NCBI RefSeq assembly: GCF_004349235.1
Contig: NZ_SMKY01000011.1
Coordinates: 1-64,000, forward strand
DNA length: 64,000 nucleotides
Direction of reading: 5' to 3'
From: Actinomadura darangshiensis
GTDB taxonomy: Bacteria; Actinomycetota; Actinomycetes; Streptosporangiales; Streptosporangiaceae
The notes beneath the pieces were generated by a model that was given only the letters and a program-made list of their open reading frames with translations, ran no database searches and was not told the origin of the DNA. The translations under genes were made by a program, and so were the position numbers. How positions within the stretch are numbered: the first letter of the stretch is position 1; every line of letters begins with the position of its first letter. Shown here piece after piece: positions 1 to 64,000 of the stretch.

Positions 1-328
1 GCTGCGGCACCTCGTAGCCCTGGTAGCCGGCCGCGTACGGCGGCGGCAGCATCCCGCCGTCGAAGGGCTGCGGCATCGGGGCGCCCTCGTAGGGCGGGGG
101 CTGCGGGGGGCCGAAGCTCTCCGGTGGCCCCTGGAAGGCGGGCGGCGCAGCCAGCCAGGGGCTGTTGTTCGGGTCGGTCTGCTCGGCCGGAGGCGGCGCG
201 TTCTCCTGCTCCGCGGGCGCCTGCTGGGCGGGCTGCTCGCCTTCCGGAGGCGTCGTTTCGCCGCTCATCGCGTCCAGAGAGGCCAGCCGCTCCTCCAGCG
301 AGCGCCCGTCGTGCTCGTTCCTCGCCAC
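1..328 (-). CDS. Proline-rich N-terminal part of an unknown protein (partial)
   Basis: The frame opens at a GTG at 328 preceded by a GGGGGAAG ribosome binding site and runs off the left edge, so only about 109 residues are visible. They begin ARNEHDGRSLEERLASLDAM, a short charged helix-like stretch. A low-complexity segment rich in Pro, Gln, Gly and Glu follows, with no recognisable domain. Such segments often precede a membrane or forkhead-associated domain in actinobacterial proteins, but that part is outside the window. An ATG at 268 is an alternative start. It is divergent from the quinone oxidoreductase gene to its right. Function unknown. Confidence 0.55.
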   Translation of the reverse strand, partial: MARNEHDGRSLEERLASLDAMSGETTPPEGEQPAQQAPAEQENAPPPAEQTDPNNSPWLAAPPAFQGPPESFGPPQPPPYEGAPMPQPFDGGMLPPPYAAGYQGYEVPQ

Positions 329-472
329 CGTTCTTCCCCCTCGGGCACGCCTCTGATGATCAACACGCTGATGGTGGGCAAAATGGCCCCCCGTCAGGGT
401 ACCGGTGCGCCAATACCATGTATCCCCCACGGAGATCGACGTTGCCGCGATGTTGTACTGGGACGCGGCCGG

Positions 473-478
473 TAGCGT
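473..478 (+). promoter_or_regulatory. -10 element for a leaderless quinone oxidoreductase transcript
   Basis: TAGCGT lies 7 bases before the ATG at 486 and there is no ribosome binding site. The same spacing recurs at other genes in the window, which supports leaderless transcription. No convincing -35 box is seen. Confidence 0.5.
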
Positions 479-485
479 GGCCGGT

Positions 486-1442
486 ATGCAGGCGATCGTG
501 ATTCGCGAGCCGGGGGACCCCGCCGTCCTGGAGTGGACGAAGGTGCCGGACCCCGTGGCGCGGCCGGATGAGGTGCTGATCGACGTGGCGGCGAGCGCCG
601 TCAACCGCGCGGACGTGATGCAGCGCAAGGGCTTCTATCCGCCGCCGGACGGCGCTCCCCTGTATCCGGGCCTGGAGGTGTCCGGGCGGGTCGCGGAGCT
701 AGGCACGGACGTCTCCGGCCTCGCCGCCGGGGACGAGGTGTGCGCGCTGCTCGCGGGCGGCGGCTACGCCGAGCGGGTGGCGGTGCCCGCCGGGCAGGTG
801 CTTCCGGTGCCGCGCGGCGTGGACGTCGTGGACGCGGCCGGCCTGCCCGAGGTCGCCTGCACGGTGTACTCGAACGTGTTCATGCTGGCGGGCCTGCGCG
901 AGGGCGAGACGCTCCTGGTACACGGCGGCGGCAGCGGCATCGGGACGTTCGCCATCCAGCTCGCCAAGGCCCGCGGCGCGCGTGTGGTGACGACGGTCGG
1001 GAGCCCGGAGAAGGCCGGGAGATGCCGCGAGCTGGGCGCGGACGTGGCCGTCGACTACCGCGAGGAAGACTTCGTGGAGAGCGGCCCCTACGACGTGATC
1101 CTCGACCTGATCGGCGCCAAGTACCTGGAGCGGAACGTCGACGCGCTCGCGACCGGCGGGCGGCTGATGGTGATCGGGCTCCAGGGCGGCGCGAAGGCGG
1201 AGCTGGACCTCGGCACGATGCTGCGCAAGCGGGCGCGGGTGCACGCGACGGCGCTGCGGAGCCGTCCGCTGGCGGAGAAGGCGGAGATCGTGGCGGGCGT
1301 CCGGGAGCACGTGTGGCCGCTGCTGGAGTCGGGGGACGTCCGGCCCGTGGTGGACCGGCGGATCCCCATGGCGGACGCGTCGCGCGCGCACGAGTTGCTC
1401 GAAGAAAGCGGTCACGTCGGCAAGATCCTGCTGACCGTGTGA
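486..1442 (+). CDS. NAD(P)H:quinone oxidoreductase (zinc-free MDR family)
   Basis: This is a 318-residue medium-chain dehydrogenase/reductase of the quinone oxidoreductase (QOR) class. The N-terminal GroES-like domain contains NRADVMQRKGFYPPP, a family signature. The Rossmann domain has the nucleotide-binding HGGGSGIG motif at about residues 146-153. The cysteines that bind structural and catalytic zinc in alcohol dehydrogenases are absent, as expected for QORs. The family reduces quinones or enones with NADPH in the cytosol. The ATG at 486 is preferred over an upstream in-frame start because it begins the conserved domain and follows a -10 box. The bpa gene starts 13 bases downstream, so the two are probably cotranscribed. 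Confidence 0.88.
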   Translation: MQAIVIREPGDPAVLEWTKVPDPVARPDEVLIDVAASAVNRADVMQRKGFYPPPDGAPLYPGLEVSGRVAELGTDVSGLAAGDEVCALLAGGGYAERVAVPAGQVLPVPRGVDVVDAAGLPEVACTVYSNVFMLAGLREGETLLVHGGGSGIGTFAIQLAKARGARVVTTVGSPEKAGRCRELGADVAVDYREEDFVESGPYDVILDLIGAKYLERNVDALATGGRLMVIGLQGGAKAELDLGTMLRKRARVHATALRSRPLAEKAEIVAGVREHVWPLLESGDVRPVVDRRIPMADASRAHELLEESGHVGKILLTV

Positions 1443-1455
1443 GTATGGGGGAATT

Positions 1456-1998
1456 ATGAGCGAGCCTTCGAAGAACCAGTCCGAACAGGAACCTCAGGTG
1501 CTCGTGCTCGGCCCGAACGGCATGGCCGTCGAGGGCGGCGGTGAGGGCGAGTCCGAGGGCAAGTCGGTGACCGAGATGGTCGAGCAGCCGGCGAAGGTGA
1601 TGCGGATCGGCGGGATGATCCGGCAGCTGCTGGACGAGGTCAAGGCCGCCCCGCTGGACGAGGCGAGCCGGGCCAGGCTGCGGGAGATCCACAAGTCGTC
1701 CGTCAAGGAACTCGAGGACGGCCTGGCGCCCGAGCTGGTCGAGGAGCTGGAGCGGCTGTCGCTGCCGTTCACCGAGGGCACGGTGCCGAGCGAGGCGGAG
1801 CTGCGGATCGCGCAGGCGCAGCTCGTCGGCTGGCTGGAGGGCCTGTTCCATGGCATCCAGACGACGCTGTTCGCCCAGCAGATGGCGGCCCGCGCGCAGC
1901 TTGAGCAGATGCGCCGCGCCCTGCCCGCCGGGATGATGCCGCCCGGCGCGGACGAGGAGCAGAGCTCCGGCCCGCGCTCGTCCGGCCCCTACCTGTAA
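1456..1998 (+). CDS. bpa: Bacterial proteasome activator Bpa/PafE (DUF2587)
   Basis: The 180-residue protein closely resembles mycobacterial Bpa (PafE), the ATP-independent ring activator that opens the 20S proteasome gate. Conserved blocks include VEQPAKVMRIGGMIRQLLDE, ELEDGLAPEL and LRIAQAQLVGWLEGLFHGIQ, which form the helical bundle. The C-terminus is GPYL where mycobacterial Bpa ends GQYL; this tail docks into the alpha-ring pockets. The N-terminal 35 residues are acidic and probably disordered. A GGGG ribosome binding site precedes the ATG. Its presence implies a 20S proteasome elsewhere in the genome. A hairpin follows the stop codon. Confidence 0.93.
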   Translation: MSEPSKNQSEQEPQVLVLGPNGMAVEGGGEGESEGKSVTEMVEQPAKVMRIGGMIRQLLDEVKAAPLDEASRARLREIHKSSVKELEDGLAPELVEELERLSLPFTEGTVPSEAELRIAQAQLVGWLEGLFHGIQTTLFAQQMAARAQLEQMRRALPAGMMPPGADEEQSSGPRSSGPYL

Positions 1999-2011
1999 CG
2001 ACGCCCCGGAC

Positions 2012-2042
2012 CGGCCGCACCCGCCACCCGGGGGTGCGGCCG
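2012..2042. terminator. Bidirectional hairpin between bpa and the HAD gene
   Basis: CGGCCGCACCC (2012-2022) pairs perfectly with GGGTGCGGCCG (2032-2042) around a 9-base loop. It sits between two convergent genes, so it can end both transcripts. There is no long U-tract, as is common in GC-rich actinobacteria. Confidence 0.7.
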
Positions 2043-2045
2043 TTG

Positions 2046-2855
2046 TCACGGGAAGAGGCGTTCCAGGACCTCGGCCACGCCGTCGTCGTCGTTGCGGGAC
2101 GTCTTGTGCGTCACGGCCGCGAGCACCAGCGGATGCGCGTTCGCGACCCCGTACGAGATGCCCGCCCAGGTCAGCATCGGCAGGTCGTTGGGCATGTCGC
2201 CGAAGGCGGTGACGTGGTCGGACGCGATGCCGTGCTCGGTGCAGAGCGTCGCCAGCGCGCTCGCCTTCGTGACGCCCAGCGCGCTCATCTCCAGCAGCGC
2301 CGCCTTGGACGAATGCGTGACGGTCACGAGGTCGCCCACGGCCTGGATCGCCTTCTCGGAGAGCGTGTCGGGGTCGGCGTCCGGGTGGAAGGCGAGCAGC
2401 TTGGTGCCGCCGCGGCTGACGAGTTCGGCCGCGTCGACGGGACGTCCGCCGAGCGCCGCCGCGTTCGCGTCCCACCGGCCGACGTCGTAGCTGGCCTCGA
2501 ACACGAACCCCTCGGGGTACTCCACCGAGAACCGCAGCTCCGGGGAGATGCCGCGCAGCCGCCCGATCGCCTCGGCGATCACGTCCGGCGGGATCTCGCT
2601 GGCGTGCAGGACGTCCTCGGTGTGCAGGTCGTACAGGACGGCGCCGTTCGCGCAGATCGCGACGCCGCGGTGGCCGACGGCCGCGGCGATCTCCGTCATC
2701 CAGCGCGGCGGCCGGCCGGTGACCATGACGAGCATCGCCCCGGCGCGCTCGACCCGGGCGAGGGCGGCGACGGTCCGGGCGGAGATCGTTCCGTCGGAGC
2801 GCACGATCGTCCCGTCGAGGTCGGTGGCGATCACGCGCGGCGAAGACTTGGACAT
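2046..2855 (-). CDS. Cof-type HAD-superfamily hydrolase
   Basis: This 269-residue protein has HAD motif I as DLDGT at residues 12-16 (the first Asp is the nucleophile) and motif IV as GDMPND near residue 216. A long cap region between them is typical of the Cof/type IIB subfamily, which dephosphorylates small metabolites such as sugar phosphates or flavin intermediates. The ATG at 2855 follows a good GGAAGG site and starts directly before the domain; a longer frame upstream lacks this. In Streptomyces a similar gene often sits next to serS. The exact substrate cannot be told. Confidence 0.85.
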   Translation of the reverse strand: MSKSSPRVIATDLDGTIVRSDGTISARTVAALARVERAGAMLVMVTGRPPRWMTEIAAAVGHRGVAICANGAVLYDLHTEDVLHASEIPPDVIAEAIGRLRGISPELRFSVEYPEGFVFEASYDVGRWDANAAALGGRPVDAAELVSRGGTKLLAFHPDADPDTLSEKAIQAVGDLVTVTHSSKAALLEMSALGVTKASALATLCTEHGIASDHVTAFGDMPNDLPMLTWAGISYGVANAHPLVLAAVTHKTSRNDDDGVAEVLERLFP

Positions 2856-2942
2856 GTCACCTTCCAGGGCAGATGAGACAAACCCTAGGCCAGCCGCGCA
2901 CACCGTCCGACCGGGGCCCCTGGACTGAACGCCCTTCAACGG

Positions 2943-2975
2943 CAAGGGCCCGTCCTAGGACAGGACGGGCCCTTG
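2943..2975 (-). terminator. Strong hairpin terminator after serS
   Basis: CAAGGGCCCGTCCT (2943-2956) pairs perfectly over 14 bases with AGGACGGGCCCTTG (2962-2975), with a 5-base loop. It lies just downstream of the serS stop and upstream of the HAD gene on the same strand. Confidence 0.8.
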
Positions 2976-2985
2976 TACGAGAAGG

Positions 2986-4245
2986 TCATCGCTTGACGGG
3001 CTCCAGGACGTCCTGCCCCAGGAACTTCTGCAGCGCCTCAGGGACGCGCACCGAACCGTCGGCCTGCTGGTGGTTCTCCAGGATCGCGACCATCCAGCGG
3101 GTCGTCGCCAGCGTCCCGTTGAGCGTCGCGACCGGCTGGTTCTTGCCGTCCGCGTCGCGGTGCCGCACCGACAGGCGCCGCGCCTGGAACTCGGTGCAGT
3201 TCGACGTCGAGGTGACCTCGCGGTAGGTGTTCTGCGTCGGCACCCACGCCTCGCAGTCGTACTTGCGGGCCGCGCTGGAGCCGAGGTCGCCCGCCGCCAC
3301 GTCGATCACCCGGTACGGGAGCTCGACCTTCGCGAGCATCTCCTTCTCCCACTCCAGCAGCCGCAGGTGCTCGGCGTGCGAGTCGGCCGGGTCGCAGTAG
3401 GAGAACATCTCCACCTTGTCGAACTGGTGGACGCGGATGATGCCGCGCGTGTCCTTGCCGTACGAGCCGGCCTCCCGGCGGAAGCACGACGACCACGCCA
3501 CGTACCGCCGCGGCAGCTCGTCGATGATCTCGTTCATGTGGTACGCGGCGAGCGGGACCTCCGACGTCCCGACCAGGTACAGCTCGTCCTGCGGGAGCTG
3601 GTACACCTCGGCGGCGTGCGCGCCGAGGAACCCGGTGCCCTCCATCGCCTCCGGCTTCACCAGGACCGGCGGGTACATCGGGACGAATCCGCTCGCGACG
3701 GCCTGCTCCATGGCGAGGTTCAGCAGCGCGTACTGCAGCCGCGCGCCCACGCCCGTCAGGTAGTAGAACCGCGCGCCCGACACCTTCGCGCCGCGCTCCA
3801 TGTCGATGGCGCCGAGGCTCTCGCCCAGCTCCAGGTGGTCCTTCGGCTCGAAGCCGAACGCGGTCGGCTCGCCGACGTGCTCCAGGACGACGAAGTCCTG
3901 CTCGCCGCCGGGCGGGGCACCGTCCTCGATCAGGTTCGGGACGCCCTTCAGCAGCGCGTCCAGCTCCTCGCCGAGCCGGTCGGCCTCGGCCTCGCGCTCC
4001 TTCACCTGCTGCGCCAGCTCCTTGGCGCGGGCCAGCAGCGCCTGCCGCTCGTCGCCCTGCGCCTTGGACACCGACTTGCCGAAACTCTTCTGCTCCGCGC
4101 GCAGCCGCTCGAACGACGTGAGCGCCGACCGGCGCCTCCCGTCCAGGTCGATCAGCTTGCCGACGACGGCGTCATCCTCACCGCGGGCGTGCTGCGAGGC
4201 GCGCAGCCGCTCGGGATCCTCTCGAAGAGCTCGCAGGTCAATCAC
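2986..4245 (-). CDS. serS: Seryl-tRNA synthetase
   Basis: The 419-residue length is normal for the family. The N-terminal 100 residues form the charged coiled-coil arm (for example [21 protein letters not shown]) that contacts the long variable arm of tRNA-Ser. The catalytic class II domain follows: [10 protein letters not shown], motif 2 in [20 protein letters not shown], and motif 3 around [16 protein letters not shown]. It charges tRNA-Ser, and selenocysteine tRNA where present, with serine in the cytosol. The start is a GTG at 4245, giving [17 protein letters not shown], the usual SerRS N-terminus. A perfect hairpin terminator follows the stop codon. Confidence 0.97.
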
Positions 4246-4297
4246 AGACCCGAGGCTACCGGCCCGGACCCCGCTGCGCGCGCGAGTATCGCCGCTT

Positions 4298-5104
4298 CTA
4301 CCGGACTCCGCCGGCCAGCAGCGCGTGCGCGGGCAGCGCGACCTTCCCGTCGGCGACCGCATACCCAGCGATGATCTTGTCGTACTCGGCCTTGATGCGG
4401 GCGACGGTCGCCGCGTCCTGCCGTCCGACGATGACGCCGTTCGTGCCGACCCCTGACAGCGCGCCCGTCTCCCACCAGTGCTCTGCGTCGGTGACGTGCT
4501 CCCAGGTGACCTCCTCGACCGCCACCTCGGTGAGCCCCGCCGCCGCGACCAGCCGCCGGAACGCCGCCGGCTCGCCGTGCTCCAGGAAGGGCGGCTCGGG
4601 GATGTCGTCCGGCCACGGCACCCCGGCCGCCAGGATCGCCTCCCTGACGATCGCGAGCGCCCCGCTGCCCGGCATCACCCAGCAGGTCAGCGCCAGCCGC
4701 CCGCCGCCGCGCAGGACGCGCCGCAGCGCGCCGATCGCCGCCGCCGGGTCGCCCACGTGGTTGATGACGAAGTTGCCGGCGACCGCGTCGAACGTCCCGT
4801 CCTCGAACGGGACCTCCGGCAGGACGGCGACCCGCACGTCCAGCCCGGGGACGTTCCGCCGCGCCGTCTCCGCCATGCCGGGCTCGGCGTCCAGCGCCGA
4901 CACCCGCGCGCCGCGCTCGACCGCCGCCCGCGACACGAACCCGGGGCCGGTCCCGACGTCCAGGAACCGCGTCCCGTCCGTCACCCCGGCCGCGTCCAGC
5001 AGCGGACCGACCATGTACCGCGTGACATGGGCGAACCCCCGCTCGTACGCGGGGGCCCGCCCGGCCCACAACTCCCGCTCGTAAAGATCGAACTCCTCGG
5101 CCAC
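4298..5104 (-). CDS. Class I SAM-dependent methyltransferase
   Basis: This 268-residue protein has the Rossmann-type methyltransferase fold. Motif I is [15 protein letters not shown], followed by the acidic ALDAEPGM and motif IV in [16 protein letters not shown]. The family resembles UbiE/type 11 methyltransferases that act on small molecules; the substrate is unknown. The GTG at 5104 lies 6 bases after a TAGGCT element (5111-5116), so it is probably translated from a leaderless mRNA. It ends 53 bases before the serS start on the same strand. Confidence 0.8.
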
Positions 5105-5110
5105 CCCCGC

Positions 5111-5116
5111 AGCCTA
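5111..5116 (-). promoter_or_regulatory. -10 element for the methyltransferase gene
   Basis: TAGGCT on the minus strand lies 6 bases before the GTG at 5104. It is squeezed between that start and the stop of the upstream secreted-protein gene. Confidence 0.4.
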
Positions 5117-5118
5117 CG

Positions 5119-6756
5119 TCAGCGGACGTCCACGTAGTCGTCCCGATACGTCTTGATGTAGCTGGTCGCGGCGCCGCTGTACGCACGCCAGGTGCCGTCC
5201 TTGGACGCCTTGAAGCCCTTGCGGAAGCGACCGAGCCCGTCGGTCTTCTGCGAGCCCAGGTAAGTCCAGGTGGACGAGCCCTTGGGCAGGAAGTAGAACT
5301 TGATCGTCTTCGAGGCGTAGGTCTTCCACTTGTCGGTCTCCCGGTAGAGCGACCCCATCACGGTGACGGTGCCCCCCTTCTTCACCGGCTCGGGCGCCGC
5401 GTTGAAGTCAAGGATCTTGGTGCGGTACCTGACGTCGATGTAGTCGGTGCCGCTGACGGACGGCTCGGCGTAGTCGCCCCGCGGGACGACCAGCCGCCAG
5501 TACCCGTCCCGGTCCGCGCGTCCCTGGACGTTGAAAGTGCCGTCGCCGTCGACGTTCACGAGACCCTTGGCGCTCCACTTCTTGCGATCGGTGGAGAACT
5601 GCAGCTGCACGGTCGCGTTCGCCGGGGCGCCCACCCATCGGCCGTCCGCCAGCTTGTTCATCACGCGCCCGTACCCGGTGACGAGGTTGCCTCTGCCGAC
5701 CGGCTCGGGTCCCGCGTTGCCCCCGGTGATGGACGTCCGGTAGGCGACCATCCGGACGCTGGTGTGCGCCTCGGACGACCCATAGGAACGGTAGTCGTCG
5801 GGCTGACCGGACGGGTCGTTCGCGAACTGCACCGACCACGCGCCGTTCTCGGTGACGGTCACCTGCGTGCTGTAGGCGCCGCTGGCATCGGTCAACGGGG
5901 TCGCGACCGTCCGCCAGTCGCCGCCCGTCGCCGGGTCGAACTGGAGGACGAGCCGCTTGCCGGCCACCGGAGCCCACACGCCGTTCCGGTCCTCCCGTTC
6001 GAGCCGCCCGCTGACGGTGACCTGGTCGCCCACGATGAGGCGGTCGGGCATGCTCAGCGTGACCCGGGTCTGGAGCCGCCGCTTCAGGACCGGAAGCTCC
6101 GCGCTGCTGCTGGGCCGGTGCAGGAAATCGCCGCCGTAGCTGAGCTTGGCGTTCCCCGACCAGAGGAACTTCGCGGTCCCCTGCACCCGGCCGTCCGCTC
6201 CGGTCACCGCCGTGGGAGTCGACCCGCTCGCGCCGTACAGGCGCAGCGTGGCGCCCTGCACCGGTGCCAGGTCACCGTCGGCGGTGCGGCTCATCAGCCG
6301 TCCGCTGAACGTGACGTCGGGGTTGTCGACGTCGACGATGTCCGGGTTGACCGCGAAGCCGTCGATCACCGTGTCGAGGCCGTTGTCGATGGTGGCGCGC
6401 TGGGGCCACAGCTTGGTCTCGTCGGCGGTGGTCAGCTCGACGTCCATCATCCAGCGGCCCTGCTCGACGGTGACGGCGGACTTCGTCCGCCACACCCCGT
6501 CCACCGCCGTCCCCTCGACCAGCTCGAAGTCGTCGACGCTGAGCGTCTGCGGGGAGCCGTGCGAGTACGCGTACACGACGGCGCGCACCTTGGTGATGTC
6601 GGTGGCGGCGTAGGCCGCCACTTCGATCTTCGTCGTGGCGCCGGGCGTCAGGACCCGGACGGCACGAATCCGCGGCGGAACCGCCGCGTCCGCGGGAACC
6701 GCGGCGAGCGAGAACGTCACGGCGAGAACCGTGAGTAAAGCGAGCAACCGGCGCAC
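5119..6756 (-). CDS. Secreted multidomain Ig-like repeat protein (paralog 1)
   Basis: The preferred GTG start at 6756 follows GGAGG at a 5-base spacing and gives RRLLALLTVLAVTFSLAAVP plus ADA, a clear Sec signal peptide. The mature part of about 520 residues is a string of beta-rich units that repeat the theme 'YRT...FNAAPEPVKKGGTVTV' and 'DGYWRLVV'. It resembles calcium-free bacterial Ig or carboxypeptidase-regulatory-like domains. It ends DDYVDVR. The next gene upstream ends DYVDVR too and shares the C-terminal units, so the pair is a tandem duplication. There is no LPxTG motif or transmembrane tail, so it is probably secreted or surface-associated. No enzyme motif is visible. Confidence 0.75.
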   Translation of the reverse strand: MRRLLALLTVLAVTFSLAAVPADAAVPPRIRAVRVLTPGATTKIEVAAYAATDITKVRAVVYAYSHGSPQTLSVDDFELVEGTAVDGVWRTKSAVTVEQGRWMMDVELTTADETKLWPQRATIDNGLDTVIDGFAVNPDIVDVDNPDVTFSGRLMSRTADGDLAPVQGATLRLYGASGSTPTAVTGADGRVQGTAKFLWSGNAKLSYGGDFLHRPSSSAELPVLKRRLQTRVTLSMPDRLIVGDQVTVSGRLEREDRNGVWAPVAGKRLVLQFDPATGGDWRTVATPLTDASGAYSTQVTVTENGAWSVQFANDPSGQPDDYRSYGSSEAHTSVRMVAYRTSITGGNAGPEPVGRGNLVTGYGRVMNKLADGRWVGAPANATVQLQFSTDRKKWSAKGLVNVDGDGTFNVQGRADRDGYWRLVVPRGDYAEPSVSGTDYIDVRYRTKILDFNAAPEPVKKGGTVTVMGSLYRETDKWKTYASKTIKFYFLPKGSSTWTYLGSQKTDGLGRFRKGFKASKDGTWRAYSGAATSYIKTYRDDYVDVR

Positions 6757-6793
6757 CGGAACCTCCATTGGCAGGTACATCAGAAAACGACAG

Positions 6794-8389
6794 TTAGCGG
6801 ACGTCGACGTAGTCGCCCTGGGATGTGGACTTCAGGTAGCCGGTGGTCTCCGTGTAGACCGCCATCCAGGTGCCGTCCCCGGACGCCTTGAAGGTCTTCT
6901 TGAACCAGCCGTTGGAGTCGGTCGTCGCGGTGGCGACCTGCTTGTAGGTCGTCGTGCCCGCCTTCTTGAAGTAGACGAACACCGGCGCGTGCGGCCCCGG
7001 ACCGGCCTCGGCCCGGAACCGGTAGAGCTGCCCCTTGACCGTGATGGTCCCGCCCTTTTTCACGGGCTCGGGCGAAGCGTTGAAGTTGTACCACTGCGTC
7101 CGGTACTTGATGTCGATGTAGTCGGTACCGCTCACGGCCGGCATGTACTCGGCGCTGCCCGCGTAGCGGGCGCGCCAGTACCCGTCCTTCTTCGAGTCGT
7201 AGGTCGTGAGGTAGAACGACCCATCGGAGTAGGTGTTGGCGGTCGCCATCTTCTTCCACGTCGTGCGGTCCGTGGAGAACTCCATGACCATCGGCACGCC
7301 GGCCAGGCCGTTCCCGCCGCTGACAAGCCGCCCGACGACGTCGAGCGCGTCACCGTAGCGTCCCGGCTCCGGGCGGGCGTTGCCGTTGGTGATCTGCACG
7401 GGCTGCCGGGCGTCCAGCGTGCCCGCCGGCGCCTGGCTGCCCGTCAGGAACGCCGTGTCCGCGGCCACCACGGTCAGCGGACCCGACTTCTGAACCGTCG
7501 GCTCCAGCGTGAACGTGCCGTCCGTGCTCGTCCACCCTCGTGCCACGAGCTTCTGCTCGGGCTTGCCGTGGTCGAGGTATCCCTCGACCGTGACGCCTGC
7601 GGCCGCGACGAGGCCCGCAGCCCCGTGGCGGAGCACCGTGCCCTGCACGGACGCCTTGGTTCCGATCGCGACGGGCTGCGGTGTCGTCAGCCGCGCGGAC
7701 GTCTCCGTCGCCTGCTTGTCGATCGCGGGAGTCTTGCCGTACGCGCCCGTGTCGCAGCGCGGGGACTGCGCGGGAACCCTGACGTACAAGGGGTTGAAGG
7801 CGTTCAGGGTGACGCCGAACGATCCATCCGCCCCGGTCGTCACCTTCTGGGCGCCGCCTTCGACGACGGTGCCCGGCACGGGCGCGGGCGCGACGTCGCG
7901 CGATTTCTGCACCATGACCCTGCCGTGGAGGTCCACTTCGGGATGGTCGGCGTCGATGCCGTCCGGGCCGGTCGTGACGTCGGTGACGGACGTCTCGTAG
8001 CAGTCGAGGAAGCCCGAGTTCCCGGTCACCGTGGCGCCGTCCGCGGACGTGACCAGCAGCTCGATTCCGCTCCTGCCCGGGCGCTTGTCTATGTCCGGGT
8101 GAAACCGCGCCTGCCAGGTGCCGTCGTTGGCCGTCCCGGCAACGCGCTCGAACGTCAGCGTCGCGTACAACTCTGGCTGGGCGCCCGCATACCGGAGGTT
8201 CGCCCGGACGTCCGTCACGCCGCTTGCCGACTTGGCCGTGACCGTGAGGGTGAGAACCCGCTCCGGGTCGAGCCGGTCGAAACTCTTGGTCAGCCTGAGT
8301 TCGGTGACGTCGGCGTGGGCGGTGGCGGGGACGGTCAGGAGGCCGGCCGTGAGGGCGGCGGTGGCGAGCAGGGCTGAAGAGCGGCGCAA
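6794..8389 (-). CDS. Secreted multidomain Ig-like repeat protein (paralog 2)
   Basis: About 531 residues. A TTG at 8389 preceded by GGAGAGG is the likely start and gives a Sec signal peptide (RRSSALLATAALTAGLLTVP ending ATAHA); an ATG at 8434 is the alternative. The N-terminal half has its own beta-domain units and two cysteines (LDCYET, SPRCDTG) that may pair. The C-terminal half matches the downstream paralog: DGYWRARY, SGTDYIDIKYRT, EPVKKGGTITV and a final DYVDVR. The proteins are encoded 37 bases apart on the same strand, likely one transcript. Function unknown; extracellular binding or matrix roles are guesses. Confidence 0.7.
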   Translation of the reverse strand: MRRSSALLATAALTAGLLTVPATAHADVTELRLTKSFDRLDPERVLTLTVTAKSASGVTDVRANLRYAGAQPELYATLTFERVAGTANDGTWQARFHPDIDKRPGRSGIELLVTSADGATVTGNSGFLDCYETSVTDVTTGPDGIDADHPEVDLHGRVMVQKSRDVAPAPVPGTVVEGGAQKVTTGADGSFGVTLNAFNPLYVRVPAQSPRCDTGAYGKTPAIDKQATETSARLTTPQPVAIGTKASVQGTVLRHGAAGLVAAAGVTVEGYLDHGKPEQKLVARGWTSTDGTFTLEPTVQKSGPLTVVAADTAFLTGSQAPAGTLDARQPVQITNGNARPEPGRYGDALDVVGRLVSGGNGLAGVPMVMEFSTDRTTWKKMATANTYSDGSFYLTTYDSKKDGYWRARYAGSAEYMPAVSGTDYIDIKYRTQWYNFNASPEPVKKGGTITVKGQLYRFRAEAGPGPHAPVFVYFKKAGTTTYKQVATATTDSNGWFKKTFKASGDGTWMAVYTETTGYLKSTSQGDYVDVR

Positions 8390-8483
8390 AGGGGGGACCT
8401 CTCCACTAATTACTGGTGTGGAGATGACGCCCAAGATCCATTAACGGTTGACCGGCCCGGCTCGGTGGACGGTCACGGTTGGG

Positions 8484-9206
8484 TTACGCGGGTGCGGAGC
8501 CCTTCTCGGGAGGCGCGCAGGTGTCGTCCGTGCAGGTGGCGCCGGTGTCGCCGACCATGGTGGGGGCCGGGTGGGCGTCCGCCCACACCTGGTCTAGGAC
8601 CTGCGTGAACGTCTCGGTGGGCTGCGCGCCCGAGACGCCGTAGCGGCGGTCGATCACGAAGAAGGGGACGCCGGTGGCGCCGATGTCCTGCGCCGCCTGC
8701 TGCTCGGTCTTCACCTGGTCGGCGAACTCCCCGGACGCCAGGACGCCGCGCGCCTCGGCCGCGTCCAGGCCCGCCTCCGCCACGACGTCCACCAGGGAGT
8801 CGTGGTCGAACACCGAGCGCCGGTCGGTGAAGTGGGCTTTGAAGAGGGCCTCCACGACCGCGTCCTGGACGCCGCGCAGGCCCGCGAGGTGGATCAGCCG
8901 GTGCGCGTCGGCGGTGTTGCCCGCGCGGCCGCCCTCCAGGTGGTACTCCAGGCCCGCCGCGGCGGCGCGCTCCTCCATCTGCCGGTTCATCTCGACCGCC
9001 TGCTCGCGCGACCTGCCGTACTTCTCCGCCAGCATGTCGGCCACGTCGACGGTCTCGCCGGGCGGGAAGGACGGGTCGAGCTGGAACGCGCGGTGGACGA
9101 CTTCGACCCGGTCGCGGTGCGCGAACCCGTCCAGCGCCTGCTCGAAATGCCGCTTGCCGACATAGCACCAGGGGCAGACGACGTCGGACCAGATCTCAAC
9201 ACGCAC
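8484..9206 (-). CDS. DsbA-family (FrnE-like) thiol oxidoreductase
   Basis: The 240-residue protein begins RVEIWSDVVCPWCYVGKRHF, giving the thioredoxin-fold CPWC active site at about residues 10-13 with no signal peptide. An inserted helical domain and the cis-Pro segment GATGVPFFVIDRRYGVSGAQ are typical of FrnE/DsbA-like cytosolic enzymes. These relatives are oxidoreductases, sometimes tied to polyketide clusters or oxidative stress. The C-terminal tail adds a CTDDTC cysteine pair. The GTG at 9206 follows a GAGAGGTG site. It lies downstream of pheA on the same strand. Confidence 0.85.
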   Translation of the reverse strand: MRVEIWSDVVCPWCYVGKRHFEQALDGFAHRDRVEVVHRAFQLDPSFPPGETVDVADMLAEKYGRSREQAVEMNRQMEERAAAAGLEYHLEGGRAGNTADAHRLIHLAGLRGVQDAVVEALFKAHFTDRRSVFDHDSLVDVVAEAGLDAAEARGVLASGEFADQVKTEQQAAQDIGATGVPFFVIDRRYGVSGAQPTETFTQVLDQVWADAHPAPTMVGDTGATCTDDTCAPPEKGSAPA

Positions 9207-9271
9207 GGGGACACCTCTCTCGGGGACGGTCCACCGTGCAACAAGCGTCCGCCGCGAATGATTTCCGGTGC

Positions 9272-10210
9272 TCAGGCGTGGCCGTTGCGGATGGCCCGCA
9301 CCCAGGCGGCGGCCTCGGTGAAGTCGTTGTCGTGGGTGCCGCGGCGGATCTCGGGACGGGCCTGGTCGGCGCGCGTGTAGGAGCCGACGAAGCGGACGTC
9401 GGAGCAGACGCGGCGCAGTCCCATCAGGGCCTCGGCCACGCGGGAGTCGGCGACGTGGCCCTCGAAGTCCATCCAGAAGAGGTAGGAGCCGAGCCCGGCG
9501 CCGGTGGGGCGGGACTGGATCAGCGTCAGGTTGATGCCGCGGACGGAGAACTCGGTGAGGATCTCCAGGAGGGCGCCCGGGTGGTCCTCGCCGATGAACG
9601 CGACGACGGTCGTCTTGTCCATGCCGGTGGGGGCGGGCGGCGTGCAGGGGCGGTGCAGGACGACGAAGCGGGTGACGGCGTCGGCGACGTCGTGGATGTC
9701 CTCGGCGAGGACGGCCAGCCCGTAGCGGGAGGCCGCGAACGAGCCGGCGAGGGCGGCGTCGTAGTGGCCGTCGGCGACGTGCTGCGCGGCCTCGGCGTTG
9801 GACGTGGCGGCCCGCCACTCGGCGTCCGGGACGTTCTCCAGCAGCCAGCGGCGGCACTGCGGCTGCGCGATCGGGTGGGACGCGACGGTCTTGATGTCGT
9901 CGATGCCCGTGCCGGGGCGGACGAGCAGCGCGAACGAGACCGGCAGGTGGATCTCGCCGACGATCTGGAGCGGCTCGCCGGTGGCCAGTTCGTCCAGCGT
10001 GGTCGGGACCGAGCCCTCGACGGAGTTCTCCAAGGCGACGACGGCGGTGTCGGCCTCTTCGCGGCGGAGGGCGTCGAGGACGGCCGGGACGGTCGCGTAC
10101 GGGATGTGCTCGGCGCCGGCCGCGCCCGGCAGGGTGAGGAGCGCGGCCTCGGTGAACGTGCCCTGCGGACCCAGGTAGGCGTAGCGCGCTGTCCTGTCGT
10201 CTGCGGTCAC
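9272..10210 (-). CDS. pheA: Prephenate dehydratase
   Basis: This 312-residue enzyme converts prephenate to phenylpyruvate in phenylalanine biosynthesis. The catalytic PDT domain covers about residues 10-190, with YLGPQGTFTEAAL, VALENSVEGSV and DAVTRFVVL, the last containing the conserved TRF motif. A C-terminal ACT regulatory domain follows (KTTVVAFIGEDHPGALLEIL, NLTLIQSRP), which usually gives feedback control by phenylalanine. The GTG at 10210 has a GGGGGA site. There is no fused chorismate mutase domain, as usual in actinobacteria. Confidence 0.95.
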   Translation of the reverse strand: MTADDRTARYAYLGPQGTFTEAALLTLPGAAGAEHIPYATVPAVLDALRREEADTAVVALENSVEGSVPTTLDELATGEPLQIVGEIHLPVSFALLVRPGTGIDDIKTVASHPIAQPQCRRWLLENVPDAEWRAATSNAEAAQHVADGHYDAALAGSFAASRYGLAVLAEDIHDVADAVTRFVVLHRPCTPPAPTGMDKTTVVAFIGEDHPGALLEILTEFSVRGINLTLIQSRPTGAGLGSYLFWMDFEGHVADSRVAEALMGLRRVCSDVRFVGSYTRADQARPEIRRGTHDNDFTEAAAWVRAIRNGHA

Positions 10211-10320
10211 GAAGTCCCCCGGGTGCGTCTGGTTCAGGTGTGCGCAAGGCGCCTTGAGGTAGCCGAGTTTACTTCCCGGCAGCGTAAGGCGTGCGTCGCA
10301 CCGTCAAGCGCGGGGCGCGG

Positions 10321-10785
10321 TCAAGCCCGTGCGGTGGGGGTGCGCTCGCTGCTGCCGAAGTCGGGCAGCGGGTCGTCCATCGAGATGACGGGGCCCTTGC
10401 CGAGCCGGGCCGCCCGCAGGACCTGGTTCTCCTCGGGGGAGAGCGTCTCGACGGCGTGCCCGGCCTGGACGGCCTTGGCATAGGTCCGCGTCTCGGTCCG
10501 CCCGTTGATGGAGCTGACGACGACCCCGTCCCCGACCGCGTTGATCAGGGCGAGGGAGAAGGACCGGTGCCCGGACATCTCCTTGAGGGCGTCGTAGTGG
10601 ACGATGGCGAGATCGCGCAGCGCGCGTTCGTCCATCGCCCCCGAGCCGCTCGCTACCTGGAGCTGGCGCCTGAGCATTTCCCCGCACTCGTCGACGACCT
10701 GGTTCACCCGGTTGTGCGCGACCACCGCGATGGACAGCCCCGCGACACCGGCGACCACACCCGCGACGGCCACCGCGACAAGCAT
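10321..10785 (-). CDS. DUF4446 family membrane-anchored protein
   Basis: The 154-residue protein starts with one transmembrane helix (LVAVAVAGVVAGVAGLSIAV) followed by a short coiled region. The DUF4446 core comes next: LRDLAIVHYDALKEMSGHRS, FSLALINAVGDGVVVSSING and RTETRTYAKAV. Genes of this family commonly sit near pheA and serS in actinobacteria; the function is unknown. Its ATG overlaps the stop codon of the glycosyltransferase gene by one base (TGATG), so translation is probably coupled. Confidence 0.8.
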   Translation of the reverse strand: MLVAVAVAGVVAGVAGLSIAVVAHNRVNQVVDECGEMLRRQLQVASGSGAMDERALRDLAIVHYDALKEMSGHRSFSLALINAVGDGVVVSSINGRTETRTYAKAVQAGHAVETLSPEENQVLRAARLGKGPVISMDDPLPDFGSSERTPTARA

Positions 10786-12104
10786 CACGCGCCGAGCGTA
10801 CCCATCCCGACCTGCCGTTGCGAAGGATCTTCGCGCTCGGTGACCGGATCGAGCCGTTTCACGAGCCACGTCCCGAGCAGGAGGATCGAGCCGAGGGCGG
10901 CGATCCCGAACGCGTCGCGGAGCACGCCGCCCGCGAAAACCTCGGCCACGGAGTGATCCGGGCCGATCAGCGCCCGCGCCCACCACGGGATCGGGAACAG
11001 GAACAGCAGCCAGAGGCCGAACGCGAAAAGACATCTTCGCGTGTCCCGGCCATCACCGGCCAAAGCACCGAAGACCGCGATCATCCACACAAGGTGGTGG
11101 ATCCACCCCACCGGGGACAGGACGACCGACAGCAGCCCGACGATCGCGACGCCCGCGAGGAGCAGGCTGGACGAGGCGGTCCCGGTCGCGGCGTCGGCGG
11201 CGAGGGTGGCGCGGCGGGCCCACGTGAAGCCGAACCAGGCGACGGCCGCGGCGAGGACGAGCCACACCAGCGTCCGGGCCGGCCCCTCGTCGATGATCCG
11301 GGCGACGATGCCCTGGATCGCCTGGTTGGTGGTGCCGTCGACCGCGCCCGTCCGGTCGCCGCCCTCCAGCAGCGCGCCGAACCAGTAGCCGGACGAGTCG
11401 GACGGCAGCAGCGCGAACCCGCCGAGCGTGGCGACGACGGCGGTGAGCAGCGCGTTGCCGAACGCCTCCCGCCGCCCGGTGATCAGGAAGTAGATGAGGA
11501 AGACGCCCGGCACCAGCTTGACGGCGAGGGCGAGGCCGACGAGCATGCCGCGCGGCCAGCGGGGGGTGCGGGCGCAGCAGTCGGCCAGGCACATGGCGAG
11601 CAGGAACAGCCCGACCTGCCCGAATCTGACCTGGTCGCGGACGGGGTCGAGCCAGGCCGTCGCCGCGACCAGGACGCCGGCGGTGAGCGGCGCCCAGCGT
11701 CCCGTCCGGCGGATGAGGTCGCGGAAGGCGTACCAGACGACGATCGCCAGCGAGACGTAGATCAGCCCCGTCCACGCCCACTGCGCCGCGCGCCAGGGCA
11801 GCAGCGTGAACGGGACGGCCAGCGCGGCGGCGATCGGCGGATAGGTGAACGGCAGCAGCTGCGGCGGCTGGGTGAGGAAGTCGTACAGCGGCGCGCCGCG
11901 CAGGACGGCCAGCCCGCCCTCGCGGTAGACCTCCAGGTCGACGAGCCGCTGGTCGGGCTGGTTGCCGAGCCACCGGGTCACGATCGGGGCCGCCGCCGCC
12001 ACGGCGACCGCGACCCCGGCCAGGATGATCAGGTAGTCGAGGGGGCCCCGCCGAGGGGTGCCGGACACGGCCTCGGCACGGGCTTCGCCGGCTTCTTGCG
12101 CCAT
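10785..12104 (-). CDS. Glycosyltransferase family 87 / DUF2029 polytopic membrane protein
   Basis: About 439 residues with roughly ten hydrophobic helices. The first loop carries VDLEVYREGGLAVLRGAPLY, which matches the GT87 pattern where an acidic residue early in the first periplasmic loop is catalytic. Relatives are polyprenyl-phosphate-mannose-dependent alpha-mannosyltransferases of actinobacterial lipoglycan synthesis. The ATG at 12104 is preferred; an in-frame ATG at 12143 would add 13 residues and lies only 26 bases from the divergent gene. It forms a translationally coupled pair with the DUF4446 gene. Confidence 0.75.
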   Translation of the reverse strand: MAQEAGEARAEAVSGTPRRGPLDYLIILAGVAVAVAAAAPIVTRWLGNQPDQRLVDLEVYREGGLAVLRGAPLYDFLTQPPQLLPFTYPPIAAALAVPFTLLPWRAAQWAWTGLIYVSLAIVVWYAFRDLIRRTGRWAPLTAGVLVAATAWLDPVRDQVRFGQVGLFLLAMCLADCCARTPRWPRGMLVGLALAVKLVPGVFLIYFLITGRREAFGNALLTAVVATLGGFALLPSDSSGYWFGALLEGGDRTGAVDGTTNQAIQGIVARIIDEGPARTLVWLVLAAAVAWFGFTWARRATLAADAATGTASSSLLLAGVAIVGLLSVVLSPVGWIHHLVWMIAVFGALAGDGRDTRRCLFAFGLWLLFLFPIPWWARALIGPDHSVAEVFAGGVLRDAFGIAALGSILLLGTWLVKRLDPVTEREDPSQRQVGMGTLGA

Positions 12105-12156
12105 GAGACCGTCCACAGCCGCAGGATATGGCCCCTGCCCCATGGTGCGGCTCTTG

Positions 12157-12162
12157 TAGCCT
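12157..12162 (+). promoter_or_regulatory. -10 element for the leaderless phosphatase-like membrane protein gene
   Basis: TAGCCT lies exactly 7 bases before the ATG at 12170, with no ribosome binding site. This argues for that start over an in-frame ATG at 12128. Confidence 0.5.
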
Positions 12163-12169
12163 GAACGCC

Positions 12170-14401
12170 ATGACGCCCCGGGGAACGAAGATCGCCATGT
12201 TCCTCGCGACCCTCGTCACGGTGCTGACCGCCGTTCTCGCGCCGTCCCCGGCGGAGGCCGCGACCCCGGCGGCGGCGCCCACCGGGCGCGTCGTGATCAT
12301 CGGGGTGCCGGGGCTGATGTGGAGCGACATCACCCGGGACGGCACCCCGGCGCTGTGGGGGCTGACGTCGCAGGGCTCCGCCGCGGGCCTCAGCGTCCGC
12401 ACGACCCGGGTCAACACGTGCCCGACGGACGGCTGGCTGACGCTGTCGGCCGGGCAGCGGTCCCGGCTGCCGCACGGCGACTGCGCGCTGCCGTCCGCGC
12501 CGATCCTGCCCGGCGCGGACTCCCCCACCGGGGCGCCGCCGAAGGGCGGCGCGATCGCCGCCGGCTGGCCGGCGATCAAGACCGACAACGCGGGCACCAA
12601 CTACCACGCGCAGATCGGGCTGCTCGGCGACGAGGTCCACCGCGCGGGCGGCCGCACGATGGCGGTCGGGCCCGGCGCGGTGTTCGGCGCCGGCGACGGC
12701 GGCGGCCGGGTCGACCGGTACGTCGAGTCCCCCGACAAGGTCACGGCGGCCGACTGGGCGGGCTCCACGCTCGCCGCCGTCGACGTCGACGACCTGTTCC
12801 GCGCCTACATCGACGCCGGCGTCGACCCGCACGGCGACCAGGTCCCGCTGTCGGACGACAAGCGCGCCGCCGCCGCGGCCGCCGCCGACCGCCGGGTCGG
12901 CCAGGTCGTCGCCGGGCTCCCCGAGGGCACCGGCGTCCTGGTCGCGGGGCTCTCCGACACCGGCGTGAACCCGCACCTCCGGGTCGCCGTCGCCAAGGGC
13001 GACGGGTACGGGCCCGGCTACATGACCTCCAGCGCCACCCGGCAGGACGGCCTGGTCACGCTGACCGACCTCACCGCCACCACGATGAAGCTGCTCGGGC
13101 TGAAGCAGCCGAAGCAGGCCGTCGGGTCGGCGTGGAAGTCGCAGCCGTCGGCGAAGTCCGCGCACGACCGGATCGACACCCTCATGGACGAGGACGTCGC
13201 GGCGCAGGCGATCCGGGCCGTCCAGACGTCGTTCTACTGGGTGCTGTTCGCGACGCAGCTCGTCCTGTACGGGATCGCGGTGATCGCGCTGCGGCGCCTC
13301 GGCGGCGACCGCCGCTCGCGGGCGCGGATCCTCGGCGGCACCCGGGTGATCGCGCTGCTGGGCGGGGCGGCGCCGGGCGCGTCGTTCCTCGCCGGGCTGC
13401 TGCCGTGGTGGCGGGCCGACCACCCGACGCCCGTGCTGATCTGCACGGTGCTCGGCTTCGCCGGGCTGCTGACCGGGGTGGCGCTCGCCGGGCCGTGGCG
13501 CCGCTCCATCGTCGTCCCCGGGCTGGTGATCACCGGGGTGACCGCGCTGGTCCTCGCGCTGGACGTGATGACCGGGTCGTCCCTGCAGCTCAACACGCTG
13601 ATGGGCTACACCGCCCTGGTCGCCGGACGGTTCTACGGCTTCGGCAACCAGGCGTTCTCGCTGTTCGCCGTCGCCGCGATCCTCACCGCGGCGTGGCTGG
13701 CGGAGTACCCGCTGCGCAAGGAGCGCAAGGCGATCGCGGTCGGGGTCGTCGCGGTGATCGGGGCGTTCACGGTCGCGGTGGACGGGCTCCCCGCGTTCGG
13801 CAGCGACTTCGGCGGCGTGCTCGCGATCGTCCCGGCGTTCGCGATGCTCGGCCTGATGGTCGCCGGGCAGCGCGTGTCGGCGCTGAAGCTCGCCCTGTTC
13901 TTCGCGGCCGGCGTCGTCATCGTGCTGGTCATCTCCTACGTGAACGCGCAGAGCGCCAACCCGACGCACCTCGGCCGGTTCTGGCAGGACCTCATGGACG
14001 GGGACGCCTGGGGCATCATCGTCCGCAAGTTCAACGCGATGGTGAACAGCCTCGGGTACTGGGCGTACACGTGGGCGCTCGCCGCCGCCGTCGTGTTCCT
14101 GTTCTTCGTCCTGGCGCGGCCCACACGGTGGCGGGTGTCGCTGCTGCAGGGCGCCTACGAGCACAGCATGACGATGCGCCCGGCCGTGATCTGCGCGCTG
14201 ACGGTCGGCGTCATCGGCACGCTGGTGAACGACTCCGGCGTGGTGATCCTGTCGGTGGCGCTCAGCCTGGCGACCCCGCTGATGCTCGCCGCGGGGCTCC
14301 GGTCGCTGGAGATCGATCTGCGGAACGCAGACACGCCGCGACCAGCGCCGTCAGGATCGCCAGCAGCGTCCACGGAATCACCGTCGGCCGAACGACGGTG
14401 A
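12170..14401 (+). CDS. Large membrane protein with extracytoplasmic alkaline-phosphatase-like domain
   Basis: This 743-residue protein starts with a signal sequence (MFLATLVTVLTAVLAPSPAE). An extracytoplasmic domain of about 350 residues resembles the alkaline phosphatase/sulfatase fold (VVIIGVPGLMWSDI, a DGWLTLSAG segment, VLVAGLSDTG). The rest is about ten transmembrane helices. The architecture is widespread in actinobacteria next to glycosyltransferases; its biochemical role is not established. The first 42 bases of a longer frame are excluded because the start chosen follows a -10 element. The 3' end overlaps the convergent mannosyltransferase gene by 140 bases, which is unusual. Confidence 0.78.
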   Translation: MTPRGTKIAMFLATLVTVLTAVLAPSPAEAATPAAAPTGRVVIIGVPGLMWSDITRDGTPALWGLTSQGSAAGLSVRTTRVNTCPTDGWLTLSAGQRSRLPHGDCALPSAPILPGADSPTGAPPKGGAIAAGWPAIKTDNAGTNYHAQIGLLGDEVHRAGGRTMAVGPGAVFGAGDGGGRVDRYVESPDKVTAADWAGSTLAAVDVDDLFRAYIDAGVDPHGDQVPLSDDKRAAAAAAADRRVGQVVAGLPEGTGVLVAGLSDTGVNPHLRVAVAKGDGYGPGYMTSSATRQDGLVTLTDLTATTMKLLGLKQPKQAVGSAWKSQPSAKSAHDRIDTLMDEDVAAQAIRAVQTSFYWVLFATQLVLYGIAVIALRRLGGDRRSRARILGGTRVIALLGGAAPGASFLAGLLPWWRADHPTPVLICTVLGFAGLLTGVALAGPWRRSIVVPGLVITGVTALVLALDVMTGSSLQLNTLMGYTALVAGRFYGFGNQAFSLFAVAAILTAAWLAEYPLRKERKAIAVGVVAVIGAFTVAVDGLPAFGSDFGGVLAIVPAFAMLGLMVAGQRVSALKLALFFAAGVVIVLVISYVNAQSANPTHLGRFWQDLMDGDAWGIIVRKFNAMVNSLGYWAYTWALAAAVVFLFFVLARPTRWRVSLLQGAYEHSMTMRPAVICALTVGVIGTLVNDSGVVILSVALSLATPLMLAAGLRSLEIDLRNADTPRPAPSGSPAASTESPSAERR

Positions 14402-15764
14402 ACAGCCACTCCAGGTCGTCCGGGAGCCGGATGCGGGCGGGCGCGCGGGCCGGCAGGTAGGCGAGGCTGAGCGCGGTGGTGTGGGCGAGCAGGATCCAGT
14501 CGATCCGCGTCCAGGGGAGCAGCGCCAGCAGCGCCCAGCCGAACCCGTCGTACCAGGGCAGCGCGTAGGGGGCGGCGAGGAGCCACGCGAGGACGAGCGC
14601 CGCCGCGACGCGGCGGTTCTCCATCTCCGGCGACTGCGTCTCCGGTGCCTCCGCCTTGGGCAGGGCCCGGAAGAGCAGCAGGAACACGACCAGGCCGAGC
14701 AGCATCGAGCCCAGCTTGATGATGTTGCGCTGCGACCCGCGGCCGAGTGCCTCGTCGACCAGGTGCCAGGGGGTCGCGAACGACACCATGTCGCTGGCCT
14801 CGCGGACCTGGTCGAGCGCGTGCGGGCCCGCCAGCACGTAGGACAGGGCGGTGACGCCCACGCCGCCGGCCACCAGCGCGAGCAGGCCGGCGATGGGACG
14901 CGGGCTGCGCTCCGTCCACGCCCGGTGGAGGAGCGCCCAGGCGGGGCCGCCGGCGACGAGGCCGGCCGGCAGCTTGATCGCCGTCCCGACGCCGGCGAGG
15001 GCGCCCGCGGCGAGGCCGCGCAGCCAGCCCGCCCGCCCGCCGGCGACGGCCAGCGCGGCCACCATCGGCGCGATCGCGAGGACGTCGTTGTGGGCCCCCG
15101 CGATCAGGTGGAACAGCACGAGGGGGTTGCACGTCCACAGCAGCGCCGTGCGGAGCCGCCGCTTCTCGCTCTTGGACGTCCGGTAGAGGATCAGCGACGT
15201 CACCGCGAACGCGAGCGTGTTCAGCACCGACAGGACGAACACGGTCAGCCGCACCGACCCGCTGCCGATCCACGCGGCGAACGCCTGCCCGCCCGTCGCG
15301 ATCGGCCCGTACACCGACGGCGTCTTCCGCCATTCCTCGGGCGCCCCGGCGACGGGGTCCTTCGGCAGGTCGTCGGCGCTCGTCCTGTACGGGTCGTGGC
15401 CGGTCGCCGCCATCCGCCCGTAGGAGGCGTAGTTAAGGTGGTCGGTGGACCCGACCGGCGGCATGAACATGAACGCGACCGCCGCCAGCAGCCCCGCGAC
15501 CACCAGCGGCAGGGCCCGCACGCGCCAGCCCTTGCGGACGGCGGCGAGGCAGAGCCCGAGGCCGAGCGCGCTCGCGATGATGCCCGCGACGACGAGGCCG
15601 ATGACCAGGTACGGCGACGGGTGGACGTCCAGCGCGTAGGGCGGTTCGGCGCGCGGCCCCTCCAGGGCGGGCTCGAACACCGACGGGCCCAGCAGGGCGG
15701 TGACGGCGAAACACGCGGTGCCGACCCCGATTCCGCAGAGCCCGCCCGTCCCGAGACGGGTCAC
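14262..15764 (-). CDS. MptA/MptB-like alpha-1,6-mannopyranosyltransferase
   Basis: A 500-residue polytopic protein of the GT-C type. MPPVGSTDHLNYASYGRM in the first large loop provides the acidic residue and aromatic pattern of actinobacterial mannosyltransferases that extend lipomannan cores using polyprenyl-phosphate mannose. HDPY and PSVYGPI motifs match the family. The GTG start overlaps the stop of the GT2 gene by four bases (GTGA), so the two are coupled. This suggests the GT2 protein makes the donor or works in the same glycan pathway. The last 47 codons overlap the convergent gene ending at 14401. Confidence 0.78.
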   Translation of the reverse strand: MTRLGTGGLCGIGVGTACFAVTALLGPSVFEPALEGPRAEPPYALDVHPSPYLVIGLVVAGIIASALGLGLCLAAVRKGWRVRALPLVVAGLLAAVAFMFMPPVGSTDHLNYASYGRMAATGHDPYRTSADDLPKDPVAGAPEEWRKTPSVYGPIATGGQAFAAWIGSGSVRLTVFVLSVLNTLAFAVTSLILYRTSKSEKRRLRTALLWTCNPLVLFHLIAGAHNDVLAIAPMVAALAVAGGRAGWLRGLAAGALAGVGTAIKLPAGLVAGGPAWALLHRAWTERSPRPIAGLLALVAGGVGVTALSYVLAGPHALDQVREASDMVSFATPWHLVDEALGRGSQRNIIKLGSMLLGLVVFLLLFRALPKAEAPETQSPEMENRRVAAALVLAWLLAAPYALPWYDGFGWALLALLPWTRIDWILLAHTTALSLAYLPARAPARIRLPDDLEWLFTVVRPTVIPWTLLAILTALVAACLRSADRSPATGAPRRASAGSPG

Positions 15765-16492
15765 GGGCGGCTGCCGCGCACGCGGTCCAGGTTCCGGGCG
15801 ACCGCCGGTTCGCGCACGGCCAGCGCTCTGGCCACGTCGCGGAACTGCCGGGCGCGGTGCATCTGGGCGCGCCAGTCGGTGCCGGTGGCGCGGTGCGCCA
15901 GCGGGACCTCCACCTCCGCGACCCGGAAGTTCTGCCGGATCAGGTCGATGGTGAGCGCGGTCTCCACGCCGAATCCGGCGGCGAGCGGCAGCGCGGCGTC
16001 GAACGCGGCGCGGGTCAGGCAGCGCTGCCCGTTGAGCGGGGCGGTCGCCTCCCAGCCGGTGGCGCGGCGGATGCCCTCCCGGGACAGCCGGACCACGAAC
16101 CCGTGCCCGCCGAGCTTCACCGTCGTGCTGAACACGGCGATCGTCATGTCGGCGTCACCGGACCGGACCGGCTCGACGAGCGGCGCGGCCCCGCTCGCGG
16201 TCTCGGCCAGGTCGGCGTCGAGGAACAGCAGGTGGCGGGGCTGGTCGCGGCCCTCGTCCAGCAGCCGGACGGCCTCGGCGGCGCTCTCCATCGCGGCGCC
16301 CTTGCCCCGGTTGCGGCTGTGCCGCACGACCCGGGCCCCGGCGCCGCGCGCCACGCGGCCGGTGCCGTCGGACGAGCCGTCGTCGACGACCACGACGAGG
16401 TCGGTGCCGGGAAGGTCTTGGGCGGCCTTGACGGTGGCCGCGATGCGGTCGGCTTCGTCCTTGGCCGGGATGCATACCGCTACGTCCTGCAT
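15761..16492 (-). CDS. Family 2 glycosyltransferase
   Basis: The 243-residue protein has a GT-A fold: VCIPAKDEADRIAATV at the N-terminus, VVVVDDGSSDGTG (nucleotide-sugar binding) and the metal-binding DAD in LLFLDADLAET. No transmembrane helix is present, so it is likely cytosolic or membrane-peripheral, like polyprenol-phosphate mannose synthases. The partner gene encodes a polyprenyl-sugar-dependent mannosyltransferase, which supports that idea without proving it. A TACGAT element lies 7 bases before the ATG, suggesting a leaderless message for the operon. Confidence 0.8.
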   Translation of the reverse strand: MQDVAVCIPAKDEADRIAATVKAAQDLPGTDLVVVVDDGSSDGTGRVARGAGARVVRHSRNRGKGAAMESAAEAVRLLDEGRDQPRHLLFLDADLAETASGAAPLVEPVRSGDADMTIAVFSTTVKLGGHGFVVRLSREGIRRATGWEATAPLNGQRCLTRAAFDAALPLAAGFGVETALTIDLIRQNFRVAEVEVPLAHRATGTDWRAQMHRARQFRDVARALAVREPAVARNLDRVRGSRP

Positions 16493-16499
16493 ATCCGCG

Positions 16500-16505
16500 A
16501 TCGTA
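16500..16505 (-). promoter_or_regulatory. -10 element for the GT2-mannosyltransferase operon
   Basis: TACGAT on the minus strand, 7 bases before the ATG at 16492, matching the leaderless pattern seen elsewhere in the window. Confidence 0.45.
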
Positions 16506-16636
16506 GTCGGGGACGGGTGTGCGATGCCGCATGGCGCCGGGAACGACCGGTGCCGGTTGCCCCCGCGACCGGGCGGCGACCCCCGGGGTTCACCCGCGGG
16601 TCACCGACCGGGCGCGAGGTCGGTCGCCTGATCGGT

Positions 16637-16981
16637 TCAGCCTGCGTCGAGGACCGGTGCGGCCTCCGTCACGGTGAACACGGTGTCGAGCCCGGTGACC
16701 TGCAGGATCCGCTTCACGGCCGGGCGCGGGGCGGCGAGCTCCAGCGAGCCGCCCTGCTCCTTGAGGCGCTTCATGGCCGCAAGCAGCACGTTCATGCCCG
16801 TCGAGTCGCAGAACTCGACGCCGCTCAGGTCGACCACGATGTGGTCGGCCTGGTCGCGCAGCAGGCCCGCGAGGGCCGCCTGCAGCCTGGGCGCGGTGTA
16901 CAGGTCGAGCTCACCCGTCGCCGTGACGACGGCGTGACCTCCCTGAGACGCGGTCGAGACGTTTAGCTCCACGTGCGGCAC
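16637..16981 (-). CDS. STAS-domain anti-sigma factor antagonist
   Basis: A 114-residue single-domain STAS protein. VVTATGELDLYTAPRLQAAL and VVDLSGVEFCDSTGMNVLLA match SpoIIAA-like antagonists. The Ser in DSTG is the usual phosphorylation site of a partner kinase. It would bind an unphosphorylated anti-sigma kinase and release a stress or developmental sigma factor; actinomycetes carry many such proteins. No kinase or sigma gene is adjacent. The GTG at 16981 is uncertain; a second GTG three codons later is possible. Confidence 0.88.
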   Translation of the reverse strand: MPHVELNVSTASQGGHAVVTATGELDLYTAPRLQAALAGLLRDQADHIVVDLSGVEFCDSTGMNVLLAAMKRLKEQGGSLELAAPRPAVKRILQVTGLDTVFTVTEAAPVLDAG

Positions 16982-17110
16982 ACTATCTCGCGAACGGCCC
17001 GGGGGCCAGGCGGTTCGCCAAGTCCCCTGCGCCCTGGGTGTTTCCGGGGCGTGTCGCCGCCTTGCCAGTCCCGTACGCTTTGAGAACTACGCACCGTAAT
17101 GTCGTGATCT

Positions 17111-17128
17111 CGGGCCGGCGGCGGCCCG
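17111..17128. repeat. Small inverted repeat in the intergenic region
   Basis: CGGGCCG and CGGCCCG form a 7-bp stem with a 4-base loop in the 201-base gap between the STAS and small Cys-motif genes. It may be a leader hairpin for the latter. No other clear site is seen in this gap. Confidence 0.35.
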
Positions 17129-17182
17129 CCGATCTCGCGAGTTCACCCCGCATGGAGGGCCGGAGTAGGAGAGGCTGAGCAG

Positions 17183-17536
17183 GTGCAACAGCGGCATGGC
17201 CGACTGCGTGAGCGGCTGGAGACGATCCGGGCGCGCTCCGCGAAGTCCAGCTCGTGGCGGACGTCCACCCAGGTCCTGTCCCGCCTGGTGAACAAGAACG
17301 GCTTCGTCCCCATCAGGACGCGCCTCTCCCGCGAGGACCTCGCCTTCCTCACCGGCGCCCGGGAAGAGGTCATCGCCTTCGCCGACCTCGGCCTCCGCCT
17401 CATCGACCTGCACCGCCCGCAGGAGGCCGGCGGCATCACCAGCGACCCCGACCGCCCCATCCGCCGCTGCCGCGCCTGCATGTCCCGCTGGCCCTGCCCC
17501 ACCTACCGCGCCATCAGCGAGGCCATCGACCCCTGA
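17183..17536 (+). CDS. Conserved small protein with CxxC motif, function unknown
   Basis: A 117-residue basic protein starting with GTG after an AGGAGAGG site. The N-terminal half is helical and arginine-rich. The C-terminus holds RRCRACMSRWPCPTYRAI, a CxxC pair plus a third Cys in PCPT, which could bind zinc or form a disulfide. Similar short actinobacterial proteins share the PCPT ending, but I know no function. It is convergent with the histidine kinase gene, 8 bases away. Confidence 0.6.
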   Translation: MQQRHGRLRERLETIRARSAKSSSWRTSTQVLSRLVNKNGFVPIRTRLSREDLAFLTGAREEVIAFADLGLRLIDLHRPQEAGGITSDPDRPIRRCRACMSRWPCPTYRAISEAIDP

Positions 17537-17544
17537 CCGCCGGG

Positions 17545-18660
17545 TCAGGCCATGAGGGGCAAGCGGACCTCGAAGCGGCAGCCGGGGCCGTCGTTGGCGA
17601 CGCCGATCCGGCCGGCGTGGGCCTCCACGATGCCGCGGGCGATGGCGAGGCCGAGGCCGGCGCCGCCGCCCGGGGTGCGGGCCGCCTCACCGCGGAACGC
17701 CACGTCGAACACCCGCGGCAGGTCGCCCTCGGGGATGCCGCCGCACGCGTCCGCCACCGTCACCCGCGCCTCGCCGCCGCGGACCTCGCCGATGATCTCG
17801 ACCGAGCCGTCGCCCGGCGTGTGCCGGATCGCGTTCACCACGAGGTTGCGCAGCGCGCGGCCCAGCTCGCCCGCGTCCACCTGGACGGGCAGCCCCTCCC
17901 GGACGTCGCCGCGCAGCCGGACGCCCTTGGCGCGGGCCAGGGCCTCGGCGCCCGCGACCGCCTCCTCGACCAGGTCCGCGAGGCCGACGCGCTGCCGGGA
18001 CAGCCGCAGCGCCCCCGCATGGATGCGGGACAGCTCGAACAGGTCGTCCACCATCTCCGTCAGCCGCTCCACCTCGACGCGGATGCGGCCGTGGTAGCGG
18101 TGGATCGTCTCCTCGTCGGCGACGACCTCGTCCTCCAGCGCCTCGGCCATCGCGCGGAGCCCGGCCAGCGGGGTGCGCAGGTCGTGGCTCACCCAGGCGA
18201 CCAGCTCGCGGCGGCTCGTTTCGAGGGCCTGCTCGCGCTCGTGGGACGCGGCCAGCCGGTCATAGGCGGCCTCCAGCTCGCGCGACAGCTCCGCCAGCTC
18301 GGCCGGGAGGTGCGCGGCCGGGCGGCGGAACTCGTCCGCCCGGACGGCCTCCACGAGCGTCCGGTTCGCGGCCGCCAGGCGGCGGCCGAGCAGCACCGAC
18401 ACCGCCATCGCGACCAGCCCGGCGGACGTCACCACGGCGAGCACGACGGACCGGTCATGGTCGTTCAGCAGCATCAGATACGAGATCACGAGGATGCCGG
18501 AGATCGTCGCCAGCACCGTCGCCGCCCCGACGACGATCAGCTGCGTGCCGACCGAGCGCCCGCGCAGCCCGTGCAGGACGGCGAGGGCCGCGCCCGCGAC
18601 GACGAGCGCGGCCAGCGCCGCGTAGAAGACGACCCAGAGCAGGTCCTCGAAGGGGATCAT
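17545..18660 (-). CDS. Membrane sensor histidine kinase
   Basis: This 371-residue kinase has two or three N-terminal transmembrane segments (residues about 5-90) and almost no extracytoplasmic domain, so it may sense membrane or intracellular signals. A coiled segment leads to the H-box WVSHDLRTPLAGLRAM, an N-box in LRNLVVNAIRHTPGDG, and G-boxes in DACGGIPEGDL and GGGAGLGLAI. It should phosphorylate the response regulator encoded just upstream; the ATG overlaps that gene's stop codon by one base (TGATG). Targets are unknown. Confidence 0.92.
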   Translation of the reverse strand: MIPFEDLLWVVFYAALAALVVAGAALAVLHGLRGRSVGTQLIVVGAATVLATISGILVISYLMLLNDHDRSVVLAVVTSAGLVAMAVSVLLGRRLAAANRTLVEAVRADEFRRPAAHLPAELAELSRELEAAYDRLAASHEREQALETSRRELVAWVSHDLRTPLAGLRAMAEALEDEVVADEETIHRYHGRIRVEVERLTEMVDDLFELSRIHAGALRLSRQRVGLADLVEEAVAGAEALARAKGVRLRGDVREGLPVQVDAGELGRALRNLVVNAIRHTPGDGSVEIIGEVRGGEARVTVADACGGIPEGDLPRVFDVAFRGEAARTPGGGAGLGLAIARGIVEAHAGRIGVANDGPGCRFEVRLPLMA

Positions 18661-19373
18661 CAGTCGTTCCCGGCGGGCTCGTAGCGGTATCCGACGCCCC
18701 ACACGGTGACGATCCGGCGCGGCGCGGTCGGGTCGTCCTCGATCTTCTCGCGCAGCCGCCGGACGTGCACGGTCACCGTGGAGGAGTCGCCGAACGTCCA
18801 ATCCCAGACGCGTTCGAGCAGCTCGTCGCGGGTGAACGCCTGCCGGGGATGGCGCAGCAGGAACGCCAGGAGGTCGAACTCCCGGGACGTGAGCGCGAGC
18901 CGGTCGCCGTCCAGCCCGGCCTCGTGCGCGCTGACGTCCACGACCAGGCCGCCGTCCCGCAGCGGCCCGGACGGGCCCGTCGGAACCAGCGCCCCGCGCG
19001 CCCGGCGCAGCACCGACCGGACGCGCAGCGCCAGCTCGCGCGGGCTGAACGGCTTGGTCACGTAGTCGTCGGCGCCGGTCTCCAGCCCGACGAGCCGGTC
19101 GGTCTCCGCGCCGAGCGCCGTCAGCATCACGATCGGGACGGTCGAGGTCTCGCGGAGCCGCCGGCACACCTCCAGGCCGTCCATCCCGGGCAGCATCAGG
19201 TCCAGGACGACGAGGTCCGGCGGACGGTCGCGGGCCGCGCGGAGGGCGGTCCGGCCGTCCGCGACGCACACGACGTCGTGCCCGTCGCGGGCCAGGTAGC
19301 GGGCGACGACCTCGGCCACCGTCGGATCGTCGTCGACCACCAGGACGCGGCCGGCATGCGTCACGGAGTTCAC
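18660..19373 (-). CDS. OmpR/PhoB-type response regulator
   Basis: The 237-residue protein has a receiver domain (VLVVDDDPTVAEVVARYL, phospho-acceptor Asp in LVVLDLMLPGMDG, and the TKP Lys in DDYVTKPFSP). A winged-helix DNA-binding domain follows (LTSREFDLLAFLLRHP through VWGVGYRYEP). It is cotranscribed with the downstream histidine kinase. A GTG at 19373 lies 7 bases after TAGCGT, so a leaderless start is likely; a GTG at 19364 after a G-rich run is the alternative. Confidence 0.93.
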   Translation of the reverse strand: MNSVTHAGRVLVVDDDPTVAEVVARYLARDGHDVVCVADGRTALRAARDRPPDLVVLDLMLPGMDGLEVCRRLRETSTVPIVMLTALGAETDRLVGLETGADDYVTKPFSPRELALRVRSVLRRARGALVPTGPSGPLRDGGLVVDVSAHEAGLDGDRLALTSREFDLLAFLLRHPRQAFTRDELLERVWDWTFGDSSTVTVHVRRLREKIEDDPTAPRRIVTVWGVGYRYEPAGND

Positions 19374-19380
19374 CCCCCTC

Positions 19381-19386
19381 ACGCTA
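19381..19386 (-). promoter_or_regulatory. -10 element for the two-component operon
   Basis: TAGCGT on the minus strand, 7 bases before the GTG at 19373. Confidence 0.45.
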
Positions 19387-19511
19387 CGGCGCGGACGCCG
19401 TGGGCACCGCGTCCGTCATCACCTCGTAAGAACCGGGCGCGGTGAGAACCGGGCGCGGCGCATCGCCCCGGTCGGCCTGCGCAACCGGACGATCGTCGCT
19501 TTAATGGCACG

Positions 19512-20183
19512 ATGGCACAAACACGTACCGCGACCTCCGCCGGCGGGGTCATCATGCTCATCCTGTTCGGCGGCGCGGTGGCCACGGCCGTCGGGGCGGT
19601 CTGGACGTTCGCCACGTTCGTGCTGGGTTACGGAACGGCCTTCTTCTACGCCCTGGAGTGCCTGGCCGTCGGCTTCTTCACCGCGATCGGCCTCATGCTG
19701 ACCCGGCCGCGCGGCCCGGCCGCCCCGATCGTCGCGGTGATCTCCGGGTTCGTCGCCCTGTACGTCGGCACCCGCCTCGGCGTGCTCCTCTACACGCTGA
19801 CCCATGGCGGGATTCCCGGCGGCCGCTTCCTCACCGAGGTGGTGAAGCCGCACTTCGCCTGGCAGGACCTGCTGGCGCCGCTCGCCGCCGGCGCCATCGC
19901 CGGGCTGCGGGTCCTGATGGTCACGAGCAGTCTCGCGCCCCGGCAGCCGGGCGGCGCGGCGTTCCCCCCGCCGGGCGGCGCCGGGTACGGTCAGCCCTAC
20001 CAGCCCGGTCCCGGCCAGTTCCCTGCCCCGGGCCAGCCCCCGTACCCTGGCCAGCCTCCGTACGCCGGCCAGCCGCCCTACCCGGGCCAGCCGCCAGGCC
20101 CCTACCAGCCGCCGTCCGGGCCGGGTCAGGGTCCGCCCCTGGGAGGCCCTCAGGGTGCCCCTCCGCCGAACGGCGGGTTCTAG
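19512..20183 (+). CDS. Membrane protein with proline-glutamine-rich C-terminal tail
   Basis: The 223-residue protein has four likely transmembrane helices in residues about 12-145. A low-complexity tail of about 75 residues follows, built of PGQPPY/PYPGQPP-type repeats with Tyr. Such tails occur on actinobacterial membrane proteins and may mediate clustering or protein contacts. No enzymatic motif is visible. The ATG at 19512 lacks a ribosome binding site and sits shortly after an AT-rich TTTAAT, again suggesting a leaderless or short-leader mRNA. Function unknown. Confidence 0.65.
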   Translation: MAQTRTATSAGGVIMLILFGGAVATAVGAVWTFATFVLGYGTAFFYALECLAVGFFTAIGLMLTRPRGPAAPIVAVISGFVALYVGTRLGVLLYTLTHGGIPGGRFLTEVVKPHFAWQDLLAPLAAGAIAGLRVLMVTSSLAPRQPGGAAFPPPGGAGYGQPYQPGPGQFPAPGQPPYPGQPPYAGQPPYPGQPPGPYQPPSGPGQGPPLGGPQGAPPPNGGF

Positions 20184-20199
20184 GTCGTCCCCGAGGCTG

Positions 20200-20228
20200 A
20201 TGACCGCCGCGGGACGAACGCATACGGT
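20200..20228 (+). promoter_or_regulatory. Promoter of the 56-residue membrane protein gene
   Basis: ATGACC (20200-20205, close to TTGACC) and TACGGT (20223-20228) are 17 bases apart. The ATG at 20235 is 6 bases after the -10 element. Confidence 0.5.
20223..20228 (+). promoter_or_regulatory. -10 element TACGGT
   Basis: This is the -10 hexamer of the promoter entered at 20200-20228, listed so that the leaderless spacing (6 bases to the ATG) can be compared with the other genes. Confidence 0.45.
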
Positions 20229-20234
20229 GGGGTC

Positions 20235-20405
20235 ATGGGTAAGACGATTCTGACCGTCCTCGGCGTGATCCTCGCGGTCTGGCTGCTGTTCACCATCGTC
20301 GGCGCGATCTTCGCGATGCTGAAGTTCTTCTTCTTCATCGGACTCGTCGCCGTCGTGGTGGTACTCGCCGTGACCGCCGTGTCCAAGATGTCGAAAAGCC
20401 ACTAG
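20235..20405 (+). CDS. Small 56-residue two-helix membrane protein
   Basis: The frame reads MGKTILTVLGVILAVWLLFT and continues through IVGAIFAMLKFFFFIGLVAV to a charged end SKMSKSH. It has two hydrophobic helices separated by a short turn containing a lysine. A promoter with good spacing precedes it and it fills the gap between two annotated genes, so it is likely real even though short. Possible roles (membrane-stress peptide, transporter subunit) are guesses. Confidence 0.6.
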   Translation: MGKTILTVLGVILAVWLLFTIVGAIFAMLKFFFFIGLVAVVVVLAVTAVSKMSKSH

Positions 20406-20491
20406 CCAAGCGGCCGATTCCCTTGCCGCGATGTCGCCGGTGACCGCATGATGCCGGAACAACCAGGCGGTCATCGGCGAAGGGGCCCATC

Positions 20492-22057
20492 GTGCCAGGT
20501 CTTGACGAAGTGCTGCGCGAGCGCGCGCTGGCGAATCCCGACCGCGTCGCGTTCATCGCGGGCGACAGAGAGATCTCCTACGGCGACTTCGACCGCCGCG
20601 CCGACCGGGTCGGCGCGGCCCTCGCCGCCGCCGGGGTAGGGCCCGGCGACCGGGTCGCGATCCTCGACAAGAACTCCCTCGAATACGCCGAGCTGCTCTT
20701 CGGCGCCGCCCGGATCGGTGCCGCGCAGGTCCCGGTGAACTACCGGCTCGCGCCCGACGAGGTCGCCTACATCGTCAACAACGCGCAGGCGAAGGTCTTC
20801 GTCGTCGGCCCCGAGTTCGTCCCCGTCCTGGACGCGATCGCCGGCAAGCTCGAACACACCACCCGCACCGTCGTCATCGACGGCGCCGACGGCGCCCAGG
20901 ACGGCGCCCGCCAGGACTATGCCGCCTGGATCGACGCGGCCCCCGCCACCCCGCCCGCCTACGCGGTCGACACCGCGGACGTGTTCGTCCAGCTCTACTC
21001 GTCCGGCACCACGGGCCTGCCCAAGGGCGTGATGCTGACGCACGACAACTTCCTCGCCGCCCTGGCGGTCACCAACGACGTCTGGGACATCGAGGAGTCG
21101 TCCGTCCTGATGATCGCGATGCCGATGTACCACGTGGCCGGCAACGTACTCACCGTCTCCACCATCTACAACGGCCTGACCGGCGTCATCACGCGCGAGC
21201 CCGACCCGACCGCCATCGCGCGGGGCATCGAGCGGCACCGCGTCACGCACATCTTCCTCGTCCCGGTGCTGCTGCAGTTCATGCAGCTGATCCCGGAGGT
21301 CGGCGCCTGCGACCTGTCCAGCCTCAAGCTGCTGCTGTACGGCGCGTCCCCGATCAGCGAGGACGTCCTGCGCGGTGCCATGGCGATGCTGCCGGGCACC
21401 GAGTTCATGCAGGTGTACGGCCTGACGGAGGTCACCGGCGCGATCACGATGCTGCCCGCCGCCGACCACGACCCCGACGGACCGAACACCCGTCGGCTGC
21501 GCAGCGCCGGCCTCGCGAACGCCACCACGACACTCAAGATCGTCGATCCGGCCACGCAGGAGGAGGTCCCGGCGGGCCAGGTCGGCGAGATCCTCTGCCG
21601 GACGCCGCAGAACATGAAGGGCTACTGGGGCATGCCCGAGGCGACGGCGACCGCCCTGTCGGAGGACAACTGGTTCCGCACGGGCGACGCCGGCTACCTC
21701 GACGAGGACGGCTACCTCTTCATCCACGACCGCGTCAAAGACATGATCATCTCCGGCGGCGAGAACATCTACCCCGCCGAGGTCGAGAACGTCCTGATGA
21801 GCCACCCGGACGTCGCCGACTGCGCCGTCATCGGCGTCCCGGACGAGAAGTGGGGCGAGACCCCGAAGGCCATCGTCGTGGCGTCAGACGCCATCACCGA
21901 CCAGGACATCATCGACTACTGCCGCGACCGCCTCGCCCACTTCAAGTGCCCCACGTCAGTGGAACGCCGCACCGAAATCCCCCGGAACCCCACCGGCAAG
22001 ATCCTCAAGCGCGACCTCCGCGCCCCCTACTGGCAGGGCAAGGACAGAGCGGTCTAG
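20492..22057 (+). CDS. Acyl-CoA synthetase (FadD-like, ANL superfamily)
   Basis: A 521-residue adenylate-forming enzyme. The P-loop is YSSGTTGLPKGVMLTH (about residues 169-184). LYGASPIS and QVYGLTEVTGA follow, then the hinge region WFRTGDAGYLDEDGYLFIHD and the C-terminal catalytic Lys in NPTGKILKRDLR. It should activate a fatty or aromatic acid as acyl-AMP and transfer it to CoA. The sequence resembles actinobacterial long-chain-fatty-acid CoA ligases; the exact chain length cannot be told. GTG start after an AAGGGG site. It stands alone and converges on the secreted nuclease-like gene. Confidence 0.9.
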   Translation: MPGLDEVLRERALANPDRVAFIAGDREISYGDFDRRADRVGAALAAAGVGPGDRVAILDKNSLEYAELLFGAARIGAAQVPVNYRLAPDEVAYIVNNAQAKVFVVGPEFVPVLDAIAGKLEHTTRTVVIDGADGAQDGARQDYAAWIDAAPATPPAYAVDTADVFVQLYSSGTTGLPKGVMLTHDNFLAALAVTNDVWDIEESSVLMIAMPMYHVAGNVLTVSTIYNGLTGVITREPDPTAIARGIERHRVTHIFLVPVLLQFMQLIPEVGACDLSSLKLLLYGASPISEDVLRGAMAMLPGTEFMQVYGLTEVTGAITMLPAADHDPDGPNTRRLRSAGLANATTTLKIVDPATQEEVPAGQVGEILCRTPQNMKGYWGMPEATATALSEDNWFRTGDAGYLDEDGYLFIHDRVKDMIISGGENIYPAEVENVLMSHPDVADCAVIGVPDEKWGETPKAIVVASDAITDQDIIDYCRDRLAHFKCPTSVERRTEIPRNPTGKILKRDLRAPYWQGKDRAV

Positions 22058-22061
22058 CCGG

Positions 22062-22943
22062 CTACCGGTACCGGACCACCGCGGAAAGGGGGCGGTGGTC
22101 CGAGGTCTTGGTGCGGGCGGTGGGGACGCTGCAGGAGACGGACGCCGACCTGGTGATGAACAGGTAGTCGGTCTTGCCGATCGCGGTGCCCTGCCAGCTC
22201 TGCCGCGTCTTCGCGCCCGTCCTGGACGAGCCGGTCTGGTCGCATTCCGCGTAGGCCTTGTAGAGCGGGTCGAGCGCCGCGCTCTCCGGGCGGTCGGCGA
22301 GGTCACCGCCGACGAGGACGCGGCCGGTGCCGGCGAGGGTCGTGAGCGCGCCGGCCTCCTTGCGGCGCCACGCGGCGTCCTCGGACGTGCTGAGCTGCGT
22401 GACGCACACGCGGGTCGCCCACGACGGGACCTCGCCGCACAGGGCGATCCGCGTCCGGCCGGCGGGTGCGGGGAGCTTGGTCTGCTCGTGCTGGACGAGC
22501 GGCGCGTCGGTGCCGATGGCGACGCCCACGCGGCCCTGCCCGTGGGAGCACGCCGCGCCGCCCGGAGACGGGGCGAACGCCCAGCTCCACCGGCCGAGCG
22601 TCTTCTTGAAGGTGCGCACCTGGCCCTCGCAGACCTCCTGGAGGAGGACGGCGTCGGTGCTGACCGTCCGTCCGCCGACCTCGGTCGCGCCCATCCGCTG
22701 GACGATCTCCTTCGCGAGCTCGGCGGGGGCGGCGCCGGACGGGCAGCCGGGGCCGCCGCACACGTTCCAGCTCATCGCGTTGATCGTCACGGCGGCGGGG
22801 CGGGGGGCGTCCGCACCGTCGGCGTGGGCGGGGCCTCCGCCGCCGGGAAGGCCCTCGATGCTGGCACCGGTGGCCGCGGCGGCGACGACCGCGGCGGCCG
22901 CACAGACCGAGAGGAGGGGAATCAGGGCGCGGGGGGATCGCAC
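22062..22943 (-). CDS. Secreted endonuclease/exonuclease/phosphatase-family protein
   Basis: The 293-residue protein begins with a Sec signal peptide (residues about 1-40, hydrophobic core LIPLLSVCAAAAVVAAAAT). The mature domain matches the EEP fold: INAMSWNVCGG (metal-site Asn), VLLQEVCEG (metal-site Glu), LVGGDLADRPES (D-N-like segment) and KTSDHRPLSAVVR (catalytic SDH). The central Asn of the usual GDxN is replaced (GDLADRPES), so activity may differ. Eight or more cysteines suggest disulfides outside the cell. Substrate (DNA, RNA, phospholipid or inositol phosphate) unknown. GTG start with GGAG upstream. Confidence 0.8.
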   Translation of the reverse strand: MRSPRALIPLLSVCAAAAVVAAAATGASIEGLPGGGGPAHADGADAPRPAAVTINAMSWNVCGGPGCPSGAAPAELAKEIVQRMGATEVGGRTVSTDAVLLQEVCEGQVRTFKKTLGRWSWAFAPSPGGAACSHGQGRVGVAIGTDAPLVQHEQTKLPAPAGRTRIALCGEVPSWATRVCVTQLSTSEDAAWRRKEAGALTTLAGTGRVLVGGDLADRPESAALDPLYKAYAECDQTGSSRTGAKTRQSWQGTAIGKTDYLFITRSASVSCSVPTARTKTSDHRPLSAVVRYR

Positions 22944-23073
22944 ACATTCTCCAGATTGGGGGTATCTGCGGGGTGATGCCGGAATCCCACCACATCAAGA
23001 TCGCATTCGCCAGCGGTTCACGACCACACGGTCACCCAGCGCAGAAGAATTTACCCGGACAAGGCGGAGCGGA

Positions 23074-23095
23074 CCCGGCGGATGATTCCGCCGGG
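23074..23095 (-). terminator. Hairpin after the EF-Tu paralog gene
   Basis: CCCGGCGGA and TCCGCCGGG form a perfect 9-bp stem with a TGAT loop just downstream of the stop at 23108. Confidence 0.65.
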
Positions 23096-23107
23096 CCCGC
23101 CCGGGAC

Positions 23108-24289
23108 CTAGTCGAGCAGCGCCGTGACCGTCCCGGCGCCGACCGTGCGCCCGCCCTCGCGTATGGCGAAGCCGAGGCCCTCGGTCATCGCGACCGGCTT
23201 GCCGAGCTCGACCGCCATCTCGACGGAGTCGCCCGGCAGCGCCATGCCGCCCTCACCGAGGTCGATGCCGCCGACCACGTCCGTCGTCCGGAAGTGGAAC
23301 TGCGGCCGGTACCCATGGAAGAACGGCCTGCTCCGGCCGCCCTCGTCGGCGGTCAGCACCCGGACCCGCGCCCGGAACCGCAGATGCGGCCGGATCGCGC
23401 CCGGCGCGCTCACCACCTGGCCGCGCCGCACCTGGTCCCGCTTGACGCCGCGCAGCAGCATGGCCGTGTTGTCACCGGCCTCCGCGTGGTCCATCGACTG
23501 CCCGAACGTCTCCAGCCCCGTCGCGACGGAGCCGAACGTGTCGCCGAGCCCGACGACCTCCACGGCGTCCCCGAGCCGGACCGCGCCCTGCGCCACGACC
23601 CCGGTCACGACCGTCCCGCGCCCGGTGATCGTGAGCACGCTCTCGACCGGCATCAGGAACGGCCTGTCGAGCACCCGCCGCGGGACGGGCACGTACCCGT
23701 CGATCGCGTCGAGCAGGTCGGCGATCCGGGCCGTCCAGTACGGGTCGCCCTCCAGCGCCCGCAGGCCGGACACCCGCACGATCGGCACCTCCTCCCCCGG
23801 GAACCCGTACTCGGTGAGCAGGTCCCTGACCTCCAGCTCGACGAGGTCGAGGAGCTCGGTGTCCTCGACCATGTCGGCCTTGTTCAGCGCGACCACGATG
23901 TGCCCGACGCCGACCTGCCGCGCCAGCACGATGTGCTCGCGCGTCTGCGGCATGGCCCCGTCCTGCGCCGACACGACGAGAACGGCCCCGTCCACCTGCG
24001 CGGCACCCGAGATCATGTTCTTCACGTAGTCGGCATGGCCGGGCATGTCGACGTGGGCGTAGTGCCTGGTCGCGGTCGCGTACTGGACGTGCGCGACGTT
24101 GATCGTGATGCCGCGGTCGCGCTCCTCGGGGGCGCGGTCGATCCGCTCGAACGGCACCGGGGACGCCAGCCCGCGGTCGGCGAGCACCTTCGTGATCGCC
24201 GCGGTCAGCGTCGTCTTGCCGTGGTCGACGTGCCCCATCGTCCCGATGTTGAGGTGGGGCTTGTCGCGCTCGTAGAGCTGCTTGGCCAT
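23108..24289 (-). CDS. tuf: Divergent elongation factor Tu paralog
   Basis: A 393-residue EF-Tu with all three domains. P-loop GHVDHGKT (19-26), switch [14 protein letters not shown]3 as DMPGH (81-85) where typical EF-Tu has DCPGH, NKAD (136-139), and SGL (174-176) where most have SAL. Domain II keeps [10 protein letters not shown] but is followed by VVAQG instead of the usual RIERG-like run. No rpsL/rpsG/fusA genes are nearby, so this is not the main tuf. It resembles the extra EF-Tu3 of some Streptomyces, thought to act under stress or against EF-Tu-targeting antibiotics. A long structured leader precedes it. The ATG at 24289 gives the normal [20 protein letters not shown] start. Confidence 0.92.
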
Positions 24290-24317
24290 CGGCCTTGTCC
24301 TCACTGGTGGATCCGGT

Positions 24318-24356
24318 GAGAACCATGCGCTGGTCCACCCCCCTCCGCTGGTTCTC
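24318..24356 (-). promoter_or_regulatory. Inverted repeat in the EF-Tu paralog leader
   Basis: GAGAACCA (24318-24325) and TGGTTCTC (24349-24356) are perfect 8-bp arms separated by 23 bases, 29 bases before the ATG. It could be an operator or an attenuation stem. Confidence 0.45.
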
Positions 24357-24427
24357 CGGAAGGGACGGAGAGGGGTCAGCTTCGCAGGCCGCCGGTGGCG
24401 GCTGCGTTCGCTGCCACTGCCGAGAAG

Positions 24428-24483
24428 GCAGCCGGCACCGCGCTCAGCAGGCTGAAGCCTGCGAGCGTGCGGGTGCCGGCTGC
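24428..24483 (-). promoter_or_regulatory. Long imperfect hairpin upstream of the EF-Tu paralog
   Basis: GCAGCCGGCACC (24428-24439) pairs with GGTGCCGGCTGC (24472-24483). Nested inside, CGCTC pairs with GAGCG and CAGGCT pairs with AGCCTG around a GA. The whole forms one extended hairpin of about 23 base pairs in the gap between the MFS stop and tuf. It could terminate MFS transcription or act as an attenuator for tuf. Confidence 0.5.
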
Positions 24484-24502
24484 GAGGAACATGCTCCGGA
24501 CA

Positions 24503-25804
24503 CTACGGCCGCCCCTTGTGGAAGTCGACCGGTTTTCCGGCCCGCGCCGGCAGCCGCAGCAGGAGCAGGCCGACCAGGGCGCCGACCAGCTGGAACGAGG
24601 CGATGCCGAGCACCAGGCCGACCGGGCCGACCGCGTCGGCGGAGGCCGCGGTCAGAGCGGCACCGACGGCGGACGCGCCGATCTTGAGGCTGCCCGCGGT
24701 GGTGTTGACCTGGCCGAGCCGGTCCGGCGGCGACTCGCGCTGGCGGAGCATGAGCGTGGCCGCGAACACCGGCCCCTCGCTGATCCCGGCCGCGACGAAC
24801 GCGGCCGTCGCCCACGGCAGGGACGGCGTCACGGCGAGGGCCGCGAGCGACGCCCCGAACGCGAAGAGCCCGGCGAGCATGACCGGTTCGGCGTGCTTCG
24901 GTGTCAGCCACCGGCTGGACGCGAGCGAGCCGATCAGCGAGCCGACCGCCATCGCCACGAGCAGCCGCCCGCCCGCGCTGGGCGCCGCGCCGATGTGCTC
25001 GGCCAGCAGGACCGCCGTGACGGCGACGCCCCCGAACCCCATCCACGCGAGCGTCGTCGCCGCCGTCAGCGCCCGCAGCACCCGCCCCTCGGCGAGCACC
25101 GTCAGCCCACCCGTGATCACCGACAGCGTCCCGGCGCCCGCCCTCGCCCCCGCATCGATGGCGGGACCACCGACCGCGCCGGTGTCGGCGGTGGCCTCCA
25201 CACTGGCCGGCCCCGGGGCTGCGTCGTCCCCGCTCGCGGACGGGCGGGGGAAAGGGAGAAGCGGCAGGGTCGCTAGGCCCAGAACGCCGACGGCGACCAC
25301 GGCGGCGCCCGAATACTGGCCGCCTGCCAGCGCGGCGAGACCGGCGGCCAGGCCAGGGCCCGCGATGCCGGCCAGGTTGTAGCTGGACGCCTCCAGGCCG
25401 TACGCCCGCGAAAGCCGTCCGGCCGGGACGAAGCGCGGCAGCAGGCTGGTCAGCGCCACGACGATCGGCTCGGTGCAGCCGATCACCGCGGCGACGCACA
25501 GCGCGAGGACGAGCGGCGACCGTCCCGCCATCGTCAGCAGCAGCGCGGTCGAGGCGGCGTAGCAGGCGGCGAGGACGACGGCGATCCGGCGCGGACGCCC
25601 CACCCGGTCCAGCGCGTTCCCGATCACCGGGCCGCTCAGCACGTACGGCAGGGTCATCGCGGTCTGCAGGAAGCCGGCCGTGGCGGCGTCGCCCGTCCGC
25701 GCCTGGACGGTCAGGACCAGCGCGGTGGCGACGCCCTCCGCGGACACCCGCAGCATCGTCGCCGACGTGAGGTGGAGCGGCAGCGCCGCCGTCCTGCCGA
25801 TCAC
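24503..25804 (-). CDS. MFS transporter
   Basis: This 433-residue protein has twelve predicted helices and a poorly conserved loop (about residues 185-225) between the halves. The [15 protein letters not shown] segment is the MFS motif A between helices 2 and 3. The family includes drug and small-molecule exporters of the actinobacterial type; the substrate is unknown. A GTG at 25804 is the start, 41 bases from the divergent arginine deiminase gene. The shared gap suggests co-regulation, perhaps of arginine or citrulline transport, but this is speculative. Confidence 0.82.
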
Positions 25805-25832
25805 CCCCGAATCGTGGCATATCTCCGCCGCC

Positions 25833-25838
25833 TAGACT
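25833..25838 (+). promoter_or_regulatory. -10 element for the leaderless arcA transcript
   Basis: TAGACT lies 7 bases before the GTG at 25846 within the 41-base divergent gap. Confidence 0.5.
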
Positions 25839-25845
25839 GCGGAGG

Positions 25846-27057
25846 GTGACGGCAGCGAAGACAGCGCACGAGCACCGGGTCACCAGCGAGGTCGGACGGC
25901 TGCGGACCGTCCTGCTGCACCGTCCGGGGGCGGAGCTGAAACGGCTCACCCCGCGCAACAGCGACAAGCTGCTGTTCGACGCGATCCCGTGGGCGGGCCG
26001 GGCGCAGGAGGAGCACGACGCGTTCGCCGAGGCACTGCGCTCACGCGGCGTCGAGGTCCTGTACGTGACGGAGCTCCTCCAGGACGCCCTGGAGTACGAG
26101 GCCGCCCGCGAACAGGCGATCGCGGACGCCATCGTCGACCTCCGCCTCGGCGACCAGCTCCGCCGCGTCGTCCAGGACTACCTGCGCGACCTCGACCCGG
26201 AGAACCTCGCGCACACCCTGATCGCCGGCCTGGCGCACGAGGAGCTGAAGTCGGGGCACGGCCTCGTCTACCGCCTCATGGACCGGCTCGACTTCATCGT
26301 CGACCCGCTGCCCGGCCTGCTGTTCACCCGCGACAACAGCACCTGGATCGGCGACCGCGTGGCGGTGACCAGCCTGGCGATGGAGGCGCGCCGCCGTGAG
26401 TCGGCTCTGACCGGCCTGGTCTACGCGCACCATCCCCGTTTCGCCGGGGTGGACCCGGTGTACACGCCGTCCCTGGAACACCTTGAGGGCGGGGACGTCC
26501 TCCTGCTGCGCCCCGGAGTGATCGCCGTCGGAACCGGCGAGCGGACCACCCCCGCGGGCGTCGAGCGCCTGGCCCGCCAGGTGATCGGCGCGGGCCTGGC
26601 GCACACCGTCCTGGCCGTCCCGATCGCGCAGGAACGCGCCACGATGCACCTCGACACCGTCTGCACGATGGTCGACGTCGACACCGTCGTCATGTACCCG
26701 CCGGTGGCGCACTCCCTGACGGCCCACACCGTCACCCTGGACAACGGCGACCTGCGCGTGACCGAACCGCGCCCCTTCCTGGACGCCGCCGCCGAGGCGA
26801 TGGGCCTCGACCGCCTCAAGGTCATCGACACCGGCCTGGACCCGGTCACCGCCGAACGCGAGCAGTGGGACGACGGCAACAACACCCTCGCCGTGGCTCC
26901 CCGCCTCTGCGTCGCCTACGAGCGCAACATCGAGACGAACGCCCAGCTGGAGGCGTCGGGCATCGAGGTGATCCGCATCAGCGGCAGCGAACTGGGCACC
27001 GGCCGAGGCGGCCCCCGCTGCATGTCCTGCCCCCTCCTCCGTGACTCCCCGGCCTGA
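25846..27057 (+). CDS. arcA: Arginine deiminase
   Basis: A 403-residue guanidino-modifying enzyme that hydrolyses arginine to citrulline and ammonia. Signature segments are [29 protein letters not shown], the catalytic Glu/His region LEGGDVLLL and DTVCTMVD, and the nucleophile C392 in GPRCMSCP near the C-terminus. The arcB and arcC genes of the usual arginine deiminase pathway are not adjacent, so ATP generation through that pathway is not evident here. It converges on the hem operon, 6 bases from the hemL stop, with no strong terminator. Confidence 0.93.
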
Positions 27058-27063
27058 CCGGCA

Positions 27064-28365
27064 TCAGGGCGGCGACGCCCCGGCGGCCGCGCGGGCGGCG
27101 TCCGGCAGTGCGGCGGCGACGCGTTCGAGCGCGGCGTCGTCCAGGGCGGCCGAGACGAACCATGCCTCGAACGCCGAGGGCGGAAGGTAGACGCCCCGGT
27201 CGAGCATCGCGTGGAAGAACGCGGCGTACCGCCAGGTCTCCTGCCGCCGCGCGGCGGTGTAGTCCTTCACCGGCCCGTCGGTGAAGAAGACTGAGAAGAG
27301 GTTGCCGGCGTTCTGTACCCGATGGGCCACGCCCTCCTTGGTGAGCGCGTCCGACACCAGGTCGCGCAGGTCCGCGGAGACCCGGTCGAGATGGGCGTAC
27401 ACGCCGGGGGTCGCGGCGCGCAGCGTCGCGAGGCCCGCCGCGGTGGCCACCGGATTGCCGGACAGGGTGCCCGCCTGGTAGACGGGCCCGGCCGGCGCGA
27501 TCCGCTCCATGATCGCCGCGGGCCCGCCGAACCCGGCCGCGGGGAACCCGCCGCCCATCACCTTCCCGAAGGTGACGAGGTCGGGGCGGACGCCCTCCAG
27601 CCCGAACCAGCCCGCCGGGCTGAGCCGGAAGCCGGTCATGACCTCGTCCGAGACCAGCAGGGCCCCGTGGTCGCGGCAGACCGTCGCGAGCGCCGCGGTG
27701 AACCCGGGTTCGGGCGGCACCACGCCCATGTTGCCCGGCACCGCCTCGGCGATGACGCAGGCGATCCGCTCGCCCTGCCCGGCGAAGGCCGCGGCGAGCG
27801 CCGCCGGGTCGTTGTAGGGGAGCACGATGGTGTCGGACGCCTGCGCGCCGGTGACCCCCGGCGTGTCCGGGATGGCGAGCGTGGCGACGCCCGACCCGGC
27901 GGCCACGAGGAGCCCGTCGGCGTGCCCGTGGTAGCACCCGGCGAACTTCACGATCTTGTCGCGTCCCGTGTGGGCCCGCGCCAGGCGGATCGCGGCCGTC
28001 GTCGCCTCGGTGCCCGAGTTGACGAGCCGGACCCGCTCCACCGGCCGGACCCTGGCGATGATCTCGGCGGCGAGCAGCACCTCGTCCTCGGTGGGCGCGC
28101 CGAACGAGGTGCCCAGCGCCATCGCCGCGGCGGCGGCCTCGATCACCGCCGGATGCGCGTGCCCGAGCAGCAGCGCGCCCCAGGAGCAGACGAGGTCAAC
28201 GTACTCGCGGCCGTCCGCGTCGGTCAGGTAGGCGCCGCGGCCGGACGTGACGAACCGGGGCGTGCCGCCGACCGCGCCGAACGCGCGGACCGGTGAGTTG
28301 ACGCCGCCGGGGATGACCGCGAGCGCCCGTTCGAACAGGGCCCGCGACGCGGGTGCCGCGCTCAT
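27064..28365 (-). CDS. hemL: Glutamate-1-semialdehyde 2,1-aminomutase
   Basis: This 433-residue PLP enzyme makes 5-aminolevulinate from glutamate-1-semialdehyde. Class III aminotransferase features include [33 protein letters not shown] (PLP phosphate), [19 protein letters not shown] (ring-binding Asp) and the Schiff-base Lys in [11 protein letters not shown]. It is the last gene of a six-gene operon (hemE-F-A-C-B-L), and its ATG overlaps the hemB stop by four bases. Supplying its own hemA and hemL suggests the operon can raise aminolevulinate flux independently of the housekeeping set. Confidence 0.95.
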
Positions 28366-29354
28366 CGGCCGAGCCTCTGCGCGACCTCGGTGGCCCAGTA
28401 GGACAGGACGACCGACGCGCCCGCGCGGCGGATCGACGTCAGCGTCTCCAGCACCGTCCGGTCGCGGTCCAGCCAGCCGCGGGCCGCGGCCGCCTCGACC
28501 ATCGCGTACTCGCCGGACACCTGGTAGGCGGCGACCGGCACCTCGGTGGCCTCCCGGATCCGGCGGACGATGTCCAGGTAGGCGGTGGCCGGCTTGACCA
28601 TGACGATGTCGGCGCCCTCGGCCAGGTCGAGAGCCAGCTCGCGCATCGCCTCGCCGCCGTTGGGCGGATCCTGCTGGTAAGTCTTGCGGTCGCCGGCGAG
28701 GTCGCTCTCCACCGCGTCGCGGAACGGGCCGTAGAAGGCGGAGGCGTACTTCGCGGTGTAGGCGAGGATCGCCACGTCCGCGAAGCCCGCCGCGTCGAGC
28801 GCGCTCCGGATCGCCCCGACCTGGCCGTCCATCATGCCGCTCGGCCCGACCACGTGGACGCCCGCCTCCGCCTGGGCCACCGCCATCGCCGCGTACCGCT
28901 CCAGCGTCGCGTCGTTGTCCACCGCGCCGGACGGGGTCAGCACCCCGCAGTGCCCGTGGTCGGTGAACTCGTCGAGGCACAGGTCGGCCATGACGACCGC
29001 GTCATCGCCGGTCTCCGCCACCGTCGTGCGGATCGCGCGCTGCAGGACGCCGTCCGGCTCGGTGGCCTGCGTCCCCAGCGCGTCCCGGTGCTCCGGGACG
29101 GCGAACAGCATGAGGCCCCCCACCCCGGCGGAGACGGCCTCCGCCGCGGCCTTCGCCAGCGACGCCGGCGTGTGCTGCACGACGCCGGGCATGGAGGGGA
29201 TCGGCTGCGGCTCGGTGAGGCCCTCCTTGACGAACATCGGCAGCACGAGGTCGCTCCCCGCCAGCCGGGTCTCCCGGACCAGCGACCGCATCGCCTCGGT
29301 CCGCCGCAGCCGGCGCGGCCGCGCGGCGGGGAAGGCCGCTCCGTCGATCGTCAT
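28362..29354 (-). CDS. hemB: Porphobilinogen synthase (ALA dehydratase)
   Basis: The 330-residue enzyme condenses two aminolevulinates to porphobilinogen. The Schiff-base lysines are visible in [14 protein letters not shown] and DIVMVKPA. The metal-site region [15 protein letters not shown] keeps two of the cysteines of the zinc/magnesium switch region. [10 protein letters not shown] near the N-terminus is a family signature. ATGA overlap with the hemC stop indicates coupled translation. The length and motifs show an intact enzyme. Confidence 0.95.
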
Positions 29355-30286
29355 CGGACGCCTCCCAGCAACTCGGCCGCTCCGTCGGCGAGCAACTCGT
29401 CCGCCACGGTCCGCCCCGTCTCCACCGCCTGGACGGCCGGACCCCGGTGGCTGCGCACCAGCCGGCGCGAGCCGTCGAGCGCGGTGACCGCGACGGTCAG
29501 CTCCAGCGAGTCGTCGCGGACCACGGCGTGCGCCCCGACCGGGGCGCTGCAGCCGCCTTCCAGCCGGGCCAGCGCGGCACGCTCCGCGGTGGCCGCGGCC
29601 CGGGTTCCGGCGTCGTCGAGCCGCGCGAGCAGCGCCGCGACCGGCCCGTCGGCGGAGCGGCACTCCACGGCGAGCGCGCCCTGCGCCGGGGACGGCAGCA
29701 GCCGCTCCGGCGCGAACCGCTCCACCGCCCGGTCGCCGAGACCGAGCCGGTCCAGCCCGGCCGCGGCGAGGACGACGCCGTCCAGCTCCCCCGAGTCCAC
29801 CTTGTGCAGCCGGGTGTCGACGTTCCCCCGGATCGGGACGATCTTCAGGTCGGGGCGCAGCGCGAGCAGCTGGCTCGTCCGCCGCGGCGACCCGGTGCCG
29901 ATCGCGGCGCCCGCGGGCAGCGCGTCGAAGGTCGCGCCCGTGGCGGTGACCAGCGCGTCGCGCGGGTCCTCACGGGCCGGGATCGCGGCGGTCAGGATCC
30001 CCTCGGCGGGCGCGGTCGGCAGGTCCTTGCACGAGTGGACGGCGAAGTCGACCCGGCCGCTCAGCAGCGCGCCGCGCACCGCCTGCACGAACACGCCGAG
30101 GCCGCCGAACGAGGTGATGGGCGCGCCGTTGACATCGCCCTCGGTCACGACGCCGACGGTCTCGACGTCGGTCCCGGTGCGGTACGCCAGGCTCTCCGCG
30201 AACCCGGTCGACTGGATCATCGCGAGCGCGCTCTTGCGCGTGCCCATCCGCAGGACGCGGACGGTGGTCCGGACGGTCATGGTCAT
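29351..30286 (-). CDS. hemC: Porphobilinogen deaminase (hydroxymethylbilane synthase)
   Basis: A 311-residue enzyme that joins four porphobilinogens to hydroxymethylbilane. The start [18 protein letters not shown], the Arg/Lys-rich [17 protein letters not shown], and the dipyrromethane cofactor Cys in [12 protein letters not shown] are all present. An ATG at 30286 overlaps the hemA stop; an ATG two codons later has a better-spaced AAAGG. There is no hemD next to it, unlike the usual actinobacterial hemA-C-D-B arrangement. Uroporphyrinogen III formation would need HemD from elsewhere; otherwise the product cyclises spontaneously to type I. Confidence 0.95.
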
Positions 30287-31560
30287 CCTTTGGACTCGAC
30301 GTTTCCGGGGATTCCCCCGGCCGGGTGGTCGGGGTCGAACAGGTCGCGCAGGACCTGGACGTACACCGGGTTCTCCGCGGCGGCCATGCTCTTGACCCGC
30401 ACCGTCGGCCGGTGCAGGAACTTGTCGACCAGCCGCCGCGCCATGCTGTCGACCTCGCTGCGGGTGTCGGCGGACAGCGACGGCACCCGCTGGTGGAACC
30501 TGGTCAGCTCCGTCTCCAGCGCGGCGAGGGCGGTGGTGCGCATGGCGACGATCGCGGGCTTGGCCGCGGCCGCCCGCTCCCGCCGCGCGTACTCCTCGAC
30601 CTCGGCGTCGACCATCCGCTCGGCCGACTCCGCCGGGAGCTCGGCGCGCTCGCCGCGGAGCCGCTCGCCGAGCGCCTCCAGGTCGACGAGGAGGATCCCG
30701 TCGCCCTTGCCGACCTCGGGTTCGGCGCTGCGCGGCATCGACAGGTCGAGGACGAACATCGGCCGCCCGGACGGGAACATGCCGGCGGTCAGCAGCGCCT
30801 CGCCGGCCGCGGCGGTCGCCACGACCACGTCGCTGCGGGCGATCGCCTCGTCCAGCCCGGCCAGCCCGCGCGCCCGGCCGCCCACCTGCGCGGCGACCCG
30901 GCGGGCCCGCGCGGGCGTGCGGTTGGCGATGACGATCTCGGCGACGTCCGCGTCCGCCAGCGCGGTCGCGGCGAGGGCCCCCATGGCGCCGGCCCCGACG
31001 ACGAGGGCGCGCCGGCCGCGCAGGGTGCCGAGGTGCCCGCCGCCGGCGCGCAGCCCGACCTCGACCAGGGACGCGCCCATCCGGCCGATCCCGAGTTCGC
31101 TCTCCGCGCGTTTGCCCAGCCGGAACGCCTGCTGGAACAGGTCGTGCAGGACGGGACCGACGGCCGCCTCCGCCCGCGCGTCGGCGTAGGCGTCGCGGAC
31201 CTGGCCGCGGATCTGGGCCTCGCCTACGAGCATCGAGTCCAGGCCGCACGCGACCCGGAACAGGTGCCGCACCGCGTCCCGGCCGCGCCTGCCGTAGAGG
31301 TGCGGCGCCAGGGCCAGCTCGTCGGCACCGGTGATCTCGGCCAGTTCCGCCCGGATCCGGCCGAGTGCGCCGCCGGGGTCGGCGGTATCGGCGTACACCT
31401 CGACCCGGTTGCAGGTGGCGAGCACCACGACCTCGCCGATCTCGCCGGCGGCCGACAGCTTCCCGCGCAGGCCCGCCGTCTGCGCGCGGTCGAGGGCGAA
31501 TTGTTCGAGCATGCCGATGTCCGTGCTGCGATGGCTCAGTCCCGTTGCGACGAGGGTCAT
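30283..31560 (-). CDS. hemA: Glutamyl-tRNA reductase
   Basis: The 425-residue protein reduces glutamyl-tRNA to glutamate-1-semialdehyde with NADPH, the committed step of C5 tetrapyrrole synthesis. The catalytic Cys lies in VVLATCNRVEVYA. GLDSMLVGEAQIRGQVRDAY is the family signature. The NADPH domain has RRALVVGAGAMGALAA, and a helical dimerisation domain closes the protein. ATGA overlaps join it to hemF upstream and hemC downstream. Because this enzyme is normally heme-feedback regulated, a second copy could bypass housekeeping control. Confidence 0.95.
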   Translation of the reverse strand: MTLVATGLSHRSTDIGMLEQFALDRAQTAGLRGKLSAAGEIGEVVVLATCNRVEVYADTADPGGALGRIRAELAEITGADELALAPHLYGRRGRDAVRHLFRVACGLDSMLVGEAQIRGQVRDAYADARAEAAVGPVLHDLFQQAFRLGKRAESELGIGRMGASLVEVGLRAGGGHLGTLRGRRALVVGAGAMGALAATALADADVAEIVIANRTPARARRVAAQVGGRARGLAGLDEAIARSDVVVATAAAGEALLTAGMFPSGRPMFVLDLSMPRSAEPEVGKGDGILLVDLEALGERLRGERAELPAESAERMVDAEVEEYARRERAAAAKPAIVAMRTTALAALETELTRFHQRVPSLSADTRSEVDSMARRLVDKFLHRPTVRVKSMAAAENPVYVQVLRDLFDPDHPAGGIPGNVESKG

Positions 31561-32459
31561 GACGGAATCCAGTCTCGGGGGCGCAGATATCCGGCCACCG
31601 CCGCCTCCGGGCTCCCGGGTTCGGGCGTCGCGTCGAAATTCCAGCCCACCATCGGCGGCAGCGACATCAGCACGGAATCGATGTGGCCCTTGGCTTGCAG
31701 GCCGAACTTCGTCCCGTTGTCGTAGACGAGGTTGAACTCGACATAGCGGCCGCGCCGGGTGAGCTGCCAGGCGCGTTCCCGATCCGAGTAGGGAAGGTCC
31801 TTGCGCCGTTCCACGATGGGCGCGTAGGCGGGGACGATGGCGTCGAGGCCGGCGCCGATGAAGTCGAGGGCGCGGTTCCAGCCGCCCGCTCCGTCCGGAT
31901 GCAGCTCGACGAAGAAGATGCCGCCGACACCGCGCGTCTCGTCGCGGTGCGGAATGTAGAAGTACTCGTCGCACTCCCGCTTGGCCTTGGCGTAGAAGCC
32001 GGGGTCGTAGGCATCGCAGTAGTCCTTCAGGACGCTGTGGAAGTGCTCCGCGTCCTCCTCGAACACGTACGCCGGCGTCAGGTCGGCGCCGCCGCCGAAC
32101 CACCAGATGGATCCGCCGTCGACCTCGAAATAGCGGTAGTTCGCGTGGAACGAGGGGACGTAGGGATTCCGGCCGTGCACCACCATCGAGACACCGGTGG
32201 CGAAGTAGCCCGAGTCGTGGTCGATGTCCTCACGGTCGGCGATCGCCGGCGGCACCCGTTTCCCGTGCACCGCGGCGACGTTGATGCCCGCGCGTTCGAA
32301 CACGTCCCCGTTCTCGAGGATCCGGGCCCAGCCTCCACCGCCGTCCGGCTGCTCCCAGCTCCGCTCCTGGAACTCCGCCTCCTTCTCGAACTGCGAGAAG
32401 GCTTCGACGAGCGTCGCCTGCTTGGCGAGCATGAGGTCGACGACAGCCTTCCGGTTCAT
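31557..32459 (-). CDS. hemF: Oxygen-dependent coproporphyrinogen III oxidase, copy 1
   Basis: The 300-residue length fits HemF, which uses O2 to decarboxylate two propionates of coproporphyrinogen III to vinyls, giving protoporphyrinogen IX. Conserved blocks are NPYVPSFHANYRYFEV, WWFGGGADLTPAYVFEED, CDEYFYIPHRDETRGVGG and RRGRYVEFNLVYDNGTKFGL. The segment after GVGG reads IFFVEL where typical family members read FFDDL, so a normally acidic position is Val. HemF is uncommon in actinobacteria, which usually take the coproporphyrin route. ATGA overlaps join it to hemE and hemA. Confidence 0.93.
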   Translation of the reverse strand: MNRKAVVDLMLAKQATLVEAFSQFEKEAEFQERSWEQPDGGGGWARILENGDVFERAGINVAAVHGKRVPPAIADREDIDHDSGYFATGVSMVVHGRNPYVPSFHANYRYFEVDGGSIWWFGGGADLTPAYVFEEDAEHFHSVLKDYCDAYDPGFYAKAKRECDEYFYIPHRDETRGVGGIFFVELHPDGAGGWNRALDFIGAGLDAIVPAYAPIVERRKDLPYSDRERAWQLTRRGRYVEFNLVYDNGTKFGLQAKGHIDSVLMSLPPMVGWNFDATPEPGSPEAAVAGYLRPRDWIPS

Positions 32460-33547
32460 AGCGCATCGACCTCTCTCTCGTTCGGCGCGGCGGGAGGCGT
32501 GGGGGCGACCGCCCCGTCCGCGGCCCCGTGCGCCGCCTCGGCCGTCCGGTCGAAGTCCCGCACCGCCTCCAGTACCGCGTGGACGCCGGCCTCCGGCGTG
32601 TGCAGGTCGACGCCGTGCCCGAGGTTGAAGATGTGCGGGCCGCCGAGCCCGTCCCGCAGGACCCGCTCCGTCTCGCGGCGGACCACGTCGGGGGCGGCCA
32701 GCAGCACGGCCGGGTCGAGGTTGCCCTGCAGGACGCGGGTCGGGCAGGTGGTGCGCGCGACCCGCAGCGGAGTCCGCCAGTCCACCCCGATGATCTCCGC
32801 GGGCAGGTCGGCCACGGCGTCCATCAGGTGCGCGGCGTGCACCGCGAAGTAGCCGCGCGGCACCTCGGGGCGGACCAGTGCGCCCAGCACCGCGGCGGCG
32901 GAGGGGGCGCCGAACTCGCGGTAGGACGCGATGTCGTGCAGCCCGGCCCACGAGTCGAAGAGCTGCACCGCCTGGGCTCCCGCGGCGACCTGTGCGCGCA
33001 GATACCGGATGGTCACCTCGGTGAGCTTTCCGAGCAGTTCCGAAGCGAGCGCGGGATCGGTGCGGAGCCAGCTTCTGAACTCCATGAAATGCTTGCTTCC
33101 CGACCCCTGGACCAGATAGGTGGCGAGCGTCAGCGGGGCCGCCGCGAAACCGATCAAAGGTACCGGTGAATCCGCTCGGATCAGCTGGATCGCAGCACTG
33201 ACGAAAGGCGCGATCTCGTCCTGTTCGGGGACGCGCAGGCGGCGTACGTCGGCTGCGGTCCGGACCGGGTCGGCGATGACCGGGGCCGGCGTGAAATCGA
33301 CCTGGACCCCCATATCGAAGAGCGGCGTCATGATGTCGCTGAACAGAATCGCCGCGTCCATTCCGAAGCGCCGCACCGGCTGAAGCGTGATCTCGGCGGC
33401 GAGCTCCGGGGTCCGGCACATCGTCCAGAAGTCGTACTTTTCCTTGACCGCCCGGTATTCCGGCAGGTAGCGGCCCGCCTGGCGCATCATCCAAACCGGC
33501 GCGCGCGCCGAATTCCCACCGAGTGCCGTTTCCAGATACGAACTCAC
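32456..33547 (-). CDS. hemE: Uroporphyrinogen decarboxylase, copy 1
   Basis: A 363-residue TIM-barrel enzyme that removes four acetate carboxylates from uroporphyrinogen to give coproporphyrinogen. The active site is complete: RQAGRYLPEYR (both substrate-binding arginines), LFSDIMTPLFDMG (the catalytic Asp) and HIFNLGHG (C-terminal His). GTG at 33547 is chosen because it has GAAAGG at good spacing and gives SSYLETALGG; a GTG at 33562 is possible. First gene of the six-gene operon, followed by hemF with a four-base overlap. A C-terminal extension of about 25 residues after the barrel is Ala/Pro-rich. Confidence 0.94.
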   Translation of the reverse strand: MSSYLETALGGNSARAPVWMMRQAGRYLPEYRAVKEKYDFWTMCRTPELAAEITLQPVRRFGMDAAILFSDIMTPLFDMGVQVDFTPAPVIADPVRTAADVRRLRVPEQDEIAPFVSAAIQLIRADSPVPLIGFAAAPLTLATYLVQGSGSKHFMEFRSWLRTDPALASELLGKLTEVTIRYLRAQVAAGAQAVQLFDSWAGLHDIASYREFGAPSAAAVLGALVRPEVPRGYFAVHAAHLMDAVADLPAEIIGVDWRTPLRVARTTCPTRVLQGNLDPAVLLAAPDVVRRETERVLRDGLGGPHIFNLGHGVDLHTPEAGVHAVLEAVRDFDRTAEAAHGAADGAVAPTPPAAPNEREVDAL

Positions 33548-33598
33548 CGGCAGACCTTTCACGTCGAGGTCGAACGCTTCCCGGAGCGTCCGGGGCCG

Positions 33599-33604
33599 AC
33601 TCTA
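33599..33604 (-). promoter_or_regulatory. Candidate -10 element for the first hem operon
   Basis: TAGAGT on the minus strand, about 51 bases before the hemE start. Further upstream a GTGTCGGACAC palindrome (33642-33652) lies in the same 211-base divergent gap and may bind a regulator. No clear IdeR box was found here. Confidence 0.35.
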
Positions 33605-33758
33605 GCCGCGCGGTTTTTTAGCCACCAGGGCCGTCCGGTGAGTGTCGGACACCACTGCACATAACCGATGAACGGCACCTCTCACCGCAGTTAGCCAGTG
33701 ATTCTCGAAAAGAACTCTGGTACACCGGCCGGAACGCATCCGAACGGAAGGGGCACCC

Positions 33759-34256
33759 ATGCCCGATCTCAGTGAGCAGACCCGCACAATGATGAGGGAA
33801 CGACTCAACCGCTATCTGCGGCTACGCGACGAGCACGGCGACGAGAAGGCGCGCGAGATCCTGCTGGAGGGTTATCCCGAGCGGCAGGCCGAGCGCATGG
33901 GGCCGCGCATCGAGGGCCGTCCGCTGATCGAGGGCTTCCGGGAGGCGCTGGCCGTCTTCGCGCAGATGGGCTTCCAGGAAGAGTCACTGGACATGTCGCG
34001 GGACGGCGTGGACGCCGTGATGCAGGTCTGCCGCACCTGCATGTGCGTGACGGCTGCCGCGGAGCTGGACGTCGAGCCGACCCCCGTGCTGTGCGAGCTG
34101 GACTTCGAGGCCACCCGCCGGGCCTTCCCCGACATGACCGTCGAGGGCCTGCTCCACCAGGCCGAGGGCCGGCACGTCTGCGTGTTCCGCTACGCGCGTC
34201 CCGAATCGGCGGCCAACGGAGCGAAGGCGTCCGAGGCCGACGCCGAGACCGCCTGA
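33759..34256 (+). CDS. Small cysteine-containing protein, V4R/ATC-hydrolase-like (weak)
   Basis: A 165-residue soluble protein divergent from the first hem operon, with a GGAAGGGG site before its ATG. The N-terminal 90 residues are helical. The C-terminal part runs VCRTCMCVTAAAELD, then PVLCELDFEATRRAFP and a closing AEGRHVCVFRYARP. The spacing of Cys residues and the closing A-x-G-x-x-x-C-x-F pattern recall V4R domains and L-2-amino-thiazoline-4-carboxylate hydrolase-like proteins. V4R is named after BchJ of bacteriochlorophyll synthesis, so the position beside hem genes is suggestive, but the match is by eye and weak. It could sense or carry a tetrapyrrole, a metal or a small ligand. Confidence 0.55.
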   Translation: MPDLSEQTRTMMRERLNRYLRLRDEHGDEKAREILLEGYPERQAERMGPRIEGRPLIEGFREALAVFAQMGFQEESLDMSRDGVDAVMQVCRTCMCVTAAAELDVEPTPVLCELDFEATRRAFPDMTVEGLLHQAEGRHVCVFRYARPESAANGAKASEADAETA

Positions 34257-34274
34257 CACCCCGGCCACGTCAAC

Positions 34275-34304
34275 GGTCCCAGGACGGCTTCCCGTCCTGG
34301 GACC
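34275..34304. terminator. Hairpin between the V4R-like gene and the MFS gene
   Basis: GGTCCCAGGACGG (34275-34287) and CCGTCCTGGGACC (34292-34304) form a perfect 13-bp stem with a CTTC tetraloop between convergent genes. Confidence 0.8.
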
Positions 34305-34337
34305 TCATGACGTCCGGTGGCCGCGGCCTTCAGCGCG

Positions 34338-35837
34338 TCATTTGCGGAGGCCGCGCAACCCGACGGCGGCGCCGACCGCCGCCGCCACCGACAGCCCCGC
34401 GCCCACGAGGAACGCCGCGTGGTAGCCGCCCAGCTGGGCGGAGAGCGCGTCCTGTCCCGGGAGGTGCCGGGTCCAGGCGGCGGCGACCGCGACGTAGAGC
34501 GCGAGGGCCAGCGCCCCGCCGATCTGCAGGGCGGCGTTGAACACGCCCGCGGCCAGGCCCGAGAACTCGGGCTTCGCCCGGTCCACCGCGGCGATCGTGA
34601 CCGGGATGAAGGTCCAGCCGGCGCCGAACCCGATCAGGGCCAGGCCCGGCACGATGTCGCTCAGATAGGACGCGTGCTCGGGCAGCCGGACGAAGGTCAG
34701 CGACCCCGCCGCCATGATCAGCAGTCCCATGGCGAGCACCCACCGCGGCCCGAGCTTCGGCACCAGCGTCTGGGTCGCCAGCGGGATGGCGATCAGCATG
34801 CCCGCCACCAGGGTGAGGTAGGCGAACCCGGTGCGCAGCGCACTGTATCCCCCGGCCGTCTGCAGATAGATCGTCAGGATGAAGAACGTGCCCGCGAACG
34901 CGGACGGGACGACCAGGGCGAGCGCGTTCGCCACGGCCGTGGTGCGCACCCGGAGGAACGCGGCCGGGATGAGCGGGTTCTCGGCCCGCCGCTCGATCAG
35001 CACGAAGGCCGCCACCAGCACTGCGGCCGCGACCAGCATCGAGACCGTTCGCGCCGAGCCCCAGCCGTTGTGGCCGGCCTGCAGGGCCGCGTAGACGAGC
35101 GCGGTCAGGCCGCCGGTGATGGTCAGCGCACCGGGCAGGTCGAACCGTCCCGACCGTTCGGGCGGGTCGGCCCGGATCATGCGCGGCAGGACGAGCAGGA
35201 CGGCGATGCCGATCGGCACGTTGATGAAGAAGATCCAGCGCCAGGAGAGCAGGTCCGTCAGCGCCCCGCCGAGCAGCAGCCCGGCGGCCCCGCCCATGCC
35301 GGAGATGCCGCCCCAGATGCCGAGCGCCCGGGTGCGCTCCCCGGACTCCGGGAAGAGGATCTGGATCAGCGCCAGCGAGGTGGGGGCGGTGAACGCCGCA
35401 CCGAGGCCCTGCACGGCGCGGAACAGGATCAGCACGGTGCCGTTCGGCGCCAGCCCGTTGATCAGGGACGCGACGGTGAAGAGGGTCAGCCCGGCGAGGA
35501 ACAGCCGGCGCCGGCCGAGCAGGTCGCCGGCGCGTCCGCCGAGCAGCAGGAAGCCGCCGTAGAGCAGCCAGTACCCGTCGGCGACCCAGGCGAGGCTGGA
35601 CAGCGAGAGCCCGAGACCGTCCCGCATGGAGGGCATCGCCACGTTGACCACGGTCTCGTCGATGACCAGCATGAAGTCGACGAAGCACAGGACGGCGAGG
35701 GCCCGCCATCGGCCGATGGCGCCCTGCGCCGTGCCCGGCGGCTCCTCCGCCGGCTCTCCCGGGGGCCGTTCGGGGAGGCCGGTCTTCGCGTGCCGTCGCT
35801 TCCGGGCGGCGCGCGGGCGCATGTCCGAGCCGCTCAT
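34338..35837 (-). CDS. DHA2-type MFS exporter
   Basis: A 499-residue, 14-helix drug:H+ antiporter. Features include DETVVNVAMPSMRDGLGLS (motif D1 of DHA2), GGRAGDLLGRRRLFLAG (motif A) and LGALAFTAPTSLAL-like motif C around GLGAAFTAPTSLALIQ. The first 40 residues are basic and cytosolic. The ATG overlaps the stop of the SRPBCC gene by four bases, so both are produced together. Their operon is divergent from a TetR gene with a palindromic site between them, the classic layout of a repressor-controlled exporter. Substrate unknown. Confidence 0.88.
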   Translation of the reverse strand: MSGSDMRPRAARKRRHAKTGLPERPPGEPAEEPPGTAQGAIGRWRALAVLCFVDFMLVIDETVVNVAMPSMRDGLGLSLSSLAWVADGYWLLYGGFLLLGGRAGDLLGRRRLFLAGLTLFTVASLINGLAPNGTVLILFRAVQGLGAAFTAPTSLALIQILFPESGERTRALGIWGGISGMGGAAGLLLGGALTDLLSWRWIFFINVPIGIAVLLVLPRMIRADPPERSGRFDLPGALTITGGLTALVYAALQAGHNGWGSARTVSMLVAAAVLVAAFVLIERRAENPLIPAAFLRVRTTAVANALALVVPSAFAGTFFILTIYLQTAGGYSALRTGFAYLTLVAGMLIAIPLATQTLVPKLGPRWVLAMGLLIMAAGSLTFVRLPEHASYLSDIVPGLALIGFGAGWTFIPVTIAAVDRAKPEFSGLAAGVFNAALQIGGALALALYVAVAAAWTRHLPGQDALSAQLGGYHAAFLVGAGLSVAAAVGAAVGLRGLRK

Positions 35838-36301
35838 GGCGCGGGCCGTCCGAGTTCGCTTGCGGCCACGGCTTCGAGCCGTTCCAGCATCTGGTCGTAA
35901 ATGCGGCGGATCCCGATGGGGGCGAAGGTGCGCTCCGCCACGCCGGCGATGCCGGTGGCCCCGGTCCAGGAGACTGTGACGCTCACCTCGCTGCCCGCTC
36001 CTGACGGCGCCACCGTCCAGGCGACGAGTTGGTCGGCCTCCGCCGTCCGCTCCTGGACCTCGCGGTCGGCGGCGGAGACGTGCACCGTGGCCTGGGTCGG
36101 CCGGATCCGCTTCTTGGTGGCGTGCAGGAGGTAGCCGATCCGGGTGCCGGTGCCCGCGTCGCCGCCGTCCAGCACCTCGTAACCGGTGATCGCGTCCGGC
36201 AGGTAGCGCGGCCGCGCTTCGCGGAAGTCGCTGAGCAGCCCGAAGACCTCGTCGGCGGGCGCCGGGAGGACCCGGCGGGTCGTGACCGTGATGGTCGGCA
36301 T
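35834..36301 (-). CDS. SRPBCC-family (polyketide cyclase/START-like) protein
   Basis: The 155-residue protein has a helix-grip fold pattern: TITVTTRRVLPAPADEVFGL, a central antiparallel strand region, and the long C-terminal helix IRRIYDQMLERLEAVAASEL. Members bind hydrophobic ligands; some are aromatase/cyclases, others only carriers. The ATG at 36301 follows GGGAGGTG; an upstream ATG at 36316 lies inside that site and is less likely. It is translationally coupled to the exporter, so it may bind the exported compound. Confidence 0.78.
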   Translation of the reverse strand: MPTITVTTRRVLPAPADEVFGLLSDFREARPRYLPDAITGYEVLDGGDAGTGTRIGYLLHATKKRIRPTQATVHVSAADREVQERTAEADQLVAWTVAPSGAGSEVSVTVSWTGATGIAGVAERTFAPIGIRRIYDQMLERLEAVAASELGRPAP

Positions 36302-36316
36302 GAGCACCTCCCTCAT

Positions 36317-36339
36317 CAGGTGAACAAAGTGTCCACCTG
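36317..36339. promoter_or_regulatory. TetR-type operator in the divergent promoter
   Basis: CAGGTGAACA and TGTCCACCTG are near-perfect inverted arms (9 of 10) around AAG. The palindrome lies between the exporter operon and the tetR gene. The core (GGACA CTT TGTTC on the minus strand) recurs almost exactly at 37006-37018. Confidence 0.6.
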
Positions 36340-36391
36340 CTAGTCAGTATGTCTGATGTCCCGCCGCTATGTCACCCACCCGAACGCGTTC

Positions 36392-36397
36392 TAGAGT
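36392..36397 (+). promoter_or_regulatory. -10 element for the first tetR gene
   Basis: TAGAGT lies 6 bases before the ATG at 36404, consistent with a leaderless message. Confidence 0.5.
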
Positions 36398-36403
36398 CGG
36401 AAC

Positions 36404-37027
36404 ATGGTTCAGCAGATCTGGCCGGAGATGATGGAGAGCGCGCGGCAGCAGCTGGCCCTGCACATCGGCCGCACCGCGCTCGGCCTGGTCTCCGAGCGCG
36501 GCCTGGGCGGCACCACGATGAGCCAGCTCGCCAAGTCGGCGGGCGTGGCGCGGGCCACCCTGTACAAGTACTTCCCCGACGTCGAGACGGCCGTCGTCTC
36601 CTACATCAGCGCCGAGGTGCGCCGTTTCCAGGACGAGCTGGCGGCGCAGCTGGCGCGGGAGAGCGACCCCCGGCGCGCCATCGACCTCTACATCGACCGC
36701 CAGGTCGACTACCTCGACGGCGCCGAGCACCGCGACGCCGGACGGCTGGAGTCGGCCGGGCTCTCGCCCGCCGCGCACGCCGACCTCGCCGGCCATCTCG
36801 CCTCGATGCGCGGGATGCTGGCGGAGCTGCTGACCGCGGGCGTGGCGGCGGGCGCGCTCCGCCCCGACCTCGACGTCGAGGTGCAGACCACGCTGCTGCT
36901 CAATCTCATGAACGGCGCCCGTGCGGCGCTCGCCGGTGAGCAGATCACGTCCGGGCGAGTCAAGGCGGCTGTCAAGGATCTGGTGCACCGCGGTCTCGTC
37001 GCGCCGGACACTTTGTCCAGTGACTGA
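36404..37027 (+). CDS. TetR-family repressor of the adjacent exporter operon
   Basis: This 207-residue protein has an N-terminal TetR helix-turn-helix: GRTALGLVSERGLGGTTMSQ, LAKSAGVARATLYKYFPDVE. A helical ligand-binding domain covers residues about 75-200 and keeps no recognisable enzyme motif. It is divergent from the SRPBCC-MFS operon and a palindrome lies between the genes, so it probably represses the exporter until a ligand binds. A second operator-like GGACACTTTGTCC is embedded in its last codons. Confidence 0.88.
   Translation: MVQQIWPEMMESARQQLALHIGRTALGLVSERGLGGTTMSQLAKSAGVARATLYKYFPDVETAVVSYISAEVRRFQDELAAQLARESDPRRAIDLYIDRQVDYLDGAEHRDAGRLESAGLSPAAHADLAGHLASMRGMLAELLTAGVAAGALRPDLDVEVQTTLLLNLMNGARAALAGEQITSGRVKAAVKDLVHRGLVAPDTLSSD
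37006..37018. promoter_or_regulatory. Second TetR operator-like palindrome at the 3' end of tetR
   Basis: GGACA-CTT-TGTCC is a perfect 13-bp palindrome that shares its core with the operator at 36317-36339. It lies inside the last codons of the tetR gene. Confidence 0.4.
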
Positions 37028-37050
37028 CCAAACTGCCTTAAAGGCGGTCA

Positions 37051-38250
37051 CTATGCTATGCCCTGAACAGTTTCTCCGGCGCGAGAGCGGAGGCCGGGTG
37101 ACAGCAACCGTGCACCCCGGTGCAAATCGCTCAATGCCACACAATCGACGGCCGCCATCGCGAGCGTCACATGCCGGTACCACGCGGTCCAGAGCCTGAC
37201 CTCATAGTGATCGAGCCCCACCCGCTTCTGCAGGTCCCGGAATGCGCCGATGACCTGGTCGGTGCGGGACGTCAGTCGAATGAGCTCCACCGGGTGCACG
37301 TCGCGCGGCTGGAAACAGAGGCAGTAGCGAAGCCGGAAGGGCCCGCCGAGCCCGCGGCGGATGAGCAGCCACCGGCCGAACGCGTCATTTTCCGAATGGA
37401 GCTGCGCCCAGGCCCACGATGACGTCGCCGTCCCGGCGCCGGAGGTGAGCCGAAGCCATAGATCATGCGGGACGCGCGCCGCGATCTGCCCGGCCGTGAC
37501 CTGGACCACCCTGTTCGCCTGCGGCAACGCGACCGGATGCCGCTCCGGGACGCCGAGCACGTACGGGACGCCGAGTTCCTCCAGGCGCTCCCGCAGCGCC
37601 CGGTCGGCGCCGTACATCTGGTCCGAAACGACCCCGCTCGCCGGCACCCGGGCCGCGATGGCGCGTTCCAGCATCGTTGTGGCGAGCTGCGCCTTCGGTG
37701 CATAGGAAAGGCCCGACGGAACCCGTGCCCGGGCGCGCCGCACATGATTGTCCGCCCATTCCTTCGGCAGGTAGAGCTCGCGATCGATGGGGGCCACGTT
37801 CTGACTGCTGTCGGCATAGAGGAGAAAGGCGCCGGTCTGGCTGTTCTCCAGCTTCCGGGTCTCGCTGGAGAACTGCCGGTGCACACCGACGGACTTGTTG
37901 CCCTTCTTGATGAAATCGCATTCGGTGGCGATCATCAGGTTATTTCCGTCGTACAGATTCTCCACCATGAGCTGCCGCAGATCGTCCCGGACGAGATTCT
38001 CGTCCCAACGCGCGGCGGCGAGTAACCGCTGCATTCCGTCAGGGCGCGCTTCACCGGCTTGCCGGGCAATTTGCCAGCTATTCTTCCGGCCCAGATGACT
38101 GAGCAGTCCACGGACATAGCGGTAGGCGCGGGCGCGCGGCTCCGAACGCGAGAACCGGTATTCGATCTGCCGGTGTATGTGGTGCAGCCAGGGTTCGTGA
38201 GCCGGGTCGAGCGGCTCATGCCCATCGAGATCGTGCCTGTTCGGAGCCAT
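37051..38250 (-). CDS. IS701-type transposase homolog lacking the catalytic triad
   Basis: The 399-residue protein matches IS701/DDE-superfamily transposases along its length: KKGNKSVGVHRQFS, RKLENSQTGAFLLYA, IDRELYLPKEWAD, LEELGVPYVLGVP and LWTAWYRHVTLAMAA. Typical members read DDTGFxKKG; here it is TECDFIKKG. The second Asp region is VVSDQMYG where GDE-Y-G is usual, so one Asp is retained. The segment usually holding the catalytic Glu (VEECFQ) reads VIGAFR. Terminal inverted repeats and target duplications are not evident. An intact frame with degenerate catalysis suggests a domesticated DNA-binding protein. GAGGGGG precedes the ATG. Confidence 0.72.
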   Translation of the reverse strand: MAPNRHDLDGHEPLDPAHEPWLHHIHRQIEYRFSRSEPRARAYRYVRGLLSHLGRKNSWQIARQAGEARPDGMQRLLAAARWDENLVRDDLRQLMVENLYDGNNLMIATECDFIKKGNKSVGVHRQFSSETRKLENSQTGAFLLYADSSQNVAPIDRELYLPKEWADNHVRRARARVPSGLSYAPKAQLATTMLERAIAARVPASGVVSDQMYGADRALRERLEELGVPYVLGVPERHPVALPQANRVVQVTAGQIAARVPHDLWLRLTSGAGTATSSWAWAQLHSENDAFGRWLLIRRGLGGPFRLRYCLCFQPRDVHPVELIRLTSRTDQVIGAFRDLQKRVGLDHYEVRLWTAWYRHVTLAMAAVDCVALSDLHRGARLLSPGLRSRAGETVQGIA

Positions 38251-38551
38251 GATTGTCCCCCTCTTCGGGCGCGGTGGCCGGCCCGGGACGTGCGTAGCGG
38301 ATATGGGAGCGGGCCACGGCCGCCGTCACTGAATTTTCAACGGTCCACGCCGAGTGGCCATATTTTTGAAATCTAACACCGGCCTGAAGGGCGATCCAGG
38401 GCCCGCTATTGACCGAGACCGGCCAGTCGGCGGCGCACTCTCGGCGCCATTTCCGCAGCTACTCGAACGGATGATCACCTAAATGCGTTTATGCGCGATA
38501 TCAATTGCACTCCGGCATCGGCGGGTGGCGCAGCGTCGATATGGATTCGAC
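38251..38551. other. Intergenic region, AT-rich patches only
   Basis: This part of the 452-base gap before efeUO has two AT-rich patches (around 38330-38380 and 38480-38510), much lower in GC than the surroundings. No gene, insertion-sequence end or clear promoter could be identified. The iron boxes lie to its right. Confidence 0.4.
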
Positions 38552-38570
38552 TTAAGTTTGCCTAACCTTA
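38552..38570 (+). promoter_or_regulatory. IdeR/DmdR-like iron box 1 upstream of efeUO
   Basis: TTAAGTTTGCCTAACCTTA matches 15 of 19 positions of the actinobacterial IdeR/DmdR consensus TTAGGTTAGGCTAACCTAA, as recalled. It lies 132 bases before the efeUO start. Confidence 0.65.
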
Positions 38571-38684
38571 CCTGCCGCGGTCCTGCTGGGTGCCCGGGGC
38601 CGTGCGGTGGGTAACTGCCGTAGCCGCCGCTCGACTGCGGAAGTGGTACACAATGCGCGGCGGGCCATTGGAGCGGCGGATGGG

Positions 38685-38703
38685 CGAGGTTAGCCTCACC
38701 TCA
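38685..38703 (+). promoter_or_regulatory. IdeR/DmdR-like iron box 2 overlapping the efeUO -10 element
   Basis: CGAGGTTAGCCTCACCTCA ends at the first base of the ATG and covers TAGCCT (38691-38696), the likely -10 element 6 bases before the start. Binding would directly block transcription when iron is plentiful. Confidence 0.68.
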
Positions 38704-40739
38704 TGCATTTCAGCTGGGCATTGGCTTTCCCGAATCTGCTGATCGGGCTGCGTGAGGGCCTGGAGGCCGGCCTCATCGTCTCCATCCTCGTGGCCACCGT
38801 GCGGAGGCTCGCACCGGAGCGCTCGCTCACCGGGGTCTGGCTCGGGGTCGCCGCGGCGGCCGCGACCAGCCTGAGCGCGGGCGCCGTCCTGACCTTCGCG
38901 GAGGCGTCGCTGCCGGGCACCGCACAGGAGGGCTTCGCCGGCGGGCTCAGCCTCCTCGCCGTCGCCCTGGTCACCTTCATGGTCTTCTGGATGCGGCGGG
39001 CCGCCCGCTCCATCAGCGGCGAACTGAAGGAGAAGGTCGGCTCCGCGCTCACCATGGGCGGCCTCGCGCTCACGGTCACCGCGTTCGTCGCGGTCGCCCG
39101 CGAGGGCCTGGAGACCGCCCTGTTCATCTGGACCAACACGCAGGCCGCGGGCTCGAACCCTGCCCCGCTGACCGGGGCGGCGATCGGCCTGGCCATCGCC
39201 GTCGCCTTGTGCGCCGGCATGTACAAGCGCGTGCTCAAGCTCAACCTGGGCAAAGTCTTCACCTCCACGGGGGCCGTGCTCATCGTCATCGCGGGCGGGG
39301 TCCTCGCGTACGGCATCCGGGACCTGCAGGAGGCCGGCCTCGTCCCCGGACGCGACTCCTCGGCCTACGACGTCAGCGCGCACATCTCGGCCGGCGCCTG
39401 GTGGATGGAGATCGTCCGCGGATTGACCAACATCACCGTCCAGATGACGTGGGCTCAGGTCATCGCCTACGTGGGCTTCATCGGCGTCGTGATGTCCCTG
39501 TTCCTCCGGCGGAGCCGGCCGCCCGCGGCGCGCGAGGCGAGGCCGGCACCGGAGGCCGCCGGCACCGGTGGCGAGGCACGCGGCCGGAACCGCCGGCCGG
39601 TCATCGCCGCGGCGGCCGTCACGCTGGTCCCCGCGGTGGTCGCCGGAGCCGTGGTGCTGACCGGACGCAAGTCCGGCGGCGCGCAGCGGATCGAACTCTC
39701 GCCGGCCGCGTGCGCCGGCGACTGGACGCCACCCAGCGCAGGCCGTGTCAGGTTCTCCATCTCCAACCCGACCCGCCGGCCGGTGGACATCGAGCTGATC
39801 CAGGAGTCCAGCCGGGCGATCGCCGCCGAGATAGAGATGCTCGCGCCGGGCACCACCAGGGACCTTCCCGTCTCGCTGGCGCCGGGCCGCTACGCCTGGC
39901 GGTGCGCCTTCGACGGCGGCCGCACAACGGTGTCGGCGGCGGCCGCGGTCACCGGCTCGGGCGGGGGCGGCGAGGTCAGGCTTCCGGTCACCGAGGCGGA
40001 CATGGCTCCGGTGCTCGCAGGCTACCGCGGCCACGTCGCCGACGGGCTTGGCGAGCTGGACGAACGGGTGGCCGAGCTGCGCTCCGACCTCGCCGACGGT
40101 GACCTCGGCGCCGCCCGCTCCGACTGGCTCACCGCCCACCAGGCCTACCACCGGCTGGGCGCCGCCTACGGTGCCTTCGGCGACGCCGGGGACGCGATCG
40201 ACGGGCTGGCCTCCGGCCTTCCCGGCGGCGTGCGGGACAAGGGCTTCACCGGCTTCCACAAGATCGAATACGGGCTGTGGCACGGCCGGGACGCCGCCGA
40301 GACCGAGCGGGCCGCCGCCGCGCTCGCGTCCGCCGTGGCGGGCCTCCGCGACGGGGCCGCCGGGCTGGAGCTCGATCCCGCCGACGTCGCGACCCGCGCG
40401 CACGAGATCCTGGAGGACACCCTCCGGTTCGAGCTCACCGGCCAGGACGACTACGGCAGCCATAGCGCGAAGGCCACCGCGACCGCCGACATCGAGGGCG
40501 ACCGCGCCGTGCTCCGCTTCCTCACCCCGCTGATCGAGGCGCGCGCCCCCGGGCTCACCGCCCGCTGCACCGCCGCGCTCGACGACTTCCAGAACGCGCT
40601 CGACACCGTCCTGGACGGGCACCGGCACAAGGCCGTCCAGGAACTGCCGCTCGCCGTCCGGCAGCGTGTGAACGCCAAGGCCGGCCGCGCCGCCGAGACG
40701 CTCGCCCCCATTCCCGACCTGCTGGAGATCCAGAGATGA
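38703..40739 (+). CDS. efeUO: Fused EfeU-EfeO iron transporter
   Basis: One 678-residue protein joins two usually separate subunits. Residues 1-275 form the FTR1/EfeU permease with seven helices and both REGLE iron motifs (17-21 and 133-137). A linker and an eighth helix (about 299-321) lead to an extracytoplasmic EfeO part. That part has a cupredoxin-like segment (about 328-415) and an imelysin/M75 domain (about 430-678) carrying [11 protein letters not shown] with its HxxE metal motif. It should take up iron across the membrane, with EfeO as built-in periplasm-side receptor. The downstream efeB overlaps by four bases, and iron boxes precede the gene. Confidence 0.92.
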
Positions 40740-41941
40740 ACGCCGGAGTCCCGACCCGTCGCACGTTCCTCGCCGGCACCGGCGCGCTCGGCGCGCTGGC
40801 CGCGGCGTCCTGCTCGGCCGCGGGCGCCGCGGAGCCCGGGGCCGCGGCCGCGGTGCCGTTCCACGGCCGGCACCAGGCCGGGATCCTCACCCCGCCGCCG
40901 GACAGCGCCGCCTTCGCGGTCTTCGACATCGTGGCGGAACGCCGTGCGGAGCTGACCGGCCTGTTCCGCACCCTCACCGAGCAGGCCCGCTTCATGACCA
41001 GCGGCGGGACCCCGCCGGACCTCGGACCCGCCGCGCCGCCGTCCGACTCGGGCATCGTCGGCCCGGTGGTCATGCCCGACGCCCTGACGATCACCGTCGG
41101 GCTCGGCGCCTCGTTCTTCGACGACCGGTTCGGCCTCGCCGGCCGCCGGCCGCGGCGGCTGACCCGGATGCCCACGTTCCCCGACGACCACCTCGACCCG
41201 GCGCAGTGCCACGGCGACCTGCTCCTGCAGATCTGCTCCGCGCACCCCGACACCACGGCGCACGCGCTGCGCATCATCGCCAAGCACACGCGCGGCGCCA
41301 TGCAGCTGCGGTACCGCATCGACGGCTTCCACGGCCCGGCGCGACCGTCCGGAACGCCCCGCAACCTGCTCGGGTTCAAGGACGGCATCGCCAACCCGCC
41401 GGTCGCCGAAGCGGCGACCGGGCGGCGGCTGCTGTGGGCGGGTCCCGGCGAGCCCGCCTGGGCGGCGGGCGGGACCTACCACGTGTTCCGCGTCATCCGG
41501 ATGTTCGTCGAGTTCTGGGACCGGGTCTCGCTGGCCGAGCAGGAGGCGATGTTCGGCCGGCGCCGGGACACCGGCGCGCCGCTGGACGGCGCGGCCGAGG
41601 ACGACGAGCCGGACTACGCCAGGGACCCGGACGGGCACGTCATCCCGCTCGACGCGCACATCCGGCTCGCCAACCCGCGGACGCCGCGCACCGACGGCGA
41701 CCGGATCCTGCGCCGGGGCTACAACTACGACCGCGGGATCGACGTCAACGGCGACCTCGACGCCGGGCTGGTCTTCAGCTGTTTCCAGCGGGATCCGGTC
41801 GCGCAGTTCGAGGCGACCCAGCGCCGGCTGGCCGGCGAACCGCTCGTCGACTACATCAGCCCCACCGGCGGCGGGTACTTCTTCGACCTGCCCGGCGTGC
41901 GCGACAAGCACGAATGGTACGCGCGGGCGCTGCTCGCCTGA
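40736..41941 (+). CDS. efeB: EfeB, Tat-secreted DyP-type heme peroxidase
   Basis: A 401-residue dye-decolorizing peroxidase. The N-terminus has a twin-arginine signal ([22 protein letters not shown] at 8-9, and the Cys could be lipidated). The DyP motif GFKDGIANP carries the catalytic Asp, and the heme-ligand region [20 protein letters not shown] follows. In the EfeUOB system this protein oxidises ferrous iron for the permease, and a heme-deferrochelation role has been debated. It needs heme, which links it to the flanking heme genes. The ATGA overlap with efeUO shows one operon. Confidence 0.93.
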
Positions 41942-41947
41942 CGACCC

Positions 41948-41983
41948 GCCGGCCGGTCAGCCGGTGTCCCGGAACCGGCCGGC
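41948..41983. terminator. Hairpin between efeB and the LuxR-family gene
   Basis: GCCGGCCGGT (41948-41957) and ACCGGCCGGC (41974-41983) form a perfect 10-bp stem with a 16-base loop, between convergent genes and overlapping the luxR-family stop. Confidence 0.45.
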
Positions 41984-44302
41984 CGGCTCGGCCTGCTGCC
42001 GGGTGATATAGCTCGCGACCTGCACCCGGGACGAGCAGTCGAGCTTGCGCATCACCTTGCGCAGGTGATTGATCACCGTCCATTCGGCGATGCCGAGCCG
42101 GCGGCCGACCTCCCGGTTGGTCAGCCCCTGCGCGACGAGTGCGGCGACCTGCTGCTCCCGCCGGGTGAGCGGGCCGCTGCGCCGGCTCACCCGGGGCTCG
42201 CCCAGGTCGGCGAGCACCGCCTGCGGCGGGCGAGCCTCGTCCCGGGCCCGGACCTTGGCGCAAGCCTCGGCCCCGAGGCGCGCCTCGGCCTCCGCGAGGA
42301 CGGCCCGGACCGCCGCCGCGCGCGCCGCGGGCCGGACCATGCCGGTGGCGTCGCGCATCCTCTCGGCGGCCGCGACCAGCCGCAGCGACTGCTCCCAGCC
42401 CGCGTTGCCGGACGCGGCGCCGGCCCGCATGACGGCCTGCCACTCCATCCGGCAGGCGAGTTCGGTGCGTTCGCCGAGCGCGTGCAGCGAGCGCAGCGCG
42501 TCGAGGCCCGCCCGCCGCGCCCTGTCCGTCTCGCCGAGCCGCCACAGCACGGTCGACCGGACGTGCTCGGCCAGCGCCGACTCGCGGAGGTCGCCCGCGC
42601 GGGCGGCCGCCGCCGCGGCATCCTCGGCGAGCGACATGGCGCGCTGCAGGTCGTCGAGGTCGCGGACCACCTCGGCCGCCTCGCGCAGCAGCTCCGGGCC
42701 CGCCGCCCCCGTCGCGCGGCCCTCGGTGAGGACGCGCTCGGCCCCGGCCAGGTCGCCGCGCAGGTGCAGCAGCGCGCCCAGCCGGCTCAGCACCTCGATC
42801 TCCCCCAGCAGGTCGTCCGCGGCACGGTAGATCGCCCGCGCGGCGGCGAGCCTGATCCACGCGCTGCGCTGCACGCCGTCATCGTCCGGCTCCTCGCCGA
42901 GCAGGGCCGACAACTCACCGGCCAGCAGCAGCGCACGGGCCTTGCCGGGACCGTCCTGCCCGCCCGCCACGAGCGCCCGCTCGACGCTGACCAGCCCCTC
43001 CCGCAGCCGGCCGGCGGCGATCCAGTACCGGCGCAGCGCGACCGCGATCTCGGCGGCCGTGCCGCCCTCGGCGAGGTCGAGGTGGAAGCGGATCGCGGCC
43101 CGAAGCTCGGCGTCCTGGCGCGCCAGCCGGCGCAGCCACCGTGCCTGGTCGGGGCCGCTGAGGGCGGGCTCGGCGGTGCGCACGAGCGCACGGAAGTAGG
43201 ACGCGTGGTCGCGCCGCGCCCGCGCGTGGTCGGCCGAGCCCGCGTAGGAGCCGAGGACGTAGTCGCGCGTCGTGCGCAGCATCGCCAGCCACAGCTCGCC
43301 GCCCGACCGCTCGCGGGCGATCAGCAGGTTCCGGTCGATCAGCGACTCGGAGACGTCGTGGATCTCCGCCTGGTCGAGGCCCGACACGGCCCGCGCGTCC
43401 GCCAGCGTGAACTCGCCCTCGAACACCGCGAGCCTGGACAGGAGCGCGCCCTCCTTTCCGGTCAGCCCGGCGCAGGCCCAGTCGAGCGCTTCGCGCATGC
43501 TCCGGTGCCGGGAGAACGACTGGGCGGTCCCGCTGTCGTGCAGCAGGTCGATCCCCTGGTCGAGCAGCTCCACCAGGGTCGGCGGGCTGACCAGCCGGGT
43601 GCGCTTCGCGGCGAACTCGATCGCGAGGGGCAGGCCGTCCAGCATGTCGGACAATTTCAGGACGGCCGTGACATTTTCCGGGGTCAATGAGAACTGCGGC
43701 CGGACGGACAGCGCCCGCTGCACGAACAGTTCCACGGCCGGAATCCGCTCCGGGGTCCTTAAGTGCGATTCGGGAACGTCCGATGGCGTGGGAAGCGGCC
43801 GGAGCGGAAACACGTTCTCGCCATAGAGCCCCAGCGATTCGACACCGGACATCAGTACCCGGACCTTCGGGCACCGGCTCAGCAATGCCGAGACCAGCGG
43901 CGCCACCACGTCCACGACGTGCTCGTAGTGGTCGATCGCCAGGACGAACTCCAGGCCCGCGAGACGTGAGACCGCCAGGCCGGTCTCCTCCTGCGTACCC
44001 GCCCCGGCCGTCCCCAGGATCCTGGCGGCCGCGGTCTCCGGCTCGGCCGGCGCGAGGTCGACGAACCGGCCGCCGTCGGCGAGCGCGTCGCTGACCTGCT
44101 GGAACAGGGCCATGGTGAACCGGCTCTTGCCGACCCCGACGGTCCCGGTCACGGTGAAGAGCCGCAGCGGGGCGGCCGTGTCGAGCATGCGGTCGCGCAG
44201 CGCGCGGAGCTCGGCGTCCCGCCCGACCAGCGGCGTCAGCACCGTTGGAGGCGGTGCGGGCGCGCCGAAATCGGGCATGCGCGAATCATCGTCTGAATCC
44301 AT
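41957..44302 (-). CDS. Large ATP-binding LuxR-family (LAL) regulator
   Basis: This 781-residue protein has the LAL layout. An N-terminal STAND/AAA-type ATPase carries Walker A TGTVGVGKS at 52-60 and LEFVLAIDHYEHV as the Walker B-like strand. A long helical repeat region (about 330-700, TPR-like) follows. The C-terminal LuxR helix-turn-helix includes LTRREQQVAALVAQGLTNRE and TVINHLRKVMRKLD. Such regulators often activate secondary-metabolite clusters in actinomycetes. The ATG at 44302 follows a G-rich site; an upstream ATG at 44335 is less supported. Its targets may be in this region, but no site was identified. Confidence 0.88.
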   Translation of the reverse strand: MDSDDDSRMPDFGAPAPPPTVLTPLVGRDAELRALRDRMLDTAAPLRLFTVTGTVGVGKSRFTMALFQQVSDALADGGRFVDLAPAEPETAAARILGTAGAGTQEETGLAVSRLAGLEFVLAIDHYEHVVDVVAPLVSALLSRCPKVRVLMSGVESLGLYGENVFPLRPLPTPSDVPESHLRTPERIPAVELFVQRALSVRPQFSLTPENVTAVLKLSDMLDGLPLAIEFAAKRTRLVSPPTLVELLDQGIDLLHDSGTAQSFSRHRSMREALDWACAGLTGKEGALLSRLAVFEGEFTLADARAVSGLDQAEIHDVSESLIDRNLLIARERSGGELWLAMLRTTRDYVLGSYAGSADHARARRDHASYFRALVRTAEPALSGPDQARWLRRLARQDAELRAAIRFHLDLAEGGTAAEIAVALRRYWIAAGRLREGLVSVERALVAGGQDGPGKARALLLAGELSALLGEEPDDDGVQRSAWIRLAAARAIYRAADDLLGEIEVLSRLGALLHLRGDLAGAERVLTEGRATGAAGPELLREAAEVVRDLDDLQRAMSLAEDAAAAAARAGDLRESALAEHVRSTVLWRLGETDRARRAGLDALRSLHALGERTELACRMEWQAVMRAGAASGNAGWEQSLRLVAAAERMRDATGMVRPAARAAAVRAVLAEAEARLGAEACAKVRARDEARPPQAVLADLGEPRVSRRSGPLTRREQQVAALVAQGLTNREVGRRLGIAEWTVINHLRKVMRKLDCSSRVQVASYITRQQAEPAGRFRDTG

Positions 44303-44472
44303 GGTGCCCCCGGCGCGCCCGAGAGCACGCCACAACTCATAAAAAGCCGTGTCGAACTGCTAAAAACACCTGATCGACTTATGAGTATCCGGACAAAACT
44401 CTACCTTGGCCGCATGGCGCCACCGGCTCCGGCAGGTGAACTGTCCGGGTCCGGCCAGATCTCCTTGCCGTT

Positions 44473-45330
44473 TCACGAGTTCTCCCGCGTCCTTTCCCGA
44501 GTCCGGATGAGGCGCATCAACCGGCGGCCGTGGAGCACCGCCTCGGCGGGGTGCCCGGCCCCGGCCGGCCGCCGGTCCGGCAGCCCGGTCCCGATCGACA
44601 GGGACCCGCCGTACCCCTGCTCGGCCAGCAGCGACAGGCATTCGGGAACGCGGCAGATCCCGTCCCCCGGCAGCGTGCGCACCGGGGTCTTCAGGCCGGG
44701 GAGGCCGTCGGCTACGCGGACGTGCCCGACCCGCTCGGGGGCCCGCCGGAGGTCGTCGTAGCTGTCGCGGCCGTCGGCGAGCCGGGCCCCGGTGTCGAAG
44801 AGCGTCCGGAGCGCCGGGCTGGCGACCTCGTCCAGCAGGTCCGGCACGAGGGTCCCGTCGCCGTCGTGGTCGTACACGAGCGTGAGCCCGGCCTCGGCCG
44901 CGCGGAGCGCCAGGATCCGCAACCGGCCGAGCAGCCCGTACCGGTCGAGCGTTCCGTCCCCGGCCCGTGTCCCGGACGGGACGGAGCGGGCGAGCCGGAC
45001 CCGGTCGGCGCCGAGGACCGCGCATCTGGCCGCCAGGATCCGCAACCGGTCCAGATCTTCGAAGAACGGTCCGCCGTCCGGCCGGTCCCAGCCGGTGAGG
45101 CCCGAGTCCACGCACGTCACGCGCACCTCCCGGGCGGCGAGGAGGTCGGCGAGCCGGCGGAAGCCATGGCCCGGCAGATCCGCCAGCGGCAGGCCGCCGG
45201 CGCGGTGGAGGTCGATGGCGTCCCATCCCAGCCACTGCGCCGCGGCGAGCTGGCGTGTGACCGCGGGATCCGCCCGGTCCCCGCCGACCGAGCAGCGGAA
45301 CCCTAGACCGTCCGGCTGTTCCCGACCCAT
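44473..45330 (-). CDS. Xylose-isomerase-like TIM-barrel protein
   Basis: A 285-residue protein resembling sugar-phosphate isomerases/epimerases of the AP-endonuclease-2 superfamily. LGWDAIDLHRAGGLPLADLP, VTCVDSGLTGW and GLTLVYDHDGDGTL are strand-helix elements of the barrel; the Asp/His residues could bind metal. The ATG at 45330 follows GAAGGGGG; a frame that begins further upstream lacks this. The substrate is unknown; related proteins occur in many sugar and inositol pathways and in some natural-product clusters. Confidence 0.68.
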   Translation of the reverse strand: MGREQPDGLGFRCSVGGDRADPAVTRQLAAAQWLGWDAIDLHRAGGLPLADLPGHGFRRLADLLAAREVRVTCVDSGLTGWDRPDGGPFFEDLDRLRILAARCAVLGADRVRLARSVPSGTRAGDGTLDRYGLLGRLRILALRAAEAGLTLVYDHDGDGTLVPDLLDEVASPALRTLFDTGARLADGRDSYDDLRRAPERVGHVRVADGLPGLKTPVRTLPGDGICRVPECLSLLAEQGYGGSLSIGTGLPDRRPAGAGHPAEAVLHGRRLMRLIRTRERTRENS

Positions 45331-45452
45331 CGCCGCCCCCTTCTCGCGCACCGCTCCTGCGTCCGGAATACCACCGCGGCCGCCCCCGGCGACCTGGCAT
45401 CTTGCTGCCTGCCCCGGCAATCGGCTGATCATTGTCACGGATTTCGGACGGC

Positions 45453-45472
45453 CATGGCAGGGTCCTGTCATG
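45453..45472. promoter_or_regulatory. Imperfect 20-bp palindrome upstream of the MMPL gene
   Basis: CATGGCAGGG and TCCTGTCATG are inverted arms matching at 8 of 10 positions, in the divergent gap. It could be the operator of the TetR protein encoded after the MMPL gene. Confidence 0.4.
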
Positions 45473-45476
45473 TCTT

Positions 45477-45515
45477 TTCTCGACAACCTGTGGAGAAAAT
45501 CTGTTGTTCTCGACA
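45477..45515 (+). promoter_or_regulatory. Direct repeat TTCTCGACA upstream of the MMPL gene
   Basis: TTCTCGACA occurs at 45477-45485 and again at 45507-45515. The copies start 30 bases apart, about three helical turns, so a regulator could bind both on one DNA face. Confidence 0.4.
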
Positions 45516-45573
45516 CTGAGTTGATAAGAAGGGGCTCCACGAAGCCCCGCGCCCTCCGAGGAAGACGAAACCG

Positions 45574-47817
45574 ATGTGGCACTCACTCGTTCACGCCGTC
45601 GCGGCGACCCGTCGCCGCGCCCTCGTCACCGTCTGCGCAGCGGTACTGCTGGCGATCGTGGTCCCCCAGCTCGCACCGAAACTCTCCGCCGTGCAGGACG
45701 ATCGCGAGGCCAACGATCCGCCGGCCGCCGCCGAGTCCGTCCACGCCCGCGACCTGCTACGGCGCGCCTTCCCCGACGAGCGGGGCACCCCCGCGGTCAT
45801 CGTGGTGCGCGACGCGCACGGCCTGACGGCGGCGGACATGGCCGAGGTCGGGCGGATCGGCACCGCCCTGTCCGGGCCGAACCGTCCCGCCGAGGTGGCG
45901 GGCGCGGTGTCGGCGGTCACCGACCCGGCCCAGCGCACCGCGCTGACGTCCGCGGACGGCACGACCACCATGATCATGGTCGCGATGAAGGCGGCCCGCG
46001 GCGACGAGGCGTTCCAGCAGGGCATCGACCAGGTCCGCGATCTGACCGGCGGCAGGCGCGGCGACCTGCGGATCAAGGTCACCGGCCCGGCGGCCATCGC
46101 CCGGGACACCAACAAGGTCTTCGCCAGCGCCAACGTCGTGCTGTTCCTGGCGACCCTGGCGCTGGTCCTCGTGCTGCTCCTGGTCATCTACCGGTCGCCG
46201 CTGCTGGCCGCGGTCTCGCTGGTCGCGGTGGGGGTGGCGCTGCAGCTCACACAGGCCATCGGCGCCGCGCTGGTGAAGGCCGGGCTGTTCCAGGTCACCT
46301 CCGAGACACCGTCGATCATGACGGTGGTCCTCTTCGGCATCGGCACCGACTACTGCCTGTTCGTGATCAGCAGGTACCGGGAGGAACTGGCCGCCGACCC
46401 CGACCGGCAGGCGGCCATGGGACGGGCGATGGCCGGGGTCGGCGAGGCCATCGCGTCCAGCGCCACCACGATCGTGCTCGCGCTGCTCGCCCTGCTGCTG
46501 GCCACGCTGCCCGCGCTGCGCGGCTTCGGGCCGCTGCTGGCGCTCTCGGTCGCGCTGATGTTCGCCGTCACCGTCCTGCTCGTGCCCGCCCTGCTCATCC
46601 TGCTCGGCGGGGCGGCCTTCTGGCCCGGGAAGCCTCCTGCCGGGCACGGCTTCACCGGCGGGTTCGGGCTCGGCCACGCGCTCTTCGACCGCATCGCCGC
46701 GCTCGTGATCCGCCGTCCGGCGGGCGCGGCGCTGATCGTCCTGGCGCTGGTCGGTACCCTGTCGGCGGGCCTCGCCGGGTACAAGGAAAGCTACAACTGG
46801 ATCGCGGGCTTCCGGGTCGGCACCGACTCCCAGCAGGGGCAGCGGATGCTCCAGGAGGCCTTCCCGGCCGGGCGGCTCGCGCCCACCACCGTCCTCGTCC
46901 GCGCGGAGGGCGGCCGGGTCGACGCCCAGGCCCGGGCCATCGACGCCGTCGCCTCGGCGGTGGCGGGCGTCCCGGGCGTGCGGGAGGTCTCCGGCCCCAC
47001 CCGGCCCGGTGGCAGCCCGTCCGGCCCGGAGATCACCCCGGCCGGGCGGCCGTTCGTCTCCCCGTCCGGGCAGGTGGCACGGCTCACCGTGGTGTACGCG
47101 GACGACCCCTACGGCGCCGCCGCCCTGGACCGGACCGACCGGGTGCGCGACACGGCGCGGGCCGCCGCGCGGGGCGCGCCCGTCCAGGTCCTGGTGGGCG
47201 GGGAGACGGCGATCACGCACGACATCAGGGCCGCGAGCAACCGCGACCTGCTGCTGATCGCGCCGGTGACCCTGCTGCTGATCCTGCTCGTCCTCGGGCT
47301 GCTGTTCCGCTCGCTGCTCGCCCCGCTCTACCTGGTGGCGACGATCGTGGCGACGGTCTTCGCGGCGCTGGGCCTGACCTCCATCGTGATGCTGACGCTC
47401 GGGCACCAGGACGGCATGGGCGAGCTGGTCACCACCTACACCTTCGTGCTACTGGTCGCGCTGGGCGTCGACTACAACATCTTCCTCGCCACCCGGCTGC
47501 GCGAGGAGATCCGGGCCCGCGGGGTCGAGGACGGCATCCGGCGGGCGGTCGGCCGGACCGGCGGGGTGATCAGCGCGGCCGGCGTGATCCTGGCCGGCAC
47601 CTTCACCATCCTGATGTCGCAGCCGACCGACGGCCTGCTGCAGTTCGGCTTCGCCGTCAGCCTGGGCATCCTGCTGGACACGTTCCTGATCCGCGCCGTC
47701 CTGGTGCCCGCGACCGTGCGGCTGCTCGGCGAGCGCGCCTGGTGGCCGGCGAGGCTCGCCCCCGCGCCGGACGCGGCCGGGCCGGTACGGGACGGCACCC
47801 CGGCCCGGCGCGGCTGA
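45574..47817 (+). CDS. MMPL/RND-family transporter
   Basis: A 747-residue protein with the twice-repeated RND layout: one helix, a large extracytoplasmic domain, then about five helices. Conserved parts are FGIGTDYCLFVISRYREEL and LVALGVDYNIFLATRLREEI in the two helix-4 regions, where Asp relays protons. Relatives export lipids or hydrophobic natural products. A GAGGAAG site precedes the ATG. A TetR gene follows 109 bases later, and repeats in the upstream gap may be its operators. It could export the product of the neighbouring cluster. Confidence 0.88.
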   Translation: MWHSLVHAVAATRRRALVTVCAAVLLAIVVPQLAPKLSAVQDDREANDPPAAAESVHARDLLRRAFPDERGTPAVIVVRDAHGLTAADMAEVGRIGTALSGPNRPAEVAGAVSAVTDPAQRTALTSADGTTTMIMVAMKAARGDEAFQQGIDQVRDLTGGRRGDLRIKVTGPAAIARDTNKVFASANVVLFLATLALVLVLLLVIYRSPLLAAVSLVAVGVALQLTQAIGAALVKAGLFQVTSETPSIMTVVLFGIGTDYCLFVISRYREELAADPDRQAAMGRAMAGVGEAIASSATTIVLALLALLLATLPALRGFGPLLALSVALMFAVTVLLVPALLILLGGAAFWPGKPPAGHGFTGGFGLGHALFDRIAALVIRRPAGAALIVLALVGTLSAGLAGYKESYNWIAGFRVGTDSQQGQRMLQEAFPAGRLAPTTVLVRAEGGRVDAQARAIDAVASAVAGVPGVREVSGPTRPGGSPSGPEITPAGRPFVSPSGQVARLTVVYADDPYGAAALDRTDRVRDTARAAARGAPVQVLVGGETAITHDIRAASNRDLLLIAPVTLLLILLVLGLLFRSLLAPLYLVATIVATVFAALGLTSIVMLTLGHQDGMGELVTTYTFVLLVALGVDYNIFLATRLREEIRARGVEDGIRRAVGRTGGVISAAGVILAGTFTILMSQPTDGLLQFGFAVSLGILLDTFLIRAVLVPATVRLLGERAWWPARLAPAPDAAGPVRDGTPARRG

Positions 47818-47914
47818 GCCGGGGTGCGGCCGATCCCCGCCGAGGGTGCGGACTTGTCTGTGCCCCCGCAGGCTCCGCGCCCTCGGCGGCCCTTCCGGCG
47901 GGAGCCGGCGGACA

Positions 47915-47920
47915 TAGCAT
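47915..47920 (+). promoter_or_regulatory. -10 element for the second tetR gene
   Basis: TAGCAT lies 6 bases before the ATG at 47927, matching the leaderless pattern. Confidence 0.5.
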
Positions 47921-47926
47921 GGTCAG

Positions 47927-48505
47927 ATGCCGAAGATAAGTGCCCCGTCCCTTGCCGAGCACCGCGCGAGGCAGCGCGCGGCGCTCATCAGCGCGGCGCG
48001 GGACCTGCTGCTGGAAGGCGGCTACCAGGCACTCAGCTTCGGGGCCGTGGCCGAGCGCGCCGAGCTGGCCCGGCCGAGCGTGTACTGGTACTTCAAGTCG
48101 AAGGACGACATCATCGCGGCGATCTGCGAGGAGTCGCTGCCCGCCTTCCTCGCGCGCGTGCACGAGGCCATGTCGCACGCCGAGACCCCGCGCGACCGGC
48201 TGGCCGCCTACGTCCGCAGCCAGCTCGAGGCCGTCGCCGACGGTGAGCACCGGCTCGGGCAGATCGTCGCCCTGGTGCCGCTGGAGCCCGAGGTGCGCGA
48301 GCGGATCGCGGTGCTGCACGAGGGCCTGGCCGCGGAGATCACCGATGCGGTCGACGCGCTCGGCACGGTGCCGGGGCATCTCGGCGCCGCGCTCGCGCAG
48401 GGCGTGGTGGAGGCCGGCGTACAGCGCATCGAGGCCGGCGTCGACCCCGAACTCGTGATCGAGAGTGCGATGCGCATGGTCCTGTCCGGGCTGGTCGCCG
48501 GCTGA
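47927..48505 (+). CDS. TetR-family regulator
   Basis: The 192-residue protein has the helix-turn-helix in RAALISAARDLLLEGGYQAL, FGAVAERAELARPSVYWYFK. The C-terminal domain is helical and lacks other motifs. Its position just after the MMPL transporter suggests it controls that gene and perhaps itself. Its own -10 element shows it can be transcribed independently. The ligand is unknown. Confidence 0.86.
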   Translation: MPKISAPSLAEHRARQRAALISAARDLLLEGGYQALSFGAVAERAELARPSVYWYFKSKDDIIAAICEESLPAFLARVHEAMSHAETPRDRLAAYVRSQLEAVADGEHRLGQIVALVPLEPEVRERIAVLHEGLAAEITDAVDALGTVPGHLGAALAQGVVEAGVQRIEAGVDPELVIESAMRMVLSGLVAG

Positions 48506-48608
48506 CCGCCCGGTGACGCTCCCTACAACCGCGCTTCGCCGGCGACATCCCGACGCCGCGTCGGTAACGTCCGCCCCCGGCGACGCATCGAAACGTGAGG
48601 AGCACGGT

Positions 48609-49895
48609 GTGCACGGGGTGAGATCACGCGCGGTCCTGTCAGTGGTGAGCCTGGTCCTAGCGGGGGTGTCGGTCGCCTATCCGGCGTCGGCGGCGTCCTG
48701 CAGGATCACCTTCCGAGACGAGTCCTGGCGCTTCGGCGCCTTCACCAAGCCGGACGGCACGTCCACCAACGACGTCAGCCTCGTCGACGTCGACGGCGAC
48801 GGGCACCTGGACGTGTTCGTGAGCGAGGGCACGGCCACGTTCGAGGGCAGGCAGAGCCATCTGCTGATGAACGACGGGCACGGCCGCTTCCGGGACGAGA
48901 CCACGCGCCGGCTGCCCGCGATCTCCATCAACAGCGGCAAGGTCGCGTGGGGCGACATCGACGGCACCGGCCGCCTGAGCGCGCTCGTGTCGGGCTCCGG
49001 GGACCGGCCCGGGCAGCTCCTCCTGAACGATGGGCACGGCTACTTCCGCGACGCCACCGACCGGCTGCCCGCGGAACCGCAGACGGTGAGCGCCAACGTC
49101 ACGCTGGTGGACATCGACGGGAACCGCACGCTGGACGCGCTCGTCTCCAACGAGAACCCGTTCGACCCGAGCGACGACCACGGCGCCCAGAACTGGCTGT
49201 GGATCAACGACGGGCACGGCCGCTTCACCGACGAGACCGCCACCCGGTTACCGCAGCGGCTGGACCAGACCACGGCCGTCCGGGCCGGAAGGTTCACCGG
49301 CCACCGCCTCCCCGACCTGGTCGTCATCAACCGGGGGCAGAAACGCGTCCTCGTCAACGACGGGCACGGCCGCTTCACCGACGAGACGGCGGAGCGCTTC
49401 CCCGTCACCACCGACCCGAGCCGGGACGGGGCGCTCCACGACTTCCGCGGCGCCGGCGTCCTCGACCTCCTGGTCTCCAACAGCCAGAACGCCCCGATGA
49501 CCTACTACCGCAACGACGGCCGCGGGCACTTCACCGCGGTCCCCGTCGGCATCCCGCAACTGAAGGACGAGGTCGACTCGGCCATCGCGCTCGGCGACCT
49601 GAACCGCGACGGCCACATCGACGTGTTCCAGACCAACGCCGGGCCGCGCAGCAACGGCTCGCACACCTTCCAGGGCGGTCCCAGCCGGTTCTTCGCCGGC
49701 GACGGGCACGGGCACTTCGCCGACCGGACGGCGGACCACTTCCCGCCGATGCCCGACGACCCGTCCATCTCGGTGGCGCTCGGCGACATCAACGGCGACG
49801 GCGTCCAGGACGTCCTGCTCGGCAACGGCAGCGACGACACCATCACGGGCGAGGTACCGCTGCGCCTCTACATGAGCCACCGCACGCGCCGCTGA
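48609..49895 (+). CDS. Secreted FG-GAP/VCBS-repeat protein
   Basis: This 428-residue protein starts with GTG after GAGGAG and has a Sec signal peptide (AVLSVVSLVLAGVSVAYPAS). The mature part is a beta-propeller of FG-GAP-type repeats with calcium-loop motifs: DVDGDGHLDVFV, DIDGTGRLSALVS, DIDGNRTLDALVS, DLNRDGHIDVF and DINGDGVQDVLLG. Between them, DGHGRF and DGHGHF units repeat six or seven times. It probably forms an extracellular calcium-binding propeller that binds ligands or surfaces. No catalytic residues are evident. It is followed by a methyltransferase gene one base after its stop. Confidence 0.82.
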   Translation: MHGVRSRAVLSVVSLVLAGVSVAYPASAASCRITFRDESWRFGAFTKPDGTSTNDVSLVDVDGDGHLDVFVSEGTATFEGRQSHLLMNDGHGRFRDETTRRLPAISINSGKVAWGDIDGTGRLSALVSGSGDRPGQLLLNDGHGYFRDATDRLPAEPQTVSANVTLVDIDGNRTLDALVSNENPFDPSDDHGAQNWLWINDGHGRFTDETATRLPQRLDQTTAVRAGRFTGHRLPDLVVINRGQKRVLVNDGHGRFTDETAERFPVTTDPSRDGALHDFRGAGVLDLLVSNSQNAPMTYYRNDGRGHFTAVPVGIPQLKDEVDSAIALGDLNRDGHIDVFQTNAGPRSNGSHTFQGGPSRFFAGDGHGHFADRTADHFPPMPDDPSISVALGDINGDGVQDVLLGNGSDDTITGEVPLRLYMSHRTRR

Positions 49896-49896
49896 C

Positions 49897-50664
49897 GTGA
49901 TCCCGCTCCCAGAGCAGCCGGACATCGACGTGACGGTGCCCAACGTGGCCCGCATGTACGACTACGCCCTCGGCGGCAAGGAGAACTTCCCCGCCGACCG
50001 GATCGCCGCCGAGCGGGCCATGGCCATGGTCCCGGACGCCCGCGCCGCCTTCTTCGCCAACCGGTCGTTCCTGCGCCGGAGCGTGGCGTACCTCCTGGAC
50101 CGCGGCGTCCGGCAGTTCCTGGACATCGGGACGGGGCTGCCGACGCAGGGCAACGTCCACGAGTTGGTGCCGCCCGACGCCCAGGTCGTCTATGTCGACT
50201 ACGACCCCGTAGTCGTCAGCCACGCGAGCATGCTCCTCGCCGGCGTCGGGAACGCCGTCACGCTGGCGGGCGACCTGCGCCGGCCCGACGAGATCCTCGC
50301 CGCCGCGCCGCTGGACTTCCGGCGCCCGGTCGGCGTCCTGCTCGTCGCGGTGCTCCATTTCCTCCCGGACGGGGAGCGGCCGTTCGCGCACGTGGCCCGG
50401 CTGCGGGAGGCCATGGCACCCGGCAGCCACCTGGTGCTCTCGCACGGCACCACCGGCGACCGGGCGGCGCGGATGAACCAGGTCGCCAAGGTGTACGACT
50501 CGGCGACGGCGCCGCTGGTGCTGCGCGGCGCCGCTGAGCTGATGCCGTTCTTCGCGGGGCTGGAGCTGCTCGATCCGGGGCTGGTGCCGGTCACCGACTG
50601 GCGTCCGGACGCGGCCGAGCGCCCGGTCTCGATCATTCTCGCCGGAGTCGGCCGCAAGGACTGA
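49897..50664 (+). CDS. DUF574-type SAM-dependent methyltransferase
   Basis: A 255-residue protein of the actinobacterial S-adenosyl methyltransferase family PF04672. Signatures are PNVARMYDYALGGKENFPAD at the N-terminus, FLDIGTGLPTQGNVHE (SAM motif I), VVYVDYDPVVVSH (motif II) and VAVLHFLPD (motif IV). These proteins are abundant in actinomycetes, but their substrates are mostly unknown. The GTG start is one base after the FG-GAP stop codon, so the genes form an operon. A hairpin follows the stop codon. Confidence 0.88.
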   Translation: MIPLPEQPDIDVTVPNVARMYDYALGGKENFPADRIAAERAMAMVPDARAAFFANRSFLRRSVAYLLDRGVRQFLDIGTGLPTQGNVHELVPPDAQVVYVDYDPVVVSHASMLLAGVGNAVTLAGDLRRPDEILAAAPLDFRRPVGVLLVAVLHFLPDGERPFAHVARLREAMAPGSHLVLSHGTTGDRAARMNQVAKVYDSATAPLVLRGAAELMPFFAGLELLDPGLVPVTDWRPDAAERPVSIILAGVGRKD

Positions 50665-50684
50665 GCCGCCACCCGCCTCAGTCC
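50658..50684. terminator. Compact bidirectional hairpin between the methyltransferase and flavin reductase genes
   Basis: GGACTGAG (50658-50665) pairs perfectly with CTCAGTCC (50677-50684). The arms contain the stop codons of both convergent genes. Confidence 0.6.
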
Positions 50685-51208
50685 ACTCCGGCCGCGCTGT
50701 GCGGCTGGGCGGCGAGGCCGTGGAAGCGGCCCATGTGCCGGACCAGCGGGGAATCGTCCCCGCCCAGCTCCGTCCCGACCACCAGCCCGACCACGTGCAG
50801 GTGGTCGCCGAGCCGCCGCACCTGCCGCCGCCGGCAGGTGAGGCGTGCGATGTCCCCGGCCAGGAAGGGCAGGCCGAGGTCGCCGCGGTGCCACTCGGTC
50901 GGCGTCGCGAACCGTGCCGCACCGCGCTGGGCGAAGCGGTGGGCCAGGTCCTCCTGCCCCGCCGCGAGGATGTTGATCCCGAAGTGGCGGTGCCGCCGCA
51001 GCCCGGCCCAGCTCGCCGAGCCGGTGCGCACGCAGAACGAGACCAGCGGCGGCTCCAGGCTGACCGAGGTGAACGAGGTGGCGGTGAAGCCGACCGGGGC
51101 GTCCGGCGCGCCGCCCGTCACGATCACCACCCCGCTGGCGTGCCGGCGCAGCGCCGACCGGAAGGTGTCGGCCCGGACGCCGGCGAGGTCGCGCTCACCG
51201 GCGCTCAC
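50678..51208 (-). CDS. Flavin reductase-like protein
   Basis: A 176-residue split-barrel flavin-binding protein. FRSALRRHASGVVIVTGGAP, PVGFTATSFTSVSLEPPLVS and HRHFGINILAAGQEDLAHRF are typical of NAD(P)H:flavin reductases that feed reduced FMN/FAD to monooxygenases. The GTG overlaps the hemF2 stop by four bases, so it is the last gene of the second hem operon. Its partner is not obvious; it might supply reduced flavin to a cluster oxygenase or help keep porphyrinogens reduced. The latter is conjecture. Confidence 0.82.
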   Translation of the reverse strand: MSAGERDLAGVRADTFRSALRRHASGVVIVTGGAPDAPVGFTATSFTSVSLEPPLVSFCVRTGSASWAGLRRHRHFGINILAAGQEDLAHRFAQRGAARFATPTEWHRGDLGLPFLAGDIARLTCRRRQVRRLGDHLHVVGLVVGTELGGDDSPLVRHMGRFHGLAAQPHSAAGVD

Positions 51209-52110
51209 CGGTCGCCCGCCCAGTCGCGCGGCTGGAGGAACGACGACAGCCGTTCCTCGGCCGAGCCCGGCTCCGGCACGACCCCGCGCGACCAGCGCAC
51301 GACCGGAGGCAGCGAGGCGAGCACGTTGTCGGCGTCGACGCCGGTATTGAGCCCGAACGTCGTCCCGATGTCGTACACCAGGTTGAACTCGACGTACCGG
51401 CCGCGCCGGGCGAGCTGCCAGTTCCGCTGCGCGTCCCCGTACGGCGTGCCCATCCGGCGCCGGACGATCGGAAGGTACGCCTCGGAGATCGCTGTGAGCG
51501 CCCCGCCCGTGAACGCGGCGAGCGCCGTGCGGTCCGCGCCCGAACCCGTCAGGTGGTCGAAGAAGACGCCGCCGACGCCGCGCATCTCGCCGCGGTGCTT
51601 GACGTAGAAGTACTCGTCGCAGTTCTTCTTCCATTCCTGGTACGCGCCGATCTCGTGTTCGTCGCAGCACCGCTTGATCGCTTTGTGGAAGGACTCCGCG
51701 TCCGTTTCGAAACCGTAGGACGGTGTCATGTCCATCCCGCCGCCCAGCCACCATTCGCCGTCCGCGTCGCTCACCTCGAAATACCGGAAGTTGGCGTGGA
51801 AAGACGGCACATAGGGATTCACCGCGTGCAGGACCATGGAGATGGACGCCGCCGAGTACTCCCGGCCCGCCAGCTCCGGGCCGGGCGCGGCCACCGGGTG
51901 CAGGTCGCGGCTGCGCAGCACCGAGACGTTGACCGCCGCGCGCTCGAACACGCCGCCGTCCTCCAGCGTCCGGGCCTCGCCATGGCCGAGCCCCGGCGAT
52001 CGCCAGGGATGCCGGGCGAACCGGCCGCCCGGGTCCAGGTCCTCGAACTCCGCGACGAGGCGCCGCTGGTGCCCGGTCATGAGCTCGGCGAACCGATCGA
52101 CAGCCGACAC
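51205..52110 (-). CDS. hemF: Oxygen-dependent coproporphyrinogen III oxidase, copy 2
   Basis: The 301-residue protein carries all main HemF blocks: NPYVPSFHANFRYFEVSD, WWLGGGMDMTPSYGFETD, CDEYFYVKHRGEMRGVGG, VFFDHL and RRGRYVEFNLVYDIGTTFGL. Unlike copy 1 it keeps Asp after FF. It would produce protoporphyrinogen IX with O2. The GTG at 52110 has a strong GGAGG site and gives SAVDRFAEL. It lies 16 bases after hemE2 and overlaps the flavin reductase gene. The two HemF copies are clearly diverged in sequence, so this is not a recent duplication. Confidence 0.93.
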   Translation of the reverse strand: MSAVDRFAELMTGHQRRLVAEFEDLDPGGRFARHPWRSPGLGHGEARTLEDGGVFERAAVNVSVLRSRDLHPVAAPGPELAGREYSAASISMVLHAVNPYVPSFHANFRYFEVSDADGEWWLGGGMDMTPSYGFETDAESFHKAIKRCCDEHEIGAYQEWKKNCDEYFYVKHRGEMRGVGGVFFDHLTGSGADRTALAAFTGGALTAISEAYLPIVRRRMGTPYGDAQRNWQLARRGRYVEFNLVYDIGTTFGLNTGVDADNVLASLPPVVRWSRGVVPEPGSAEERLSSFLQPRDWAGDR

Positions 52111-52126
52111 GGAGGACCTCCGGAGT

Positions 52127-53185
52127 TCAGTTGGGTTGGGTGAAGCCGGCGACGGTGTCGACGACGGCGGCGACGGCGTCGACCGGGGTCCGCGGCAGGA
52201 TGCTGTGCCCGAGGTTGAAGATGTGCGGGCCGCCCGCGCCGTCCCGCAGCACGCGCAGCGTCTTGGCACGGGCCTGGCCGGCCCCGCCGAGCAGCGCCGC
52301 CGGATCGAGGTTGCCCTGCAGGGTCTTGCCGCCGAGCAGGGCCCGGCTGCGGCCGAGCGGCATCCGCCAGTCCACGCTCACCACCTCGGCGGGCAGCGTC
52401 GCGATCGACGGGTAGAGATGCGCCGCGCAGGTCGCCAGGTAGACGCGCGGCACCTCCAGCTCGCCGAGCGCGGCCAGCAGCCGGTTCAGGTAGGGCAGCC
52501 CGAACTCGGTGTACGCCTGCTGTTCGAGGATGCCCGCCCAGCTGTCGTAGATCTGGATCACGTCGGCGCCCGCGGCCACCTGCTCGCACACCTGGCGCAG
52601 CGCCACCTCGGTGAGCAGTTCCAGCAGCCGGTGCGCGAGGCCGGGCTCGGCGTGCAGCCAGCCGCGGAAGTCGGCCTGCTCGCCGCGCGCGTACCCCTGG
52701 ACGAGGTAGGTGGCGAGGGTGAGCGGCCCGCCGCAGAACCCGATGATGGGCAGCGCCGTCCGGTCGCGGACCATCCGGAGCGCGGCGACGGCGGCCGGGG
52801 TGATCTCCTCCGGTTCCGGCAGCCGCAGCCGGCCGATCGCCGCCGCGGTGCGCACCGGGTCCTGGATGATCGGCCCGGGGGTGAACTCGACGGGCACGCC
52901 CATCGCGGTGACCGGGGACATGATGTCGGCGAACAGCAGCGCCGCGTCCAGCGGGAACCGGGCGAGCGGCTGCAGGGTCGCCGTCGCGGTCAGCTCCGGA
53001 TCCTCCAGCATGGCCTTCAGGCCGTGCCGCTCGCGCAGCTCGCGGTGCTCGGGCAGGTACTGGCCGGCCTGGCGCATCAGCCACACCGGCGGCCGCGACG
53101 TGCGGATCCCGCGGACCGCGCGGAGGAGCAGTGCGGCGTCCGGCGCCACCGGCGCGGTCCCGGGCCGGGTCAGTTCGCTGGTCAT
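52127..53185 (-). CDS. hemE: Uroporphyrinogen decarboxylase, copy 2 (altered active-site motif)
   Basis: A 352-residue HemE. Most of the family is conserved: LFADIMSPVTAMGVPVEFTP (catalytic Asp), YDSWAG, and HIFNLGHSILP. The N-terminal substrate motif reads RQAGQYLPEHR, so Gln42 replaces the second Arg of the usual RQAGRY pair that binds substrate carboxylates. It may still work, or may prefer a different isomer or partly decarboxylated substrate. The ATG overlaps the hemH stop by four bases. It differs from copy 1 throughout. Confidence 0.92.
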   Translation of the reverse strand: MTSELTRPGTAPVAPDAALLLRAVRGIRTSRPPVWLMRQAGQYLPEHRELRERHGLKAMLEDPELTATATLQPLARFPLDAALLFADIMSPVTAMGVPVEFTPGPIIQDPVRTAAAIGRLRLPEPEEITPAAVAALRMVRDRTALPIIGFCGGPLTLATYLVQGYARGEQADFRGWLHAEPGLAHRLLELLTEVALRQVCEQVAAGADVIQIYDSWAGILEQQAYTEFGLPYLNRLLAALGELEVPRVYLATCAAHLYPSIATLPAEVVSVDWRMPLGRSRALLGGKTLQGNLDPAALLGGAGQARAKTLRVLRDGAGGPHIFNLGHSILPRTPVDAVAAVVDTVAGFTQPN

Positions 53186-54282
53186 CGCAGCGTCGCCGTC
53201 GGCTCGGTGGTGTCGTAGCCGCCGGCCACCGAGTGGACGACGGTGCGGCACAGCGCGTTGTCGCAGCCCAGGCACTGGACGGGGTACTGGGCGCTCGCCG
53301 CTTCGCCCGACTTCAGGTGCCCGGCGACGATTTCGGCGAGGGCGGTGACGAAGGCGGGCCGCACGTTCGGCGCCGGCGCCCGCCGGATCTCGCGGATACC
53401 AGCCGCTTCGGCCCGCCGGAAGAGGTCGACGTCGATCTCGTACAGGGTCTCGATGTGGTCGGACGTGAACGCGACGCAGACGACCAGGACCTTGGTGACG
53501 CCCTGTCCGGCGAGCTTCTCGACCGCCGCGATCGTGCTCGGGCCGAGCCACGGCACCGGGCCGACCTTCGACTGGAACGACACCCGGTACGCGTTCGGCA
53601 CGTCGAGCTCGTCCATGATCGCGTCCACCGACGCGTGGATCTCGTGCGGGTACGGGTCGCCCTTGTTGATCACCTTCATCGGCATGGAGTGCGCGCTGAA
53701 CAGCAGCAGGACCCGGTCCCGATCGCCGGCGTCGAAGTCGGCCAGGCCGGCCCGGACCGTCTCGGCCATCGAGGCGACGTAGGCCGGGTGCCGGTACCAG
53801 CGGTCGAGGACGCTCCAGGTGAAGGCGGAGTGCAGCCCGGTCCGCTCGACCCCGCGCCACAGCTCGTTCAGGCTGGATCCGGAGGTCGTGCAGGAGAACT
53901 GCGGAAACTGCGGCATCGCGACGGCGCGGCGGACGCCGTCCGCCTTCATCCGTCGCAGGGTCGCGTCGGTGGACGGGTCCGAATAGCGCAAGGCGAGATA
54001 GTGCCGGTGCGGTGCGGTCGCAGGCGACAGGTCGTCCAGTGCCCGCACCATGGCCTCGCCCTGCCGCTCCAGCCAGCCCTTCAGCCGGGGCCCGCCGACC
54101 TCCGCGTGCTGCCGGCGCGCGCCGGGCGCGGACATGCGCGCCATCAGCGGGGACAGCCGCTTCTGCATCGGGAGCTGCATCAGCTCCCGGTCCATCAGCA
54201 GGGCGGAGAAGTAGCGCCGCACGTCGTCGAGATCGTTCGGTTCTCCCATGCTCAGCATGACCACCGCGGTGGGATCCGCCAT
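53182..54282 (-). CDS. hemH: Ferrochelatase of the mitochondrial [2Fe-2S] type
   Basis: This 366-residue enzyme inserts Fe2+ into protoporphyrin. The catalytic His198 is in FSAHSMPMKVINKGDPYPHE and Glu279 in FTSDHIETLYEID. The run QSKVGPVPWLGPST is very close to the animal and fungal enzyme. All four cluster cysteines of human ferrochelatase have counterparts: C131 (FPQFSCTTSGSS) and C337, C340, C345 (QCLGCDNALCR). Typical actinobacterial coproporphyrin ferrochelatases do not look like this. It is the first gene of the second hem operon, with GGGAGGGG before the ATG and an iron box further upstream. Confidence 0.95.
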   Translation of the reverse strand: MADPTAVVMLSMGEPNDLDDVRRYFSALLMDRELMQLPMQKRLSPLMARMSAPGARRQHAEVGGPRLKGWLERQGEAMVRALDDLSPATAPHRHYLALRYSDPSTDATLRRMKADGVRRAVAMPQFPQFSCTTSGSSLNELWRGVERTGLHSAFTWSVLDRWYRHPAYVASMAETVRAGLADFDAGDRDRVLLLFSAHSMPMKVINKGDPYPHEIHASVDAIMDELDVPNAYRVSFQSKVGPVPWLGPSTIAAVEKLAGQGVTKVLVVCVAFTSDHIETLYEIDVDLFRRAEAAGIREIRRAPAPNVRPAFVTALAEIVAGHLKSGEAASAQYPVQCLGCDNALCRTVVHSVAGGYDTTEPTATLR

Positions 54283-54311
54283 TTTCTGCACCCCTCCCTG
54301 AGCGATTGCCG

Positions 54312-54330
54312 AAAGGTTAGCCTCGCGTTC
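54312..54330 (-). promoter_or_regulatory. IdeR/DmdR-like iron box upstream of hemH2
   Basis: On the minus strand the site reads GAACGCGAGGCTAACCTTT. It matches about 12 of 19 consensus positions, including the intact right half AGGCTAACCT, and overlaps a TAACCT -10-like element 30 bases before the hemH start. Weaker than the efeUO boxes. Confidence 0.5.
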
Positions 54331-54410
54331 GCCACGGCGGCCATGAACAAGTGCAGTAATGGCCCTGATCTCGATAAGTGCGTTAAAGGAGTGCGGCCCG
54401 TCCACGACCA

Positions 54411-54439
54411 TTGACCGCGTCCCCGGGGCATCGCATAGT
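54411..54439 (+). promoter_or_regulatory. Promoter for the protoporphyrinogen oxidase gene
   Basis: TTGACC (54411-54416) and CATAGT (54434-54439) are 17 bases apart in the divergent gap, about 90 bases before the start. Confidence 0.5.
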
Positions 54440-54531
54440 TTCGCCCGGACAGCCCGACATTCGTACTCCGGCCGCAATTTCGTGCGGGTGGATCGCGGGG
54501 GATACGGCGGACCGACGAGAGGCCGGTGGCC

Positions 54532-56022
54532 ATGGGTACCGAAGTCATCGACGTGCTGGTGGTGGGGGGCGGGCCGGCCGGGCTCACGCTGGCCCGCGCC
54601 CTCACCGCCGGCCACCCCGGGCTGTCGGTCACGGTGCTGGAGGGTGCCGGCCGGGTCGGCGGCAAGGCCCGTACCGAGATCCGGGACGGCTACACCTTCG
54701 AGCACGGCCCGAGCGACTACACCCGCAACCCGGAGATGGTCCGGCTCATCGAGGACTCCGGGCTGGGCGACCGGGTCGAGGTGGCGCCGCTGCGCTCGCT
54801 CACCCGGATGGCGATCGTCCGCGACGGCCGGCTCCTGCCCACCCCGCGCTCGCCGCTCGGCGCGCTGACGACGCCGCTGCTCTCCCCGGCCGCGAAGGCC
54901 CGGATGCTGCTGGAGCCGCTGTTCGCCCGGCGTCCGGGACCCGAGGGCGACGAGAGCGTGCACGACATGGCCGCCCGGCACTTCGGCGCCGAGGTCGCCG
55001 ACCGGGTCGTCCGGAACATGCTGCTCGGCACCGCGGCCTGCGACGCGCGCACCACGAGCGTCCGCGCACTGGCGCCGGCGCTGTGGGACTTCGAACGGGA
55101 CGCCGGGCGCGCCGGGCTGCTGGCCCACGCCGTGCGGTCGGCGCTGCGGCGGCGTGGCGGGGACCGGATGCGCGCCCCGGACGTGATGCACCTCGTCCCC
55201 GGCGGTGTGGCGGCGCTCTGGGAGCGGCTCGCCACGGACCTGGACGGACGGGTCGTCACCGGCGCGCCCGCCGTGTCCCTGGAGGTCGACGAGGACCGGC
55301 GGTACGCCGTGACGGTGACGGACGGCACCCGGTACGTGGCGCGGACGGTCGTCCTGGCGGTCCCGGCGTACACGGCGGCCGCCCTGGTCGCCGGGATGGC
55401 GCCGCGCGCCGCCGAGATCCTGCGCGGGATCACCTACAGCGGGCTGCGGGTCTTCGGGCTCGGCTACCGGGACGACGAGCTCGCGCGCTTCCCGGACGGC
55501 ATCGGCTTCCTCGTCCCCCGCGGCGAGGGCGCCCGGATGTTCGCGGTGGCCGCCGTCTCCCGGATCGTCGCCGCGCACGCGCCGGACGGCCACGTCCTGC
55601 TCCGCGTCTTCATGGGGGGCAGCGAGGACCCGGGCGTCTTCGACCTCACCCGCGACGAGGCGGTGGAGGAGATCCGCCGGGACCTGCGCAGGTTCACCGG
55701 CATGACCGCCGAGCCGGGCTTCGTCGCCGAGGCGTCCGACCGGCGCGCGATCCCGCGGTACGAGGTGGGGCACGCGGCGCGGCTGGAGCAGGCCGAGGCG
55801 GCACTGCTGGAGTACCCGGGGCTGTTCCTCGCGGGCAACTCCTACCGCTCGCTCGGGCTGACCGCCACGGTGCTGCGCGCCGCGCGGCTCGCGCCGGTCG
55901 TGGCGGAACGGGCCCGCCGGGCGGCGCGGAGCGAACGCCGTCCGGGGCCGCGCGGCCCGGCGCGGTCGCGGCGCGGCCCTTCGGGAACACAGCACGGTCC
56001 ATCGGAAACGAGGTCGGAATGA
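54532..56022 (+). CDS. hemY: FAD-dependent protoporphyrinogen oxidase (HemY/PPO type)
   Basis: The 496-residue flavoprotein has the FAD motif VLVVGGGPAGLTLARAL (GGGPAG at 12-17), then GRVGGKARTEIRDGYTFEHG and the C-terminal PPO signature GLFLAGNSYRSLGL. It would oxidise protoporphyrinogen IX (or coproporphyrinogen) to the porphyrin, the step between HemF and HemH in this pathway. The C-terminal 35 residues are Arg/Pro/Ser-rich and probably disordered. The ATG at 54532 is chosen for spacing from GAGAGG; a GTG at 54526 is possible. It is divergent from hemH-E-F and coupled to the next gene by ATGA. Confidence 0.85.
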   Translation: MGTEVIDVLVVGGGPAGLTLARALTAGHPGLSVTVLEGAGRVGGKARTEIRDGYTFEHGPSDYTRNPEMVRLIEDSGLGDRVEVAPLRSLTRMAIVRDGRLLPTPRSPLGALTTPLLSPAAKARMLLEPLFARRPGPEGDESVHDMAARHFGAEVADRVVRNMLLGTAACDARTTSVRALAPALWDFERDAGRAGLLAHAVRSALRRRGGDRMRAPDVMHLVPGGVAALWERLATDLDGRVVTGAPAVSLEVDEDRRYAVTVTDGTRYVARTVVLAVPAYTAAALVAGMAPRAAEILRGITYSGLRVFGLGYRDDELARFPDGIGFLVPRGEGARMFAVAAVSRIVAAHAPDGHVLLRVFMGGSEDPGVFDLTRDEAVEEIRRDLRRFTGMTAEPGFVAEASDRRAIPRYEVGHAARLEQAEAALLEYPGLFLAGNSYRSLGLTATVLRAARLAPVVAERARRAARSERRPGPRGPARSRRGPSGTQHGPSETRSE

Positions 56023-56894
56023 AAGATCCCATCCTGGTCGTCGGAGCGACCAGCAGGAACGGCTCGGCGCTGCTGCACCGGCTCGCCGCCCGGAACGTCG
56101 CGGCCCGGGCGGCGAGCCGCCGTCCGGAGGCCGTGGACGCACCGGCCGGCGACATCGCGCCCTTCGACCTGCACGCGCCGGAGACGTTCCCCGGCGCCGT
56201 CGAGGGCGTGGAGCGCATGTACCTGATCGTCCCGGAGCGGCTGCGCGACATGGCGCGGCTCACCGGCCGGTTCCTGGAGTACGCCGCCGAGGCCGGGGTG
56301 CGGCGCGTGGTGTACCTGTCCGGGCTCGGCATGGACGAGCTGGAGAAGGCGCCGCCCCGGCAGGTGGAGGACCTGGTGCGGACGGCGTTCCCGGAATGGG
56401 CCCTGCTCCGTCCCAACTGGTTCATGCAGAACTTCAGCCACGGCCGGTTCCGCGAGGACATCGTCCGGCACGACCGCATCGTCGCGCCGGTGGCCGACAG
56501 CAGGATCAGCTTCATCGACGTGGCGGACATCGCCGCGTGCGCCGAGGCGGCGCTGACCGCCGACCGGCCGGCCAACGCCGCGCTGCCCCTCACCGGCGCG
56601 GAGGCGCTGACGTTCGGCCAGGTGGCCGAGCACATCGGCGCGGCCGCCGGGCGCCGGATCGGCTACGAACCGGTGGACGTGGACGACCCGGACCTGCTGG
56701 CCAAGATGGGGATTCCGGCGGGCGGCGCCAGTGAGGCCATGGTCCGCCTCCTCTACGGGCGGGTGCTGAGCGGCAAGGAGGCGCCGGTGCACGACACGTT
56801 CACCGCGCTGACCGGCGCCGCCCCGTCGACGTTCGCCGACTTCGCGGCCCGCAACGCCGAACGATGGTCGACGGAGAACGGCGCCGGCCGGTAG
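56019..56894 (+). CDS. NmrA-like/atypical SDR NAD(P)-binding protein
   Basis: A 291-residue Rossmann protein. The dinucleotide motif is ILVVGATSRNGSALLHRLAA; RRVVYLSGLGMDE and LRPNWFMQNF are typical of NmrA/QOR2-like atypical short-chain reductases. The usual YxxxK catalytic pair is not evident, so it may be a redox sensor or a reductase for quinone-like substrates. It shares an operon with protoporphyrinogen oxidase, which suggests a role in redox steps of porphyrin or product formation. A bidirectional terminator follows the gene. Confidence 0.82.
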   Translation: MKDPILVVGATSRNGSALLHRLAARNVAARAASRRPEAVDAPAGDIAPFDLHAPETFPGAVEGVERMYLIVPERLRDMARLTGRFLEYAAEAGVRRVVYLSGLGMDELEKAPPRQVEDLVRTAFPEWALLRPNWFMQNFSHGRFREDIVRHDRIVAPVADSRISFIDVADIAACAEAALTADRPANAALPLTGAEALTFGQVAEHIGAAAGRRIGYEPVDVDDPDLLAKMGIPAGGASEAMVRLLYGRVLSGKEAPVHDTFTALTGAAPSTFADFAARNAERWSTENGAGR

Positions 56895-56912
56895 GGGACG
56901 GGGAGACGGGCG

Positions 56913-56940
56913 AGAGCGGCGGGCGTCACCCCGCCGCTCT
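56913..56940. terminator. Bidirectional hairpin between the NmrA-like and MFS genes
   Basis: AGAGCGGCGGG and CCCGCCGCTCT form a perfect 11-bp stem with a 6-base loop between two convergent genes. Confidence 0.75.
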
Positions 56941-56943
56941 TCG

Positions 56944-58536
56944 CTATCCGACCTTCTCGGAGGCCGGCGGGGGCACCTGGTCCGGCAGCTCCGGCGGGAC
57001 GCCCGTCAGCGCGCTCTCGTGCAGCGCTTTGTTGCTCACCGAGACCAGCGCGATCACGGCGGCCAGGAAGGCGAGCACCGCGCACAGGGCCATGGTCTGG
57101 TGGAAGGCGTCGGTGAAGGCCGCGCGCCCGTCCGCGACCAGGTCCGCCGCCGTCCCGGGCGGCGCCGACCCCGCCACCGCGTCGATGTTCCCCGCGCTGA
57201 TCGCGGAACCGGCCTCCGTCGCCCCCGGCCCCAGCCGGGCGCCGGCCGCGGAGTCGCGGAAGGCGGCGATCACCCGGTTCTCGAAGAACGCCCCGGCGAC
57301 CGCCAGGCCGAGCGCGATGCCCACCTGCTGGAACGTCTCGTTGATTCCGGACGCCACTCCCGCGCGCTCCGGTTCGAAGACGCCGATGGACAGCGCCGCG
57401 CGGGTCGGCATGAACAGGCCGATGCCCACGCCCGTCACGACGAGCGCCGGGATCAGCGACGTCCAGCCCGATCCCGCGTCGCTGAGGGACGTCAGCAGCG
57501 CGCCCGCGCCGACCGCGGCGACCGCGACCGCGAGCAGGGCCCGGAACGGGACCTTCCGCGGCAGGGCGCCGGCCAGCGCGCCGCAGCAGAACATCGCGAT
57601 GGTCATGGGCAGGAACCGGAGCCCCGCCTGCCATGCCGAGCCGTTCAGGACGCTCTGCAGGTAGGTCGTCGCGATGAAGATGAAGGGCATCCCGCACGCG
57701 TTGACCAGGAGGGTCGCGAGGGACAGCCCGAGGAACGTCCGGTCGCCGAGCATCCTGAGGTCGAACATGGCGCGGCCGCCCCGCGCCCGCGCCATCCCGA
57801 GAAAGACGGCCAGGCCTACCGCCGACAGCGCGTAGAGCGCGGTGTTGCCGGCCGAGAACCAGCCGTCGGCGTTCCCGCGGATGATCGCCAGCACGATCGC
57901 AGCGAGCGAGACGGTGAAGGCGACCATCCCGGCGACGTCGGGCGGGGCGGGGTTCGCCAGGCGCGACTCGCGCAGCGTGCGCAGGGCCAGCGGGATGAGC
58001 ACGAGTCCGATCGGCACGTTCATGAGGAAGATCCATCGCCAGCCCGACCCGCTGGTCAGCGCGCCGCCGATCAGCGGTCCGCCGGCGGCGGCGACGCCCG
58101 TCGCGGCGCCGAACGCCGCGAACGCCGTCGCGCGCTCCTTGCCGTGGAACTCGTGTCCGAGCAGCGCCGGCCCGACGGCGAACATGACGGCCGCGCCGAC
58201 GCCCTGCGCGGCGCGGGCGGCGTCCAGCGCCACGATGTCCTGCGCCAGGCCGCAGGCGATGGACGCCGCCCAGAAGCCGGCGAGTCCGGTGATGAAGGTG
58301 CGCTTGCGGCCGCCGGCGTCGGCGACGGAACCCGCGATGACCAGAAACGCGGCGAGGGTCAGCGCGTAGGCGTCGAACACCCACTGCAGCTCGCTGAGGT
58401 CGGCGTGCAGCGACGTCCTGATGCTCGGCAGCGCGACGGCCACGATGCTCAGGTCGAGGATGAGCATGAAGGCGGCGACGGAGACGATCACGAGCGTCCA
58501 CCAGCGGGCGGCGGACGGGACGGCGGGCGCGCTCAT
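56944..58536 (-). CDS. DHA2-type MFS exporter
   Basis: A 530-residue, 14-helix transporter. LDLSIVAVALPSIRTSLHAD is the DHA2 N-terminal motif, GSVADAGGRKRTFITG is motif A, and GVGAAVMFAVGPALLGHEF covers motif C. The ATG overlaps the stop of the first amine oxidase gene by four bases, so it ends the minus-strand run that begins with the ligase. It is the likely exporter of that run's product. A terminator hairpin follows its stop. Confidence 0.88.
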   Translation of the reverse strand: MSAPAVPSAARWWTLVIVSVAAFMLILDLSIVAVALPSIRTSLHADLSELQWVFDAYALTLAAFLVIAGSVADAGGRKRTFITGLAGFWAASIACGLAQDIVALDAARAAQGVGAAVMFAVGPALLGHEFHGKERATAFAAFGAATGVAAAGGPLIGGALTSGSGWRWIFLMNVPIGLVLIPLALRTLRESRLANPAPPDVAGMVAFTVSLAAIVLAIIRGNADGWFSAGNTALYALSAVGLAVFLGMARARGGRAMFDLRMLGDRTFLGLSLATLLVNACGMPFIFIATTYLQSVLNGSAWQAGLRFLPMTIAMFCCGALAGALPRKVPFRALLAVAVAAVGAGALLTSLSDAGSGWTSLIPALVVTGVGIGLFMPTRAALSIGVFEPERAGVASGINETFQQVGIALGLAVAGAFFENRVIAAFRDSAAGARLGPGATEAGSAISAGNIDAVAGSAPPGTAADLVADGRAAFTDAFHQTMALCAVLAFLAAVIALVSVSNKALHESALTGVPPELPDQVPPPASEKVG

Positions 58537-59957
58537 CCGTTCCGCTCCGCTCCGGCGGCGGTCAGGGCGGCGTCGGCCTCCGCCGCGGCACGATGACCGG
58601 AGGCAACGGCGCCGTCCATGTATCCCTGCCAGTAGGTGGCCGTCTCCGTCCCCGCCCAGTGCACGCGTCCCACCGGCTCGGCCAGCGCCGGGCCGAACCC
58701 TGTCAGCGCCCCGGGCGGCGCCAGCGAACCCGGGCATCCCCAGACGAACGGTTCCTTGTGCCAGCGGCGCAGGATCACCTTCCGCGGGTTCGCGGCCTCC
58801 TCGCCGAAGTACGCGCGCAGGTTGTCGACGACCAGGTCGCGCACCGCCTTGTCGTCGGCATCGTCGAGCCTGCGGGCCGCGTCGCCCTTGACGAAGCACA
58901 CCAGCACCCCGGGGGCACCGGACTCTGGGGTGTTGTCCCAGACGTTCTGTGCCGGTCCGGTGTCGCTGAGGACGTATCCGGTCAGCCCGGAGTCGCGCCA
59001 GAAAGGCCGGTCGTAGACGACGTTGACCTTGATCTGCGCGCCATTGAGCAGGACCCTGGCCAGGTCCGTCCGCCGGGCCGGGAGCGGCGGGTCGAAGACG
59101 ATGTTCGCGGCGGCGGCGGGAGAGGCGGCGACGATGGCGCGGCGCGCCTCGACCGCCGACACCGCCGTCTCCACCCGTACGCCCTCCCCGGTCCGCGCGA
59201 TCCGCGTCACGGGTGCGGACAGGGTCAGGACGTCGTCGAGTTCGGCCGCGAGCCGCTGCGGGATCCGCTGGGACCCGCCCTGGACGCGGTACAGCGACGC
59301 ACCGTCCTTGGTGACGACCACGCGCAGCAACGCGCCGGGCGTTTCGGCGTTGCCGGCCGCCGCGACGAACTTGAGCATGTGCAGCAGCGACAGCTGGTGC
59401 GCCTCGCAGGCCTGGGTGCCCCGGACCACGTAGTCGACGATCATGCGAGCGTCCGGTGTCGCGACGATGGTGCCGATCCAGTCGGCGAAACTCGTCCGGT
59501 CCCATTCGGTGGCTCGGGCGGCGCACCAGGGGGCGCCGGGGTCGACGTGCCGGGCCAGTTTCTGCAGTTCCTCGATGACGGTCGTGATCTCGTCGAGGGC
59601 GTCCTCGGATATCGGGGGGATGGGGCCGGCCGCGGAGTCGTACCGGGTGACCTTTCCGTGCCTGTAGTAGGTGTGGCGGCCCAGCATGTGAGTTCTGTAG
59701 GTGCTCAGCCCGAGGTCGCCGAGCAGGGCGAGAATGTTGTCCTGGGTGGGGCCGACCCATTGCCCGCCCATCTCGATCGTCTCGTCGCCGCTGATCGGTG
59801 CGCCGAGCACCCGGCCGCCGGCCCGGCCGGACGCCTCTAATATGCGGACGGAACGGCCGCCGCGCCTTAGATCACGCGCCGCCGTGAGGCCGGAGAGACC
59901 CGCGCCGACGATCGCGACGTCGACCGTGCCGCGGGGGTCGAACGGAGAATTCGTCAT
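58533..59957 (-). CDS. Flavin monoamine oxidase-like enzyme 1
   Basis: The 474-residue protein has the FAD motif VAIVGAGLSGLTAARDL (GAGLSG at 18-23), GRAGGRV, and the C-terminal GRVHWAGTETATYWQGYMDG seen in MAO and putrescine oxidases. WGCPGSLAPPG holds a Cys aligned by eye with the residue that links FAD covalently in animal MAO; linkage here is unproven. It should oxidise an amine or amino acid to an imine. Translationally coupled to the MFS gene. The alpha/beta hydrolase gene ends 17 bases upstream. Confidence 0.86.
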   Translation of the reverse strand: MTNSPFDPRGTVDVAIVGAGLSGLTAARDLRRGGRSVRILEASGRAGGRVLGAPISGDETIEMGGQWVGPTQDNILALLGDLGLSTYRTHMLGRHTYYRHGKVTRYDSAAGPIPPISEDALDEITTVIEELQKLARHVDPGAPWCAARATEWDRTSFADWIGTIVATPDARMIVDYVVRGTQACEAHQLSLLHMLKFVAAAGNAETPGALLRVVVTKDGASLYRVQGGSQRIPQRLAAELDDVLTLSAPVTRIARTGEGVRVETAVSAVEARRAIVAASPAAAANIVFDPPLPARRTDLARVLLNGAQIKVNVVYDRPFWRDSGLTGYVLSDTGPAQNVWDNTPESGAPGVLVCFVKGDAARRLDDADDKAVRDLVVDNLRAYFGEEAANPRKVILRRWHKEPFVWGCPGSLAPPGALTGFGPALAEPVGRVHWAGTETATYWQGYMDGAVASGHRAAAEADAALTAAGAERNG

Positions 59958-59974
59958 GGTCACTGTCCTGTCTT

Positions 59975-60832
59975 CTAGGGGCGGTCGGGAGGGACCTCCT
60001 GCGAGGTGAACGCGCGGATGGCGCGCGCGAGGACGAGCGGCTGGTCGAGCGGCACGAGCGTGCGGCTGTCCGGCACCTCGGTGAGCCGCCCCTGCGGCAG
60101 CAGCTCGGCGAGGCGCCGCCCGTGCTCCGGCGGCATGACCCGGTCCCGCTCGGCCCAGACGACGAGGGCGGGCCGGTCGAAGGCGCGCAGCCGCTCGGCG
60201 GCGTCGAGCAGCACCTTGCGCTCCGCGGAGATGCCGCGCAGCACGCGCACGGTGTCGCGCCGGACGTCCGGCTGCGTCAGCACCGGCTTCAGCCAGCGGG
60301 CCACTGTCGCGTCGCCGCGCCTGGTCAGCCAGCCGAAGGAGATCGGCAGCCTGCGCATCGGCTTCAGCCGCATCTGCTGCATGAAGACACCGAACACGGC
60401 GGGCGGCAGCTTTCCGGTCAGCACGATCGTCTTGCCGGTCAGGCCGGGCGGGAAGTTGCCGAACGCGTCGCAGGAGACGAGGACGATGCTCCCGATGCGG
60501 GCGGCCTTCTCGGCGGCGAGGAGCTGGACGACCGCTCCGCCCGTGTCGTTGCCGATCAGGACGACGTCGTGCAGGTCGAGGGCTTCGAGGAACTCCCCGA
60601 CCAGGCGCGCGATCCCGTGCGGTGTGAGGTCGGTGCCGTCGCGCATCGGGCGGGTGTGGGCGCCCAGCGGCAGCGTCGGCGCTACGCACCGGTGGTCGCC
60701 GCGCAGCTCGGCGACGACGTCCGCCCACAGCGTGGCGTCCATCAGCAGCCCATGCAGGAGAACGACGACCGGCCCGTCGCCGCCGGTGTCCTCGAAATCG
60801 ATCGTGCCGGCCGGAAGTTCGATGCTCTCCAC
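59975..60832 (-). CDS. Alpha/beta hydrolase with Asp at the nucleophile elbow
   Basis: A 285-residue alpha/beta-hydrolase: VVLLHGLLMDATLW (oxyanion HG motif), then LIGNDTGGAVVQ, where the elbow has Asp instead of Ser, and VVWAERDRVMPPEHGRRL with the acid position. The usual C-terminal catalytic His is not where expected; the segment reads DSRTLVPLDQP. It therefore resembles a subfamily with an Asp nucleophile like epoxide hydrolases or haloalkane dehalogenases, or a non-hydrolytic variant. GTG start; it begins 3 bases after the CrtA-like stop codon. Substrate unknown. Confidence 0.82.
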   Translation of the reverse strand: MESIELPAGTIDFEDTGGDGPVVVLLHGLLMDATLWADVVAELRGDHRCVAPTLPLGAHTRPMRDGTDLTPHGIARLVGEFLEALDLHDVVLIGNDTGGAVVQLLAAEKAARIGSIVLVSCDAFGNFPPGLTGKTIVLTGKLPPAVFGVFMQQMRLKPMRRLPISFGWLTRRGDATVARWLKPVLTQPDVRRDTVRVLRGISAERKVLLDAAERLRAFDRPALVVWAERDRVMPPEHGRRLAELLPQGRLTEVPDSRTLVPLDQPLVLARAIRAFTSQEVPPDRP

Positions 60833-60835
60833 GTG

Positions 60836-61573
60836 TCACACTCCGTTGGACGTGTCCATTGGCGAAAGGGGCCCGGTTGTCGAATCCGAACCGTTGACAC
60901 AGTCCAGCATGTCAAGGGGATTGCTCGCCCCCCACCGCCCTTCCGCTGCATATGGCACATATCTGGAGAACGACATTTCGTGGTTCAGCCGGTGTTCCCG
61001 GTCCACTTTCATCGCGCGTTCGTGACCGCCGGGGTACTTCCCCGTGACGTACTGCCGCATGTCGCGAACATTGCGCCAGAGCGAGAACGTGCCGATGACG
61101 AGCGGCGGGCGGAGCAGAGTGAGCCCGTCCACGAAACCGGGGTGACCGGCCGCCTCGCGCTCGGCGGCGCCGGCGGCCCTGACGAAGCGGAGGAACCGGT
61201 TGGCGCGGACCCGGCCCACCGTCACCGCCACGACCGGCAGGTCGCCGGTGGGCCGCTCCCGCCTCGGCAGGTCGGGCAGGCCCGGAAGCTCGCCGATGCT
61301 GCGGGCCGGGAGCATCCGCACGCGCCAGCCGTCCTCGTACGGCCGTGCCCGCCGGTGGTACAGGAACCGGTCGAGGTACTCGTCGTCGTCCCATGCGGCG
61401 ATCAGGGCGACGCCCGTGATGGCGAGCGACGGCAGCATGCCCTTGCGCAGCTCGGCCGTGAGGTAGGTGCGCGCGTAGCGCAAGCCGTCGACGGCGCCGG
61501 GGTCGGGCGGACGGCGGAACGCCGTGAGCGCCTTGCCCATCCCTGTCTGGACGATGTGTGCGGAGAGGAGCAC
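60836..61573 (-). CDS. CrtA-like (spheroidene monooxygenase-type) protein
   Basis: A 245-residue protein. The central VVAVTVGRVRANRFLRFVRA, the strand LVIGTFSLWRNVRDMRQY and the closing EMSFSRYVPYAAEGRW match the spheroidene monooxygenase CrtA and related two-domain ferredoxin-like proteins. CrtA binds heme and hydroxylates carotenoids, but no carotenoid genes are present here. A GGAAGGTGA site precedes the GTG. It sits between an amine oxidase and a hydrolase gene in one run. Heme dependence would tie it to the nearby hem genes; this is inferred from the family only. Confidence 0.7.
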   Translation of the reverse strand: MLLSAHIVQTGMGKALTAFRRPPDPGAVDGLRYARTYLTAELRKGMLPSLAITGVALIAAWDDDEYLDRFLYHRRARPYEDGWRVRMLPARSIGELPGLPDLPRRERPTGDLPVVAVTVGRVRANRFLRFVRAAGAAEREAAGHPGFVDGLTLLRPPLVIGTFSLWRNVRDMRQYVTGKYPGGHERAMKVDREHRLNHEMSFSRYVPYAAEGRWGASNPLDMLDCVNGSDSTTGPLSPMDTSNGV

Positions 61574-61577
61574 GAGG

Positions 61578-63005
61578 TCACCTTCCTTGCCGTTCTGCGG
61601 GCCCCAGGCCGAGGTCGGCCGGGGCTGCGCCTTCGTCGCAGGCCAGGACCTCGGCGGCGGCCCGCCGTCCCGAGTGGATCGCCCCGCTCATGGACCCGAA
61701 CTCGACCGGCACCGTCTCGGCCCCCGCCCAGTGGATCCGGCCGACCGGCCGCTTGAGCGCCGGGCCGAACTCGGTGTAGAGACCCGGTGGCGCGTACGCG
61801 TGGTAGCAGCCCCGGGTGAACGGCTCCGCCACCCAGTTCTGCTCGATGACGTCGAACGGCTCGCCCGCGCGCCGCCCGAACAGGCGCACGAGCTCGGCCA
61901 GCACGGCGGCACGGCGGTCCGCGCCGCTCAGCCGCAGCATCCGGCGGGCGGCCGGGCCGGTCACGAACGCGGTGAGGACGCCCGGCGTCCCGCCCGGCGG
62001 GCACCCGTCCAGCACCGCCCGCACGGGGCCGGTGTGGCTGATCGCCATCCCGGTCAGGCCCTCGGCGCGCCAGAACGGCTCGTCGTAGAGGGTGAGGAAC
62101 TTGATCGCCGAGCCGAGCGTCAGGCGCTGGGTGAGCTGGTCGCGGTGACCCGGCAGCGCCGGGTCGTACTCGATGCGTCCCGCCAGCGGGACCGGCACGG
62201 CGACGACGACCCGCCGTCCCACGGCCTCGAAGCCTGGGCCGCTCGCCCGGACATGGCCGTCCGCCTGGACGATGCGCCGCACGACCGCACCGGTGTAGGT
62301 CTGGTCGGCCACGGTTTCGGCGAGCCGCAGGGCAAGGCCCTGGGCGCCGCCGACGAAGCGGTTCTCCAGCGTGCCGCCGGTGACCGTGGTGGTCGCCCGG
62401 AATCCGCCGGTGCCGTTCGAGTAGTTCAGGACGTGCAGGAGGGAGACCTCCGCGGGCGACGCCGCCATCCCGGCCTCGATCACGAGCCGCATCAGCGCGC
62501 GTCCGCCCGGCGTGCGGACGTTGCGCCGCGTCCAGGACCACATCGTCTCGTAATCCCACCGGCGCGCGTGGGGCGCCTCCCAGGGCGCCTCCTGCGGCAC
62601 CTCCCGGCGCATCCTTTCGAGCCGCAGCGCCGCCTGCCCGAAGTCGGCGAGCGCGACCGGGCTTGCTTTGGGGATCGCGCCCCGCCACCGCCTGACCCCG
62701 TCCGCGTCGCCGATCAGCTTGAGGCCGGTGTCGTGGACCTTGTGCGATCCGATGCCCACCGACCGGGCCACCTGGGCGCTCACCGAGTCGTGCTGCCCGT
62801 GGAACTCGCAGCCCAGCTCGACCACCTGACCGTCGCCGACGGGCCGGCTGAGCGCCCTGCCGCCGAGCCGCGAACGGGCCTCCAGCAGTGCCACCGTCCG
62901 GCCCGCCTCGGCCAGCCGCCGCGCCGCCGTGATCCCGGCGAAGCCGGCCCCGACCACCACCACGTCGGCCTCGATCGGGCCGGCGTGCTCCTCGATGTCG
63001 TGCAT
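61578..63005 (-). CDS. Flavin monoamine oxidase-like enzyme 2
   Basis: A 475-residue flavoenzyme with VVVVGAGFAGITAARRL (GAGFAG at 19-24), SRLGGRALSRPVGDGQVVEL, and GRIHWAGAETVPVEFGSMSG near the C-terminus. RGCYHAYAPPG again has the Cys that anchors FAD in animal MAO. It is diverged from enzyme 1, so the pair may act on different amines or in successive steps. A GGGAGGGG site precedes the ATG. It lies 9 bases after the ligase stop and 4 bases before the CrtA-like gene. Confidence 0.86.
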   Translation of the reverse strand: MHDIEEHAGPIEADVVVVGAGFAGITAARRLAEAGRTVALLEARSRLGGRALSRPVGDGQVVELGCEFHGQHDSVSAQVARSVGIGSHKVHDTGLKLIGDADGVRRWRGAIPKASPVALADFGQAALRLERMRREVPQEAPWEAPHARRWDYETMWSWTRRNVRTPGGRALMRLVIEAGMAASPAEVSLLHVLNYSNGTGGFRATTTVTGGTLENRFVGGAQGLALRLAETVADQTYTGAVVRRIVQADGHVRASGPGFEAVGRRVVVAVPVPLAGRIEYDPALPGHRDQLTQRLTLGSAIKFLTLYDEPFWRAEGLTGMAISHTGPVRAVLDGCPPGGTPGVLTAFVTGPAARRMLRLSGADRRAAVLAELVRLFGRRAGEPFDVIEQNWVAEPFTRGCYHAYAPPGLYTEFGPALKRPVGRIHWAGAETVPVEFGSMSGAIHSGRRAAAEVLACDEGAAPADLGLGPAERQGR

Positions 63006-63014
63006 CTCCCCTCC

Positions 63015-64000
63015 CTACGCGCCTTCGCGGAGGACGACGTCCCGGCCGAGCGCCTCCGCGCGCCGCCGGTCGCCCTTCTTGATCAGTTCGGTGAGCAGGT
63101 AGCGGCGCGGCTTCACGGTCGCGGTGCGGTGCAGGGCGTCCGGCGCCACCTCGAACGGCTCCGCCAGCCCGGGGAACTCCGCGGCCGCGGCGCGCCACGC
63201 CGCCTCGTCGAGCGGCGTCCCCGCGCGCATGCAGACGACCGGGACGGGCCGCCCCGCGCCGTCCGGGACGATCACGATCTCCGCGGCGCCGGGGAACCGG
63301 TCCATGAGCCGGTCCTCGATCCGCAGGCAGCTCTCGACGCCGTCGATGCGGTCCGCGATCCGGTCGAGCACCTCCAGCCGGCCCCAGGGCCCCCGCCGGC
63401 CCCAGTCGCCGGTGTCGAACCAGCGGCCGTACCGGCGCTCGGAGAACTTGTCCGGCGTCCCGACGAGCGACAGCACCCGCGCGGGCGTCCGCACCTGGAT
63501 CATGCCGGGCGCACGCTGCGAGCGGCGGCGCCGTCCCGTCCGGGGGTCGCAGATCCGGGCGCGGACCCCGGGCACCTCCCAGCCGACGCTGCGCGAGTCC
63601 CCGGCGCCGTCCCGGCGCGCCGTGCGCCGGGTGTGCAGGCGCACCGACACGACCTGGACCTCGGTCATCCCGTAGCACTGCAGCCAGAGCGGGAGGGTCC
63701 GCCCGGACGCGTCGAGCAGCCGCCGCACCGTCCGCGGGTGGATGGCGTCGAAGGTGTTGACGAACATGCGGACGCTCGCGAACGGCCGCGCCGCGTCGCC
63801 GGCCAGCCGCTCCCAGCCGAGGAAAGCGTTCGGGTGCGCCTCGACGAGCGTCGGGCGGTAGCGGGCGAACAGGTCGGCGACGGTGTCCCCGTCCGGCCGT
63901 CCGATGCCGAGCAGGGAGGTGCCGCGCGACAGCGACGCCATCTGGGTCACCGCGGCCCGCACGTGCACATGGGAGATCGCGCTGGCGAACAGTTCGCCGG
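63015..64000 (-). CDS. Adenylate-forming (ANL) ligase, C-terminal part (partial)
   Basis: The frame is open at the right edge; about 328 residues are visible. LWLQCYGMTEVQVVSVRLHT is the A5-like YGxTE motif and RWFDTGDWGRRGPWGRLEVL the TGD hinge. The C-terminus has TATVKPRRYLLTELIKKGDR, with candidate catalytic lysines. The P-loop lies beyond the window. An Arg-rich insertion (TRRTARRDGAGD, RRRRSQRAPG) is unusual for acyl-CoA ligases. It would activate a carboxylic acid for CoA, carrier-protein or amide ligation. It is first in the visible order of the minus-strand run. Confidence 0.8.
   Translation of the reverse strand, partial: GELFASAISHVHVRAAVTQMASLSRGTSLLGIGRPDGDTVADLFARYRPTLVEAHPNAFLGWERLAGDAARPFASVRMFVNTFDAIHPRTVRRLLDASGRTLPLWLQCYGMTEVQVVSVRLHTRRTARRDGAGDSRSVGWEVPGVRARICDPRTGRRRRSQRAPGMIQVRTPARVLSLVGTPDKFSERRYGRWFDTGDWGRRGPWGRLEVLDRIADRIDGVESCLRIEDRLMDRFPGAAEIVIVPDGAGRPVPVVCMRAGTPLDEAAWRAAAAEFPGLAEPFEVAPDALHRTATVKPRRYLLTELIKKGDRRRAEALGRDVVLREGA

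Follow-up and report, generated by a model that had tools for sequence, protein, structure and literature searches.

In human ferrochelatase, propionate 6 of the porphyrin is bound by S130 and Y123 and propionate 7 by R115. According to the available excerpts of the same source, these three residues are among the few that are identical across all known ferrochelatases, and the enzyme requires propionates 6 and 7 (PMC9133952). For Listeria CpfC, six propionate-contact residues are described, including Arg29, Arg45, Tyr46 and Ser53 (PMC9794026, in excerpt). Cluster motifs are reported to be rare in bacterial ferrochelatases, with the C-terminal motif present in 6 of 24 actinobacterial sequences (PMC8529089, in excerpt). 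The tolyporphin cluster of cyanobacteria, as described in the parts of the literature available to us, contains hemA, hemL, hemB, hemC, hemE and two hemF genes without gltX and hemD (PMC10459692; PMC8401325). Its TolI protein, which binds Fe-S, takes off the vinyl groups that the two HemFs produce in tolyporphin synthesis (PMC10459692; PMC10548856), and tolI is annotated in the same family as PF14196 (PMC10459692). The available part of the tolyporphin review contains 0 occurrences of ferrochelatase, and the open-access literature searched yielded no report of a TolI-type cluster in actinobacteria. Here we describe a 64,000-nt stretch of the Actinomadura darangshiensis genome (GCF_004349235.1, NZ_SMKY01000011.1, positions 1-64,000, forward strand; hereafter the window) that carries a ferrochelatase gene, two hem operons and a TolI-like gene.

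Organisation of the hem genes

Gene calling and Pfam scans were performed on all 57 called window genes. Operon A (33562 down to 27064) has the order hemE-hemF-hemA-hemC-hemB-hemL, its genes overlapping by 4 bp. Operon B has the order hemH-hemE-hemF-flavin reductase and runs from 54282 down to 50678. The features are as follows.

27064..28365, minus: hemL, glutamate-1-semialdehyde aminomutase (TIGR00713 578.9 bits, cut-off 527.3)
28362..29354, minus: hemB, ALA dehydratase (PF00490 460 bits)
29351..30286, minus: hemC, porphobilinogen deaminase (PF01379, PF03900)
30283..31560, minus: hemA, glutamyl-tRNA reductase (PF05201, PF01488, PF00745)
31557..32459, minus: hemF copy A (PF01218 385.2 bits)
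32456..33562, minus: hemE copy A (PF01208 368.9 bits)
33759..34256, plus: TolI-like protein, divergent from operon A (PF14196 relative, 26.4 bits against a cut-off of 28.1)
34338..35837, minus: MFS transporter (PF07690; homologue in two sister clusters, 32-34% identity)
38703..41941, plus: EfeU-EfeO fusion ORF, then DyP-type peroxidase, iron uptake type (between operons A and B; cluster membership uncertain)
50678..51208, minus: flavin reductase (PF01613; 4-bp overlap with hemF)
51205..52110, minus: hemF copy B, oxygen-dependent coproporphyrinogen oxidase (PF01218 339.4 bits)
52127..53185, minus: hemE copy B, uroporphyrinogen decarboxylase (PF01208 332.4 bits; 4-bp overlap with hemH)
53182..54282, minus: hemH, eukaryote-type ferrochelatase of 366 aa (four Cys of the cluster type; replacements at the propionate-binding residues)
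54526..56022, plus: PPOX-type (protoporphyrinogen oxidase) FAD enzyme (TIGR00562 196.7 bits, cut-off 97.85)
56944..58536, minus: MFS transporter, possible exporter (PF07690; 33% identity to one in two sister clusters)
58533..63005, minus: two FAD amine-oxidase-family enzymes, alpha/beta hydrolase and CrtA-like protein (possible tailoring; membership uncertain)

The original prediction had placed a ferrochelatase at 53182-54282. Translation of the plus strand over this interval gives a different frame, and the intact ferrochelatase ORF lies on the minus strand. Its product is HemH by both TIGR00109 (287.9 bits, cut-off 124.6, full length) and PF00762 (307.5 bits, above the curated cut-off). That hemF belongs to the same operon, as had also been stated, was confirmed; that account had not covered operon A, the TolI-like gene or the normal ferrochelatase that the genome also encodes. 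The PPOX-type gene is divergent from hemH at a distance of 243 bp. The reading frames of operon B are intact, its starts overlap and its codon usage is native-like (r 0.946). About 20 kb separate hemH from the TolI-like gene, an interval that holds unrelated genes and an IS701 remnant. The Pfam tables revealed neither hemD (PF02602) nor any cytochrome P450 family gene among the 57 called window genes.

Two ferrochelatases are encoded in the genome, HemH of the window and a CpfC on contig C13. The latter is part of an ordinary coproporphyrin route encoded elsewhere in the genome, together with a third HemE and a ChdC on contig C75. A weak PPOX relative (28.7%) lies between HemE and ChdC on this contig.

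Several neighbouring genes were also recorded. An arginine deiminase gene (25846-27057, plus) adjoins the end of operon A, and a full-length EF-Tu gene (23108-24289, minus; TIGR00485 598 bits, cut-off 522.4) lies ~2.8 kb beyond the hemL end. The CrtA-like (spheroidene monooxygenase) protein, encoded at 60836-61573 on the minus strand between the two FAD amine-oxidase-family genes, matched NF045923 at E 4e-9 with 36 bits against a cut-off of 300. Past the window end, contig C22 carries AMP-ligase, FAD monooxygenase, aldehyde dehydrogenase and PLP-enzyme genes (L126:3016-9129), perhaps a separate biosynthetic cluster.

Cysteines, phylogeny and distribution of HemH

HemH has cysteines at positions 131, 269, 337, 340 and 345. 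Alignment placed C131 on human C196 and C337, C340 and C345 on human C403, C406 and C411, the [2Fe-2S] ligands, in agreement with all four correspondences originally proposed. The tail pattern C..C....C recurred in one of 108 other ferrochelatases compared, that of a Gemmatimonadaceae MAG (L003). Among 11 ferrochelatases of the same class (L002, L101-L110), two Cys-motif patterns matched L104 alone and with a different spacing, which bears out the earlier statement that the cysteine pattern of actinobacterial CpfC differs. Against solved chains, HemH scored 336 bits with the human enzyme, 264 with the yeast enzyme and at most 111 with CpfC-type chains. The predicted structure of HemH had a pLDDT of 87.5; the Cys tail was mostly below 50 (residues 330-334, 338-340 and 342-366) and its model is uninformative. 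Judged from its sequence, HemH is a eukaryote-type ferrochelatase that probably bears a [2Fe-2S] cluster.

Phylogenetic trees were built with two eukaryotes only, human and yeast, and with the 55 loci rows left by a 68%-identity redundancy filter; L001 and L083, which represent the window itself, were dropped from trees and counts. In the 58-row tree, the C13 CpfC and seven other class members formed a clade with 100/100 support, and HemH fell into a group with human, yeast and L003 that had 100/99. When the HemHs of two related genomes, G726 and G722, were added (60 rows), the window HemH grouped with them at 96/93, and support for all six rows as one clade was 100/99. L003 was joined to human and yeast at 97/41; the bootstrap of this tree had not stabilised, and a clade of window, human and yeast sequences was not rejected (p-AU 0.261). 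HemH lay outside the actinobacterial CpfC clade in both trees, and it is therefore taken to be eukaryote-type and transferred. Branch order within the eukaryote-like clade is weak, and these sequences neither show nor exclude a eukaryotic donor. The eukaryote-type clade gains bacterial members, which bears on the origin of the mitochondrial enzyme.

The HemH gene was found in 1 of 65 genomes of the genus, in 1 of 297 genomes of the order sample and, among 394 class-sample genomes, in its own genome alone. Ten others of 396 phylum genomes matched HemH at E 1e-45 or better (best 222 bits), none of them marked as the same class, and ten other class genomes had exactly one ferrochelatase each. These rarity counts are lower bounds, because the 297-genome order sample evidently missed G722 and G726 and the class search scored at most nine (TolI-like) or five (HemH) candidates per genome. 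The sparse distribution fits transfer and, together with the position beside human and yeast outside the CpfC clade, supports the horizontal acquisition claimed in the original prediction. Plasmid relatives of HemH had 24.7-31.1% identity among the best 40 of 157 matches; plasmid sequences gave no match to the TolI-like protein. Contamination was ruled out: the contig carries serS, a bacterial proteasome activator gene and pheA, its codon usage agrees with that of contigs C75 and C13, and related hem clusters occur in the genus.

Substrate-binding residues of HemH, HemE and HemF

The catalytic residues of HemH are retained, with H198, W245, F272, H276 and E278 corresponding to human H263, W310, F337, H341 and E343. 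The propionate contacts are replaced. S51, H59 and P65/R66 stand in place of human R115, Y123 and S130, the motif GGGSP reads GGPR, and the position of human P131 is a gap. The closeness to animal active sites noted earlier therefore applies to the catalytic half and not to the propionate stretch. Among the other 112 rows of the 113-row alignment, Y123 is present in 112, S130 and P131 in 111 each and R115 in 107, the human row being an R115L crystal variant that is counted as L (2qd3 has R). A frame error in the propionate loop was ruled out, as the alternative frames contain no GGGSP.

HemH departs at 11 of the 43 columns conserved at 90%, compared with 1-7 in the seven other rows checked. 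Ten of the 14 such columns up to human residue 135 are affected, against 1 of the 29 beyond it (Fisher 5e-6); one of the 11 departures, at residue 73, is common to human, L003 and G726. The probability that R115, Y123 and S130 would all fall among the 11 departing columns by chance is 0.013, and the localisation of the departures is therefore a stronger argument than the triad. Protoporphyrin IX, the substrate originally proposed, is doubtful, given the replacement of all three residues that would hold its propionates. The lost grip residues suggest a shift in the likely substrate, leading to an unusual iron porphyrin and not to ordinary heme. Since ferrochelatase needs propionates 6 and 7, loss of these contacts could also mean a poor enzyme. 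A natural and catalytically intact-looking exception at R115, Y123 and S130, found in a TolI-type cluster, offers a direct test of what the contacts do and of whether ferrochelatases can specialise for natural products.

Departures were also seen in the other operon B enzymes. HemE-B has MRQAGQY in place of MRQAGRY; RQAGRY was present in 5 of 5 HemEs in a comparison made without a canonical HemE row, and we take R41 of human UROD to be linked with this motif. The two window HemFs are 50% identical to each other and depart at 10 (HemF-A) and 13 (HemF-B) of 92 columns that are invariant in nine others. Four departing positions are common to both, including the Arg of the DRGT motif (N and I), which is kept in 9 of 9 other aligned HemFs. 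This motif is presumably linked to harderoporphyria. Both window HemFs still match the canonical family PF01218. Altered HemFs thus accompany an altered HemH in the window genome and canonical HemFs accompany a canonical pocket in G726 and G722, a pairing that is suggestive at the sequence level over three cases only.

TolI-like genes, sister clusters and a candidate pathway

The window protein was compared with TolI through its near-cut-off PF14196 score and the published family annotation. PF14196 gave a TolI-like match above the cut-off in 2 of 10 genomes searched; in G726 one TolI-like copy scored 38-39 bits and the other had no match. Nine TolI-like relatives have four invariant cysteines, compatible with an Fe-S protein. 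A profile built from these nine matched 5 of 65 genus genomes, all five with hem clusters. TolI-like genes were present in 5 of 7 HemF-positive genus genomes and 0 of 58 others (Fisher 2.5e-6, with genomes treated as independent despite kinship), and in the 394-genome class sample the profile found the window's own genome alone. HemF (PF01218) occurred in 10 of 345 order genomes, and in seven of these it is accompanied by TolI-like genes and hem clusters (G000, G064, G033, G057, G063, G726 and G722). In G277, G041 and G029, the stretches read contained hemF without other hem homologues of the window.

The predicted structure of the TolI-like protein had a pLDDT of 87.3. A Foldseek search returned nothing at E 0.001 or better, the best hit being at 0.024, and a PDB sequence search with the protein gave no match. 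VIA-align ranked BcsD (Z 9.5), Bet3 of TRAPP (9.1), the MopR/PoxR sensor domains (7.5-8.0) and H-NOX (6.8) in a range extending to about 6. These modest matches to the model suggest, but do not prove, a V4R/H-NOX-like fold, V4R and H-NOX domains being linked at superfamily level.

G726 and G722, from another genus of the same family, have two TolI-like genes each and the gene order hemB-hemH-tolI-like with a 4-bp overlap at both joints. Their HemHs keep R115, Y123 and S130 and are without the cluster cysteines (Cys131 and Cys tail). A single hemF, with the DRGT motif kept, was present in the stretches read. No hemH was seen in the stretches read of four of the six sister clusters (G064, G033, G057 and G063, the last with only 6 kb on one side), and metallation is therefore not universal in such clusters.

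Two further observations concern these regions. A fusion of ATPase, binding protein and FecCD-type permease (L144:1940-5813) adjoins the hemA end of the G726 cluster and hints at uptake of an iron compound. In the window, an IS701-type transposase-like ORF (37051-38034, minus) is N-terminally short, its match to NF033540 starting at position 52. In G064, G033, G057 and G063 the TolI-like gene has a full-length homologue of this ORF beside it (374-400 aa, 37-42% identity), with an 8-bp overlap in G033, and the ORF is possibly a domesticated protein of such clusters.

We lean, with little better than even confidence, towards a TolI-type cluster for a specialised metabolite in which HemH inserts metal into a porphyrin with altered side chains, and not (only) into protoporphyrin IX. 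Gene set, gene order, co-occurrence, the intact catalytic residues and the replaced propionate contacts support this assignment. In the candidate pathway, a second and dedicated tetrapyrrole route with duplicate hem genes beside the HemE, ChdC and CpfC kept for ordinary heme, operon A (hemA, L, B, C, E and F) would make a porphyrinogen, which hemE, hemF and the flavin reductase of operon B would finish together with the divergent PPOX. By analogy with tolyporphin synthesis, the TolI-like protein may then strip the vinyl groups left by HemF, and HemH would insert iron into the side-chain-altered porphyrin. What we infer in this pathway is the devinylation, that the 6/7-propionates are lost or altered, that the metal is iron, and that the product is exported or connected with iron. 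A tentative extension, which we consider doubtful, is that the pathway ends in an iron porphyrin lacking both ring C/D propionates, the iron-bearing equivalent of tolyporphin P or of the vinyl compound that precedes it. Here the two altered HemFs would make vinyls from propionates, the TolI-like protein would remove them, and the grip-less HemH would insert iron. If so, HemH would be the first ferrochelatase known to act on a propionate-free porphyrin.

HemF, PPOX and HemH together constitute the classical pathway, and HemH sits in the eukaryote-type clade with its catalytic residues and lip segment kept, as expected if an ordinary protoporphyrin ferrochelatase had been transferred with HemE, HemF and PPOX to make extra heme b. 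We regard this as unlikely: R115, Y123 and S130 are replaced, a coproporphyrin route that looks complete is already present in the genome, and the classical genes are spread across two operons, with hemE and hemF duplicated and a TolI-like gene associated. The same replacements, with RQAGQY in HemE-B against RQAGRY in the five compared, HemF-B off at 13 of 92 columns and HemH off at 11 of 43, might instead reflect relaxed selection on operon B as a decaying duplicate whose enzymes lost their substrate contacts. Decay would be expected to spread departures, yet those of HemH are confined to the porphyrin-binding part (10/14 versus 1/29); the operon retains intact frames whose starts overlap, its codon usage is native-like (r 0.946), and the lost motif does not reappear in other frames. 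Decay is thus quite improbable. The EfeU-EfeO fusion and DyP peroxidase between the operons, and the FecCD-type uptake system that follows the G726 cluster, would suit a cluster supplying heme or an iron porphyrin with unchanged side chains, either to acquire iron or to serve a heme enzyme that belongs to a neighbouring cluster. This would leave the TolI-like genes and the lost propionate contacts unexplained, and we consider it very unlikely.

HemH shares with human ferrochelatase 44% identity over 344 residues, the four cluster cysteines, the catalytic His, Glu, Trp and Phe residues and the clade; it differs at R115, Y123, S130 and P131. The L003 enzyme has the same CxxCxxxxC tail and is 47% identical to HemH and 51% identical to the human enzyme. 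In contrast to HemH, it keeps all propionate contacts, and inspection by eye of the ORFs listed for its 9.7-kb contig showed no other hem genes. The HemHs of G726 and G722 are ~53% identical to HemH, form one clade with it (96/93) and are linked to TolI-like genes, but differ in cysteines, propionate contacts and hemF number as described above. The CpfC on C13 has the ferrochelatase fold and reaction type in common with HemH, with 29% identity over 228 residues and a separate clade (100/100). As far as tolyporphin BGC-1 is described in the available sources, the window shares with it hemA, L, B, C and E, two hemF genes, the lack of hemD, a putative tolI-family gene and an FAD enzyme, whereas the P450s TolG and TolH have no counterpart among the 57 window genes and sugar genes are not linked in the window. 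If the preferred reading is correct, TolI-type porphyrin trimming would extend from cyanobacteria to actinobacteria, with metal insertion added.
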